From Isoperla grammatica (lineage: Eukaryota; Arthropoda; Insecta; Plecoptera; Perlodidae): a DNA stretch of 64,000 nucleotides. The notes below the pieces were generated by a model. That model saw only the letters and a list, made by a program, of their open reading frames with translations, made no database searches and had not been told where the DNA came from. Location of the stretch: positions 38,429,598 through 38,493,597 of the forward strand of contig OX246739.1 in the NCBI GenBank assembly GCA_945910005.1. The letters are read 5' to 3'. Shown here piece by piece: positions 1 to 64,000 of the stretch; the stretch's first letter is position 1, and each line of letters opens with the position of its first letter. Made by a program: the position numbers and the translations under genes.

Positions 1-1190
1 GAATACTAATTTCAATGCGATCCGATAAACGTAGTAGGTACAAACTACATTTGTATTGCTGAATTCTAGTGAAGTAACTATAACGAAAAATCCAAGCTAT
101 GATATGTGGACAATCAATCTTTATTTGAACAATGGGAGAAAGTATAATAACTATAACAATAACAACTCTAATCTTTGCACATTTTTGTTTTGGTTGTCGT
201 TGATTGTTGTTTTTTTTTTGTACAAATAAGAACATTCTTATATTGATGATGATAGTGTTTTCAGTATAATGGCGCTGGAGCAACAATTGCGACACTTTCA
301 TATTTATCTCTTACATTGAACAATAACAATAGCTTTGAGAACTATTTGCAAGGAAGTTCGTGTAGATGAACGCGTTCGCTTATCAACGCGTGACATAGAG
401 CGTTTTCCTAGTAAACATCAACGAGTATTTCTGCTTGATGTAATATCATAGGTGGCGGTTATTTGTCACTTTAGAACAAAACATATACCCGAACCCTTCA
501 AGATGAAGGATGTGAAACCAGCATCAGAGGAAGGCGACGGAGACGGGCACGTGACCAGCGCACATCCCACGTCGTAAGTAGTGTTGTGTATGTATGCCCA
601 AATACCTTTATGCCCTAGGTCCCTAGTGTTCAGGTGTTCAGTTGTTAGCCAGATAAACGTACCATGCATTTTTGTGGCGACAAAATAAGAATTTACTTCA
701 AAACCTTCTGTTACAAAGACGATCATTTATAGACGTATATAACACATGTTCCACACACCATTGGAGCCTGTTCAAGGGTGCACGATGGTGGAGGATAATA
801 GAAATTAGCGTGGAAGAAACTTAGAATAGGGTTGAATTTAATAGATTGTTTATCAAATATCTTTAGAAATATTCCTACGTTTTGCATTGATATATTTGAT
901 ATTATTACATCAGTCATCACTCATTACATTTTATAGATAACTTTTAAAATGTGACTGGCATTGATACAGATAACAAATTGTAGTATAACATTGGTTATCT
1001 CTGGTAGTGGGATAGTTGTATATGTGAAGCTAGTCCGCGGCCCCTCAGAACTTTTCTCTTGTGAAAGCACAAACGTACCAGCTACCACAACTCACAATAC
1101 CGGCTGTAGGAAACAACACCTCTTGGAAAACCCTTTCCAAAGCTATAGTTGATATATCTATTGACACGGTACAGCGGCATAACTATCTCA
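1..1190. other. AT-rich non-coding stretch
   Basis: No gene, RNA or repeat array is recognised. One copy of a dispersed core (cttatcaacgcgtgaca, then gcgttttcctagt) lies at 378-412. Confidence 0.4.
376..412 (+). repeat. Dispersed repeat core, family D (three copies in window)
   Basis: The core ttatcaacgcgt, a short variable stretch, then gttttcctagt recurs at 3523-3556 (+) and 35682-35720 (reverse complement: actaggaaaacgc and acgcgttgataa). Flanking similarity fades quickly, so the full element boundaries are unknown. Confidence 0.6.
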
Positions 1191-1198
1191 GAATCACA

Positions 1199-2080
1199 CA
1201 GGGGCGGATACAGGGGGGGGGGGGGGGGGGGGAGCGACCGCCCCCCCATGACCAAAAAAAAATGGAAATTTTGAATAATTTTTATTTTGGAGTCGTTACC
1301 GAACTTTAATTGCCATGCTTTGTGTAACTAATCGAGCCTGTATCCGCCCCTGCCGACGTATGCGCATGTCATACTCAGGTTCTCTATCAAATCGCTACTA
1401 TGTGTGAAGTTAAGTAATTTTCGAATGACAGCCCTTTAAACTTACGTGATTATCTCAAAATCTGTAGTATGTCACGCAGGTATGTTTATATTTGATCAAA
1501 CAAGATCTAATTGAGATTAATTGGCAGGAATCAAATTAAATAAATATAATCTGCTTGTCTTACAAATCGCTATACTGTGTGTGACATTAGGTAATTTTCC
1601 ACTGACAGCCCGTTAAACTTCTGTAATTATCTCAAAATCTGTGGTTATGTCACGCACGTTTGTTTGTATACTCTTAAAGTAGATGTAAATGAGATTAATC
1701 AAAAGGAATTAAATTAAATTAATATTCTCAGGTTCACTTACAAATCGATACTTAGAGTGAAATTACGAAATTTCAGAATGACACCCCTGAAACTACCGTA
1801 ATTTTCTCAAAATCAAAAACAATATGACGTGTGTTGTTCGTTTATACGTCAACATTAGTGACAACTATGTTATTGCTTTACCCAAAATGTGACAATGTCA
1901 GTATTGACTGAAGTAAAGTATATTTTGAAAATGTGATTGATTAAACATAATGTACATTACTCCCCAAAACTTGTATATATGAACTTAACCCCCCCCCCCC
2001 CCCCCCTATAATAATTGTCTATCGCCTTCCATGAAACCGCCCCCCCCCCCCCACATAAATCAACGCTAGATCCACCCCTG
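1199..2080. mobile_element. Non-autonomous hAT-like element with 8-bp TSD
   Basis: Starts CAGGGGCGGATACAGG at 1199 and ends CTAGATCCACCCCTG at 2080. It is flanked by perfect GAATCACA duplications at 1191-1198 and 2081-2088. An 8-bp TSD with CA..TG ends is typical of hAT transposons. Inside are G- and C-homopolymer runs (1215-1232, 1989-2006, about 2040) and three imperfect 175-180-bp tandem units. A second, perfect inverted end lies at 1337-1352. No transposase ORF. Confidence 0.88.
1371..1850. repeat. Three degenerate tandem units of about 175-180 bp inside the hAT-like element
   Basis: Units begin near 1371, 1549 and 1723. Each carries caaatcg, a gtgtgaagttaag-like word, aatgacagccc and attatctcaaaatctg, then a word such as tatgtcacgc. 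Identity falls from unit to unit, so this is an old expansion. Confidence 0.75.
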
Positions 2081-2307
2081 GAATCACATCCCTGGGAAAC
2101 GAAATGAATGGAGTGCAAAATGCCAAAGATTGGCTCAGCACATGACCAAATGATTTTTCTCGTTACTATAGATATTAATAGGTCATGGGCTCAGCACAAG
2201 ATATTTCTGAGGGCTGACTGAATCATCCTAGTACTTCCAATACACCTTTCGTTGTAATGTGTACTTTAATACTTTATTCAGTGACTGTTGGCCGGACCGC
2301 TCCCAAA

Positions 2308-3413
2308 CAGTGGCGTGCCGTCCATGGAAGCAATGGAAGCATTGCTTCCATTTTATTTTTAACTAAATTACCTATGTATACCCTCAATGCTGGCTAACAA
2401 TATCGCTTACCAGTAACACTAAAATAGAATTAATGAACCAAACTTAACTACCCGAATTATGCGAAATAACTGACAGCGCAATGAAAAATCCTTGTACCAT
2501 ATTCTACGAGTTTGAATTCGAGCGCCAGGCCTTCGCTGTGGGCCAAGCGACGAGGGTGGCCGAGGGTTGACGAAGAAAAGCCGAGTGGAAGCAATGCCTC
2601 GGATTGCATCCACCCAGCAGTCCAGCACCCATAAGCCAAACTGTTCCGAGAGACACGTGGGTTTGAAAGTTGTTCGTGTTTTTTACCTCTTTATAACCGT
2701 AAAACTGTTTCGTTTATTTTCTAAATTCATTCAGTGTGAGAAAGAATGCGATTCTACATTGATTAGTTGATTATTTGAGTATAATTGTAGTGTGTGACAA
2801 ATGTTTGGTGTGTTGTTCATCTACGCGCGAATAAGCAATATGAAGGATTGCTTCCGAGTCTGCGGGCTCGATCGGATCGCTTGCTGTGGGCCAAGGATCT
2901 AGGTCTAGCGCGGATGTGGAGGATCTAGGTCTAGCGCGAATGTGCACTCCCTTCTGAATTTGTACTATCAACTTTCAATAACCATGAATATGATTGAATG
3001 TTATGTAATCGATGAATTATTTGCGCGCCCATTTAGCACTCGATCTTTTCAAGAAAAATGTGCAATTATTGAGAGTGGCCGACCAACATCAGCTCTGCCA
3101 AATCTCAATTCAAAAACCAAAAAATGCACTCGGCATTTTAGCACTGATATTTTATAATGGATCAGATTTTTGTTCGTAAATTTCTAATGGTAAATTGCCT
3201 AAAACTCGTTAAAAGGCTCGTACGGCAATCACGATAATCCAAAAAAATCCGGGGCTATGCGCCCCGTACCCGCATTGACTGGGGGGCCTTCCCCCCAGAC
3301 CCCCCATGCATGTATTAGGTGGGGGGGGGGGGGGGTCTCACAAGTGCCATTGCCAAGGGATTACTTAAAAAAGTAGTTGCTTCCCCCATTAGAAAAGTCA
3401 CGGCACGCCACTG
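2308..3413. mobile_element. Non-autonomous hAT-like element with 8-bp TSD
   Basis: Ends CAGTGGCGTGCCGT at 2308 and ACGGCACGCCACTG ending at 3413. It is flanked by perfect CTCCCAAA duplications at 2300-2307 and 3414-3421. At 1106 bp it has no transposase frame. It contains a GC-rich block near 3251-3306 (gggctatgcgcccc, ggccttccccccagaccccc) and a poly-G run at 3320-3334. Its TIR is related to, but distinct from, that of the neighbouring element at 1199. Confidence 0.9.
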
Positions 3414-3421
3414 CTCCCAAA

Positions 3422-5200
3422 TCATTGTTCTTCCTACACCTCCCTCACACGGAGCTTCCGATCGAGTTGAACTTTGGAATATTCACACGATTCGGTGTGT
3501 TTATAGGTATTGCACGTGCTCTCTTATCAACGCGTCACACAAAACGTTTTCCTAGTTTATAATCTTAGTAGAAATTGTTTTGAAGTGGAAGTAAACACGT
3601 TAAAATGACGATTCAAGCTCGTCACAAAAAAACGAGTATTATGCCTGGTAGTAAAAAATGGTAAATACCTGTCTGGCGTTTCGCCACTCAGATTATTTAT
3701 TTTATAAACACAACAGAATTCCACAATTCCACAAAGTGTGTTTTGATAAAACAAACAAAAACGAAGACAACAAAACATCCAACAAATATCACATCATGTA
3801 GTACATAAAAAAACAAACAATGATGGTCGCATATACATGCCCCATATGTCACTGCATTAAAATGGCCTTTTTAAAAGTACGTATAGAGTCATTAAAAATA
3901 TCAAGGCAAGTAGTACCTCGAATCAAGTGGGAGGGGATACGGAAAACAGGAAAAATCTTGAACATATTGAGGGGGTGTATTCGGTGAACACCATTTGAAA
4001 ACGTAAAACCGGGATAATAGTAGAAGACTTCCGGTTTTGACTAACGGGGCTGCACGACACCGTAGACGTGAAGAAACAGCAAACCCAGATTGTCTTGTAC
4101 AGTTGTGAAATTTGCTTAAACCAGACTTCATAAAATAACTAATCAAAAGTAAATATGAAGTATTTAGTGTAACAAAATATGTTGTATAGTCATAAGATAA
4201 ACAAAATCCGGAAAATAAGGAGATTTTTCGAACATAGTTAAAAGTACGGGGGATGCCCCGGGGGATGCCCCCCCCTTTTTGCGTCACCATCTTGTTGGCC
4301 TACTTCTTCAACTGAAGTGCGTTAATTCATATCCACTTCAATAGAACAAGGAAATCATATCGTGCTGCACCATGATATGATAACCTTTGGCGTCCATTTT
4401 TACAAAACGGCAATTAGCAGCCAGTGATTATGCAAGATACTTATATGTATCAAGATCATAGGTCTGGTCTGGTAACTTTCCACAAATAAGATTCCGTTCA
4501 AATTTGTCTACAAAATAATTAAGCGTTGACTAACAAATGACTACATGGCACTAAAATGATAGTACAAGAGGGTTTGGCGACACGTGACACAAAACTGAAA
4601 GGCGCATTTTGATCTCAATTTATTGATAATACTTGTAAAACCTCTATTTATTTTAGTACTTTAGAAGAATATCATACAAAATCTAATAACATTGGGGCCA
4701 AGGTCTACTTGATTTACTTGCTGCGGCATCACGACGCTTCGAACTTTGGAAATAGGTCTTGGCCAAAGTGCTTTGTTTATATTTTTTATTTTGCATATAC
4801 ATACATTATATTGACGGTTTATGAAAAGTGGCAAATTGTATGTAAGGCAATGGTGAAGGCAGTTTTTCTCTTGGGGGGGTGGTCACAAACATATTATGTC
4901 TTTATAGAGAGATGATCATACTGATTCATTTCTTTTGGGGGGGTGCCATAGTCCCGCATCCAACCCCCCCCCCCATTTTATTATTACCACTTTCTAAAGA
5001 CTATCTGCAAGTAGTCAATAGGAAACGAAATTGCACCTTCGCATTCAATTTGGGCTCAGTCCGCACCAGTGTAACTGCTGTAACAAGTAGACCCAGTTAC
5101 CCAGTTATAACCCTGCTTGTTCCGTATCACCGGAAAATGGCAAAACTCACAGGGCACAGTTTTAACTGATGAAAGGAACTGATACTAGTTTTGTGGGCAG
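3422..5200. other. Gene-poor stretch upstream of the first visible transporter exon
   Basis: AT-rich with no convincing exon. C- and G-runs at 4250-4276, 4873-4880, 4937-4944 and 4964-4974 resemble the GC blocks of the hAT-like elements, so a degraded element is likely at about 3900-4290; its ends were not found. A dispersed repeat core lies at 3523-3556. The missing N-terminal transporter exon could be here but no motif marks it. Confidence 0.4.
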
Positions 5201-5351
5201 GTATCTAGAGACGTTGACCCATCTGCTCAAGGGTAACATAGGATCAGGCATGATGGCTATGGGAGACGCATACAAGAAGTGTGGCCTAGTGCTTGCGCCA
5301 ATATTGACGCTTGTCCTAGGAGTGATCTGCGTACACGCACAGCATCTCTTG
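5201..5351 (+). CDS. Transporter exon a: TM1-TM2
   Basis: Encodes YLETLTHLLKGNIGSG followed by MMAMGDAYKKCGLV and a second hydrophobic stretch ending VCVHAQ-type residues (VICVHAQHLL). Acceptor is gggcag at 5195-5200 (exon starts with one base completing a codon); donor is TTG|gtgagt at 5352. An in-frame ATG at 5169 would extend the frame by 11 codons (MKGTDTSFVGR), so an alternative first exon starting there is possible, but the family usually has a longer N-terminal tail ending just before the YLETL-like motif, so the acceptor reading is preferred. Confidence 0.92.
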
Positions 5352-8300
5352 GTGAGTTATGTATTCATTGACAATTTTTTGGTTTGGGAGTTTACTACTG
5401 GCTGGATTTCAATCCAATTTCGTTCACATTCGCCAGCAACATTTTCTTTTTAATTTTGTCTAGTTGTGAGTCCAATGTCCAGGCTAATTCATTAATAACT
5501 CCTAAGATTGGTGATATCATAATCCTGTATCAAAGGAAGTGATTTACCTATAGCATTCCTTCAAAAGTTTATCCCAGTTTAATTTTATAACAATGCATTT
5601 TAATCAACAGTGATATGTTTTACGTTTATTTACTTTTTAACTTCATTGGTGTGTTATATTGACTAGATCGCCTCGCAATGAGAGCTCAAAGTGCATAGAT
5701 AACATCCACACATGCATAGAAAGTGCGTTTATGCTCGTTGCTTGTTGTGTGATGCCCCCTAAATCTACTGGCGGAAGTTTGCTAATTCAGGGGACCTTGA
5801 GAAATTATGTTGGTCATATATACAGAAGTATCAGCATACCTGCAATAACTTACAACTACACAAATAATGGATATAGATCAAACAAAACGGTGTAGGCCTA
5901 ATATGCTTAAAGGCCTATTTTCACATACAAGTAAGTATTTTTTGTTTTCAAATAGACATTAAAAAAATAAGAAAACCGCAGTTTATGGCAACTTTGGACG
6001 AGGCCTACTCCCCCTACAATGATTTGTTTTGACGCGCGCCTCGGGGCATGTGACGTTGTTGGATGCGGGCCGAGCGGCTGGGCGAGGCGCAACTCGGGTA
6101 GGAACACCCGTTGCGTGGTGCAGTAAGGGGTTGACACTTGACAGTCTGTATGGATGGTTGTTTCTCAGAATTGCTTCAAGAAATGTACAATGAATAGTTT
6201 TATTAATAACTAATGTGAGTGCTAATATCCAGCAGTTTATTAAGAGAGTGCACGGACAAGTGGATTGTGTAGAGTACGTCTTTAGGTTCTAGTTGATTTA
6301 TTTGTAGTTGTAGTTTCATTATGCTTGTCGTAGAGGCATAAAGCATAACGGACATTATAAGTGTCAAAGCTTTTATGTTATTATTGTGAATGGTCATTTA
6401 GACTATAGTGTACTTATCGCACCAGCTATATTAATCAGTAATCATTGTATTAAATTGTTGTGCGTACGGATGCAATAACAGTCTTGTAAGCCCGATCGAC
6501 ATGTCGTTTCACCGTTTTCCAAACAGGGACAAATCTCCAGTGCCTTTGGATTTTTAGCCAGTGCAACATAAAAACTGGCTATCGAAAATTAATAGTAAGA
6601 ACTCTGTAGGCCTACCAAGCAAATACACTCGTGTATGTTCCGAACATTTCATTAAAGACGACTATGAAATTACCAACAGTTTGAAAATGGAAAATGAATG
6701 TTATGAAAAAAAAATCGAAACGTGTGTTAAAAAAATGAGCATAACGTCTGTCAAATTGAGAGGCAGCATTGATACCCCTTTTAAAACAGAGCGCAGTGCA
6801 TGTTACCTTGCCGCTCGAAACAAGCATAGTCTCATTGAAAACATTCGAACCCAAAGTGCCCAAAGTACATCTACACATCACGCTGTACTACGCTACGATT
6901 AATGTTTATGTAATTACGTCTCACTAAATCCCGAAACATTTCAGAATAAACCTAAAGAGATAGAAATAAAGTTTGAGCTTGATATTGAAACACTAATAAG
7001 AGCCAACCAGTTTGCGGAGGGGATGTCGTTTTGTGCAAGTTCGGAAAGTGAAACCAATGAAATAAACGACCACGACGAATCGTTTGAAACAGAAGATTTT
7101 GACGAATGTGAATCTGTCAATGATAGTGATCACACCGATGACAATCAATTCAATACGATGACAATACAAGTTCCTCCAAGCCAAACACGGCATCTCGAAC
7201 ATACACCCTTCAACTGTCCGATAGAGGTGGGGGCGGTGGGGCGCGCCACGGATGGCCAGCAGCGAAGATGAGTGAGCGCGGCACAGCTCGCATCCAACTA
7301 CGTCACGCGTGTGACGTCACCCAATGAACATTCTTGAATAAAATTGCTCATAACTTGTTTAAATACGGACCGATTTCTTTCATTTTTGTTCCTAAATTGT
7401 TTAAATAATTCAAGGTCTGACATAGTTTAACTACAACGCTAGATGACAATATGCCTTTAAAAATTCTACTATGGTAAATGTGGACTAAACGAAAACCCGT
7501 TTATTATTTCAGGTGAACGCATCCAAAGAAATGGGAGTGAGAATGAAATCATCGAAGTCACCAAACTTCGCCGATACAGTGGAACTGACATTCACAACTG
7601 GACCTCCAAAAATACAAAAATACGCCTGGTTCTTCAGGTAACGAAGGGTTTTCTTTAGCCAGACATAAGAAACACTAACAACATATAGTTACCAGTTTCC
7701 GGTAATACAAGTTCTTCCAACCTAGCTCATGTCATAGACTCAGAAACTACTTCTATTTGGCTCAAAAACAAATTTAATGTGTCAATTAACGTAACTGATA
7801 ACTTAAAAATTGTCTCAGTATGTGAGGATATTAAATCAGTTGAACATGGTTCACCCATTTGGCCATTTGACAATCGATGAATGTGTAAATTTCAACAAAT
7901 GGCAACAGTTATTCTAAAATGTCTTGCTCGTTTTATAAATCTATGCCAAGGTCACAAGATTTATGGGACCTTGATCGTATTTAGTAAAAAAAAATGCACA
8001 TGTGAGTGGTGACCGCCATCGTTCAGACGTGTTGTATGTGCGTGTGCCTAAGCTAGTGGCACTGTACAGGGTGTCAGAAACAACATGATGGCTGGAGAAA
8101 AGGGATTCTCCTGAGTGGCGTAATCAAAGGTGGTTTAGTTAGATTATTAACCACTATGTATACTTTACAGGGGGCTCGTGAACGTCAGCCTCTGCATCAC
8201 ACAGATGGGCTTCTGTTCTGTATACGTGGTCTTCGTAGCAGAAAGCCTGCGACAGGTAAGACCCTGAATAGACACCTGTTATAGCCATGTAACGGTGTGT

Positions 8301-11300
8301 GTGTTTCTCACAGTGGATAGTCTACATCGTTTGGGGGCTCGTGAACATCAGCCTCTGCATCACACAGATGGGCTTCTGTTCTGTATACGTGGTCTTCGTA
8401 GCAGAAAGCCTGCGACAGGTAAGACACAGAATAGACACCTGTTACAGCTATGTAACGGTGTGTTTCTCACAGTGGATAGTCTACATCGTTTGGGGGCTCG
8501 TGAACATCAGCCTCTGCATCACACAGATGGGCTTCTGTTCTGTATACGTGGTCTTCGTAGCAGAAAGCCTGCGACAGGTAAGACCCTGAATAGACACCTG
8601 TTATAGCCATGTAACGGTGTGTTTCTCACAGTGGATAGTCTACACCGTTTGGGGGCTCGTGAACATCAGCCTCTGCATCACACAGATGGGCTTCTGTTCT
8701 GTATACGTGGTCTTCGTAGCAGAAAGCCTGCGACAGGTAAGACACAGAATAGACACCTGTTACAGCTATGTAACGGTGTGTTTCTCACAGTGGATAGTCT
8801 ACACCGTTTGGGGGCTCGTGAACATCAGCCTCTGCATCACACAGATGGGCTTCTGTTCTGTATACGTGGTCTTCGTAGCAGAAAGCCTGCGACAGGTAAG
8901 ACCCTGAATAGACACCCGTTATAGCCATGTACCGGTGTGTTTCTCACAGTGGATAGTCTACATCGTTTGGAGGCTCGTGAACATCAGCCTCTGCATCACA
9001 CAGATGGGCTTCTGTTCTGTATACGTGGTCTTCTTAGCAGAAAGCCTGCGACAGGTAAAACACAGAATAGACACCTGTTACAGCTATGTACCGGTGTGTT
9101 TCTCACAGTGGATAGTCTACACCGTTTGGGGGCTCGTGAACATCAGCCTCTGCATCACACAGATGGGCTTCTGTTCTGTATACGTGGTCTTCGTAGCAGA
9201 AAGCCTGCGACAGGTAAAGTAAAACACAGAATAGACACCTGTTATAGCTATGTAACGGTGTGTTTCTCACAGTGGATAGTCTACATCGTTTGGGGGCTCG
9301 TGAACATCAGCCTCTGCATCACACAGATGGGCTTCTGTTCTGTATACGTGGTCTTCGTAGCAGAAAGCCTGCGACAGGTAAGACACAGAATAGACACCTG
9401 TTACAGCTATGTAACGGTGTGTTTCTCACAGTGGATAGTCTACATCGTTTGGGGGCTCGTGAACATCAGCCTCTGCATCACACAGATGGGCTTCTGTTCT
9501 GTATACGTGGTCTTCGTAGCAGAAAGCCTGCGACAGGTAAGACCCTGAATAGACACCTGTCATAGCCATGTAACGGTGTGTTTCTCACAGTGGATAGTCT
9601 ACACCGTTTGGGGGCTCGTGAACATCAGCCTCTGCATCACACAGATGGGCTTCTGTTCTGTATACGTGGTCTTCTTAGCAGAAAGCCTGCGACAGGTAAA
9701 ACACAGAATAGACACCTGTTACAGCTATGTACCGGTGTGTTTCTCACAGTGGATAGTCTACACCTTTTTCATGCGCCCTTTTTCAGCGGAAATTAAATGA
9801 TGTTCGTCATACTACATGCAGTAGGTATAGGTAGTTCTTCCTTTCTTTCACATAGAAGTATGATCCACCTCTGAAGTCAAACTATCCCCACTACTTCTTG
9901 GGCTTAAAACAGATTGTGGGAACTCGAGCAGTATACAATTTGGTATTTTGTACTCGGCTCTGTCGGCATCGGTGATGTTAGGTCATTTATATCGATTTGA
10001 ACCAAAGATCCAGTAGTGAATGAAGCAACCCCGAAAATGTTACTGTATTAGCGTGTTACTACCGATCGAACAGTACGTGTTACTGTAATATACTGTTTGA
10101 AATTTAGGTGATAAGCAGTAATTCAAATTGTCAATATTCTGGTACAAAATTTACCAATTCCTTCAAAATGTCATATTTCGACTATGCTGTGCAATACAAT
10201 CGAGGTTGTTCTGTCTCTAGTTTCTGGATCACTACGACATCCACTACTCCGTGACGTTCTACATGGTAATCATCATCGTCCCCATCACCTTCACCTGTTG
10301 GATCCGAGACCTCAAGTTCCTGGTTCCCCTGTCGCTCATCGCCAATGTTCTGATGGCGTTCGGCATCTTCACGACTCTCTACCTGATGAGCTACGATCTG
10401 TCATCCGTCGACGTCTCGGGCCGAGACTATGTCGCCTCCTACAAGACGATACCTCTGTTTCTGGGCACGGCCATCTACGCCTTCGAGGGCATCAGTCTGG
10501 TAACTTCTCTCAGTTTTACGTTTGGAAATAAAGCCCCACGTAATGAAAGTATCCCACCTTCCAGAAGATGACATGATAAGAATTGGAAAAACTCATGATC
10601 TAGATTTACTTTCCTGGCATAACAAGTAACTAAATGGGTAATTTATTTTGTTTTATACTTTATTTCATTAAGGTTAGCACAGAGATACTCCGCCAGAACA
10701 CAACTCATGGTTTTCTGCTACAACATGTCCACTCTCGTGCACATTTCTCTTTCTAACAAGACGTGTGTTTGCTTAAGGTATTGCCACTACAGCAACAGAT
10801 GAAGAAGAGAAAGCACTTCGCAATGCCACTAGGGGTGCTGAACGTAGGCATGAGTATTGTCACACTTCTCCTCATTGCCATGGGTTCAATCGGGTACCTC
10901 AAGTACGGAGACGATGTGAAAGGAAGTCTCACTCTCAATCTACCGCAAGACAACATGTAAGTTTTTTCGCTTTATGCTGCAACATCAGCTGGGAAGAGAA
11001 AAAGAATTTCTGCAAACAATTCACTATATACTGAAATATTGAACGAGATAGTAATAGATGAAAAATAATGAAAGTTAATGAAAATGTCAAAGGATCATAG
11101 GATGATTCGACAGTTGGGACTGGGAAGGTTAGTTAAACGTGGGATTCTGATCTCTGTTCAATGTTTACTTGGCACTAATTTTATACTTGCTCGCAATGCT
11201 AGGTAATTTATTTGGCTAACTGTTAGGTAAGTCTGTAAACTTTCATTGGAATATGAGTATTATCATAGCAAACAAATTCTGTACCGATTAGTCCAGAACC

Positions 11301-14300
11301 AAAGGGTTCGTTTATTTGACTACTTAAATGCAGGGGATGCAACAGCTCGCGATGTAAAGCATGTCTGTTGTTTCAGACTGGCTCAGGTCGTGCAGATAAC
11401 AATCGCCTGCGGAGTGTTGTTCACCTACGCCCTTCAGATGCACGTGCCTGTGATCATTGTGTGGCCGGCCGTAAGGAGTAGATGGGGCCCGTTCAAGCAC
11501 CCCGTCCTCATGGAGACAGGCGTGCGCACAGCCCTCGTCATGTCCACGTGTGAGTAGTATCCTATCCTTCAGATGCACGTGCCTGTGATCATTGTGTGGC
11601 CGGCCGCTAGGAGTAGATGGGGCCCGTTCAAGCACCCCGTCCTCATGGAGACAGGCGTGCGCACAGCCCTCGTCATGTCCACGTGTGAGTAGTATCCTAT
11701 CCTTCAGATGCACGTGCCTGTGATCATTGTGTGGCCGGCCGCTAGGAGTAGATGGGGCCCGTTCAAGCACCCCGTCCTCATGGAGACAGGCGTGCGCACA
11801 GCCCTCGTCATGTCCACGTGTGAGTAGTATCCTATCCTTCAGATGCACGTGCCCGTGATCATTGTGTGGCCGGCCGTAAGGAGTAGATGGGGCCCGTTCA
11901 AGCACCCCGTCCTCATGGAGACAGGCGTGCGCACAGCCCTCGTCATGTCCACGTGTGAGTAGTATCCTATCCTTCAGATGCACGTGCCTGTGATCATTGT
12001 GTGGCCGGCCGCTAGGAGTAGATGGGGCCCGTTCAAGCACCCCGTCCTCATGGAGACAGGCGTGCGCACAGCCCTCGTCATGTCCACGTGTGAGTAGTAT
12101 CCTATCCTTCAGATGCACGTGCCTGTGATCATTGTGTGGCCGGCCGTAAGGAGTAGATGGGGCCCGTTCAAGCACCCCGTCCTCATGGAGACAGGCGTGC
12201 GCACAGTCCTCGTCATGTCCACGTGTGAGTAGTATCCTATCCTTCAGATGCACGTGCCTGTGATCATTGTGTGGCCGGCCGTAAGGAGTAGATGGGGCCC
12301 GTTCAAGCACCCCGTCCTCATGGAGACAGGCGTGCGCACAGCCCTCGTCATGTCCACGTGTGAGTAGTATCCTATCCTTCAGATGCACGTGCCTGTGATC
12401 ATTGTGTGGCCGGCCGTAAGGAGTAGATGGGGCCCGTTCAAGCACCCCGTCCTCATGGAGACAGGCGTGCGCACAGCCCTCGTCATGTCCACGTGTGAGT
12501 AGTATCCTATCCTTCAGATGCACGTGCCTGTGATCATTGTGTGGCCGGCCGTAAGGAGTAGATGGGGCCCGTTCAAGCACCCCGTCCTCATGGAGACAGG
12601 CGTGCGCACAGCCCTCGTCATGTCCACGTGTGAGTAGTATCCTATCCTTCAGATGCACGTGCCTGTGATCATTGTGTGGCCGGCCGCTAGGAGTAGATGG
12701 GGCCCGTTCAAGCACCCCGTCCTCATGGAGACAGGCGTGCGCACAGCCCTCGTCATGTCCACGTGTGAGTAGTATCCTATCCTTCAGATGCACGTGCCTG
12801 TGATCATTGTGTGGCCGGCCGTAAGGAATAGATGGGGCCCGTTCAAGCACCCCGTCCTCATGGAGACAGGCGTGCGCACAGCCCTCGTCATGTCCACGTG
12901 TGAGTAGTATCCTATCCTTTAGATGCACGTGCCTGTGATCATTGTGTGGCCGGCCGCTAGGAGTAGATGGGGCCCGTTCAAGCACCCCGTCCTCATGGAG
13001 ACAGGCGTGCGCACAGCCCTCGTCATGTCCACGTGTGAGTAGTATCCTATCCTTCAGATGCACGTGCCTGTGATCATTGTGTGGCCGGCCGTAAGGAGTA
13101 GATGGGGCCCGTTCAAGCACCCCGTCCTCATGGAGACAGGCGTGCGCACAGCCCTCGTCATGTCCACGTGTGAGTAGTATCCTATCCTTCAGATGCACGT
13201 GCCTGTGATCATTGTGTGGCCGGCCGTAAGGAGTAGATGGGGCCCGTTCAAGCACCCCGTCCTCATGGAGACAGGCGTGCGCACAGCCCTCGTCATGTCC
13301 ACGTGTGAGTAGTATCCTATCCTTCAGATGCACGTGCCTGTGATCATTGTGTGGCCGGCCGTAAGGAGTAGATGGGGCCCGTTCAAGCACCCCGTCCTCA
13401 CGGAGACAGGCGTGCGCACAGCCCTCGTCATGTCCACGTGTGAGTAGTATCCTATCCTTCAGATGCACGTGCCCGTGATCATTGTGTGGCCGGCCGCTAG
13501 GAGTAGATGGGGCCCGTTCAAGCACCCCGTCCTCATGGAGACAGGCGTGCGCACAGCCCTCGTCATGTCCACGTGTGAGTAGTATCCTATCCTTCAGATG
13601 CACGTGCCTGTGATCATTGTGTGGCCGGCCGTAAGGAGTAGATGGGGCCCGTTCAAGCACCCCGTCCTCACGGAGACAGGCGTGCGCACAGCCCTCGTCA
13701 TGTCCACGTGTGAGTAGTATCCTATCCTTCAGATGCACGTGCCTGTGATCATTGTGTGGCCGGCCGTAAGGAGTAGATGGGGCCCGTTCAAGCACCCCGT
13801 CCTCACGGAGACAGGCGTGCGCACAGCCCTCGTCATGTCCACGTGTGAGTAGTATCCTATCCTTCAGATGCACGTGCCTGTGATCATTGTGTGGCCGGCC
13901 GTAAGGAGTAGATGGGGCCCGTTCAAGCACCCCGTCCTCATGGAGACAGGCGTGCGCACAGCCCTCGTCATGTCCACGTGTGAGTAGTATCCTATCCTTC
14001 AGATGCACGTGCCTGTGATCATTGTGTGGCCGGCCGTAAGGAGTAGATGGGGCCCGTTCAAGCACCCCGTCCTCATGGAGACAGGCGTGCGCACAGCCCT
14101 CGTCATGTCCACGTGTGAGTAGTATCCTATCCTTCAGATGCACGTGCCTGTGATCATTGTGTAGCCGGCCGCTAGGAGTAGATGGGGCCCGTTCAAGCAC
14201 CCCGTCCTCATGGAGACAGGCGTGCGCACAGCCCTCGTCATGTCCACGTGTGAGTAGTATCCTATCCTTCAGATGCACGTGCCTGTGATCATTGTGTGGC

Positions 14301-17300
14301 CGGCCGTAAGGAGTAGATGGGGCCCGTTCAAGCACCCCGTCCTCATGGAGACAGGCGTGCGCACAGCCCTCGTCATGTCCACGTGTGAGTAGTATCCTAT
14401 CCTTTAGATGCACGTGCCTGTGATCATTGTGTGGCCGGCCGCTAGGAGTAGATGGGGCCCGTTCAAGCACCCCGTCCTCATGGAGACAGGCGTGCGCACA
14501 GCCCTCGTCATGTCCACGTGTGAGTAGTATCCTATCCTTCAGATGCACGTGCCCGTGATCATTGTGTGGCCGGCCGCTAGGAGTAGATGGGGCCCGTTCA
14601 AGCACCCCGTCCTCATGGAGACAGGCGTGCGCACAGCCCTCGTCATGTCCACGTGTGAGTAGTATCCTATCCTTCAGATGCACGTGCCCGTGATCATTGT
14701 GTGGCCGGCCGCTAGGAGTAGATGGGGCCCGTTCAAGCACCCCGTCCTCATGGAGACAGGCGTGCGCACAGCCCTCGTCATGTCCACGTGTGAGTAGTAT
14801 CCTATCCTTCAGATGCACGTGCCTGTGATCATTGTGTGGCCGGCCGCTAGGAGTAGATGGGGCCCGTTCAAGCACCCCGTCCTCATGGAGACAGGCGTGC
14901 GCACAGCCCTCGTCATGTCCATGTGTGAGTAGTATCCTATCCTTCAGATGCACGTGCCTGTGATCATTGTGTGGCCGGCCGTAAGGAGTAGATGGGGCCC
15001 GTTCAAGCACCCCGTCCTCATGGAGACAGGCGTGCGCACAGCCCTCGTCATGTCCACGTGTGAGTAGTATCCTATCCTTCAGATGCACGTGCCCGTGATC
15101 ATTGTGTGGCCGGCCGCTAGGAGTAGATGGGGCCCGTTCAAGCACCCCGTCCTCATGGAGACAGGCGTGCGCACAGCCCTCGTCATGTCCACGTGTGAGT
15201 AGTATCCTATCCTTCAGATGCACGTGCCTGTGATCATTGTGTGGCCGGCCGCTAGGAGTAGATGGGGCCCGTTCAAGCACCCCGTCCTCATGGAGACAGG
15301 CGTGCGCACAGCCCTCGTCATGTCCATGTGTGAGTAGTATCCTATCCTTCAGATGCACGTGCCCGTGATCATTGTGTGGCCGGCCGTAAGGAGTAGATGG
15401 GGCCCGTTCAAGCACCCCGTCCTCACGGAGACAGGCGTGCGCACAGCCCTCGTCATGTCCACGTGTGAGTAGTATCCTATCCTTCAGATGCACGTGCCTG
15501 TGATCATTGTGTGGCCGGCCGCTAGGAGTAGATGGGGCCCGTTCAAGCACCCCGTCCTCATGGAGACAGGCGTGCGCACAGCCCTCGTCATGTCCACGTG
15601 TGAGTAGTATCCTATCCTTCAGATGCACGTGCCTGTGATCATTGTGTGGCCGGCCGCTAGGAGTAGATGGGGCCCGTTCAAGCACCCCGTCCTCATGGAG
15701 ACAGGCGTGCGCACAGCCCTCGTCATGTCCACGTGTGAGTAGTATCCTATCCTTCAGATGCACGTGCCTGTGATCATTGTGTGGCCGGCCGTAAGGAGTA
15801 GATGGGGCCCGTTCAAGCACCCCGTCCTCACGGAGACAGGCGTGCGCACAGCCCTCGTCATGTCCACGTGTGAGTAGTATCCTATCCTTCAGATGCACGT
15901 GCCTGTGATCATTGTGTGGCCGGCCGTAAGGAGTAGATGGGGCCCGTTCAAGCACCCCGTCCTCATGGAGACAGGCGTGCGCACAGCCCTCGTCATGTCG
16001 ACGTGTGAGTAGTATCCTATCCTTCAGATGCACGTGCCCGTGATCATTGTGTGGCCGGCCGCTAGGAGTAGATGGGGCCCGTTCAAGCACCCCGTCCTCA
16101 TGGAGACAGGCGTGCGCACAGCCCTCGTCATGTCCACGTGTGAGTAGTATCCTATCCTTCAGATGCACGTGCCCGTGATCATTGTGTGGCCGGCCGTAAG
16201 GAGTAGATGGGGCCCGTTCAAGCACCCCGTCCTCATGGAGACAGGCGTGCGCACAGCCCTCGTCATGTCCACGTGTGAGTAGTATCCTATCCTTCAGATG
16301 CACGTGCCTGTGATCATTGTGTGGCCGGCCGTAAGGAGTAGATGGGGCCCGTTCAAGCACCCCGTCCTCATGGAGACAGGCGTGCGCACAGCCCTCGTCA
16401 TGTCCACGTGTGAGTAGTATCCTATCCTTCAGATGCACGTGCCCGTGATCATTGTGTGGCCGGCCGCTAGGAGTAGATGGAGCCCGTTGAAGCACCCCGT
16501 CCTCATGGAGACAGGCGTGCGCACAGCCCTCGTCATGTCCACGTGTGAGTAGTATCCTATCCTTCAGATGCACGTGCCCGTGATCATTGTGTGGCCGGCC
16601 GCTAGGAGTAGATGGAGCCCGTTGAAGCACCCCGTCCTCATGGAGACAGGCGTGCGCACAGCCCTCGTCATGTCCACGTGTGAGTAGTAGACATCCTATC
16701 CTCCTTTCGAGACTCTTGTCACTTTCAAGATGGCACTTTTTGTATGGATGGAGTCTCCTTATCAGTCAAGATCAAAATGCATAGTCGTTCCTCGCGTGCT
16801 CCTCAACTCAGTGTTTCCTCAGACTCGCCCAACCACCAATAACAGAGAAATTCACATGGTAATGCTGCTCTGTGATTGGAGGTTGCCGATTTGGGCGAGT
16901 AGGAAGGCTGAGTTTAGGAGCACGTGAGAAACGACTATGCATTTGACCCTTATTTGTTGACAGTGTGGGCTGGGAGATAGCATTTCGCCCCCTTTTTCGG
17001 CAGGTTCATCCCTGATGATCATCTCTTGCATCTATTTTTCTCTCTCTCCCTCTCCATCTATTTCTCTCCAGACTGGAAGGGGTTGATTTCATGTAGCCTG
17101 ATATTTCTGCCAATAGTCTGCGCTGCTGTGCTGGTCCCACACCTGGAGTTGGTCATAGCCCTGGTCGGCTCCATCAGCAGTACATACCTGGCCCTGCTGA
17201 TCCCCGCCGTCCTGGAAGTGGTCAGCCAATGGGAGAGCGGGATCTCCAACCTCACGTTAGCCAAGGACGTGTTAATCTTCTCCCTCGGCATCTTCGCGTT

Positions 17301-17367
17301 TTCGACGGGGACTTACTTCAGCCTTGTCGAGATCTTCGCCGCATTGACGAAAAGCGATATTTTATGA
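5201..17367 (+). CDS. SLC36/PAT-like proton-coupled amino acid transporter, 5'-incomplete, seven exons
   Basis: Spliced gene of the amino acid/auxin permease superfamily (Aa_trans). Exons: 5201-5351, 7513-7637, 8171-8255, 10221-10499, 10778-10956, 11377-11549, 17072-17367. Every junction is AG..GT, and the phases run 0, 2, 0, 0, 2, 1 without conflict, giving about 428 residues. Seen family landmarks: HLLKGNIGSG at the start of TM1, GVICVHAQHLL in TM2, GFCSVYVVFVAE in TM3, IRDLK-like IRDLKFLVPLS before TM5, FGTA-like FLGTAIYAFEG in TM6, IGYLKYGDD after TM7, FTYALQMHVPV in TM8 and STGTYFSLVEI near the C-terminus. Family members move small amino acids with protons across plasma or lysosomal membranes using 11 TM helices. 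Roughly the first 40-60 residues, normally a cytosolic tail, are not found; their exon lies upstream or outside. Two exons have tandem arrays in the following intron. The family call is secure; the subfamily (for example pathetic-like) is inference. Confidence 0.95.
6459..6902 (+). pseudogene. Decayed THAP zinc-finger domain inside a transporter intron
   Basis: One frame reads CAYGCNN from 6459, then MSFHRFPNRDK, NWLSKIN, LPSKYTRVCSEHFIKDDYE. This is the THAP C2CH pattern: Cys-X3-Cys, FHRFP, the conserved W, P, and Cys-X2-His. An in-frame TAG at 6555 interrupts it, and the spacing between the Cys pairs (about 54) is slightly over the usual range. After DYE the frame is open to TAA at 6900 but no AVPSIF-type motif follows. 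No start or splice context belonging to a host gene was seen. THAP domains occur in P-element and related transposases as well as in host genes; which source applies here cannot be told. It is probably a broken transposon or retrocopy fragment. Confidence 0.75.
7023..7271 (+). other. Acidic open frame downstream of the THAP remnant
   Basis: Same frame as the THAP remnant after several stops. The frame (SETNEINDHDESFETEDFDE and onward) is rich in Asp, Glu and Ser up to about 7190, and may be a linker from the same decayed gene. It has no recognisable domain. The end, from about 7200, is GC-rich. Low confidence that it was ever coding. Confidence 0.25.
7513..7637 (+). CDS. Transporter exon b: TM2-TM3 loop
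   Basis: Encodes VNASKEMGVRMK...PNFADTVELTF followed by TGPPKIQKYAWFF. This matches the family loop in which a basic, SLC36-like segment precedes a FAETVE-type motif and a GP..(V/I)QKY run. The acceptor is tattatttcag at 7512 and the donor is TTCAG|gtaacg at 7638. The length of 125 bp takes phase 0 to phase 2, which fits only the exon at 8171 and not the TGG-starting copies further down. Confidence 0.93.
8171..8255 (+). CDS. Transporter exon c: canonical TM3 exon (parent of the 159-bp array)
   Basis: An 85-bp exon with acceptor tttacag at 8164-8170 and donor CGACAG|gtaag. The first base completes the Arg codon left by exon b, giving FFRGLVNVSLCITQMGFCS and then VYVVFVAESLRQ, which aligns column by column with family TM3. 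It differs from the downstream copies in two ways: it has VNVS rather than VNIS, and it lacks the WIVYIVW extension, because in the copies the acceptor AG before GGGGCTCG is replaced by gttt. It is therefore the one copy that splices in frame to exon b. Confidence 0.9.
8314..9765 (+). repeat. Exon-derived tandem array: nine 105-bp TM3 exon copies plus a 3' stub
   Basis: Copies start at 8314, 8473, 8632, 8791, 8950, 9109, 9273, 9432 and 9591, with a truncated stub at 9750. The period is 159 bp (164 once). Each copy runs from cacag|TGGATAGTC to CGACAG|gt and encodes 35 residues (WIVYIVWGLVN to AESLRQ) with no stop. Spacers are 54 bp and mainly of two alternating types: type A (gtaagaccctgaat, in-frame TGA) and type B (gtaagacacagaat or gtaaaacacagaat, open in frame). 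This gives a 318-bp dimeric higher-order repeat. Copies at 8950 and 9591 share V-to-L (cttcttagcag) and accgg variants four units apart, showing block duplication. All copies are phase 0 at both ends. Whether any are spliced into mRNA is unknown. Confidence 0.93.
10221..10499 (+). CDS. Transporter exon d: TM4-TM6
   Basis: A 93-codon exon, phase 0 at both ends. Acceptor ctgtctctag at 10211-10220, donor ATCAGTCTG|gtaact. Encodes FLDHYDIHYSVTFYM, a TM4 rich in I/V/P, CWIRDLKFLVPLSLIANV (the conserved arginine before TM5), TM5, a loop, and TM6 FLGTAIYAFEGISLV. These are diagnostic AAAP/SLC36 segments. Codon third positions are G/C-rich compared with the surrounding AT-rich introns. Confidence 0.95.
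10778..10956 (+). CDS. Transporter exon e: cytosolic loop and TM7
   Basis: Encodes VLPLQQQMKKRKHFAMPLGV followed by TM7 and the conserved GYLKYGDDV motif, ending LNLPQDN. The family equivalent is V(L/A)PLENQM..P..F and G(Y)L.YG. Acceptor gtttgcttaag at 10777, donor AACAT|gtaagt at 10957. Phase 0 in, phase 2 out; the split codon becomes ATA (Ile) with the next exon. Confidence 0.94.
11377..11549 (+). CDS. Transporter exon f: TM8 and start of TM9 (first copy of the 135-bp array)
   Basis: Acceptor tgtttcag at 11376; donor TCCACGT|gtgagt at 11550. Encodes LAQVVQITIACGVLFTYALQ (TM8, with the family FTYALQ motif), then MHVPVIIVWPAVRSRWGPF, and ends RTALVMST. Phase 2 in, phase 1 out. The T left over joins AC of exon g to make Tyr (TYWKGLIS). 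The last 119 bp from 11431 are the first unit of the 39-copy array, and this copy is the only one contiguous with the upstream half of the exon. Confidence 0.93.
11431..16690 (+). repeat. 39-copy, exactly 135-bp array of a partial exon with splice sites
   Basis: Units begin with CCTTCAGATGCACGTG at 11431 and every 135 bp to 16561 without a single indel. Each unit holds the last 112 bp of exon f (ATGCACGTG to TCCACGT), its donor gtgagt and intron sequence ending tatccttcag. That ending forms an AG acceptor absent from the parent copy, where the same spot is exon (tacgcccttcag). Variants: GTA/GCT (Val/Ala), cct/ccc, ATG/ACG, TGG to TAG at about 14163, ccttcag to cctttag at 12916 and 14401, and tccATG at the end of units starting 14806 and 15211. 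The last two units share agcccgttgaag. Sense reading through a unit meets an in-frame TAG (TGTGAGTAG). The array fills most of the intron before exon g. Its 135-bp length being 45 codons keeps the antisense strand open. Confidence 0.97.
16775..16944. mobile_element. Foldback MITE-like element in the last transporter intron
   Basis: Arms begin AAATGCATAGTCGTT at 16775 and end AACGACTATGCATTT at 16944. They pair over about 60 bp (for example gtgctcctcaactcag against ctgagtttaggagcac, and actcgcccaa against ttgggcgagt). It separates the end of the 135-bp array from exon g. No coding capacity. A target duplication could not be fixed. Confidence 0.75.
17072..17367 (+). CDS. Transporter exon g: TM9-TM11 and stop
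   Basis: Acceptor tatttctctccag ending at 17071. Encodes YWKGLISCSLIFLPIVCAA (TM9), LVIALVGSISSTYLALLIPA (TM10), a WESGISNLTLAKD loop and TM11 ending STGTYFSLVEIFAALTKSDIL, then TGA at 17365. The G-S-x-S-S-x-x-L-A-x-x-x-P-A motif in TM10 and the T-G-T-Y-x-S-L-V-E-I end are family hallmarks. The C-terminal tail is short, as usual for SLC36 proteins. Confidence 0.95.
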
Positions 17368-17540
17368 TTTCCAACGCCCCAATATTTGAATCTACTCGCA
17401 CACTACAACTATTTATTTCTACCAATTGTTTTTTGCCAACGCTTTGCAAAATCTCCGTGACATTTATCTTTTGTGGAAAGACAATTCTTGTGCACGTGTG
17501 TTTTACGTAAAATAAAAACTAAATATTGTGCGCAAAAACG
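17368..17540 (+). other. 3' UTR of transporter with AATAAA at 17511
   Basis: AT-rich sequence after the stop, with a canonical AATAAA at 17511-17516 about 145 bp downstream. The cleavage site is not visible, so the end is approximate. Confidence 0.6.
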
Positions 17541-19633
17541 TGTTACACGAACTTCCATACCGACTCAATTCTATAGTCAAGTAAAAGTTCTCGTTCCTAC
17601 TTACATATAGAAACTCTTTAGTGTGATGATGAAGGCGCAAGATGCTATTCAAACACTGGACAAGTAGTACAGCTGCCTTGCATGAATGATATGGTGGAAC
17701 TAATGTGCATACTACTCTTTGTGGTTAGTTCAAGCGGGGGTGGTTCGATGGAACAACGATGGTATTGGTGTAAGAATCCCCACCCCCTGTTCTCGGCTTG
17801 TGTCGTAGCCGCCCTGCGTGAAGTATTTGGGTTTGAAGTAAACCCAATGCCTGAAACAGTGTCGATGTTTATCATTCTGTGCTTTACCAACATATCATTG
17901 TGATGCTGCTATACATATTTGGACAACGATTGACTTAAAACATTGAAAATACGGTTCCATGTTTTTATATAGTGTCTAGTTATATTATATTCCAAGTAAA
18001 GTAGTATACCAATCAAAGAAATGTAATTTAAAATAAATTGATTAATAGATTGTAGTAAAGATAGTTTGGATGGGCTTGAATTCGCATGTCATTTATTAAT
18101 ACTTGCACCAAACGAAACCGAGCCAGCGGGTGGGATTTTGAATCTTTCGGAACCTGGATACTAATTGGACCATAATGGAAAATGTTTCTCCCAAAAGCAA
18201 TATCTCCGTGGAGGCTTGAGGAGCTGAAGCAATGAAATGATGTATCTTCAACCCCTCTCATACTCTCGTGAGGTCTGCACGATGGTGCCACGAAGCGCGG
18301 ACACTCGTCGCCCGGTCATGATTCCACCACTTTGTCATTCTAACTAGCTCAAAATTATTAAATAACACTTCTCTTATTCTAAACGTTAATTTACTTACAA
18401 ATAAGACTAACCCATCACCCTTCTTATTACTTCGTAATTTACAAAAACGATCGTATACCCTGCAATGTAAAATAAAGAACATTCTTTCAACAAATCTTCA
18501 CTGAGAAGATAGTAGAATATAAACTTGGTCCTGTAAGGTAAACTCGTCGAATTTATAGTACTGATAGTGCATCTAGTTTTTTAAGCGCGCCGATTATTCT
18601 TGCAAAAGTATTACACTTGGCAGTGTAATATGCCAACACATTGTGTTCTGTTTATTAATTCAAAACATTGTACCTGTATGCATCACGTAAAAAAATGAAC
18701 TTTTGGCAATCTACTTGCAATCACTGCAGGTGATTCTATTCCGTACGAAATGCTAATTTAGTAATTTGTTTAATGCAAATGGTTGGCTGCGTTGTGAGTC
18801 GTTGCCGCCGGCTTCAAAACAACATTACTCCATTAAACAGAATGGAGCTGATAACTGCTAACCCAATGTAGTGAACACCTGTTAAATCAGTTGTTTAAAT
18901 ATGGAAATTGTATGATTTCTTGATGGCTGCATCAATTTACATATCACGTCGTTGAATTACGTTAAATCTCCTTGTAAGGAGGCTATTTTTTCGATCGGCG
19001 TTGGAAAACGAGCGGGTAATAAGCAAGGAGTGGTAGGGGTAATTGCGGAAGTGGATGTCGCATAATGCTTGATTACGCTCTTATAAAAATTGCTATAATT
19101 TAATAAAGAAATCATTAGTTGAGGCTGTTGGTGGCGGGGCCGCGATATACCGCGTCGTCATTTTCGTGCGACTTTTGCCAAACACATGATGGCCTGAAGA
19201 TGACACCTCAACTGTTAGGAGCTACAATATAAAGACGTTGACAAATCAGCCTCAATATGTTTATGTATGTTTATGTTTTTTAATCGAGTCCATAAATCTT
19301 ACAACTGTTAGTTTACGCTAAAACAAATTCTTGAATTAACGTGTATGTACTGTAAATTGACCATCACCGCCTACTTTATTGTCGAAGGTACAATATTATA
19401 ATTTCAGCGAAGAAATTTCATGTTCACTTCAAAGGTTATTCCAGGGTACTTATTCCTAAAGTTAGCTGTTATGTCGTTGCTAAGTGATAGATGCCAAATT
19501 TCTCTATGGATGGCAATATGCCAAACACCAGAAAGGAGAATCGCAGATGCGTTTTGCAGCAATCTTGCACGTCCAGATAGCTATACAAGTCCACGCCCGC
19601 ACGAACACAAAATTCGCTACTCGAAGGCTACTA
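17541..19633. other. Intergenic, no gene seen
   Basis: AT-rich. A 73-codon frame at 17682-17903 (+) has a hydrophobic start but no homology that can be recognised and no supporting signals. No tandem array or inverted repeat of note. Confidence 0.4.
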
Positions 19634-19790
19634 TCAGATTCAGATTCAGATTTCAGACAATTTTATTCTCAACACAGAATACATACATGTTACTAAAAAG
19701 TGGCTATTTATACAAAGTTGGAGAAGCCTGCAAAGTCATGGAGACTTGAGTGCAGGCCATTTACAAAATAGTGTACAATATTAATTTTGT
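19634..19790 (-). mobile_element. LINE-like 3' tail with (TCTGAA)n end, minus strand
   Basis: On the + strand (tcagat)n at 19634-19655 is followed by ttttattctc (AATAAAA on the minus strand) and unique 3'-UTR-like sequence. Read on the minus strand it ends ATAAAATTGTCTGAA then TCTGAATCTGA, the usual arrangement of CR1/L2-type non-LTR retrotransposon 3' ends. No reverse transcriptase is present: 5' truncated. Confidence 0.55.
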
Positions 19791-20639
19791 CAGATGGCGA
19801 CAATAGGCATACTTGAAAGGAAAATTGTGTGATAATACAATTTATGCAATTATAGCTAGAACTAAATGTATTGGGGGAAGTTAGTAGACTGATGTTAAAG
19901 ACGGTGTAAAAATTATAGTTTAAAAAAAATGTGTGGTTTACAAATCAGGCATTTTGTTTACAAACTTACGCTGCTTATGGACTAAAATTTTGTAATTTGT
20001 AATATAATATAATATAAGAATAAACGTTGTATTATTCAAGCTATAAAACTATCTTTGATATAGATCGACATTGAGCAAGTTTAAAATGACAAACTCTCAT
20101 GCCACCACATTATCAATTGCGTCGCTGATTGATTCGTCTATTAATATGCGCAACGTAATGGATCGGATTGAAAGGTGATCATTTAGGACAAATCAGAGAT
20201 TGAGAAGGAATGTCACAAATGAGTGACGTAAGACGGCAGTGTGTGATCTCATCTAGAGTGTGCGTGACGTCATATGATTCAGTCATCGGCGTATCTAAAG
20301 GTGGCAGTGCCGGAATGATTTGATTATAGAGCGAGCGTGGAGACCACACAACAATATGAATATTGATGAAATGGTGGTTAAGGCGGATCCAAACTTCAAA
20401 GCAGAACGGAAGAGCGGGAAAGTTAGGAACGCGGGGCGACATTGTGACAGGTGTTGTAGACGCTGTCGTAAATGAGTAGCGGGGTACTACGTGCCAGACT
20501 TCTACATAAACACAAGCTTCTTAGACAAAGTCGTCCATTTATTATTTTCTAGCCAATGGTAGAATGGCTACCCTAGTAAATACAACTAATTTACTATTTG
20601 CTTTTCATCAAATTGGGAACCTTTTTTTGTTTACTGAGG

Positions 20640-20770
20640 CTGGTATTATGAACTTCTGATAAATATTTTGTAAGCTTCTAGCTTGTTTTCACCATGAAAA
20701 CCATGCTTCTCATTGGTTGTTGCCATGGTGAAAACAATTTAGTAGCGTACTTAACATTTTGCATGGTATC
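20640..20770 (+). mobile_element. Foldback repeat family B, copy 1
   Basis: Core arms gcttgttttcaccatg and catggtgaaaacaa (20689-20742) pair around the word ttctcattggttgttgc. A flank, ggtattatgaacttctgata, is shared with copy 2 in reverse orientation at 30735-30850, and a weaker copy lies at 46980-47078. Repeated, non-coding and palindromic, it is probably a MITE. Confidence 0.65.
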
Positions 20771-20941
20771 TTGTTATGAAAGCAAACAATCTACTCTAAA
20801 GAGCTTATTTGTTTGATTATAAGTGTAGTGTGTAACTTCGTACTCGACAGCTATTTTAGGTCATATGACGTCGGGGAAGAAGGTGGGCATGTAGTAGGAA
20901 GAACTATATTTAAAAGAGAATAGGGGAATTGGAAGAAACTT

Positions 20942-20965
20942 TGTGGCCACTTACGACTGGCAGAG
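20942..20965 (-). repeat. CTCTGCCTGTCGTACGAGG-type core, family E
   Basis: The word ctctgcctgtcgtaMgagg and variants occur at 21964-21984 (+), 28148-28168 (+), 33415-33434 (+) and, reversed, at 20942-20965 and 23400-23425 (cttacgactRgcagag). Five hits within 13 kb point to a dispersed SINE-like family whose ends are not resolved. Confidence 0.6.
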
Positions 20966-20970
20966 TCCTG

Positions 20971-22796
20971 AGTCACCCTGGAGCAATTCTACCTCAGGTT
21001 CAAACGGGGAGCCTATCTCGTGTGAATGCATGTCCTATACATGAAGTTATTCGCGTAAGGAAACTGTGTGAAAATATGTCTTTAAGCTTCAGTTTGAGTG
21101 AACCAAGAACCCCCGCCAAGTGCAACCACATCTGTGGTGCAACCATTAGACTTTTAAGCGTGACTGTTTTTAATGCTGACACAATAATTTCGTCAGCGCA
21201 TAAGTTCATGGTGACATAACTTGAAAAGTGTTTGCGGTCAAGATAGGGAATAATAGTTGTATGGTGAACAATTACAATAACTATGCTAAACTGACGTCAA
21301 ATTGGCCAATTTAATACGAAGTAAATAATAGCCGACCGCAAATTGTCAATGAATAATGCAAAACGTGCACGTGGCCCAATGAAGGGAGAACGTAAACTAG
21401 TTTACCGTAAAGACTCGTCTCCTTCGTTGGTGCTGATTCAACGTGAGTTTCATGGTCGCTAAGATGGGTGACGAGTAGGCTATACCTCACGGGGTTGGAC
21501 TGAACAGATTGGCGTGACTCTGGTGACGATGATTCACTCACACTGCTTTCACCATCTTCTCTTTTATTGAAAGAGGGATGCTACAAGATCATTGAAGCGG
21601 GGGACGAACTCTCTCACTCACCACAGGTGGTTGAAATGCAAACATTAAATTATGAGTCGCGATCTCGCAACAAATAGAAGTGCAGGTCGGGGGTTCCTTG
21701 CCTATATTTACAGCGAATAGTTCATGTTTGCTCTCGGGTAGCTCTGTGGGTTGTACTTATCTTGTGATTGTATTTACGACCTCGATAACAATAGTAAATA
21801 GATGATGTGTGAAGATTATAATTTGTTCAAATGGCTTTTAGCTTTAGGAAAAATAACATGAACAACAAAGGAAGAAGCGCAGATTTGCTAGTGTAAATAG
21901 TCAAATATCCAATAGATATAAAATTACCAGTCTGGGCCCGGGATAGAATATATGTACATGGTGGCTCTGCCTGTCGTACGAGGTGAGAACAAGTCAATCC
22001 AACGGTATATACAAGCTCGTCGTGCAAACAGCAGAAATCATCACCAACCGACTAGAATTAAATAAAAACTTAAAAAAATTGTTGATTCAGACCATAACTT
22101 GATCTCTCCATAATATTCACACATCTGAAAATGTTTTCGCATGAAACTCTGGTTCCTATAGTGATGTATTACACAAGCTACTTCTCTCAGTCTACATTAT
22201 TCATAGGTACTCACTTCACACCGTATCATTACCCAAAGTTATGTCTGACCATCTTCAATGCGATCATTACAATCATACGCAATGACCTTTTTCAAGTGTT
22301 ATGACGTCACATCTAAAATGGTAGTTTGTGACTGTTGCCTGACATCACCCAGTGTTATTGTTGTGTTGTACGCACGCGCATGACGCGATAGCTCGGGGTT
22401 TGGTTCGCATCTCCATAACGCAGTTGTATTGTCTTCATTATGTATTCACCGTGATGAAGACAACGTTTATCAATGACAGCTAAACACGGAGATTAACGAT
22501 AAGCGGCTCCATTACCATCTCACTCGGTTAATAACGTTGCTGCGACAATCGAAAATAGATTTACAAACTATTTTCAAGACACGCTGCTTCATCAATGATG
22601 TAACTAAAATATGAAAAAAAGTGTCACAGCGTCATCGCAATGGCCCAAAGACCAACATCTACTATGCAAGAGTTTGAAGTTATAACTTCTAACCTGGTAT
22701 AAAATGAAAACAACAGAAATACCCGGCTGTAACTGCAGGCCTAGTGCCCTAGTGATATAGATGTGGTACATCTGTCCTTATCTACTTTCGGTTGAT
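20971..22796. other. Intergenic, no gene seen
   Basis: AT-rich. Short frames at 20929-21219 and 21311-21541 show no domain. A family E core lies at 21964-21984. Confidence 0.4.
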
Positions 22797-23270
<474 letters not shown>

Positions 23271-24309
23271 ATTAATTAAGGTTAACCATTCATTCGAAAA
23301 CTGCATTATAGTTTAATTTAAAGGGGAGTCCAGCAAAGGAGAGCATGGGCCAAGATGGTAAATCTTCAGTGACAGTGGGGGAAAGGGACAGAGTCAAAGG
23401 TGCCTCTTACGACTAGCAGAGTGGCCAAATTCTACGCCGGGCCCAGACGGGACTCGTTTCGGGACGGGACTGGACAGCGATGGACTAGCTCGTTTACAGA
23501 CAAGAGTGCGCCCGCCACCTCTCGCCCCGCAACCCGCAACGCACCCGTGTATTGCGGGTTGCGGCCGGACCGGCGCGGCGCCTCGATGTCTCCTATGAAA
23601 ACTTGATCTCTGCTCACTCAATTACGTATGCAAATCGACTCTAAATTCCTAGACTCCAATTGGGAAACAGTTTGAACGCCTGGAGCGGTCAGCAGGTAGG
23701 TTGTGAAATGTAGACCGACGCTCAACGCTGATCTGGAGCGCTCTGTAGCACAGCAGGTATCACACAGTCACGTGGCCGTTGTGAACACATTATTGTAGTT
23801 GTAGGCCTATATTGCGCGAGGGTCTGCGACAAATATTTTCATGAACAATGTTTAATTACATATTCACAAATAAAGTATCAAAAATACAATACTATTTCAA
23901 TGTTAAACCTTCTGATTGGTGGTTTTACTGACCCTACCTCGGTATTATTGAAAATGCTTCGTCCTAGAAAACGAGCGATATCAAAATTAACAAAGTCAGT
24001 GGTATGGTGAAACTCTTTACTTCTTATACACTTTTCATTTTTAAATATTTATATATTAAATGATGTAAAAAGAGAGGACGAAATGTAGGCCTGTGATTAC
24101 TTAAGCTTCAAGTTAATTAAATACATTGTTCATTTCTATTTATATTGAATTCGTCTTCTGATTGTGTCATTCGTCAGAAATATTTACAACGTTTCAGTTA
24201 AAGTTGAGTGTAAATATATAAAATCTAGTACAAATTATTTATTAAGTAACTTATGGCGGATGGGTTGTTTAACAGCACACACCCTAATTGACTAATTATA
24301 ATTAAAACT
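23271..24309. other. Intergenic; GC-rich patch at 23430-23590
   Basis: No gene recognised. The GC-rich patch (cgggcccagacgggactcg, then cgcaacccgcaacgcacc) begins near a family E core at 23400, so it may be part of that repeat. Confidence 0.35.
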
Positions 24310-24643
24310 GTGAGTCGCGTGCGGACATCTGCAGCGATGCGCCAGCACAAACTTCGAGTTAACCATCTTACGCTGTGCTCCAAGCACACACATGGAATGG
24401 GACCCAAACTATAATCATTCCTCAGAGAATTGTATGCCCTTTTTGGATACCGAATCTTTTCTATACAAAAATCCATATTTAAATTACAGCACGTTAAACA
24501 TGGATTTTTGTATAAAAAAAAATACGATATCCATAAGAAAAGGCAAACAATTCTATGGGGAATGATTATATTTTGGTTCACATTCCATGTGTTTGGGTAA
24601 ACTCGAAGTTTGTGCTGCTAGTGCGGCCGCGCGCGACTCGCAC
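24310..24643. mobile_element. Long foldback MITE, 334 bp
   Basis: Outer arms GTGAGTCGCGTGCGG and (reversed) GTGCGAGTCGCGCGCGG. The arms then pair for more than 120 bp each: cagcacaaacttcgagtt with aactcgaagtttgtgctg, cacatggaatg with cattccatgtg, ataatcattcc with ggaatgattat, and atacaaaaatccat with atggatttttgtat. The ORF on the minus strand here is only a consequence of the element. Confidence 0.82.
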
Positions 24644-26610
24644 ATTAATATTTTAATACGCTCGGTACCTTAGGTGTGGTGTTAACATTAATAGGTACTT
24701 CAAATTCTACAATATCTACAGAACTTCAGTGGTTGTTTCAGTTAGCTCCGTTGGTATTCATCGAATGCGCTGGGCTGGAAGAATGGTTGATTGCTAATAC
24801 TGCGTAACTATGGTGACGTCACACCCGGTCCCCTTGCCATTAATGTGGAGACGTTTTCAGCTGGGTTTTCATAAATGAAATAAAAAATATTATATTGGTT
24901 GTGGGTAGATGTTCCTTTTAATGCTTAATAAAGTGAAAACAAATAATATTGCTATATTTCTTTTGATAGGATAAAATTACAAAGGTTGAGGTGTTGAGAT
25001 GTTCTGATTTAGTACAAACACGATAAGTGTTCCGTTCATTTAGAGCTTGGAAAAAATTAAATATTCCAAAATGTAAATTTTGAACTGCGTTTTAAAGATA
25101 GGTGTAAGAAACATAAAATGTGCCACTTGTGAACACTTGTAAAATGAAAATCGGTTCGTCCGAGAGGTCGCGAGTCTCCTAATGAATACGGCGGATGATT
25201 CACGCCCGCTGAAGGGGAAATGTCAGCCGGCGTTTCGAAGCAGGCGTGAAGAGAGCACATTCAAATTGAGTGACGTAATATTTTCGAAGCCAATCATTTC
25301 CATCTCATTATTCCTCCGGTAATAACATGCTACACCGTCCGATTAGCTGATACCTACATGAAAACCAGGAAGTGATGTCAACGGCTATCATACGATCCGT
25401 CTGCAACACATTCACATTAGAAAGTTTTGTTTGAAAACTAGTGTCCCTTTTTACTCAAATTCTGTCCCTTCCGATATATTGGTGATCGGCAATAATACCA
25501 TAGTTCAATATTGGTGATCTGCTGACGATGCAAGTTAGTGGAGTAGGCATAAAAAGCAGTATGGTATATATGTATTGAAAAGGTCATATTTAGGTAGGTA
25601 TAATTAATTATAATTATGAAATATCATCAGCTGGGATATCAGTCTACGAAATGAAACAAATTAAGCTATATATAAGGCTTATCAAACATGACAAAACCAT
25701 GACGTAGTGTTGTTTAAAACGTGATTTAAAAGGCTAAAACTGACGTCGTATTGACGGTGGTGGTACGAAGTTCTGTTTCCACAATCACAACAACAAAACA
25801 ACAATAGCATATTTTAGAATCACTAATAAAATCACTTAAAAGACTCATGATTAGTAAAACAATGATGGCATTCATTAGGAAATCGGGCTAAAAGTGAATA
25901 AGTTAGGAGACGTGAAGGTGAGGTATTTATTTACCCTTAATTCAGCGGTGATTTTGACCACGGAACCAACGTTGAGGTCGAGGGCCGAAAAGGTGTCGTA
26001 AAACGGTGGGATTCTTGCTGGACTCATGCAAGACTGGCAGTGGTTGAGTTTTTTTAGGTATGAGCCTCTACCAACCTCAACTTTTGGACGATTTTGGTTT
26101 TGCATTATGAATTAAAATACATGACGGTGACGCCGAGAGCGTAAGCTGACCCGAACATTGCAAATGCGCACCCGCCTATATCCACATCATAGAAGCGAAT
26201 GCAAGACGCGTTGCTTAGCTCACGAGTCACGACCAAAGAATCGCGTGAGCAGAGCTGCAGTTGGTTATTGGAAGGTCAGAAAACTACAAACCAAACCAAG
26301 CATCGGATTTGCTACTTCTTGTACATAATACACGCACGCAAACACTTAATTACAGTGTACGTGTCATCTGAATTGGCAAACAACAGCCGGTAGCAATTTA
26401 CGACATGCCATAAACGGCCGTACGAGATGAGTATTTAGCAGCGCGGTGACTTATGACCTTTCGATCGTCATCGGTGCAATCTCGAAGTATGTTGAGTGCG
26501 ACCTGTAGGAAGACGATCGTTCTAAGAGTGGAATGGTGACGCTACCAAATACGCCACATCGTGTTGTTGTGCCACCACTGGCTCGCAAAGCTACCCCTTG
26601 CGAGGCAGTA
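24644..26610. other. Intergenic, no gene seen
   Basis: AT-rich. Short frames only, and no array or inverted repeat recognised. Confidence 0.35.
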
Positions 26611-26617
26611 GCTCCGA

Positions 26618-26730
26618 AACGGTAACGTGCCCAATGCTGCGTAGACATCGTGTGCCCAATGCTGCGTAGAGTGCCCAATGCTGCGTATAGATTCATCGTG
26701 TGCCCATTCCCCAATGCTGCGTAGAGTTCG
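26618..26730. repeat. Short minisatellite, gtgcccaatgctgcgtaga unit
   Basis: The word cccaatgctgcgta occurs four times, at about 26628, 26652, 26673 and 26711, separated by variable linkers such as catcgtgt. Confidence 0.85.
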
Positions 26731-26795
26731 CGCACCATTGATTGCCTGCCCTAGCAGCCTAGCTTGGGCTGTGCAACAATGATATTCTTCAACAG

Positions 26796-27037
26796 CTATA
26801 GTAGGCTAGATCACCAGTCCCCCTCAGCCTTCCACTCAGTAGCAAGCGTAGCGATTTGAAGCCATTTTGAAATGGGCAATTTACATGCTAATTTGGACCT
26901 TTTAGTACTGCTAGCGCTGCCAATGGCAGAAAGTCGCATTAGAAACTCCTATTCCCGCCTGTGTTATTTGCCCATCTCAAGATGGCATCAAATTGACACG
27001 CTTGTGGCTGCTAGGTTGCGCATCTAGCCTACTATAG
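26796..27037. mobile_element. Foldback MITE with 16-bp perfect ends
   Basis: CTATAGTAGGCTAGAT at 26796 and its exact reverse complement ending at 27037. Inner arms also pair (gccattttgaaatgggcaa with the reverse of ttgcccatctcaagatggc). The TATA at each end is compatible with a TA target of Tc1/mariner type, but this is inference. Confidence 0.75.
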
Positions 27038-27732
27038 AGGACTCAAAACTAACATAGATAGCGCTGCTAAGCAACCTCCTTTCAGCGCCATTGATGAATA
27101 ATAACAATAAAACAACAATGAAAAGTGACAGCTAGACCACTCCTAATAGAAGTTTATTTTCTTGCCACCAGAATGCATCTAGTCTATTTTGAGTGCTCTA
27201 TAGCTGTTAAATTTCATTGGCTGTGCAAGGAGGAAGACCAAACACTATTAGTGTGGGAGCCCTACCTAACCAAGGTCCACTAGATCGCTAGTAGCGCGCG
27301 CGCTTTGCGCTTCGCAATTACTCCGCTGAGAGTAAATCCAGTAGACTTTTTACCTAACAAGTGGCTTTATACTCTCAACCTCCCAAACGAACAGCCTCTT
27401 GGGATCATGTTCATACAGAATATCTTCCTTAGAAAGTCTTTGGAAAAGAAATATGCTGCGTACACAAATCGCTTGGAAACTGCGCTTTCCTGCGGCAGTT
27501 AATTAATTGATTAATTAATTAAATTATTCATTAATACTAACAAAGGAGAAAGAAAATTAATAGAGTCAAATCAAGATTGGAATCTATACAACCAATAATC
27601 CAGGATCTGCGTGGATGTGTGTGTATTATAATGCAGAGGCCTAAATTGTGCATCTATGTCTCTGCTTCAACAGAAAGTTCAGAAACATCAGAAAGTTCAG
27701 AAACAAACAACAACAACATTATGAAAGTTCAG

Positions 27733-27743
27733 GGTTCAATTCC
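27733..27743 (+). other. tRNA-type B box (SINE fragment)
   Basis: GGTTCAATTCC matches the RNA polymerase III B box exactly. There is no credible A box or cloverleaf, so it is a tRNA-derived SINE fragment, not a tRNA gene. Confidence 0.4.
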
Positions 27744-28591
27744 CAGTTCGGGCTAGAGTCTTATAGTGGCTTAGTTAGATGAAATGAGACACTATCCGCG
27801 TAAATTTAAACGATAAGTAACTTTGGAGTCGTCATAACATCATAACAACGTATTTATAACTTAGAAAGAAAAGAGTGTCAGAATCTCAGAAAAGCGGACG
27901 GAATGAAAAGCTAGCTGTTTGAACCAATCCATGAAGCATTATACATCCACAAAACATTTATTCCATTAAATTCCATTAATTTTTATTCCATTAAACATTA
28001 TAGAAGCCAATAGAATGAATTGCGTTGCCATATTTTTTTAGTAAAATAACAACAATCTATTTTAATAATTGGGGTGAAGATTAGTATTGCACTTTGTCTT
28101 CCATGCTGTATAATAGTCAGCTGAGGGGTATAGATTTATCCAAGGTAGCTCTGCCTGTCGTAAGAGGAGACTAAAAGGTCAACGTCATGACCTAGCTGTC
28201 GACTGCATGCGTTGTGAAAGAACAAATATTAAATAAATAATAAATATTGAGATGAACCCGTGCGTGGTCTATGTAGTTATGGTTGTAGAGATCAGTGGCT
28301 ATGTGTGCGCATGAGAGCTGCGCAGTGGGCGTAATTACAGATGCGGCGTGAACACCGATATCCATTACCCTCTCACATTGCGTGAGAAGCGTCGATAAAG
28401 AATTGATTAATGCCAGGAGTAATATTAAAATTAAATTACTTGCGCATTCGAATATGATCAAACATGTTGGGAAACGTGTTTGATTGCTTCACGGTTTGAT
28501 TAGCTCTGTCCATGTCTGCGTGGATAGTCAGCACTCAGCCACGATTCTCTTACATTTCTATTTCCAGTCTGATCATCATGTGATAAATATA

Positions 28592-28908
28592 GTAAATAAA
28601 TAAATAAATTCACATTGAGAGTCTATACCCACTCAGTAACAAATAACAATGACTGATTTTCAGTGGAGACTTTAATTTAAAGCCACTAAACCAGCCCTGC
28701 AGGCTCCGATCACCGTCGACGAGTGCCCTAGCAGCGATAACCAATCAAAGATCGATATTTAAAATACGAAACATATGAGTCAGTGATTGGACAGTGCGAA
28801 CACCTGTGGACAAATGCCAGAATCAAGAAGGCCGATTCAGAACAACTTTGAATTTATTGAGTGCTTCGTTTCTAGGACGACTCCAAAGTCACCGTTTACT
28901 TATTCCTA
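28592..28908 (-). mobile_element. Family A SINE-like repeat, copy 1 (minus)
   Basis: Starts with (TAAA)n and reads attcacattgagagtctat, then cccactcagtaac, gcgataaccaatcaaagatc and onward to gactccaaagtcaccg. A nearly full reverse copy lies at 36161-36465 and a truncated copy at 40028-40213. The (TTTA)n tail at one end and lack of inverted ends suggest a SINE or a short LINE tail. Confidence 0.75.
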
Positions 28909-30734
28909 TAAGCATAATGTATTTGTTATTCTGTCCATTTTCAAGTGTTTATTATTTTATTTATAAACTATAGGAGCGATCACTATATGAGGATCGCCAA
29001 AGTGTAGTGTAATCCTTGCCAGGTGCTCGTATGTTTTCACTGAAAACGATAATATTTTCACAGATAAGAATTGAAAGCAGTAGTATTATGTTATATTGAT
29101 CATCCACATTGAAAATTAACAGTACAATTACTAGTAAAAATGTAAGTTTAAGCCAATTTCATTGGCTGAACTCAAACATTATACTTTGAACATTGTCAAT
29201 GTTTCATGGGTTCTTATTTACTTTTACTTTGTTATTTAGTCTCCTTTTGTAATACTCAGTTGGGTGAAAAATACAACTAATACTGCTGATGTGCAACTTT
29301 GGGCCGTGAGTGTGACCATTTTACGTGACAGGGAAATATTAATGGCTGCTACAATTATTTTCTAGCCAAAACCCCAAGCACTTTTCTTCCCATAAGTCTA
29401 GGGAAATGCATGGAGCCAATCACATTTGTGAAACATTTCAGGAATATATGTTCAAGCATTCGAGGACACCCTCGGGTAAGAAAGTGAACACCTATCACCT
29501 ATGGCTAATGGCTATAGTGTGCTCCGAACTACCCTATACTCGCATGCTACGGCCGAGCTAACTGGAAGAGAGCGAAAACCAAACGATAATGGTGACATCT
29601 CTGATAACAACCGCCAGCGATAAGACGATAGACAGACGGACGCCGAACTAAGAACATCGCTGCCAGAATAGTTTGCACACATCCGAGTTTCTTCGAACAT
29701 CTTATCTATTGCGCTCAACCGCGAGTATTAATACTAGTGATGAAACGACCCGGATAGATCGAAACAAGAGGGCGGTGACTGACGGTTCGATGAGTAATCG
29801 CGCGACTCTGGCAGACAGCGCGGCGGTGCATCGGGTGTTCTGGATGAGGTGTCGAACATCGTGCATTGAGCCGCCACTCCTCAGTGATGTTATGAATCTT
29901 GCTTGGGCTGTGTGATAGAGTGGATTCGCTTTTCTACATTTCCCTACCTTTCATAACATTGCAATCAATAGTTCTTGGATATTTTAGCATATAAACCCAA
30001 TCTAAAGAGGTTATTTAAAAAATAAAATTTAATATCATGCGTAGGTCAAGAGATTTTAGGCTATTTTTTTCTTTTCATTTGACAAACACATAACAAATAA
30101 AAATAACTAATGCTTTGGCTAACTTTATAGAGCTATATCCCTGCATAAAATAACTAAATAGCATTATTTACTGTATGCATTATTGATTTGAATTTTAAGG
30201 TAAATAAAGCAGCAAATTCATTTATCAGCCACAAAAAGTTGAGCTATTCACAACTTTATCTCCCTTGGCAGATTAGAAATAGCGTCGGCCTTTGCACAGG
30301 GCATCAATGAAGTTCTTTCATTGACTCGCTCTCAATAACTCAGTGGCTCGCCATTGATGTCGTATATACCCACAGTTCCGTAGTGAACCATGTGCACTCA
30401 GACAGAAGAAAGCAGAGCGCAGGTAGTCCAGGTAAGTGTTATTGTTGTTGTCGCCGGACTGGCGCCGTAGACATAGTTCCACTTCACGCCGAAAGAGCGC
30501 ATGTGCCATTTACCGCCTTCTACGATAAGGACCGAGCTTTGTTTTGTTCTCTCATTCTATCATTCACTAGTTTTATTGTTCTCATTCACATAATACATAA
30601 TTTATAGTTTATATAATATTATTATTTCTATTTAATGTATTCCCATCCCTATATTATATAACAGCGTGATAGGGACGGTTTAAGACAACTGACAGGTGTC
30701 TGTCCGGAACAAAACCCAAATGAGTACACCCGCG
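28909..30734. other. Intergenic, no gene seen
   Basis: AT-rich. Short frames at 29512-29915 on both strands lack any recognisable domain. Confidence 0.35.
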
Positions 30735-30850
30735 ACACGACGCCAGAACTTGTTTTCACCATGGCAACAACCAATGGGAAGCCTGGATAGCATGGATGAA
30801 ACAAGTTAGTAGCTTGCTAAATATTTATCTGAAGTTCATAATACCCTCCC
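30735..30850 (-). mobile_element. Foldback repeat family B, copy 2
   Basis: Reverse complement of the repeat at 20640: cttgttttcaccatggcaac, then caatgggaagc, ending aagttcataatac. It aligns over about 110 bp with only small gaps. Confidence 0.7.
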
Positions 30851-32195
30851 TAAATCGCCGCTAGCAGCACGTGTTTTGGTGTTGGACGAGACCCCGCCAG
30901 GGGATTTTTGGTGTTATGCAGTTTCAATAGATTCGAAGTGTCTTTCATTCATATAAACTAGTATTCCAATAATTGCTTTCATACTAACAGGAGGTCTTGT
31001 GCGTTGTTAGGAGTTTTCAAATTAATTTACGATGGTATACCCTGGTACTAACAGCTACTATTATTATATCTGTTTCAAGTTGATGTTAGGAACCGAGAGC
31101 TATTTCTTCAGCCCAAAAGAATACTCATCACGTGGGTTGGTAGCACACTAGCGCAGCCAGTGAGAGGATGTGGCAGTGAACAAGGTAATGAATGTTACGT
31201 ATAGTGGTTTGTCGGAAGCTGGTGCAAACATATAACGTTATATCCGACGGAGTAATGCATGAGTTGTTATATATACACAGCAAAAGTCTATGCTTACTTG
31301 ACCCATACACAGATGACCCCACCTTTCCAATATCCCCCAATCAATCTCACTGTGCGCCAAATACTTTAGGGGTGAAAGGGCGAAATGTGCTTTTTGCAGC
31401 GTGCAGTAAAAACTGTGGTGTATCAGAAATATATCGAAGGGCGTTTTGGGGGGGGGGGGGGGTTAGTATGGGAGACAAATCTCCAAGCGAAGCTATAACG
31501 CCTCAAATACAATGGGGGGAGGTTTGGTAACTCGCACTAGCGCATATTGGCTATTGCTACATAGGCTACCAGCATTGTAATATAATTTTACACTTTACTT
31601 ATATTGCGATTACATTGCTTTTGTACGATATTATTTAATAGTTCTTAAAATCGTACGTGTGAGGGAACCTATGTCATTTTAATCATAGTTGAGTAAACAT
31701 TTTGAAAGTAACGTGTAACGAGAATGGGTGTCTTTTGTTGCAGCTATTGTTAGATAACTCATTCCTTCTCTTATTACGATAACGTTTAAACAACTTATAG
31801 CTTAGGCCTACAGTTTATAAAATTAGTAATTACCAACAAAAACCTTGCATTGTAATAAAGCAATGGATCTATCAAGGGCTATCTTAGAAATCTTAGGAGT
31901 ATCATAAGCAAATGCCGTTTTCTAAACTACTACCAGAACAACATCGCGCCATTTCGCACATGCATTTCTCTGTCCCGCCTCTTGTCCTGTCAAATGACGT
32001 CACTTTTTCACACACACACGCACGCACCTTTGTATGTGTCTGTATGTCCATCACCATCTCTCACTCTCATGCACGTATCACACAGGTTTGAACTGTATGG
32101 CTATGGAAGAAGTGAAATGAATTATCATACAAGATTGCCCCGACTGTGAGTCGAAGCAAGAACATTCGGCTGTAAGTCCCGGTACTTATTCTGTA
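30851..32195. other. Intergenic, with poly-G run at 31447-31462
   Basis: No gene recognised. The poly-G tract is preceded by gcgttttg. (CA)-rich stretch near 32011-32025. Confidence 0.35.
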
Positions 32196-32400
32196 CGTCC
32201 CAGTAGCTCAAGTCGTAAAAGCACCGATACTATAGAGTCGGAGGTTCAGAGGTCGAACCCCAATCGGGGCAAACGTGTATGTCGCTTGAGTATAGAATAG
32301 TTAGTGGATAATCCCTCGTGCTAACATACGAGATCCCGTGGCGAAGTGGGACGCAAGGCCAGAAGGTGGCATCAATCGTATCAACATTATTTTAATAAAA
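32196..32400 (+). mobile_element. tRNA-derived SINE
   Basis: The tRNA-like head starts cgtcccagtagctcaagtcg (A box tagctcaagtcg at 32203) and has the B-box-like ggtcgaacccc at 32251 followed by aatcggggc, which can pair as a degenerate T arm. A non-tRNA body follows and reaches an AATAAAA-containing stretch near 32394. The head is too degenerate to be a functional tRNA. Confidence 0.6.
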
Positions 32401-32999
32401 GAGGCATTTACCCCAAACACTCCAGCCACACAATATGTACTTATTCCACATTACTATGTGGAAAGTACCAAACTTATATAGTACTCCTCAGGTAAATCAT
32501 TATTAGGATTCACGATCATAAGCATCAAAAGGGTGGAGTGACCATTGCAAGAGTTGCCTCCAGCCTCTATGGAGGGTCTTATAGTCGTAAGACAACACAA
32601 TAGAGTTTGAACAGGATGCAATGTTAAACGCTTCTACTGCATCGAATGAGTCTGCAAACGACGGCGATAGTTGGTTTTAGCGTCGACCATCTCAATTCCC
32701 TCCAACCTCGGCCAAAACCCATCCAGCCTTGTTTACACCATCCCAGTTTCGTACCGGCTGTTGAGTTGCGTGTGTGTGGGGTCCCTCTTCCCTCACGCAC
32801 TTGTTTTCCTCCACGAGAGAGACAGAAAATAATACCACACGCATTTTTGTAACGAAAAAACTGAGTAACCTGCTGTGACGTTTCCGTTTCTTATTGGCCG
32901 TCCGTCGACCGCCAATCGCATCTTCCTTCCATTCATGAATAGTAGTCGGTCTGGGCACGAGCGCGAGCATGGGGGGGGGGGGGGGACTGTGGAGGTTTC

Positions 33000-33249
33000 G
33001 CCAGGAACCTGTCTTGTCCGTGGTAAGACGGTCGAGCTCCGCCGTAGAGGTAAGATCGCGCGCTGCAGGTTACAGGTGGCTTTACACTCGTTGACAGTGC
33101 GACTTAGTTCAGTGTTGAAGTTCAGTGAAGGTGTCAGTGCAGCATGGTCACTATTGTGTAAGATCCAAAGGAACGCGTTGTGTTTTGGCGGGACATTCGA
33201 AGGCGACTATGTGCCCCGTGTAAAGCGCGCCGGGTAGTGAACGTCGGGT
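33000..33249 (+). promoter_or_regulatory. Candidate promoter/5' UTR of the exon at 33250
   Basis: CpG- and GC-rich sequence after a poly-G run (32969-32986), with several initiator-like TCAGT words at 33107-33140. No TATA box. It contains an in-frame TGA at 33238, twelve bases before the ATG. Inference only. Confidence 0.3.
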
Positions 33250-33408
33250 ATGGAGAAGGGTGGTGCCTGCTGCATCCTGCGAGCAACGTCTGGAGCGGCG
33301 GGACGTCCACTGGACGCCGACGATGACCAGATAGTTCCCGATCATCAGGAGGATAGCGGTGGTTGGTCTGCAGGCCAGAGCTACATAGACACGTGGTTAC
33401 AGATGCAG
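33250..33408 (+). CDS. Candidate first coding exon of an unidentified gene
   Basis: ATG at 33250 follows an in-frame TGA (33238-33240), and the frame stays open for exactly 53 codons to AGATGCAG|gtgaga, a good donor in phase 0. The peptide starts MEKGGACCIL, is then acidic (PLDADDDQIVPDHQEDSGG) and ends QSYIDTWLQMQ. No family is recognised. Codon content is more G/C-rich than the surroundings. The rest of the gene is not identifiable downstream, so the call depends only on composition, the upstream stop and the donor. A family E repeat core starts at the donor, which weakens the case. Confidence 0.4.
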
Positions 33409-33859
33409 GTGAGACCACTCTGCCTGTCGTACGCCACCCTTGTATAATAACACCCTCAGTAATGAGGCCCCAGGGTGTAGCTCAATGCATGCCCCTCCCC
33501 TTCCCTCTCACCCCATTGCACCACGTTGTGGCAGGATAAACAATTATATAATATGCCAAATTATTCGCTAATGAATCAGTGAACTGAATCGTGACCATTC
33601 TGTGGTATATTTAGGAGTGTAACGACAGACACGCGTCTTTTCATTTAGAGAGAGAACGAAGCGTAAAACCACGATCCCATACTGAAATAGCTAATCGTAA
33701 CCTGACTCTATGCTTTGCCTACACTTATCAATTTAAGATTTCCTAGTAAACCCTACGCGGCGGGTTTGAGATACTGTATCCATATAAACGCATAGATTGG
33801 AGTACGTGCAGCAGATAATACAGACGATCAGAAGAAGGAAATCATTACGGATTGATAAC

Positions 33860-34850
33860 ATAAAACACAAGTCATAATATGTACCGACGCATAGAAGCAC
33901 AAGCCATAATATATGTACCGACCAGTGGTGTAGTGGTGCGTATACGGGCGTATACGCCGTATACGCACTGATCCAGCTAAAAAACTTACGTATACATACT
34001 GGTTTTGGTTATGATACGAGTGATACGCAATGATACGGTCGTAACATGCCTCGAATGACGGACGGAATGACGGATTCACGATTCTCAGCTTTTCTCCATT
34101 GATAAAATTGTGCTCTCTGGCACTGGCATTTAATAAGCACAAGGCCTCAAATCCTCTAAGACCACCCTTAGATCTGGGAGTCCCGATATTCAATTTTGTC
34201 CTGCGTCCCGCCAATACACCAAGTGGGATACAATTGTCTCGCTTGGTAAAAATATTGCGGTGTCAATTATCAACAGCCAAGTATCAACAGATATACCTGT
34301 ACGGGCCACGGGCAGCGTGTGTGTTGACAAACCACTTCCCAAGTGCCAAAACGTATTCCTGAACAATCCTCGTCAGTGTTCCAATTATTTTTTGTGATTT
34401 TTTGGTTTTGCACTACAAAAACTGCAGTATTTCGAGATTGCATTCAGTCCGGTATTGGTATCTAAAACTCTCAAAACACACTCTAAAAAGCCTGTTTTTT
34501 TTTAATCGCCTGCGGCGCCATTGTTGGAGGACTCTGCCTCCCAAACCCCCCCATATTCTTTTGTCTGAAAAAATGTGTCCCTCCAGCTTCCCACTGAAGC
34601 GTATACTCACTGGTAAATTTGGCACTACACCACTGGTACCGACGCATAGAAGCACAAGCCATAATATGTACCGACTCATAGAAGCACAAGCCATAATGTA
34701 CTGACTCATAGAAGCACAAGTCATAATATGTACCGACGCATAGAAGCACACGTCATTATGTACCGCATGGAAGCACAAGTCATAATGTAGCGACGTATAG
34801 TAGCACACGTCATAATATGTACCGACGCATAGAAGCATGGTTGGTTGGAA
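33860..34850. repeat. About 31-bp minisatellite (atgtaccgacgcatagaagc...), split by a hAT-like insertion
   Basis: Units reading cataatatgtaccgacg then catagaagcacaag occur at 33868-33922 and resume at 34636-34850, with shorter and mutated units on the right (tgtactgactcatag, tgtaccgcatgg, tgtagcgacgtatag). The gap between is the mobile element 33923-34635. Confidence 0.88.
33923..34635. mobile_element. Non-autonomous hAT-like element inserted into a minisatellite
   Basis: Ends CAGTGGTGTAGTG at 33923 and CACTACACCACTG ending at 34635. Perfect GTACCGAC target duplications at 33915-33922 and 34636-34643 are part of the minisatellite unit. At 713 bp it is non-coding, with internal gtatacg repeats near 33940 and a C-rich block near 34530-34550 like that of the element at 2308. 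Confidence 0.9.
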
Positions 34851-36160
34851 GTCCGTGTCCCCGAGTCCGGAAAAACTTCCCGGGACGTCTTGTTGTCCCG
34901 GATTTGATTACTCATATAATCTTTTCGGTTCTATGTATAGGATATTATGCGCCCTCGTAATCGTCCGTCGAACTTATGAGTGGCAGAAGTCGGGGGCTCG
35001 GTCGCCAACCGCGGCCCTACGGACTTTGATTGTCTTAATTGATTGTAACTGCCCTGTTAGAATCGTAGTTTTCTCCAGTTTGCCAAGGTTCCTAAAATAT
35101 GTTTATGATTTTACTTTCGTACAATATAATGTAATGCAAGCAAAATGACGTAAAGCCCAAATATCATCATAAGCAGCAGCGGTTGTGTTGTTATCAGGTA
35201 CTCGAATCAGCTGAGACTGTAGTTCTATGTTTTATTGTGTAGGTCTGTATAATATGTAATATGTATAACAAATACATTGCTTCAAAGACATACTAAATAC
35301 AGGCTTACTGTCTGATGAAAGGAAATTGTATTGATTTCTGGTGAGAAACGTCGTTCTTTTAGATGAAAGTGATCTTGAACTTTACGGTACGTCTCGTATT
35401 CAGTCTGTTATGCTAATCGAGACGATGATACATGAAGTGAAGATGGAAAAACATCAGGGCAGGAACTCAGTTATTATGGTGTCAGCTCAGACACACCTAA
35501 TCGGCCACAGCCAGTATTATAGCAAATAATTTTACATATCACAAACACTGACAAAGAATTCAATTAAACAATATACCAAAGCATACAAAACTATAATTTT
35601 TAATGTCAGGGAATAGGAGCAACAAGATAATTTCTAAATATTGTACGAGATCCTAAAAAATATAGGATGTGTATTAGTGATACTAGGAAAACGCTTTGTG
35701 CGACGCGTTGATAATCGAGCAAGTTGATACACGATAAACGAAATCGAACATTATATGCCGAAAAGATTTCAAAGCTATCCATCGTCAGCAATCATGTCCA
35801 TCGCCGTATGCATCCACAGCCAATTCCAACACGGGTCTTTGTATACTTATTGACGGCAATATAATAAATGTAATTTATACCTATAATACATAGCAACCCT
35901 GAAACGAAACAACCCAAGCTCTGTCGACATCTCAATTCGAATATTTGGTCTGCTTCGCCAACTAACGTAACAATATTAGTGACAATTGATTACAACAATT
36001 GTTACCGGTACTTGTTGATGTTAGTCGATGAAGCAGGCGAAATGAAAATGATGGGGAACTGTACAAATATAACGTCCACTGGCAGGCAGTTTTTACAACC
36101 CCAAAGCCGCTAGCTAGCACATGGATCAATTACTAATTATATTCCATTACTTCTTGGCTT
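34851..36160. other. Intergenic, no gene seen
   Basis: No gene. The segment 35341-35540 shares the word ctaatcgagacgatga with 22850-22865, so it is probably a dispersed repeat. Reverse family D core at 35682-35720. Confidence 0.35.
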
Positions 36161-36465
36161 AGGAATAAGTAAACGGTGACTTTGGAGCCGTCCTAGCAAC
36201 GAAGCACTCAATAAATTCAAAGTTGTTCTGAATCGGCCTTGTTGATTCTGGCATTTGTCCGCAGGTGTTCGCACTGTCCAATCACTGATTCATGTGTTTC
36301 GTATTTGAAATATCGATCTTTGATTGGTTATCGCTCACTCGTCGATGGTGTTCGAAGCCTACAGAGTTGGTTTAGTCACTTTAAATTAAAGTCCCCCACT
36401 GCAAATCAGTTTAGTTACTGAGTGGGTAGACTCTAAATGTGAATTTATTTTATTTAATTTATTTA
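36161..36465 (+). mobile_element. Family A SINE-like repeat, copy 2
   Basis: Begins aggaataagtaaacggtgac, includes ctttggagccgtcctag, gatctttgattggttatcgc and actgagtgggtagactc, and ends in an ATTTATTT-rich tail. Aligns along its length with copy 1 reversed. Confidence 0.78.
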
Positions 36466-37510
36466 GACTAATAATGTATAGACGGGAGGTGAGATTAATA
36501 TGTCGTACGCGCGTCTATTATTTAAACCTGTCATAGCAAACAAACTATATGCACGTCAGGTCATGCTCAAACACTGCAAGCACGTCTAAACTGCGTCACG
36601 GGGAGCATTGATTTGAAATATGACACGTTTGCCGTGAAAACAGGAACTTTTAAATCCCTTGTTGGTACATAAATCTTAACTCACTACGATTAGCATGTAC
36701 AATTTTATTTAAAATAATGTATAATACAGATGTTAAAGATAATACACAAGCAGTGATTTGATATATTAAATTAATGCTTGACTAGCTGGACTCGAAGAGA
36801 GAATGACTGATGTCGTTTCTAAAACTTCCGTGGATAAAAATTCAGTCGTGTGATATTAGGAGTGTTCACTTCTGTTATTTCCATTCTATACTTCCACCAC
36901 ACAATTATGTAATTTATTAATTTTGACGATTAAAAATTGTATAATCTATCGTCATCGACAAGTTATCAGAATTCATCAGCATCGTAACATTGTTCTCTCT
37001 GAAAGATGGGCTGTTCTTCTGTCTTCTGGTTACAACATGAAACCCTGCTATAAAGCATCGTTGTTGGGCCCTAGACTAAACGAACTGTCGTCGAAAAAAT
37101 ACTTTTAATCTATACAGTTTATAATTATGTAAATTAAACCCGGGCATTTTGCATCGGCACCTAAACACATCCTGGGTAAAAAAATTACCTCAGTAAAAAA
37201 ACACGAAAGGTTCTCAGTTAGCAAAACAATACAGTATTAGGTTTGAATATATTTCAAATAATTCGTCGATAATTTGAACGGTCGGTGCTTGATATGCGCG
37301 CAACAACGGCACGCGGCCATCAACCATGATACTCTGCGTAGCCACGGCAATAATTGGCCTGAACATGGAAAGAAAACTGTTTTGCTACTGCTACTGATTT
37401 CAGTGTGATATTGCAAGGCTAGAACTATTAACTACCTGCAAACTGTCGATTAAGGAACGCCAACATTTAATCGTCGCGAAATGAATGTATTTTTCATAGT
37501 CACAACTCAC
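36466..37510. other. Intergenic, no gene seen
   Basis: AT-rich, short frames only. Confidence 0.35.
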
Positions 37511-37512
37511 TG

Positions 37513-37695
37513 TATTTATTTATTTATTGTATAGGCTATTGCAGAGCCACCGTCTGAGCGGAGGCTCTCTTCAGCCATACAGTTAGTTAAGACATGTAAA
37601 TACAAACAAAAATTACAAAACAATTGCACAGTACAAAATACAAAATAGGTACAATCTATTAGTACAAAAACACTAATACAAAATACATTATGAAT
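37513..37695 (-). mobile_element. LINE-like 3' tail with (TAAA)n end, minus strand
   Basis: + strand: (TTTA)n, attgtataggctattgcaga, gccaccgtctgagcggaggc, ctcttcagcc, then A-rich acaaaatacaaaatag. On the minus strand the order is body, GAGCCTCCGCTCAG stem-like region, and AATAAATAAATA tail, resembling a non-LTR 3' end. The words gccaccgtctgagcgg and ccgctcagacggtggc are simply the two strands; no long hairpin is present. Confidence 0.5.
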
Positions 37696-40020
37696 AGATA
37701 TAAAGGAAATGAGATAATAGTACTCTTGTAGGCTATAGTACAGTACAGTCTGACTCTTGAGATGTGAATATTAGATAGCTGCCTTATTTGAGGCAGGCTG
37801 CGAATACTGCTTAACATATTATCTTGTCACCACTCAACTGTTTTGCAATAATTATCGCATGATTTGGTCCATGCATCGGTGAAGCATCAGCTTCCAAGCG
37901 GCATGACTCGAGTTATAATGTTGTTTTTGTATATAAAGTGCAGATATACCATTAATTGTAATTTCAGCAAAGAATAATATTTATTTGACATCCGATGTTA
38001 CCTCTTCCTAAACATAGAGAAAGAATTCAACATTTCAAAGCAACTGACGAGTTGTTGCTATATATATATATATACACCCGTATAATACGTTGTGTTCCTT
38101 CAGATGCGACCGTGCAGCATTCCTTATTTTGGTGGTAAATTTGAGTGACGCATTGATGGTGATATTGTGATTGCGTTGTAGGCTTATAACAACTTCTCGA
38201 AGAAAAACACAATTGGTTGAATTTGCGTATATGGTGTAAACTGCAAATTCAACTATTTGGTATTGTACGAAGTTTGAGACGAATATATCTGTTATAGTTT
38301 TTGCTGTCGAATTTTTTAATGCGGCGGTTCAAAACACATATTTGTACCAGTGTATGGCAAATGTGCAGTAAAAAGAGAGCTGCGATCAAAAAACAAAACT
38401 AATAATTACAAAATATTTTACACTCTATTACACTCGCGTGAGGTTTTTCTGATTTTGAAGCCAGATATGATTGGGAGTTGGGACACAATTATCAGGGTTG
38501 AGTGCATGTGTGACTGTCCCGATTCAGTGGGACAGCCGATGTCCCCAATACTCCCATCTTGCTCGGAAAATGTCATCGCTCCTTGAAGTGTTTGGTAAAA
38601 TAAAATCACATTATAATCGGTAGTGTTCTATCTCGGCGATGTTGCCCGCCTAGTATTCTACTAAACATAAAGCATAAGATGATGCAAACTGAAGAATGCT
38701 CTTGACAGAAGCAGACCTGATCTGTCAACCGTTGCTAAAATTTAAAGTAAACCGAAACATAAAATTCGAGAACTAAAAACTGTCTGGCAGTGCTAGAGCT
38801 ACCGAAACCAAGAGAAATACCACAATTGTTGAATGCGGCCGACGAAGCCGTGGTTTGTCCTAATCACAGTGTCTTGCCGCATAACGCATAATAGTCGAGC
38901 AACGCTTAGCAAAACGTACAATAAAAACTGAGCCGTTTAACTCGCATGTTGTGATGTTATGCAAACACAATTGCCCTCAGCTACATTAGCGAGACATGAG
39001 ATCGTTAGTGATCCGAGGTGGGTGTCGAGATTTATTCATGAAAATCACTAAAAAGATAAGTTGAAATGATTATCTATCCTCACATCCGGTTGTTTGGCCT
39101 AGTGGAAGGTTTTCAATTTATTCGCTAATGAATTCAAGACTCCTTTATTGGAGGACTGCGAGGGGGCGTGGCTAAGCCCGGACGATTTATAAGTATCGTC
39201 AGACATTGTTGTTTTACGTCGTGCATTACCATTGAGGAAGTGGATGCGGTGGTATTGAGGCTCTCTTCTCATCGTAAATAGCTCGGCCTATGGTAGCAGC
39301 CACCTGTTGAGCGCGTCTCTGCATGTATGGCTTTCATCTCAAACGCACACGCACACGCACGCAAGATATTGACCGAATTTACCATTTTGTGTATGATATA
39401 TTGCGTGTGGCGATATCGAGGGGGAGCGAGCCCTCCCTAATAACTGAGGGCAGAGAATTTGTCATATTTAAACCGAGCGCAAATAATGCCTTGTTGATTA
39501 ATTTAGGTACTTATTAGGTAAACTAGGCCACCAATGGATTGTTTTTCGAATGGAAACCAGAAATTTAAAATTCCAATTCCGACTGGGAACCATACCCAGG
39601 TGACCAGGTCGAATGGCCGACCCAAGCAAGGCAAGCATCAAATCTAATCTAATCTAATCTAATCTAATGATTACGACATCTCGATGGGTTCAGTGAATCA
39701 TCGAAGCGAAGGGCTGAATTCAGGGATGCAGTCACAAATTAAAAAGTGTCAGGGCGGGTAATCGTCAAGTCAATATCAATTTAGTACAGTAAGTACTAGT
39801 GATAATTTACTTAAAACCCTGCTTCCCTAATTTCTAGCTAAATTTACAAATGTCCCGGCCGGGCACGAATGCGTCCATAATGGCCCCCGACAGAGAATCC
39901 AACAGTGTCCGCGTGCACTGTGCATGTGCACTGTGCCCTGTGCACTGTGCACTGTGCAAGTCGCTATCAGAACACGTATAGGGGAACTCAAGCCGCGCAG
40001 AAGACAGCCGCAGCAGTGGC
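37696..40020. other. Intergenic; short (TA)n, (CACGCA)n and (AATCT)n tracts
   Basis: No gene. (TA)n at about 38060-38075, cacgcacacgcac near 39343-39363, and (AATCT)n at 39642-39668. Confidence 0.45.
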
Positions 40021-40027
40021 GCCACAG

Positions 40028-40213
40028 ATAAATAAATAAATAAATAAATTCACATTTAGAGTCTACCCACTCAGTAACTAAACTGATTTGCAGTGGGGGA
40101 CTTTAATTGAAAGTGACTGAACCAACCCTGTAGGCTTCGAACACCATCGACGAGTGAGCGATAACCAATCAAAGATCGATATTTCAAATACGAAACATAT
40201 GAATCAGTGATTC
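40028..40213 (-). mobile_element. Family A SINE-like repeat, copy 3 (5' truncated)
   Basis: (TAAA)n at 40028-40050, then the same order of words as copy 1 up to gaatcagtgattcattc, where homology stops. Confidence 0.75.
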
Positions 40214-41071
40214 ATTCAAGTACCATGTGGGAAGTAATGTCCGTACGATGGTCCCGCGAGTATGTATTACATTACATTTCAGTGAAGACGCAATAAGCGT
40301 TCGCCAAGTTTATTTTGAGCGAATGTGGATGGCGTTTCGTAAATTCAAATAGGTATATACCTACATTTTTTTCCACGAGCGACTACTCAACAATAAGTAT
40401 TCCGAATTTTGTTCGTGTATTTGCACCTCTTGTCTAAATCTTCTTGCTCTCAGAAGTTGGCGAAAATTCTTTGCACGTTTTCGAAGAGTATGTTATTTGA
40501 ATTTTGAGTGGTTGCTTTCACGTGAGTAGGAACATTTCGTTATTTTTCATCGAGCACATTAATTCGAACATTTTTTTTAACAATCGTGCAAGTTACAGAT
40601 CGTTGGTCCTGGTATTCGTGTATACACACGAAAAATGGCGTTGGCTCTATTAGACGCCTCGTACGATAGCAATTTACTGTCATATTTCAACGAGTCCAAG
40701 GCTCATTCTTAATCGTTATCATTTAAAATACATTTTCCTGCACATATGAAGGAAACATATTATTCAAATAAGCCGAGTTCTCAGAGATGTAAAGCGTACG
40801 ATAGACGTGACTCATGCCTCCTCGCATTACAATGGCGACAGCGTCTCGAGTTCTGAGAACATTCGGTTGTGATGTACAGTACCGAACGTGACGGCCACTA
40901 CGTGCTGAGACTGCGCATGCGCATACATTCCGTCCTGCACTGCGCCATGTGCTCGCTCACAGCAGTGCTCTCCTGACGAGTCCCAGGATAATGAAACGAG
41001 TCGTGGATCAGTAAGCTGCAGTTGTGTCCAAACAACCATCCAGGCTTGTGATCCCGGTTTCTTATGTTACT

Positions 41072-41337
41072 GGGCCCGGATTCACAAGAGGTCCTAAGTC
41101 TTTTTTTGGTCCTATCTCTAAGAAGGGCCGAACCTTGGACCTCTTGTAAAACCAGTCCCAGGTCACTCCAGGAAGTTACTAATAATTCCTGGTGAGAACA
41201 GGACACAATGAGCAGTCCAATAATAAGTTTTAAAAATTGTTCTAAGATATCTTCCTGGTTTTACAAGAGGTTCAAAGTTATGCCGGTCTTAGAGATAAGA
41301 CCAAAAAAGACTTAGGACCTCTTGTGAATCCTGGCCC
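41072..41337. mobile_element. Foldback MITE with about 80-bp arms
   Basis: Ends GGGCCCGGATTCACAAGAGG and, reversed, GGGCCAGGATTCACAAGAGG. The pairing continues through tcctaagtctttttt, ggtcctatctctaaga, and cctcttgtaaaaccag. The central 75 bp is unique. No coding potential; the small frames here are by-products. Confidence 0.85.
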
Positions 41338-42355
41338 TGGTCTACGACTCGATGAGCTCACACCAAAACTCACTGGGCCGTCTCTTTGCTGTCTGGTGTT
41401 TTCTGTTCTGTATTCGACTACCCTTTACATGCACCCCTATCGATAGACTTATGGGACGGCCAATCCACTCTTTCGTGCGCCCTCTCGTTGCGTCTACATA
41501 TAGCCTAGTGTTCCCTGTATTGACAGTCACGTCTTGAGGAGCTAAACTTGGACATTACGAACCGAACATTAATATTGAATTAAAACAGGATGTGCATTAC
41601 TTGTTGCGTCTTTCTGTGAGGGTTGCCAAACGTCTTGTTTCTCTGAATCCACTATGTATAATGTCTCGAATAAACAGACAAACTTTTGTTTTGTTGTAAT
41701 AATTGTTTACGTGACTGTGACAAATGTTATAACATGTAAATGTCAACGTGGTGATAGATTCGATGAGGTAATGTTTAATTCAGAACGGGAATAACCATTA
41801 CGATGATAACCAGCACACAACACAAACAATAACAAGCTGGTCTAAGAAGTGAGCTTCGAGACTTGTACAACAAGTCAAGATACCTTACCTTATTGCATCC
41901 TCAGTCAGTAGGCTGATTTGTTGTTGTTTGTCCCATGAATACGACACCATCACAATCTTGGTTGGTGGCTTCCCTTTCCATTCCGTATTTCCCCTCAATA
42001 AATTATTTAGTATTCATTCATAGGCCCACTTAAAATAATACGTCGAACTGAAATATGGTTCGTATCATTTTTTTGTCCAAAACCGGAGTGACAAAATTAA
42101 AATTATTCAACTGTTACGCGTAATTTAACCTTGATTAGAGGGGGCAGCCGAAATGAGAATGCGCCATATGTTGCGTGTTGGCAACCCTGTTGGTCAGGCA
42201 AGGCACATCTAGGCGAGCCAAAGGTCGAGGTGAAGGATTAGGATGCGCCTTGGATCACCGCCATGTCACGAACATCTTGCGTAGTCAGCAGGGGACGTAG
42301 ATTGGCACAGGTATGAATCACTGCGGGGCTCAACTGTGTCCATGAATACCGAGTG
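41338..42355. other. Non-coding stretch before the 72-bp array; weak exon candidate at 42263-42310
   Basis: ATG at 42263 (context caccgccATGt) with an upstream in-frame TAG at 42239 is open for 16 codons to GGCACAG|gtatga. This could be a short first exon leading to the array downstream, but 48 bp is too little to be sure. Confidence 0.2.
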
Positions 42356-42363
42356 CCTTGAGT

Positions 42364-43690
42364 GGAAGTACCCCGCGACATGTTAGCGATACTTACCCTC
42401 CGAGTGCCTTCAGTGCGCGTCCTCCGAGGAAGGGTGGAAGTACCCCACGATATGTTAGCGATACTTACCCTCCGAGTGCCTTGAGTGCGCGTCCTCCGAG
42501 GAAGGGTGGAAGTACCCCACGATATGTTAGCGATACTTACCCTCCTAGTGCCTTGAGTGCGCGTCCTCCGAGGAAGGGTGGAAGTACCCCACGATATGTT
42601 AGCGATACTTACCCTCCGAGTGCCTTGAGTGCGCGTCCTCCGATGAGGAAGGGTGGAAGTACCCCACGATATGTTAGCGATACTTACCCTCCGAGTGCCT
42701 TGAGTGCGCGTCCTCCGAGGAAGGGTGGAAGTACCCCGCGATATGTTAGCGATACTTACCCTCCGAGTGCCTTGAGTGCGCGTCCTCCGAGGAAGGGTGG
42801 AAGTACCCCACGATATGTTAGCGATACTTACCCTCCGAGTGCCTTGAGTGCGCGTCCTCCGAGGAAGGGTGGAAGTACCCCGCGATATGTTAGCGATACT
42901 TACCCTCCGAGTGCCTTGAGTGCGCGTCCTCCGAGGAAGGGTGGAAGTACCTCACGATATGTTAGCGATACTTACCCTCCGAGTGCCTTGAGTGGGCGTC
43001 CTCCGAGGAAGGGTGGAAGTACCCCACGACATGTTAGCGATACTTATCCTCTTAGTGCCTTGAGTGCGCGTCCTCCGAGGAAGGGTGGAAGTACCCCGCG
43101 ATATGTTAGCGATACTTACCCTCCGAGTGCCTTGAGTGCGCGTCCTCCGAGGAAGGGTGGAAGTACCCCACGATATGTTAGCGATACTTACCCTCCGAGT
43201 GCCTTGAGTGCGCGTCCTCCGAGGAAGGGTGGAAGTACCCCACGATATGTTAGCGATACTTACCCTCCGAGTGCCTTGAGTGCGCGTCCTCCGAGGAAGG
43301 GTAGAAGTACCCCGCGATATGTTAGCGATACTACCCTCCGAGTGCCTTGAGTGCGCGTCCTCCGAGGAAGGGTGGAAGTACCTCACGATATGTTAGCGAT
43401 ACTTACCCTCAGAGTGCCTTGAGTGCGCGTCCTCCGAGGAAGGGTGGAAGTACCCCACGGTATATTAGCGATACTTACCCTCCGAGTGCCTTGAGTGCGC
43501 GTCCTCCGAGGAAGGGTGGAAGTACCCCACGATATGTTAGCGATACTTACCCTCCGAGTGCCTTGAGTGCGCGTCCTCCGAGGAAGGGTGGAAGTACCCC
43601 ACGATATGTTAGCGATACTTACCCTCCGAGTGCCTTGAGTGCGCGTCCTCCGAGGAAGGGTGGAAGTACCCCACGATATGTTAGCGATAC
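42364..43690 (+). repeat. 19-copy 72-bp tandem array, open in frame (24-residue unit)
   Basis: ggaagtacccc starts units at 42364, 42436, 42508, 42580, 42655 and then every 72 bp to 43303, then 43374 to 43662. There is one +3 change (cgatgagg, near 42643) and one -1 change (cgatactaccctc, near 43330). The + strand frame repeats GGSTPRYVSDTYPPSALSA and RPPRK. It runs 42358-43350, breaks at the -1 change and continues 43347-43844 in the next frame with the same peptide. Beyond the array it reads TCFDDVSVTSSESHPSRTSP then LKQGLFSSK, followed by gtaact. It may be the repeat region of an exon or a minisatellite that happens to be open; no known family is recognised. Confidence 0.9.
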
Positions 43691-43790
43691 TTACCCTCCC
43701 ACATGTTTCGACGACGTGTCAGTCACATCCAGTGAGTCACATCCATCACGTACGTCACCCCTGAAACAGGGCCTGTTCTCCAGCAAGGTA
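43691..43790 (+). other. Possible coding tail of the 72-bp array ending at a donor
   Basis: Continues the array frame with serine/threonine-rich, non-repeat sequence up to CAGCAAG|gtaact at about 43788. It resembles an exon end, but there is no homology and the next exon is not seen. Confidence 0.25.
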
Positions 43791-43827
43791 ACTTCTGTTT
43801 TTGGTAAAGGAGGAACCTTGGTGGGCC

Positions 43828-43927
43828 CTCATTCCAGTACGTAAGCTGCAACCGGTTGCAACTTGCGCCCGGGATATGGAATTGGAAGCGCAACTTTACA
43901 ACCGGCTACAAACTGTTCTGGAATGAG
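43828..43927. mobile_element. Short inverted-repeat element, family C (100 bp)
   Basis: Ends CTCATTCCAGTACGTAAGC and, reversed, CTCATTCCAGAACAGTTTG. Both arms then contain a CCGGTTG word (gcaaccggttg, caaccggctac). A longer relative lies at 54447-54680. Confidence 0.7.
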
Positions 43928-46640
43928 TAACACGTGAACACGTAATGTAAAGTCAGATGTCGATAAGATGGGAATGAAAATACCACATGTTAAAAATGCT
44001 CTACGTGACTGTTGCATCACCACCACATACCGCCAACGGTATACGAACAAAATATGAGTATAACTGCATGGTTGTTGCGTTGTAGATTGTAATTGTATTT
44101 ATAAATCAATTGCTCCAAAATGTCATTCGGTGTTCGGCATCTCTTACTAAAGGATCGATATTTTTACCACACGTGGTTGTTCTACTCTTCCTGATGCTTG
44201 GCAATTTGTTATATAGCCCCTCAGTGACTTCAGACTGTGCACAAGATGCAGTAGGCCCGGATTCGAACGGGAATGAGAGCTCAATACTTTTATGGTCACT
44301 ACACTTTTATCAGAAACCAGTAGGGGTACTCACAATTATAAGCATATACACAAATGTCACATGTATTGATTGATAGAAATATGTACGTGAATGACAGTCA
44401 ACACATATTGATGTGATCATAAGTAAACAACAATTGGATCTGCAGAACGTTCCGCTCGTGCTTTCAACCTTGAAACATCAATCATTGCACTGACGTACAA
44501 GGAACTAAAGCTGCACACTACAAAGAATGTATGAATTACAATATTGAAAGCCGTTCCATAGCTGAACATACATCAATGTATCGTCAACTTCCAATACTGG
44601 ATGCTCCACGTGTGCAGTAAGAAGATATTTACATCATGACATCCTCTAACGAGATATCTTTCAGCGTCAATAAGTAATGTAACGTCTGAAGTCATGAATT
44701 GTCGATGGTAATTAAAATACCATAGGCCTATGCTGAAAGTCTTTTAACTAATTGGAAGATGTATAATTTTGAATTAAATCTAATGTTGCAAGATTGCGCG
44801 GAAGGTATTTGGGGGCTTTACATTCTATATATTTTGATGGAATGTTTTTCAATGCGTTGGGGGCTGATATCATGTATGTCTATGTCCAAGTCACCATGGT
44901 TTATTTATTAGACCAACGCCAACACAATCACGTCAAACTCTCGACTGGGTTCGTAGTTGGAAGTGCACGTGTACTATTTTGCATGTCTGTGCATGGTTCA
45001 TATCACGGGTTCATGTTCATCATTGGCGCCAATAGAAGGTTGTAAACAATCATTGTTGTTTCTGTACACTATTAGAATTATTACATTACACAAGTGCAAA
45101 TTTAATATGAGAAAGCATATGACACCGTAACATTCTCGACTTGCAACTGAGCGCAATGTACTCTAACTATACTGGCTACTGATAAATTTCACTCTCAGTT
45201 TACACTATAGGTCTAACTACTGGCTACTATGAAAACCACGTCACCACAAACAAAAAGTTGTTTTATGTGGTTAGGCTAAGGGGGTCATATAGCAACATTT
45301 GACGCATATTAAACCATTAAAGTAACGCGTTTTTCCACTGCTTATAGTTAGAGTAGCCAAAACCATGATTCACGCAAATCCCCTAAGTGGCGACACTGTG
45401 GTGATTGGTGATTGTTGAGTGTCACAGTCAATACTTGTGACCACTGTATAGGGAAGAACATCAGTCACCTTCAAACAATGGTGTGAGCGATTTGCACGAC
45501 GGTTGACGCAACATTTGCATTTTTAATATCGACGCAGAGGGAAACCCCAAATCATGAATCGTGAATCACATAAACTGCATTAAATGTAAGACATGTGAGT
45601 GTTGTAGTAGGAGAAAGTTTCAATCGTAGGCCTATTATGTACCTGTTAGCTCTGAGGTACAGTAGTATAGTATGTGTGTATGTCAGATCCCGTTACAGCA
45701 GGGATGTCCAGAACAGATGTGAAGAGCGCAGATTCAAATCTTTCAGTCATTATAATCGGTGGTGGATCTCACCACCGACAATACTGACTAAAAGATTTTC
45801 CTCAGTTATAGAGCAAATATTGGGAAAGTATTAGTTACTAACAAAGCAGCTGTGCCAACCATCTCATTGCCGTAACAGGCTAAACAGGGCAATTAGGTTC
45901 AGAGAGAACCACATTGAAATAAGCAAATGTGACCCCTCGCAACCACCTCTATTAACTCATTTTTGAGAGTTGTTTGGGAAAGTACTCGAATGGGCGCAAG
46001 CACGGGTCTTCGGTTCGTGTATATGTATACCCCAAGGTCTAGATCTCCACTGGCTTCGCTAGCAGTGCGTACAAGCCGGAGGCAAATACTCCACCAGGAG
46101 TAATCAAGCAGACCTCGGTGTACACCAGGGACGTTCTCAGCCTGAGGGTCTGCGTGCTGGCGCAGTTCTCACAGCCACTGGTCGCAGCTTGGTGGACAGT
46201 GGGGGTTGCAGGAACGTCTTCTGTGCAAGGCTTGATGCTCTTGACGGGGGGGGGGGGTGTTACTAAAGTATATTCATTATGAGAGACTGGCGTTACCCCC
46301 CGAATAACTCGAGATTACTTCCCGTCGTTTGCCAGAGATTTGTCAAGAAAGACAGTGATTTTGTTTACCTCTATCAACGAGGACAGAAGTGACAGAAGCA
46401 ATCCTGCAAGAACTCTAGGCTTGCTAATCGATGTTGAAATTGTAAAACATAGTTACGATACCAATATACTTGTTTTGTACATCGCGATGTTTCATCAGTT
46501 ATAATTTTGAGTTGAATATTAAAACTGCACTTACAATTCTGCAATTTGAAAGTTTTATTTAGATCTCAGTTTGGAGTTACAAAAATTTGGTTTCAAATAC
46601 GTCACATTAAAATGTCATCTACACAGGTATTATAGAAGAC
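43928..46640. other. Intergenic, no gene seen; GC-richer segment 46030-46240
   Basis: No gene. The segment 46030-46240 (ctggcttcgctagcagtgcg, gggtctgcgtgctggcgcag) is GC-rich compared with its surroundings but has no long frame. It is followed by a poly-G run at 46244-46257. Confidence 0.35.
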
Positions 46641-46658
46641 CCCTTGATGACCCAATCG

Positions 46659-46669
46659 GGTCTCGAACC
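46659..46669 (-). other. tRNA-type B box, minus strand
   Basis: Reverse complement GGTTCGAGACC matches the B box. It lies in ccaatcgggtctcgaacctg. Probable SINE remnant; no cloverleaf. Confidence 0.4.
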
Positions 46670-46979
46670 TGAACTAGATGATCTGGGTCTTGTATAGTCC
46701 TGTTGCTTGTCACTTCACAGACTGGGAGCTGTGGAGATAATTCAACGTTGATGAAATATTTTGTAAAATGAAGCTAATTTTTGACAAACGTCAATAAAAG
46801 ATAAAACGGTACCATGCTTTTATTGTTGTGTATTTTCGGGGACCGTGGTCGGACACAAACACAGACTATAGATTTATAATAGTACCTACGGTGCACATAC
46901 TATAGACATTCATTCATTTCACAACATGATCTAACACTTTCGGAACAATGCAAGGTGGAGTATGTGATAGGTTAGGTTC

Positions 46980-47078
46980 GCACCGCTAACTTGTTTTCTT
47001 CATGGCAGCAACTTCCAATCAGAAGCGTTGTTTTCGAAGAGAAAACTAGTAGGCTCGCACTTAAAATTTAGCAGCACG
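46980..47078 (-). mobile_element. Foldback repeat family B, diverged copy 3
   Basis: aacttgttttcttcatggca, then caacttccaatcagaagc and gagaaaactagtag align with copies 1 and 2 at lower identity. Confidence 0.45.
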
Positions 47079-50000
47079 AAGTGAATATCCATATCGATTC
47101 GTTATTATCAACAACACCTTTTGATAAACGTTATATACTTCCGTTTTTTTTTGTTTTTTTTTTTACCAGGAAACCAGAAATTAAAAATTTCTGTATTGTC
47201 AAAAATGCGACAAAAGTAACGACTTTGTTCAACCATGTATCGTACGTCCACGGGCCCACTTGACTTGCAATGAACCCAATGATGTACGCAAGCACAGATC
47301 ATTGGAGACCCCTCGGAAGCGGAGAATCTCGATCCGGGACATCAGACGCCGGCACCGACTGACCCCGATCCGTGTTTTATGATCTCGGAGACAATAGGCC
47401 ACTCCCAGCTGCAGGTGTCAATTAACCCCGCGCACTACGCGAATACGAACACACGCTTTCCACCCTCCGTGCATATCAGGCACACACACGGTGATACGCA
47501 TTCCTGCTTTTCTTTCTATTCTTCTTCAAAGTGTGGAGAAACATTATTATACTTGTCATGTAGTCCTCAAGTTACAATAACGTTCTGATTGCATATAGGA
47601 TGCTGTTCACAGAACAGGTGTTTATACTACCTATATAACCTACCATGCATATACATATGTTTTTGTTCAGTGTTTGGAAAGTACAGTCAATGTTTTTGTT
47701 ATTGCTTGCGTTCTTTGTGAGAGACCGGCTATAGCGCTGTGACAGTCCGTTCAATAACAACCCCTTTCAACGTATAATTCGTCCCATGCAATGACGGCGA
47801 AACCGCTTTACGAAATCGTCAAGTATATTATACACAATCCATACATTGAGATCACCATTCACCACCCACAGTGGCCGCATAAGGATCAGAGTGAGGGTAG
47901 GTTTGGATTTTGGAACATCCACAACTTGTTCGTGGTGCATGGTGACAACATGGGGCAAACACACTAACATCCGGACAATATAAGACAATGCAATGACCAG
48001 TAAAACGAACGTATTGCCTACATATTAAGGTATTTATGATGCCATGTATACAAATTTGTTTTACTTCACAAGAAAAATAGTGTTTACAGTTTTGTGATGC
48101 ACCACTCCGCACGTTTCTCGGGGGAGGCGGGGGGGGGGGGGGGGGGGGGGGAGAGTACAGACACCTGTTATTACTTTCAATGCAGGGAATGAAGTGATGA
48201 ATATGAATGTGAACACAATCCAACTCATCATTATTCATTATCGCATCCATACAAATACAATATTTTGCATTGAAACAATTAAACACCTATTTGAGCGATG
48301 GGTTTTAAAACCTGCTTCGTGGAACATTGGACTTTGATGTGTTTGGTCTTTGAGAGGACTGTTCGACTCGATTGATAGAAGCGTTATTGGTTAGATATTA
48401 CCAATAAATAAAAACTTATCAAACGGTTTGTCATAACTTAGAGTCAACAGTCTTGTTCGCTAACCAAACAAGCTTGTCAGGAAGATATCCGTTCGTCGCT
48501 GGTATCTCTGGGTTCTCGGAGCGCTACGTGGTCGAACGAAGCGTCTCAATCATGTCGTGCGTGCCTGCGTGCCTGCGCGTGTGTTCACTCTTAGCTCTGT
48601 TCAATAAAGAAGCTCCAAGACGTTCATTATTATTATTTTATTATCGACAAATGAAGATGTCCTTAGCCTATGCAATGTTCGTTTTTATTTTTCAAATAAT
48701 AATAGATTTTACCTAACCATTTCACAGCCAAAGTCGATCAAAACTCAGGTCGTCATGGATGGCCGCAGAAATAAATCCACAAGCCAAATCATCCACTACC
48801 CTATAAGTTACCATGTTCTGTAACATTCCTAAAATATTAACACTTATTACATCCATCAAGCATGTCTAGTTCTGTTCTAAATCATAATAATTAGCTGCCC
48901 GTTGTGGCTACGGCTGACAATACAGAAGATTGATCGGCGCTTTTTGCGGTCATCTGTTATATACGTCTGATGAGCGGTTCGCCTCTTAAGGCCTAATTGT
49001 TTGAGCCTACCGTGTTTTTACGAGAGCCGCACAAATAACCCGTAAACAAATGTCACATTCCTTAGTGACGTCACACGATGTATTTAGTTTCACAGGACTA
49101 AGTCGTAATAAATAATTACAGTTCTTGCCTCCAGCTGATTCAGGTACGTGAGGTTCACGGAGTGTACAGCCAACTGCGTGTAAGAGTCTTGCTGTACTTA
49201 TGCCTCAATATTAGCGTTACGTCATAATGCTTTATTAACACGCAATTTTTTACTGATAAAAGTGTCCCAAGATTTTGTGTTTGACAGAAATCTAGCTCGC
49301 AACAAGCTTCCTTATGCTAGATATTATATTTTATATTATTAGGTTTATCCAAATATAACTAAAACTGTAAACCAACATTTGGTAATTTTTAGTAACAAAG
49401 GCAAAAACAAACTATATTGTATAGCATTTTGGTACAAACAGAAATACTAACGAACGATATCCATGAATGGGTCTACGCATCTGGTATTCCGGCTTTTGGC
49501 GTAGCTTATGTTGACAGCGAGGAAGTGTGGCCCTTGTCTATACTCTGAGATTAATTGTCTATGATACTCTGAGATTTGTCTTACTCTGAGATTTGATGTG
49601 AGATTTGATGTGTGTGTGTTTGTGTTGTGATGTTGATTGCCTGTCTTTATTTTCAGTATATAGATTCTGTTGATTGACCTTGTCTGTGTTACATGCGTTG
49701 ACTATTCCGTCCTGTAGTGTTGATTGGTTGTGTTGATTGAATACATGTACATCATTGGCTGCAGATAGAGAAGGTAAGCGAGATACTTCTCTCAGGTGAT
49801 AACCATGGCTAGCTTGCCTCCTGTATGCAGCGGTACCTTTGACTGCGTCGCACTCGCATGGACATTATATCCCCCCCCCCCCTCATTACACGTGATGTGA
49901 TAAGTACAAATTTCAATAAATCCAAGGTTGCTGCATTACGCCGATGCAGCTGTAATAAACCTAATGGTGCTCTGCAACTAAATGCACTTCAAGTAGTATA

Positions 50001-50783
50001 CTCCACTTTCATTTCTTCTGTAGCAAGCTGCCAACGAGATGTCAATATACAGTGCGAGCAACCCGGGCCCAGATTCACATGATGCTGACATCATGTGTAT
50101 GTGACATGTGTATGTGACATCATGTGTGCTGACATCATGTGTGCTGACATCAATCTGTAGCACTCGATATCGCCTGTGCTCTGCCCCAACCGCGCGAGCC
50201 AATTCTAAATTTCTATTGCACTTTGCATCGATCGTACACGAAGAGTTTTGTTTTGCGGTTGGGAAACGTTAGCTCTTCAACTACTTCATTTATTTTCATT
50301 TCTGAAATTTATTTCAAAATAGTGCAAGTACCTACTAAAATCCCCACACTCGAACAAAATCATATTTACATAGAATGACATGTAGACGAAACTTACAAAA
50401 CAACCGACAATATTAAAAATGTCGTTGCACTACAATAACATACATGAAAATGATAAATCCTTCCCTTTATTTATACTGAATGGAGGGGAGATTCCCAAAT
50501 AAATAAAACAAAGACAACAACCCCGCCAGTCTCCTCGTAGAAGTAATATCACTTTCTGAGAGATATTCCGACAAAGTAAACCCTTTCTGGGGTTTGTTGT
50601 AAATCAACAGGAAATGGTATTTCTCCCGGAAGACGAACGGACTTAGCGACCAGATGTTCCTCGGACAGATAGACATTTAGACAGACAGACAGCTCGTGGG
50701 GCAATTACGCTTATGAATGACTCGTCTATTCGGAGCTAGTCCCATCCGGAATCCCATTCATGCAGGCGCTGAGTATCTACCCG
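47079..50783. other. Intergenic, with poly-G (48130-48151) and poly-C (49870-49882) tracts and small tandem repeats
   Basis: No gene seen. tactctgagatt recurs at 49538-49600. A gacatcatgtgt/gtgacat mini-repeat lies at 50075-50150. Short frames at 47852-48286 (minus) only read through poly-G as proline. Confidence 0.45.
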
Positions 50784-50794
50784 GGTTCGAGTCC
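50784..50794 (+). other. tRNA-type B box, plus strand
   Basis: GGTTCGAGTCC inside cccgggttcgagtcccgcg, an exact B box with a partial T-arm stem. No complete tRNA can be folded upstream, so it is likely a SINE fragment. Confidence 0.4.
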
Positions 50795-50875
50795 CGCGCA
50801 AGACATGCGGCAACTCCACTCTAGTCATCACACACGAACATGTAAACACTCAACACGTTCATTGAGCACATTATG

Positions 50876-50985
50876 TTTCGTATTCAAGGATTCAAGGATT
50901 CAAGGTTCACTTTTTACTTTTTATACACATTGTGAATTTCATGTCTGTCTTGACACTGAAGGTTACCCAAACCTCTAGCCAGTGG
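50876..50985 (-). mobile_element. LINE-like 3' tail with (TTGAATCC)n end, minus strand
   Basis: attcaagg is repeated at 50882-50905 and followed by ttcactttttactttttata. On the minus strand this is an A-rich region followed by AAAAAGTGAACC and TTGAATCC repeats, as seen at CR1/L2-like 3' ends. A hAT-like end word, cagtggcgtatccagg, follows at 50983 with no partner found. Confidence 0.45.
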
Positions 50986-51243
50986 CGTATCCAGGGGAGG
51001 GATGGCAAAATAATTTAGTTTAGTTTCATTTTACTTCATCTGCGATGTCATTACATTTTTAACAGGTGATGGGTTGATGTCAAAGGTTTCTATCAAACAA
51101 GAATATATATACATATATGTTTAAACTATAACAGTGTGAGGGAAAGACGAACAGTATGGATGTTAGTTTTACCCATGTGCCGACCTAAGGGAACTGTGAA
51201 CGACATATCGGACGGACGCATGCACGGCACATGCGTGTAATGC

Positions 51244-51385
51244 TACGTTTACAGCTACGCGTTGCGAGCGAAGCGAGGGCGCGAGCTCCAATCAGCGGCC
51301 GAGTTTGTAACTTCTTTGCATGAAACTCGGCCGCTGATTGGAGCTCGCGCCCTCGCTTCGCTCGCAACGCGTAGCTGTAAACGTA
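51244..51385. mobile_element. Nearly perfect hairpin MITE, about 62-bp arms
   Basis: TACGTTTACAGCTACGCG at the left and its complement at the right. The arms run through gagcgaagcgagggcgcg and ctccaatcagcggccgag and appear identical, with an 18-bp spacer (gtaacttctttgcatgaa). The outermost TA at each side is compatible with a TA target duplication. High arm identity implies recent insertion or conversion. Confidence 0.9.
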
Positions 51386-54300
51386 CCATAAGTTAGTCAA
51401 GTGTTCGATACTATTACCATACTAAGCAAAGGCCAACGTTAGGGGCCGTTGCAAAGCAGTCAAACAGCCTTTCTTGCATTTTTCCAAATTGATTGACCAA
51501 AGCTTTACACACGTACGCGTTTTGAGTATTTCAACCCTTATTTGGATATCGCTTATAATACAAAGAAGTTCGACATCTTCCTTACTGGGAAGTAACCATT
51601 AGGTTTAGTTCAATCTGTCTTGGACGATAATCATATTCTAAGGGGACATTATCGCCGCTCAATCTCACATAATACATTTTATCATGCCTTTCATTTTCTC
51701 AAGTGGTGGTAATTTAGAGGTAAACGCGCTGTAGTGTATATAGCAACAGGTACTCGGCTAGGCAGCAATCACGGGGACGACGTGCGCGCGCATTCGACTG
51801 ATACCCACTCGCCGCTCCAGACATTGCCACGAAAACACCGTCTCAATGTGTATAAACAAACATGAGTGTGCCGTGTACAGACATTCCCACTGACGAAGGC
51901 GGACAAGTCCCACGAAAACCCCGTTACTGTAAATAAGTATAGATACATGTATCGAGCGTGAATATATGTGGAGTTGATATTCCCGCGAACACTCGCACAA
52001 TGGCCGAGTAGAACGTCTCCTTCGCAAACACCGTTATCAGAAATAAATGTTTTTACCACCAAGTTCACAAGTAGGGCCTACTACCGTGTGGCTATAGTCC
52101 CATTCCCAAACACAACTTACAACAGTACATAATATGTCCTTGAAAATCTAAGATCTGACATGCATATCATATTGTGAAGTGATATAGGAATTCTCGAGTA
52201 AAGTTTGCTCGGACCAGGTATCGAACCCAGGCCAACTGTTTCGACAACCGCTATCATATCAACACCTACAGGTGGATATAAGACCATTGTAGTTTCTACG
52301 GTTGTTTGCATCGATGGGATAATTTCGCCACGTGTAAACAACCCACCCACATTCAGTCTATCTCACTGTAAACCCCAGAACCTAGTTATACATTACAACT
52401 TACATAGAGCCGTAGATGTTTTCAGTTACTCTTGCTATGGGACTAGCCGCCTGGTTGGTTGTCAACTGAGTGTGGTCTGTGGTATGTGGTCCGTGTCTGG
52501 GGAGACTACACGGCTCTTCCACCAACAACGCGGACAAGCTGAAAACATACATGTATGTATGTAAATAAATACTAATTGTTCGAATGAAACCCGCCCGGAA
52601 ACAATTCATTCCATGCCCCGCTTCATTTCGCTAACCATGGAGTATTGAATTCGTCTGGACCATGGCTGAGGAACATCTTGGAAAACCTTAAGTCAGGATT
52701 GTCGCTAGCTGGTGTCGAACCTGGCACGACCACTACGCCGGCTTCGTGTAGCCACGGTAGATACATTCAGTTGACCACCCAAGGCTGGTCGGAAGTGACG
52801 CACGTTTCCTTTCAACCTCTCAATTGGTCCGGTTGTCAGCCCAGCCCACCCTTCTCAATGGAAGATATTACTTCCGACCTTGTCTTTCAGCCTGGCAGGG
52901 TGCTTTCCTGTGTCTGTGCGAGCTTGGACTCAACAGATTGGAATGAATACGAATATGTGGGCGTAGTACAACACGTATACTTTTATAAGCATCGATTTTG
53001 TGGAAATTATATGGAAATCCTGTCCTGTTGTGTTGCAGAATGGAATAATTTTCAAACAATTACAAGTAAAACGCGTAAAATGTATGAATGTCAATGTAGT
53101 ATGAATTATTATTGTTACGTATTGTTCGTGAAGATGGTATTACGTTGGCCCCTTTATAATCATTCCCAACATTTCTGTCATGTGGCCGGTATTGAAGCGC
53201 ATGCGCTAATAAAGTATAGTGTGATTGATGCAGCGAGGCGAAACAATTCGTGGCCCCCCCGTGGTAACAGCGGGTAGCCAATCTGCTCACGCGTCACTGT
53301 CACTGTCAACTGTCAACTGTCACTTCATGCCCCTACCTAATTCAATATCTTCCTCGGCTCGAGTAGCCGTGGTAATTGTAATCAGTGACCCACACGGTCG
53401 ACTGCCATGCTGTCTTGTTATTGTTGTTATATGCTTGTTGTTACATGTACATCAGTGGCTGGCATTATAGAGTGGAGTGGGGAGAGTGTATACCTACCTC
53501 GTAACGGGCAAAACTGTTACTTCCGCGTATTTACATTTAATAAAATAGTATCAGGGTACGTGTTGCGGCGGGATTTTTTAGTGGACAGAGAATAACAGAC
53601 AGTTTAAGTCTGTGAGTATCATATTATTCATACGAATTTCGGCGAATATACTTATGGAATATTTCTTTTCGATACAAGATAATCGTTGTTCTTTATATTA
53701 TATTTAATAAAGAAAACAATAAATATATGTAATGCATTTAATTTAAATAATATTTTAAAGCTAAATCCATTTGTTCCTAATGTACGAATAGATAGCGATT
53801 ACAATTAAAGTTTGCCCCGCTTGGGATCAACCCCAGCTTCTTCGGCAGACTCGATGTTGTATTCCATTTGTTGTTCTATTGAGTAATTTGTTACTTCAAG
53901 CTGGATGTTGGGAAACAACCAGTGAAAGGTTTAGACATGTATGCAGGATATCGAGAATGGGATCATTGTTAGGTAATATTATAAAATATTGCATTTTATA
54001 CTTTTATCATAATATTAAATATAAATACTTGCGACCGTGTTGCACTGTGTAGTGTGTAACGTGGAGGTGGTTTGTTAGCAGACTGAAGTGCTGACGAAAT
54101 GCTGTCACAGTTGAATATATTATATTCCCTACAATCCGTGTCAGGTTGCAATCCATCACATTGCCTCCTTGACTTGTTCATCATTCATCGTACAGCTCGT
54201 TGATAAATGGAGCCACCACGCTACGTGTGTCACGATCCTCCCCCGTATTGCGCCTTTGTCTGTCTCTTTGATTGGTTTTCTTTCGGCTCGTTTGGAAATA

Positions 54301-54446
54301 ATCCGATCAAGTTAATCATCACAACCGGGGCTGACTAGCTTGACTATCACGTGAGAACCGTGCTTGTACTATATGTATAGTGAATCTCCCCGAGTGAACA
54401 GACCAGCCAGTGGTTCATTTTGGGTATATTTAGGCTCCTGAGGGCC
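51386..54446. other. Intergenic; SINE-type B boxes at 52217-52227 and 52711-52721 (minus)
   Basis: Minus-strand GGTTCGATACC (52217-52227) and GGTTCGACACC (52711-52721) are exact B boxes in tRNA-like surroundings (for example ccaggtatcgaacccagg). The 210-codon frame at 52645-53277 overlaps one of these and is judged fortuitous. ctgtcaactgtcaactgtca at 53299-53320 is a short tandem repeat. No gene. Confidence 0.5.
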
Positions 54447-54680
54447 CTCATTAACTTAATGCCCAATTTAGACGGTTCAATGTTCCGTTCAAGTTTCCTC
54501 GAATTCAACGACATAAACGCATCTAATATGTAGATAATAAAACATAACAATGCTTCACTTTATTTGATGCTTCTTTGTCCTTGAATTGAAGGAAACTTGA
54601 ATGGAACATTGAACCGTCTATACGGAACGTAAAAGGGGGTGCAACCGGTGTAACACCGGCTAAAACAGTTCTGGAATGAG
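54447..54680. mobile_element. Inverted-repeat element, family C (234 bp)
   Basis: Starts CTCATTAACTT and ends ACAGTTCTGGAATGAG, sharing the right end (gttctggaatgag) and ccggt words with the element at 43828. Inner arms gacggttcaatgttcc (54471) and ggaacattgaaccgtc (54603) pair over about 38 bp, including caagtttcct/aggaaacttg. Confidence 0.72.
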
Positions 54681-54975
54681 GGTTCTGGTCGCTTGGGCCA
54701 CGAACCAAGGTGCTTATCTCCTGGCAATTGTTGGGCCCAATGTACGACCTTGTTCTGAGGTTCACTGAACCTCCGCAGTATCGAACTCTGAACTGAATAC
54801 AAACGTCAACTCTAATGATATTTAGTAGGACATGCATCCATATGTATGTGATTATTATACCATCCTCTGATAGGATGTTTCACGAGTCTTATTGAATGCG
54901 CCAAGGATATTTAACCGCATCATCTCAACTCCGCCCTTGAAATGGTCGTAAAGTTACCCCGTCGGAGTGTATATG

Positions 54976-54990
54976 TTGAAAGATGGCGGC
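54976..54990 (+). promoter_or_regulatory. YY1-like motif AAGATGGCGGC
   Basis: aaagatggcggcgctaat at about 54978 matches the YY1/Pho-type AAGATGGCGGC word often found just after transcription starts. The ATG inside is followed after five codons by a stop. No exon was found next to it, so function is uncertain. Confidence 0.2.
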
Positions 54991-54996
54991 GCTAAT

Positions 54997-57590
54997 AGTG
55001 TAGATAAAGTACCTCCATATTATCGAGGTACGTGTCGAGCCGAGTGCCAAGGGACAAGTGAAGTGGTGATCCCGGTCGGTTTACGACATCATTATTAGAG
55101 CGTTCTCTTAGGAAAGCTCTGGCCTGCTCGCCTCGCGTGAATACAACACAAAGTGGACGCTGGCTAATTAGCTGGTTACTGATTACATCAGTTGTGTTGA
55201 TTTAGTCATGTAGATGTGTGTTTAATTTATTACTAATGATTTGTGATCATAACATTTTAAATGACTCTCGTAGTATCTGAAGCACGCTACAGTATAGGCA
55301 CCTTGTTTAGCCATTGAGGGCGCTAGTGAAAACGATGAAGCGTTCAAGTGATAATGTCACGCAATTTTCCGATGAAGCAGCGTCGTTCTTCCTACGTCGA
55401 TAATGGCAAATTGTGAAAATTGTTTAATTAAATACGGCTTTTAAAAATTTTGGGCAGATTATGAATCCCATCAGCAGTCCATCTTAAAAGGCAAGGCGCC
55501 ATTTAAATCAGGACATGTTTTAGACTTGCAAACAACAAACAACACAAAACGAACATAAACAAAACCAGACAATAAAAAAAAAACACAAAACTACAAAACA
55601 AAATCACACATAACAACAAGGAAAAACAAACAAACAAAAAACAAGACATTTCACAATAATATCCGACACTATTTTCAACCGCGGAATGAAATCTTATCTT
55701 CGCCAATAAGTTGCTAAATTTGGCCAATATAATACCTGCCACAAGTTGTAGAAGTGCTACTTTATCGACTCTTCTTCTACACCCACTGCTCATAGGCATA
55801 GGACCTGCGCAAACGTGTGTTTTTAGCAAGGAAATTGCTCGCGTTTCGGCACTGTGTGGATTCTTATATTTTACTGTCTCATAGAAACAACACGCCATCC
55901 ATATGTTCGTAACTTATACCCATATATTTGCAAAGAACAGACGTATGCGACAAAACTATATTTTTTGAATTATATCAACAATTTCTAGAATGTTTCAAAT
56001 TCCCCAATGGGGTGCCGACGCCCCCATTACTGCAGCATGTTTGAGCCGTTTCATTTGACTTGAATAGTATTTATTCTTCTTGAAGAGGTGTCATATTTTT
56101 GAATTAAATGCCAATTACATGTTTATTCTTATTTTGAATAAGTGGTACATACATAATGTATTTATATCTCAATTAATGTTTGTAAATGGCCGATGTTGAA
56201 GCCGTGTGGTAATTGTGGAACTAAATCCATTGTTGCCCCAAAGGTTGAGCGAACAGTAGTGCCAAGCGGAGCAGCTTTTTGCGCGCGCCACTCTTTCCTG
56301 TTAGCAATAATTGGCCCATTACGCCTGACACGCAGTTCTTGTCGTCTGGATCCTTAGCATGCATAATACTGTATAAAAATCACTTTGAATTTTGATTGGC
56401 TTCTAGCCCGGAGGCTGCGCACTTAACACCTTAATTACCGGAGTGACACTTACGAGTTACGTCACCGCACTCGAAACTCTCAGCGCCGATGATTGTCTTA
56501 CTGGCGACACCGACACACAATATATATCTCGCGTGTTGTTTGCATTCTTCAAGCAACCACGTTCATATCTCTGCATTGTGATTTAGCACTCGTCATGTTT
56601 TCTAGCCCACTGTAAGGTATACAAAGTGCCTCCTTACAAATGCAAACAACAACAATTTGCATTTGTATCACAGTAACGTAATGCCGAGAAGGTATACAGG
56701 GGAGTATACAGATGTTCACCAGGGTTGGGGTGAGGGGGGGGGGGAACCTCCAGTCGGCAGAAACCCTTATATTGTTTTACTAGTGTCGTTTTGAACGCCT
56801 ATAAACAGCAAACACGTAGGTTACAATTATTTACAAATGAAATATACGTAATCATAGAATGGTACCATTGACATGGTTCACGTAACGTCAACACCATCCT
56901 TGACCAAAATAAATGTCAATACTCAATATGGTAAGAATCTTTATTCTTTCTCTTCATTTCTTTCTTTGTTTCTTTCTTCCTCCCCACCTTTCTTTTCCCT
57001 CTTTCTTTTGTAAGACTAGTAGGTGGGGGAGGGATAGGGGGAGACTTGTAGAAAGCCTTCCGTCCGATACACTACTGAGAGTAAGAACTTATACTCTTGT
57101 AGTCGTGTGGAAAAGAGAAAAACGTAACATTTGAGAAATGCTGTTGTTTTTATCATAATCATCAACTATGTCAATGAAAATATAGGGAGCTAAGATATAT
57201 AGTAAGGTTGTTATGGCTTTAGAGGAGTAGAGGAAGCTACAGCATAAAGTTGTTTTTGTTCAGTTTAGTTTGGGGGAAATCAGACAAGTCACCTGCCAGG
57301 TTTTCCAAATAAATAATTAATTTAATTTACGTATATTTATTGTTGAATCACTCAGCTACAAATCTAAATATTGAAACCGTCGAATATGATAGATATATTA
57401 AATCAATAAATGCATTATGAAAATGTTATGATTTATTCAAAATTGAGGACATTTTGATCTGTGCGCAAGGGGCTCAACTGAAACCGATCAGTGGGCCCCA
57501 GGGCCGGATGTAAGCGACATGGACGGCGAAGTGGAGGTGATTAAGATGTGTTTGTTTGTGTCTCCTTCGCGCCCGCTCCCTCACACTGCT
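54997..57590. other. Intergenic, no gene seen
   Basis: AT-rich with a pyrimidine-rich stretch (56940-57010) and a poly-G run at 56737-56746. The 131-codon minus frame at 55503-55898 is mostly low-complexity Phe/Leu/Val/Cys from aaacaaaac-type sequence and is rejected. Confidence 0.4.
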
Positions 57591-57594
57591 CAAT

Positions 57595-57980
57595 GCGGTA
57601 TAGTAGCCGCCAATTTAGTAGAGCGCTTCCTCGAGCCCTATTGTACAAGCATTATACGCATCTTTAAACTCGACATTAAGGTGGACAAAAGGCTGCAATT
57701 CCAACCGCAGGTGGAATATTGCACTACCCGTCTGGACAGAGAAAAACATCGACCTCAACTGGTCAACGGGTTTGCACACAGGTATGGCCATTACCCAAAT
57801 GTTTTCATCGCAGGTAGTAACATTACCAGCACGTTCTTCGATGCACTGAAGCGCACTGGAGGGTGTCATTGGTAATGACAGGTTTTATTATTCATTGACA
57901 GGTACAAGTTGTCGCATAACAGTTCAACCAAATACAAAGAAAAAGCCGGCGCTCTACTAAATTGGCGGCTACTATACTGC
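57595..57980. repeat. 32-bp inverted repeat abutting the 60-bp array
   Basis: gcggtatagtagccgccaat (onward to gagcgc) at 57595-57626 and its reverse complement at 57949-57980 match at 31 of 32 positions, 322 bp apart. The right arm runs straight into the first 60-bp unit (ctgcggacgtggccccttcg). No target duplication was found. Confidence 0.85.
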
Positions 57981-58855
57981 GGACGTGGCCCCTTCGACAC
58001 CTTCCGCAACCATTCGTACACGCCGGACATGAACAGTCTTGGGGAGGAACGTAGGGGCTCAATGTGGTAGGCCTACTGCGGACGTGGGCCCTTCGACACC
58101 TTCCGCAACCATTCGTACACGCCGTACATGCGGTACTGCGGACGCGGGCCCTTCGACACCTTCCGCAACCATACGTACACGCCGTTCATGCGGTACTGCA
58201 GACGCGGGCCCTTCGACACCTTCCGCAACCATTCGTACACGCCGTACATGCGGTACTGCGGACGCGGGCCCTTCGACACCTTCCGCAACCATACGTACAC
58301 GCCGTACATGCGGTACTGCGGACGCGGGCCCTTCGACACCTTCCGCAACCATACGTACACGCCGTACATGCGGTACTGCGGACGCGGGCCCTTCGACACC
58401 TTCCGCAACCATACGTACACGCCGTACATGCGGTACTGCGGACGCGGGCCCTTCGACACCTTCCGCAACCATACGTACACGCCGTACATGCGGTACTGCG
58501 GACGCGGGTCCTTCAACACCTTCCGCAACCATACGTACACGCCGTACATGCGGTACTGCGGACGCGGGCCCTTCGACACCTTCCGCAACCATACGTACAC
58601 GCCGTACATGCGGTACTGCGGACGCGGGCCCTTCGACACCTTCCGCAACCATTCGTACACGCCGTACATGCGGTACTGCGGACGCGGGCCCTTCGACACC
58701 TTCCGCAACCATTCGTACACGCCGTACATGCGGTACTGCGGACGCGGGCCCTTCGACACCTTCCGCAACCATTCGTACACGCCGTACATGCGGTACTGCG
58801 GACGCGGGTCCTTCAACACCTTCCGCAACCATTCGTACACGCCATACATGAACAG
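57975..58855. repeat. 60-bp tandem array, 13 contiguous units plus one detached
   Basis: cttcgacaccttccgcaacc recurs every 60 bp from 58090 to 58810, with a detached copy at 57991. The detached copy and the last array unit are both followed by gaacag(t/c)cttggggaggaacg, so the array grew from a duplication within one original block. Units near 58509 and 58809 share ggtccttcaac, five units apart, suggesting a 300-bp block duplication. Because 60 is a multiple of 3 and the unit has few stop words, several frames on both strands are open (up to 283 codons), which makes coding unlikely to be distinguishable. Confidence 0.92.
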
Positions 58856-58862
58856 CCTTGGG

Positions 58863-59300
58863 GAGGAACGCGTTCCTTTTTTAGGAACTTTTATGGGAAC
58901 GCGTTCCTTTTTTAGGAACTTTTATGGGAACACGTTCCTTTTCTTACATCAGGAACTTGTGACGTAAAAAGTTACTTTTTCGTGGGAACTTGGAACGAAA
59001 TTTAAAGTTCCTTTATAAATTCCTTTCACTATCAGTATCCCGCCGAATTCCAGTACCCGATATCGTAAACTTCAGTATAAAAAATATCTTGGGACTTCCC
59101 GTGTTTTCGAAAATGACGCCACCCCCTTGTCAGATTCTAAGTGGTGGAAGCGGGGGGAGACCGGGTGAGTCCGCGAGTACTAATTAGAAAAATTAGTTTG
59201 AAACTAATTTTGAAAGGAACGTGAAAGGAACTAAGTTCCTTTAGAGGAACGTCTCAGTTGCTTTTTTTGAAAAGGAACTATAATATTGAATATTAATATT
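58863..59300. repeat. GGAAC/GTTCC-rich repeat with two 31-bp tandem units
   Basis: gaacgcgttcctttttta then ggaacttttatgg is repeated at 58867 and 58898, with a partial third copy at 58929. The region continues with many ggaac and gttcc words (59214-59280: aggaacgtgaaaggaac, aagttcctttagaggaac). Such aaaggaac repeats are often parts of mobile element ends; no TIR pair is fixed. Confidence 0.65.
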
Positions 59301-60120
59301 TTCGGAAGTTCCGTTCTAAAATATTTTTTTTTTTCAAAAAAAAAAGGTTACATTACTATTATTGTGTATTGTTTGCCAATTTCCGACCGTGACCCTTCAC
59401 GTCATGTCATGTATTTTGCGCCATAATATCTGTGACGCGCTAACGATGAAACACCGAATAAATGTATGCTCGTAGCACGTAAGCGAGCTAGTAGAATGAA
59501 AAAACAAACTATAACCCATTCATCAATAATCGATCCAGGAAATCAATCATAAATACGGCTTCGAACCATGATAGGCCCGTGGGGCAGCAATCTACAGCTC
59601 TTCGGCAGAGTTCGGCAGTGGTCGGCGGTGCAGTTAGAAGCCGGAAACACCTCGCGGGCAAAACGTTTGTTCTACGACTAGAAATGGCCTCCACTGATTT
59701 ATACGATCCACTCTGCAGTTAACTTTACCGAGATAAGTCGAAACAAGTCCCTAGTTAGCCACTGTACTAAACTATTGCCGTCCAAAAACAAACCGGGGAC
59801 AAAAAGTTGACATTCCTGTATTTATGTGACGTAGTCTCGCGTGTGCTGGGGTCTAGTTACACCATTTGTCCGCTATAGCTGGTGACGGCGCCACCCAACC
59901 ACTTATGTTCAACCCTGCCAACAGGGATCCCCGGGATTAATAATAACAATTTTTTTTGTAGGAATACCTACACACCAGCTTTACCTTCCCGTCTTCAAGT
60001 GATTAACTTATATGTATATTAGTGATTTGGGAAGGATTGTCGAAGGACTGTTAGTAGGACTCAATCCCAGCATTCGCCTTTACGACTGAGAAAAACATAT
60101 TTAAACTCCCTCAGCCAGGA
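59301..60120. other. Intergenic, no gene seen
   Basis: Poly-T/A at 59326-59347. Short frames only. Confidence 0.35.
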
Positions 60121-60124
60121 CTGC

Positions 60125-60200
60125 CGGTCGCCGGAATCAAACCGGCGACCTCCCGAATTAGTCTCGTGTCGCCTGTTGGTCCCGGTGTATTGGAATATCT
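60125..60200 (-). mobile_element. tRNA-derived SINE head, minus strand
   Basis: Minus strand reads GACCAACAGGCGACACGAG, then CGCCGGTTTGATTCCGGCG: a six-base stem with a seven-base TTTGATT loop, i.e. a T arm with B box GGTTTGATTCC (60133-60143). The 5' half is too degenerate for a functional tRNA. Confidence 0.55.
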
Positions 60201-60300
60201 TTACGCATAGCCCATCATTACTAATACCCGTGCTCACTCAAGCAGCCGTTACACGTTGTGAACAAAGAAAAGGTTAAGCTACGTTATATTAAGGTTATAT

Positions 60301-60388
60301 TGGGTTAGATTAGGTTAGGTTAGGTTAGGTTAGGTTAGGTTAGGTTAGGATAAGTTAGGTTACGTTAGGTTAGGTTAGGTTAAGGTTA
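60301..60388 (+). repeat. Interstitial (GGTTA)n telomere-type repeat
   Basis: About 13 GGTTA units with a few variants (ggataagtta, ggttacgtta). TTAGG/GGTTA is the telomere motif of most arthropods. The tract sits between ordinary sequence on both sides, so it is interstitial. Confidence 0.85.
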
Positions 60389-62160
60389 TTTTGAGACCCC
60401 ACGTTTTCTTCTGAAGCTCGCTTCGCAAACGTTGAGTAATAATATTCCAAGGGTAAAGATATTCTGTTACACCGAGATGAGCAATTTTGCGCGGTAAAAA
60501 TGATCGAAATCCAACGAAGGGTCGATCGATCATCAATATATTTAGTCTTGTCGCACATACAGTATGCAAATATAACGTGCTTTGTTCGTGTTTTCAAGGT
60601 GTATAATCAATCTTGAAACAAATTATGCAAATCTATGGGATTTTAAGATGAAATCAGATGCCATGGATCGACATTTTGTTCCACTTTCTATAGCGCACAC
60701 TTTCATTCAGCGTTTTGATTTTATTTCATTGTTAAATTGTTGTCTTGAACCCCCTTCCTTGTGGTCGCCATTGCTTCACCCCTGTACTCGGTACAAACAA
60801 ACATTGATAAGAACGTGCTTGAATCAATACGTTTAGCCGCTGCGTGGTGTATCACCTGTAGATCGAACCTACCTGTTGGATTCGCTATTATTTGAATGAT
60901 CATGAAGGAAAGTGGGTGAACTTGATCTTAGATTGAGACGCGTCAGTCAGACAGTGGGCGGACATTACCTCGCGATTATATCGTCAGGGGGGGTCAGGGG
61001 GGAAGTCTTGTTGGTATTCCTCTGCAGACGGCTCATTCAACAGGTCGCGGGCTCGGTTCCCAGTCAGTTAGCACAGTCCATGATTCTCACCTGTGAGGGG
61101 GCTCACTGTACCCGTGGCTCAAGACCCTCTGTGACGTCATCAGTTAGACCACCCAACATCAGCTCCACGGCAAACTGCGCGGCAGACACTGCGCACACAA
61201 TGTTGTTTTGTACTTGTCCAACGTTTTCCCAGTTGACGCCAAAATAAGCACCTACTTTATTGAAGCTGTCATTACAAATATACAAGATACAATTTAATAA
61301 TACGACTGTGTCAATAGCTGAATTGATCTTAATTCCCAGTTCAAATTATTATTGCACTTCACAATTTGTCCCAATTATGACGCCTACTTCCTACACTTGT
61401 CATCTACTGTGACGTATTTTAATACATATTGTCCATAGTAATTGTTTGTCACGATTACTTCATCTTGAATAGCCATTCATAATAATACACTGTGTAAAAT
61501 CTGTGTTACGTTCAAAATATTCTGGTGTTTCGCCATTTTTTTTACCCTACAATATCGACCTGTTATTGATGTAGTAGTAGTGAAGTTGTGTGGTCAAATC
61601 TTCACCTATAAATTTAAAATTTAAATATCCGATATAAACTTACTTAAGTAAGTAGTCATACTTGCGTGGCGTATCATCTAGGGTTGAATGATGCACGTGC
61701 TATATAAGGTGGTGTTAACACAGTCTTGGGAGGGCAGAGTGGTGTCAGCAAGTACTACAATGGTGACATGTAGTGCTGACAGACAAAGGAGCGCGGGCTG
61801 CACTGTTGCGCTTGCATTACCCCGCTAGATTGAGGTACGAACACACGATATGATTGATGCACAAGGAACCAATCATTACTAACCCTTAATTAAGGATTAT
61901 ACACTGTCTGGAAACGAACATCAGGTCTGCTCACGTCACTCAATTAGGTGGGCGTCCGAGCGGTGTGTTATTATTAATTATTCATTAGACCGTATTGACA
62001 ACGCAGCCTTCAGACATGCTGGGCAGCGAGGATAGCGCGACGATGTGGTCTCATGCCCACGTGCTTATGTGAGGGGCATGTGAAGGGTTCGGGCACCCAG
62101 CCTTCACTCACACTGTTCCCTATAACCCTAGCCTAGATCGTCTAGCAAGATAATTTACTC
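60389..62160. other. Intergenic, no gene seen
   Basis: The 111-codon frame at 60912-61247 includes a B-box-like gggctcggttcccag (61047-61061) and is judged SINE-related. Nothing else recognised. Confidence 0.35.
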
Positions 62161-62172
62161 GAAAATAAAAAC

Positions 62173-62211
62173 TACAACAACAACAACAACAAAAACAACA
62201 ACAACAACAAT
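62173..62211. repeat. (CAA)n microsatellite
   Basis: acaacaacaacaacaac with one interruption. Confidence 0.9.
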
Positions 62212-63430
62212 AGTGGGTGAAATGCAATTTTACGTAACATTTAGTGGGTGCTGACATAAGTGGACTCTTAAAGCCTTTGAGAGTATCTTACTTTTAGTTA
62301 TGAGCAAAAGATCTGAGCTAATTAATATTGTTATTGTTATATATCTGTGCGTTGAGGTTCACCGAAACCTTGATTCCAGCTTCTCGCGGTTAGGCCGAGT
62401 AGGCGGTGAAAGCTCAGCGACTCAGTGAGAGAATTATTGTCGAACTGTGGTGAAACAATTATCTCAACTATATGAAACAAGTTGTGAAATATTTTACATT
62501 GGGTTCTACACATGCTCAGTTTATTGGCTGCAACTTAGATCAGAAGGTTGCACGATCGGTGGACCTGCGTTTGTCTGGCGCGTAGCACGATCCCCTAGAC
62601 GTGTGACGTCAATACAATATGGCCGTGGTTTCCAAAACATTAGAGTGATTGTGATGGTTCTAGCAATCGAAGACTGATCCCTCATAGCAGTCCCTTCCCA
62701 GTTTCTTACTAGCAACCCCCATTAACTCTATTGAAAGCGATAACCTACGCATTTTTAATCTAAGCAGTTTAAAATATCAATACATTTTCAATGTTATTTG
62801 TGTATGAGAAAATTTTAGATTTAGTTCACTTCTGACGAAAACGAAAAGCACAAGCTGGGAGAGAATGTTAGCCAGAGGGAACTTCCCGTGGTAAGGTATG
62901 GACAAGTTCCTTGATCTGTCCGCACACGAATTGTTTGGGTTACTCATGGCACAGCTCATGGGTGCACGGCAACCTCTGCATTGTGGTTTTATTCTCCCTG
63001 TCTTCAGCGTTCGCGATTCGAACTCAGACGAGAAGAATATGCATAACAGGTGTTTTGTGTAATATCAGATAGCGGCAGTTGTGATTGTATTCCTTTATAA
63101 CATGTGTGAATTTTTTATTTACAACGCCTAATATATTAATTACACATCTTATTTTAAAATGTAGTTTTTGTTTCCTAGAAGTAAGAACCTCCCCCCCTCC
63201 CCCCCCCCCCGACTCTACGGATACTGATATTAAATAAACTGGTATGTTTACTGCTGTAGGAGATATGGTTTAGCAACAAAGGATGCCATGACAGAAATAA
63301 TAGCATCCGTTTGCATTACATAACTTGAATGTATACAGATGTGATGAAAGAGAACGGAAAGGTCCAAGTTAGTTGAAAGAAGTGTGCCCTTCTAACCCAC
63401 GCTGTTTCAGCCCACGCAGACTCACCTGCA
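62212..63430. other. Intergenic; poly-C tract at 63190-63211
   Basis: No gene recognised. ORFs of 60-76 codons have no family features. Confidence 0.35.
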
Positions 63431-63449
63431 TTTAGCCTCATTGCCACCG

Positions 63450-63606
63450 TCTTGCACGTGCCGCGCTGTCTTGACTAGCAGGCTGTGTATGCACCCCTTG
63501 CCGGGACAACCCTGCTGACATCCGTCATGCACGTGCCGCGCAGCCTTGACTAGCAGGCTGTATGCACTATGCACCCCTTGCCGGGACAACCCTGCTGACA
63601 TCCAGC
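63450..63606. repeat. Two-copy direct repeat of about 75-80 bp
   Basis: gcacgtgccgcgc(t/a)g, then cttgactagcaggctgt, gcaccccttgccgggacaac and cctgctgacatcc occur at 63455 and again at 63530, with a tatgcacta insertion in the second copy. Confidence 0.88.
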
Positions 63607-64000
63607 ATGATCTTAGCATGTTGACTTACAATAACGATAACACCAACAATAATAATAATTGCTTTACACATTTCCTTACATTACACTACATGTAAACGCT
63701 GCCGCTGGAATGACGTTGTGTGTGTGCATGTATGTATGTAATAGTAATGCTGCCCGCTGCCATGATCGCACAATTTATAGTACATAATGTAAGCGTGGTT
63801 TGGAATTGGAATATACCTGTAAGGATCACAGTTAAAATATAGGTAAACACATGCAAGTATTTGAACAACTTGGTAATACAAGTTTTGACCGAATTTCTGT
63901 GTAATAAAACAATAAAACGTTGATAATAGTCATATAAGCGATCCTACACGTAGTATAAGCCAATTGCCAGTCATGCGACGGGATATGAAATACAGTAGCC

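Follow-up and report, generated by a model that had tools for sequence, protein, structure and literature searches.

Mirage-type tandem arrays at two exon-intron boundaries of a putative insect amino acid transporter gene

The host transporter gene and its last exon

The window, by which we mean the whole stretch of 64,000 nucleotides analyzed here, carries on its forward strand a gene for a SLC36/PAT-type transporter (503..17367). It is predicted to comprise eight exons encoding 437 residues, of which exons 1 to 4 lie at 503-573, 5201-5351, 7513-7637, and 8171-8255 and exons 5 to 8 lie at 10221-10499, 10778-10956, 11377-11549, and 17117-17367. The frame is open through all eight exons and yields 452 residues if the last acceptor is placed at 17072. 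The predicted protein matches the Pfam family Aa_trans (PF01490) over its full length (E 1.5e-62; profile positions 1-408 of 410) and also matches the solved structure 9v3t of proton-coupled amino acid transporter 1 (PAT1) with an E value of 5.7e-69. A protein homologue search, in which scoring was limited to the 7993 candidates sharing most words, returned 857 matches; among the best 120 of these, which were the ones used, the top match is a Schistocerca PAT (54%) and the best-matching named proteins are insect PATs. A 30-row tree, built from the query plus 29 relatives hand-picked from the same best 120 of 857, places the protein inside a well-supported 13-row set with the polyneopteran rows (support, 96/98), where it joins orthopteran rows with weak support (88/57) and on a long branch (1.08). 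Going by this one protein, the gene probably comes from a polyneopteran insect whose order is missing from the tree; an amphioxus host, initially suspected on account of the mirage precedent discussed below, was discarded once the homologues turned out to be insect. Judged by these matches, the host gene is an intact SLC36/PAT-type amino acid transporter.

The initial annotation had placed the acceptor of the last exon at 17072. With that model, the segment across the joint of exons 7 and 8 has 70 residues, about 15 more than in nearly all of the listed relatives: among the best 120 of the 857 matches, 118 have 54 to 56 residues there, one has 64, and one has 96. Moving the acceptor to 17117, where the sequence reads tttctgccaatag up to the splice point and TCTGCG after it, keeps the frame (437 residues) and raises the score against 119 of the same 120 relatives, with a mean gain of 11.4 bits. 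On the basis of these lengths and scores, we replaced 17072, which is probably wrong as the exon 8 acceptor, with 17117 (exon 8, 17117..17367); a minor form with 17072 may exist.

Anatomy and variation of the array at exon 7

In array 1 (11431..16689, forward strand), each unit joins the last part of exon 7 to the first part of intron 7. Tandem Repeats Finder gives it a period of 135, 39.0 copies, 98% matches, and 0% indels, and in register from 11438, every one of the 39 units is 135 bp long; both results uphold the earlier count of 39 units of 135 bp without indels. Exon 7 (11377..11549) has 173 nt and contributes its last 119 bp to unit 1; this unit, the real end of the exon, is identical to the consensus. 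At the other edge, units 38 and 39 have two private changes in common, and unit 39 (16568..16689, forward strand) otherwise diverges only where the native intron resumes with GTGAGTAGTAGACATCC. The unit had been described as 112 bp of exon plus 23 bp of intron; more exactly, it consists of the last 119 bp of the exon, from CCTTCAG onward, and 16 bp of intron. The first unit joint (11550..11572) accordingly runs for 23 bp from the donor GTGAGT to a new acceptor-like end in CCTTCAG. Before ATG, the unit joint reads GTGAGTAGTATCCTATCCTTCAG and the native exon reads CGCCCTTCAG, and the native intron reads GTGAGTAGTAGACATCCTATCCTCC; comparison of the three shows that a short CCT match is where the intron's TATCCT was fused to the exon's CCTTCAG, and that the units lack the GACA of native intron 7. 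The donor GTGAGT is present in all 39 units. The proposal that the joint creates an acceptor holds insofar as AG stands at each of the 38 unit junctions (CAG in 36, TAG in 2), but the AG itself derives from the exon, with the intron supplying only the pyrimidine stretch before it.

Among units 1 to 38, the exon part has 11 variable sites out of 112 and the intron part has 1 out of 23 (p = 0.69), so that the part with the donor and the new acceptor is not better conserved than the rest of the array 1 copies. The distinct changes in the exon part comprise seven missense, one nonsense, and two synonymous changes, with a linked change at positions 35/36 counted once. At these small numbers, the changes look unconstrained, and a conserved function of the copies is supported neither by this spectrum nor by the conservation comparison. 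Variants are also mixed between units: all four combinations occur for positions 12 and 35/36 (18, 11, 7, and 3 units) and for positions 12 and 74 (25, 9, 4, and 1). For positions 74 and 35/36, just three are present (18, 16, and 5), and the missing fourth combination was counted against the interpretation favored below. The similarity of units is nearly independent of their distance, both over all 39 units (rho = 0.081, p = 0.056) and without the last two (rho = -0.006, p = 0.53). Together, the combinations and this distance-independent likeness suggest that exchange acts across the whole array and within units. The parent exon 7 is itself part of the unit pool, and conversion could therefore bring into the working exon variants such as a V-to-A change, which is found in 18 of the 39 units.

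Misassembly of tandem arrays is common, and the array might be suspected of being a short real duplication inflated by the assembler. For one of the amphioxus boundary repeats considered below, aberrant assembly in a draft genome has indeed been reported (PMC3087553). Array 1, however, contains 14 distinct unit types in an irregular order in which no run longer than two units recurs, whereas simple looping would repeat blocks, and its last two units carry private variants. We hence regard an assembly artefact as very improbable.

In predicted transcripts, one extra 112-nt copy leads to a stop 12 codons past exon 7 for 18 of the 38 units and 14 codons past it for the other 20, in agreement with the earlier expectation of a stop within about 15 codons; the stops are unchanged when a unit is included in three copies. 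Use of any later donor of the array brings a stop after 2 codons (38/38), and exchange of exon 7 for the exon of a unit brings one after 5 codons. These predictions are unchanged by the correction of exon 8 because the stops fall within array sequence. Inclusion of any of the 38 units would thus introduce an early stop, as is expected of a poison exon.

Splice-site and branch-point scores were obtained with crude tables, with exon 8 scored at 17072. These give the acceptor of array 1 a score of 3.4, the same as exon 7's own acceptor (3.4), and the best branch point of the array scores 2.16, compared with 1.06 for exon 7 and 1.58 for exon 8 at 17072. The copied donors had been termed perfect, and they are the same as the native donor; the native donor is itself low, at 2.7 against the consensus table. 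Weak splice-site or branch-point scores were rejected as the reason that the copies are ignored, because the scores of native exons 7 and 8 are equally low or lower still. The array's acceptor and branch-point scores at or above those of exon 7, together with the weakness of the native sites themselves, were counted against a reading in which splicing passes the copies over. Adjoining donors and acceptors of the array are 23 nt apart. A donor and an acceptor at this distance are too close to be used together, although non-adjacent units may still be joined. The remaining reason for ignoring the copies would be position, in that only the first donor pairs with the acceptor of exon 7 at 173 nt.

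These data bear on a regulatory reading, in which array 1 is a field of poison exons and decoy donors whose early stops expose the transcript to NMD and lower output as copy number rises. It agrees with the stops predicted for single-copy insertions and for later-donor uses (38/38 each), with donors that equal the native one, and with an acceptor that, by the crude table, scores as high as that of exon 7. We nevertheless consider it improbable: among the array 1 copies, the part with the donor and acceptor has no extra conservation (p = 0.69), the 23-nt spacing leaves only non-adjacent units joinable by the general steric limit, and comparable amphioxus arrays are reported to have undisturbed splicing (PMC3087553, PMC3902484). 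From the sequence, regulatory use of array 1 is possible but unsupported.

The array at exon 4 and the rest of the window

Array 2 (8170..9762, forward strand) comprises, by Tandem Repeats Finder and alignment, 10 units of about 159 bp, each with the whole of exon 4 and about 74 bp of intron 4; the parent is the 85-nt exon 4 (8171..8255), and nine copies are extra. The initial annotation of array 1 mentions neither this array nor the amphioxus precedent. Successive unit spacings are 163, 159, 159, 159, 159, 159, 164, 159, and 159. Every extra unit has a tttctcacag motif and, with it, a candidate 105-nt exon whose start precedes the exon 4 sequence by 20 bases; the nine possible exons extend over 8314..9695, with spacers of 54 nt and one of 59. 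One base (GTC versus ATC) sets the parent exon apart from all nine copies, unlike the parent of array 1, which equals its own array consensus. In the alignment, the intron part appears by eye to be more variable than the exon part. Two intron haplotypes take turns along the units, unit 7 being mixed, and the array looks as if it had been founded by two alleles, which fits the excess of intron variation better than selection on the copies would.

The candidate exons are in frame in 9/9 cases, and the normal stop is retained whether one or as many as nine of them are included. Six of the nine donors are as strong as the parent's by the crude tables, and in seven of nine, the acceptor is preceded at 18 to 22 nt by a UAAC core. 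Such features would suit the splicing in of array 2 as one or more 105-nt cassette exons, which would furnish the protein with repeated 35-residue, mostly hydrophobic segments. We find this highly doubtful in view of the relatives: among the best 120 of the 857 matches, the segment encoded across exons 4 and 5 has the no-insert length in 116, is two residues longer in 3, and is four residues shorter in 1. By our own estimate, an in-frame length would arise by chance in about one in four cases, and a repeated membrane segment would probably disturb the fold. That the sites of array 2 look usable, with 6/9 donors at the parent's score and 9/9 exons in frame, was entered against the reading of the copies as passed over. 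In a combination of both proposals, the number of poison exons in array 1 would set the loss of transcripts like a splicing dial, and array 2 would offer in-frame exons with 54-nt introns, a case of exon and intron gain caught in the act; this, too, has very little likelihood in our judgment.

A possible third case is a 72-bp array on the minus strand (42362..43699), recovered with Tandem Repeats Finder and an exon scan, which has 17 exact copies of GGTAAGTATCGC and starts at the point where a candidate exon (43695-43794, minus strand) has its donor. This exon is the only one that passes the thresholds in a minus-strand scan of 36 to 50 kb; the donor cut of 5.5 used there favors the third array, and six of the seven native transporter donors fall below it, so that most genuine exons would escape such a scan. 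No supporting homology was found for the candidate exon. A search of the window for exon fragments, omitting matches that start inside the two arrays or less than 200 bp from an exon's own place, recovered one 25-bp match of 88% to the start of exon 4 and its upstream flank (56604-56628; E 0.003), which we take to be due to chance. A separate fragment search gave no match. The window contains no RNA families or tRNAs at the thresholds used. Calculated after the fact, the probability that two or more of four randomly placed founders span a donor is about 0.001, and that for two founders inside the host gene to span donors is 0.009. GC content is higher in the exons (0.43-0.60) than in the window (0.41), and this richness may itself favor arrays at exons.

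Relationship to mirages and the likely fate of the arrays

The original paper on the amphioxus Adh mirage is said to be that of Canestro in 2002. Mirages are tandem repeats over an exon-intron boundary that were named in amphioxus Adh3 and then found in the globin genes BflGb6 and BflGb9, with reported units of 150-160 and 157 bp (PMC3087553). The BflGb6 mirage has six and three units in two haplotypes, length instability is reported, and RT-PCR suggests that splicing is undisturbed (PMC3087553). Both arrays of the transporter gene likewise have units that span a boundary of the host gene itself, that of exon 7 and intron 7 in array 1 and that of exon 4 and intron 4 in array 2, and splice signals recur in many units (in array 1, GTGAGT in 39/39 and AG at 38/38 junctions). 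As far as the published account describes them, amphioxus mirages share with the present arrays boundary tandem repeats within a host gene, repeated splice signals, shuffled units, and a divergent edge unit. By their anatomy, the present arrays belong with mirages. They differ in being hosted by an apparent insect, distant from the cephalochordates that gave rise to the name; in size, with 39 and 10 units as opposed to the 6 and 3 of the BflGb6 haplotypes; and in the occurrence of two arrays in one gene, with complete in-frame exon modules in array 2, unlike the mirages reported from amphioxus. Normal splicing and length instability are reported features of the latter, whereas the present arrays are known from the sequence of a single assembly.

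Related repeats are known from other genes. In lancelet PGBD5, tandem duplications of 60 and 108 bp cover splice sites, as the present arrays do, and splicing was judged to be accurate, but these repeats are described as imperfect, with the 108-bp one in three copies; troponin C is a further lancelet case (PMC3902484). Internal tandem repeats at exon-intron boundaries in human segmental duplications, which can yield new introns, are alike in position but differ in averaging four 30-bp units and, in many cases, in having transcript support (PMC2812944). Duplications of earthworm metallothionein exon 4 are a related case that is accompanied by inversions, and the available portion of that account does not describe a regular boundary minisatellite (PMC12783039). 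A keyword search of open-access titles and abstract openings, which proves little, gave no insect precedent for a boundary array among the matches listed. We judge the present arrays to be an unusually large addition to the mirage kind, known from lancelets.

On the basis of these observations, it is probable that both arrays are mirage-type minisatellites derived from tandem duplications of a boundary, passed over through use of the first donor, and most likely tolerated rather than used. This explanation draws on the 39 units of array 1 without indels at 98%, the joint at a short match, and a host gene with a conserved open frame. It also draws on the unconstrained and shuffled copies of array 1, the second boundary array in the same gene, and the amphioxus arrays with units of similar size and reportedly normal splicing. 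We infer that a 135-bp stretch running from the end of exon 7 into the start of intron 7 was tandemly duplicated at the short CCT match, and that unequal crossing-over or gene conversion then enlarged the array and shuffled its units. The array would persist because the extra copies are intronic and the first donor, as the only one pairing with exon 7's own acceptor at the normal exon length, is still used. A like origin, from exon 4, is proposed for the array in intron 4; splicing would be normal and both arrays inert. Normal splicing is here a deduction from the sequence, and amphioxus is distant from insects; both points were counted against this explanation.

If the interpretation of the arrays as passed-over mirages holds, splicing of the host gene must get past dozens of decoy splice sites in its introns. 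If the spliceosome reliably ignores 38 donor copies in one intron, the locus would be a natural test of first-donor choice in which copy number serves as the dose. Array 2 resembles the raw material proposed for intron gain through boundary duplication in the model published for the amphioxus mirages (PMC3087553). More broadly, an array of the mirage type in what seems to be an insect would imply that lancelets are not alone in undergoing the process.

Open frames within the transporter gene

On the minus strand, a 1,813-aa open frame (11324-16765) lies antisense to the SLC36/PAT-type transporter gene and spans all of array 1, the 135-bp repeats covering the end of exon 7 and the start of intron 7. 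This frame stays open because 135 is a multiple of three and the unit has no stop in that frame; it is no evidence for a gene. In intron 2 of the same gene, a plus-strand ORF (6558-6899) resembles the THAP domain, with a match to PF05485 (E value of 0.00025; 22.2 bits) that falls below the cut-off of 23.9; this THAP-like ORF is perhaps a transposon remnant.

The 60-bp array and other short repeats

Several reading frames are open across a 60-bp array of 13 copies (58074-58850). The ORF taken as a whole scores 29.7 bits against the Pfam HNOB domain, exceeding the cut-off of 25.5; no individual stretch reaches the Pfam cut-off, and the score is therefore probably an effect of the repeats. The array is immediately followed by 2.5 copies of a 31-bp repeat (GGAACGCGTTCC...; 58865-58942), and an inverted repeat spotted by eye at ~57598 and ~57977 also adjoins it. 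Elsewhere, an AGAT microsatellite of ~31 copies occupies 22935-23059.

A candidate third boundary array

A 72-bp array on the minus strand (42362-43699), in which a strong donor motif recurs, lies where a candidate exon ends. This array is possibly a third boundary array, i.e., a tandem repeat spanning an exon-intron boundary.
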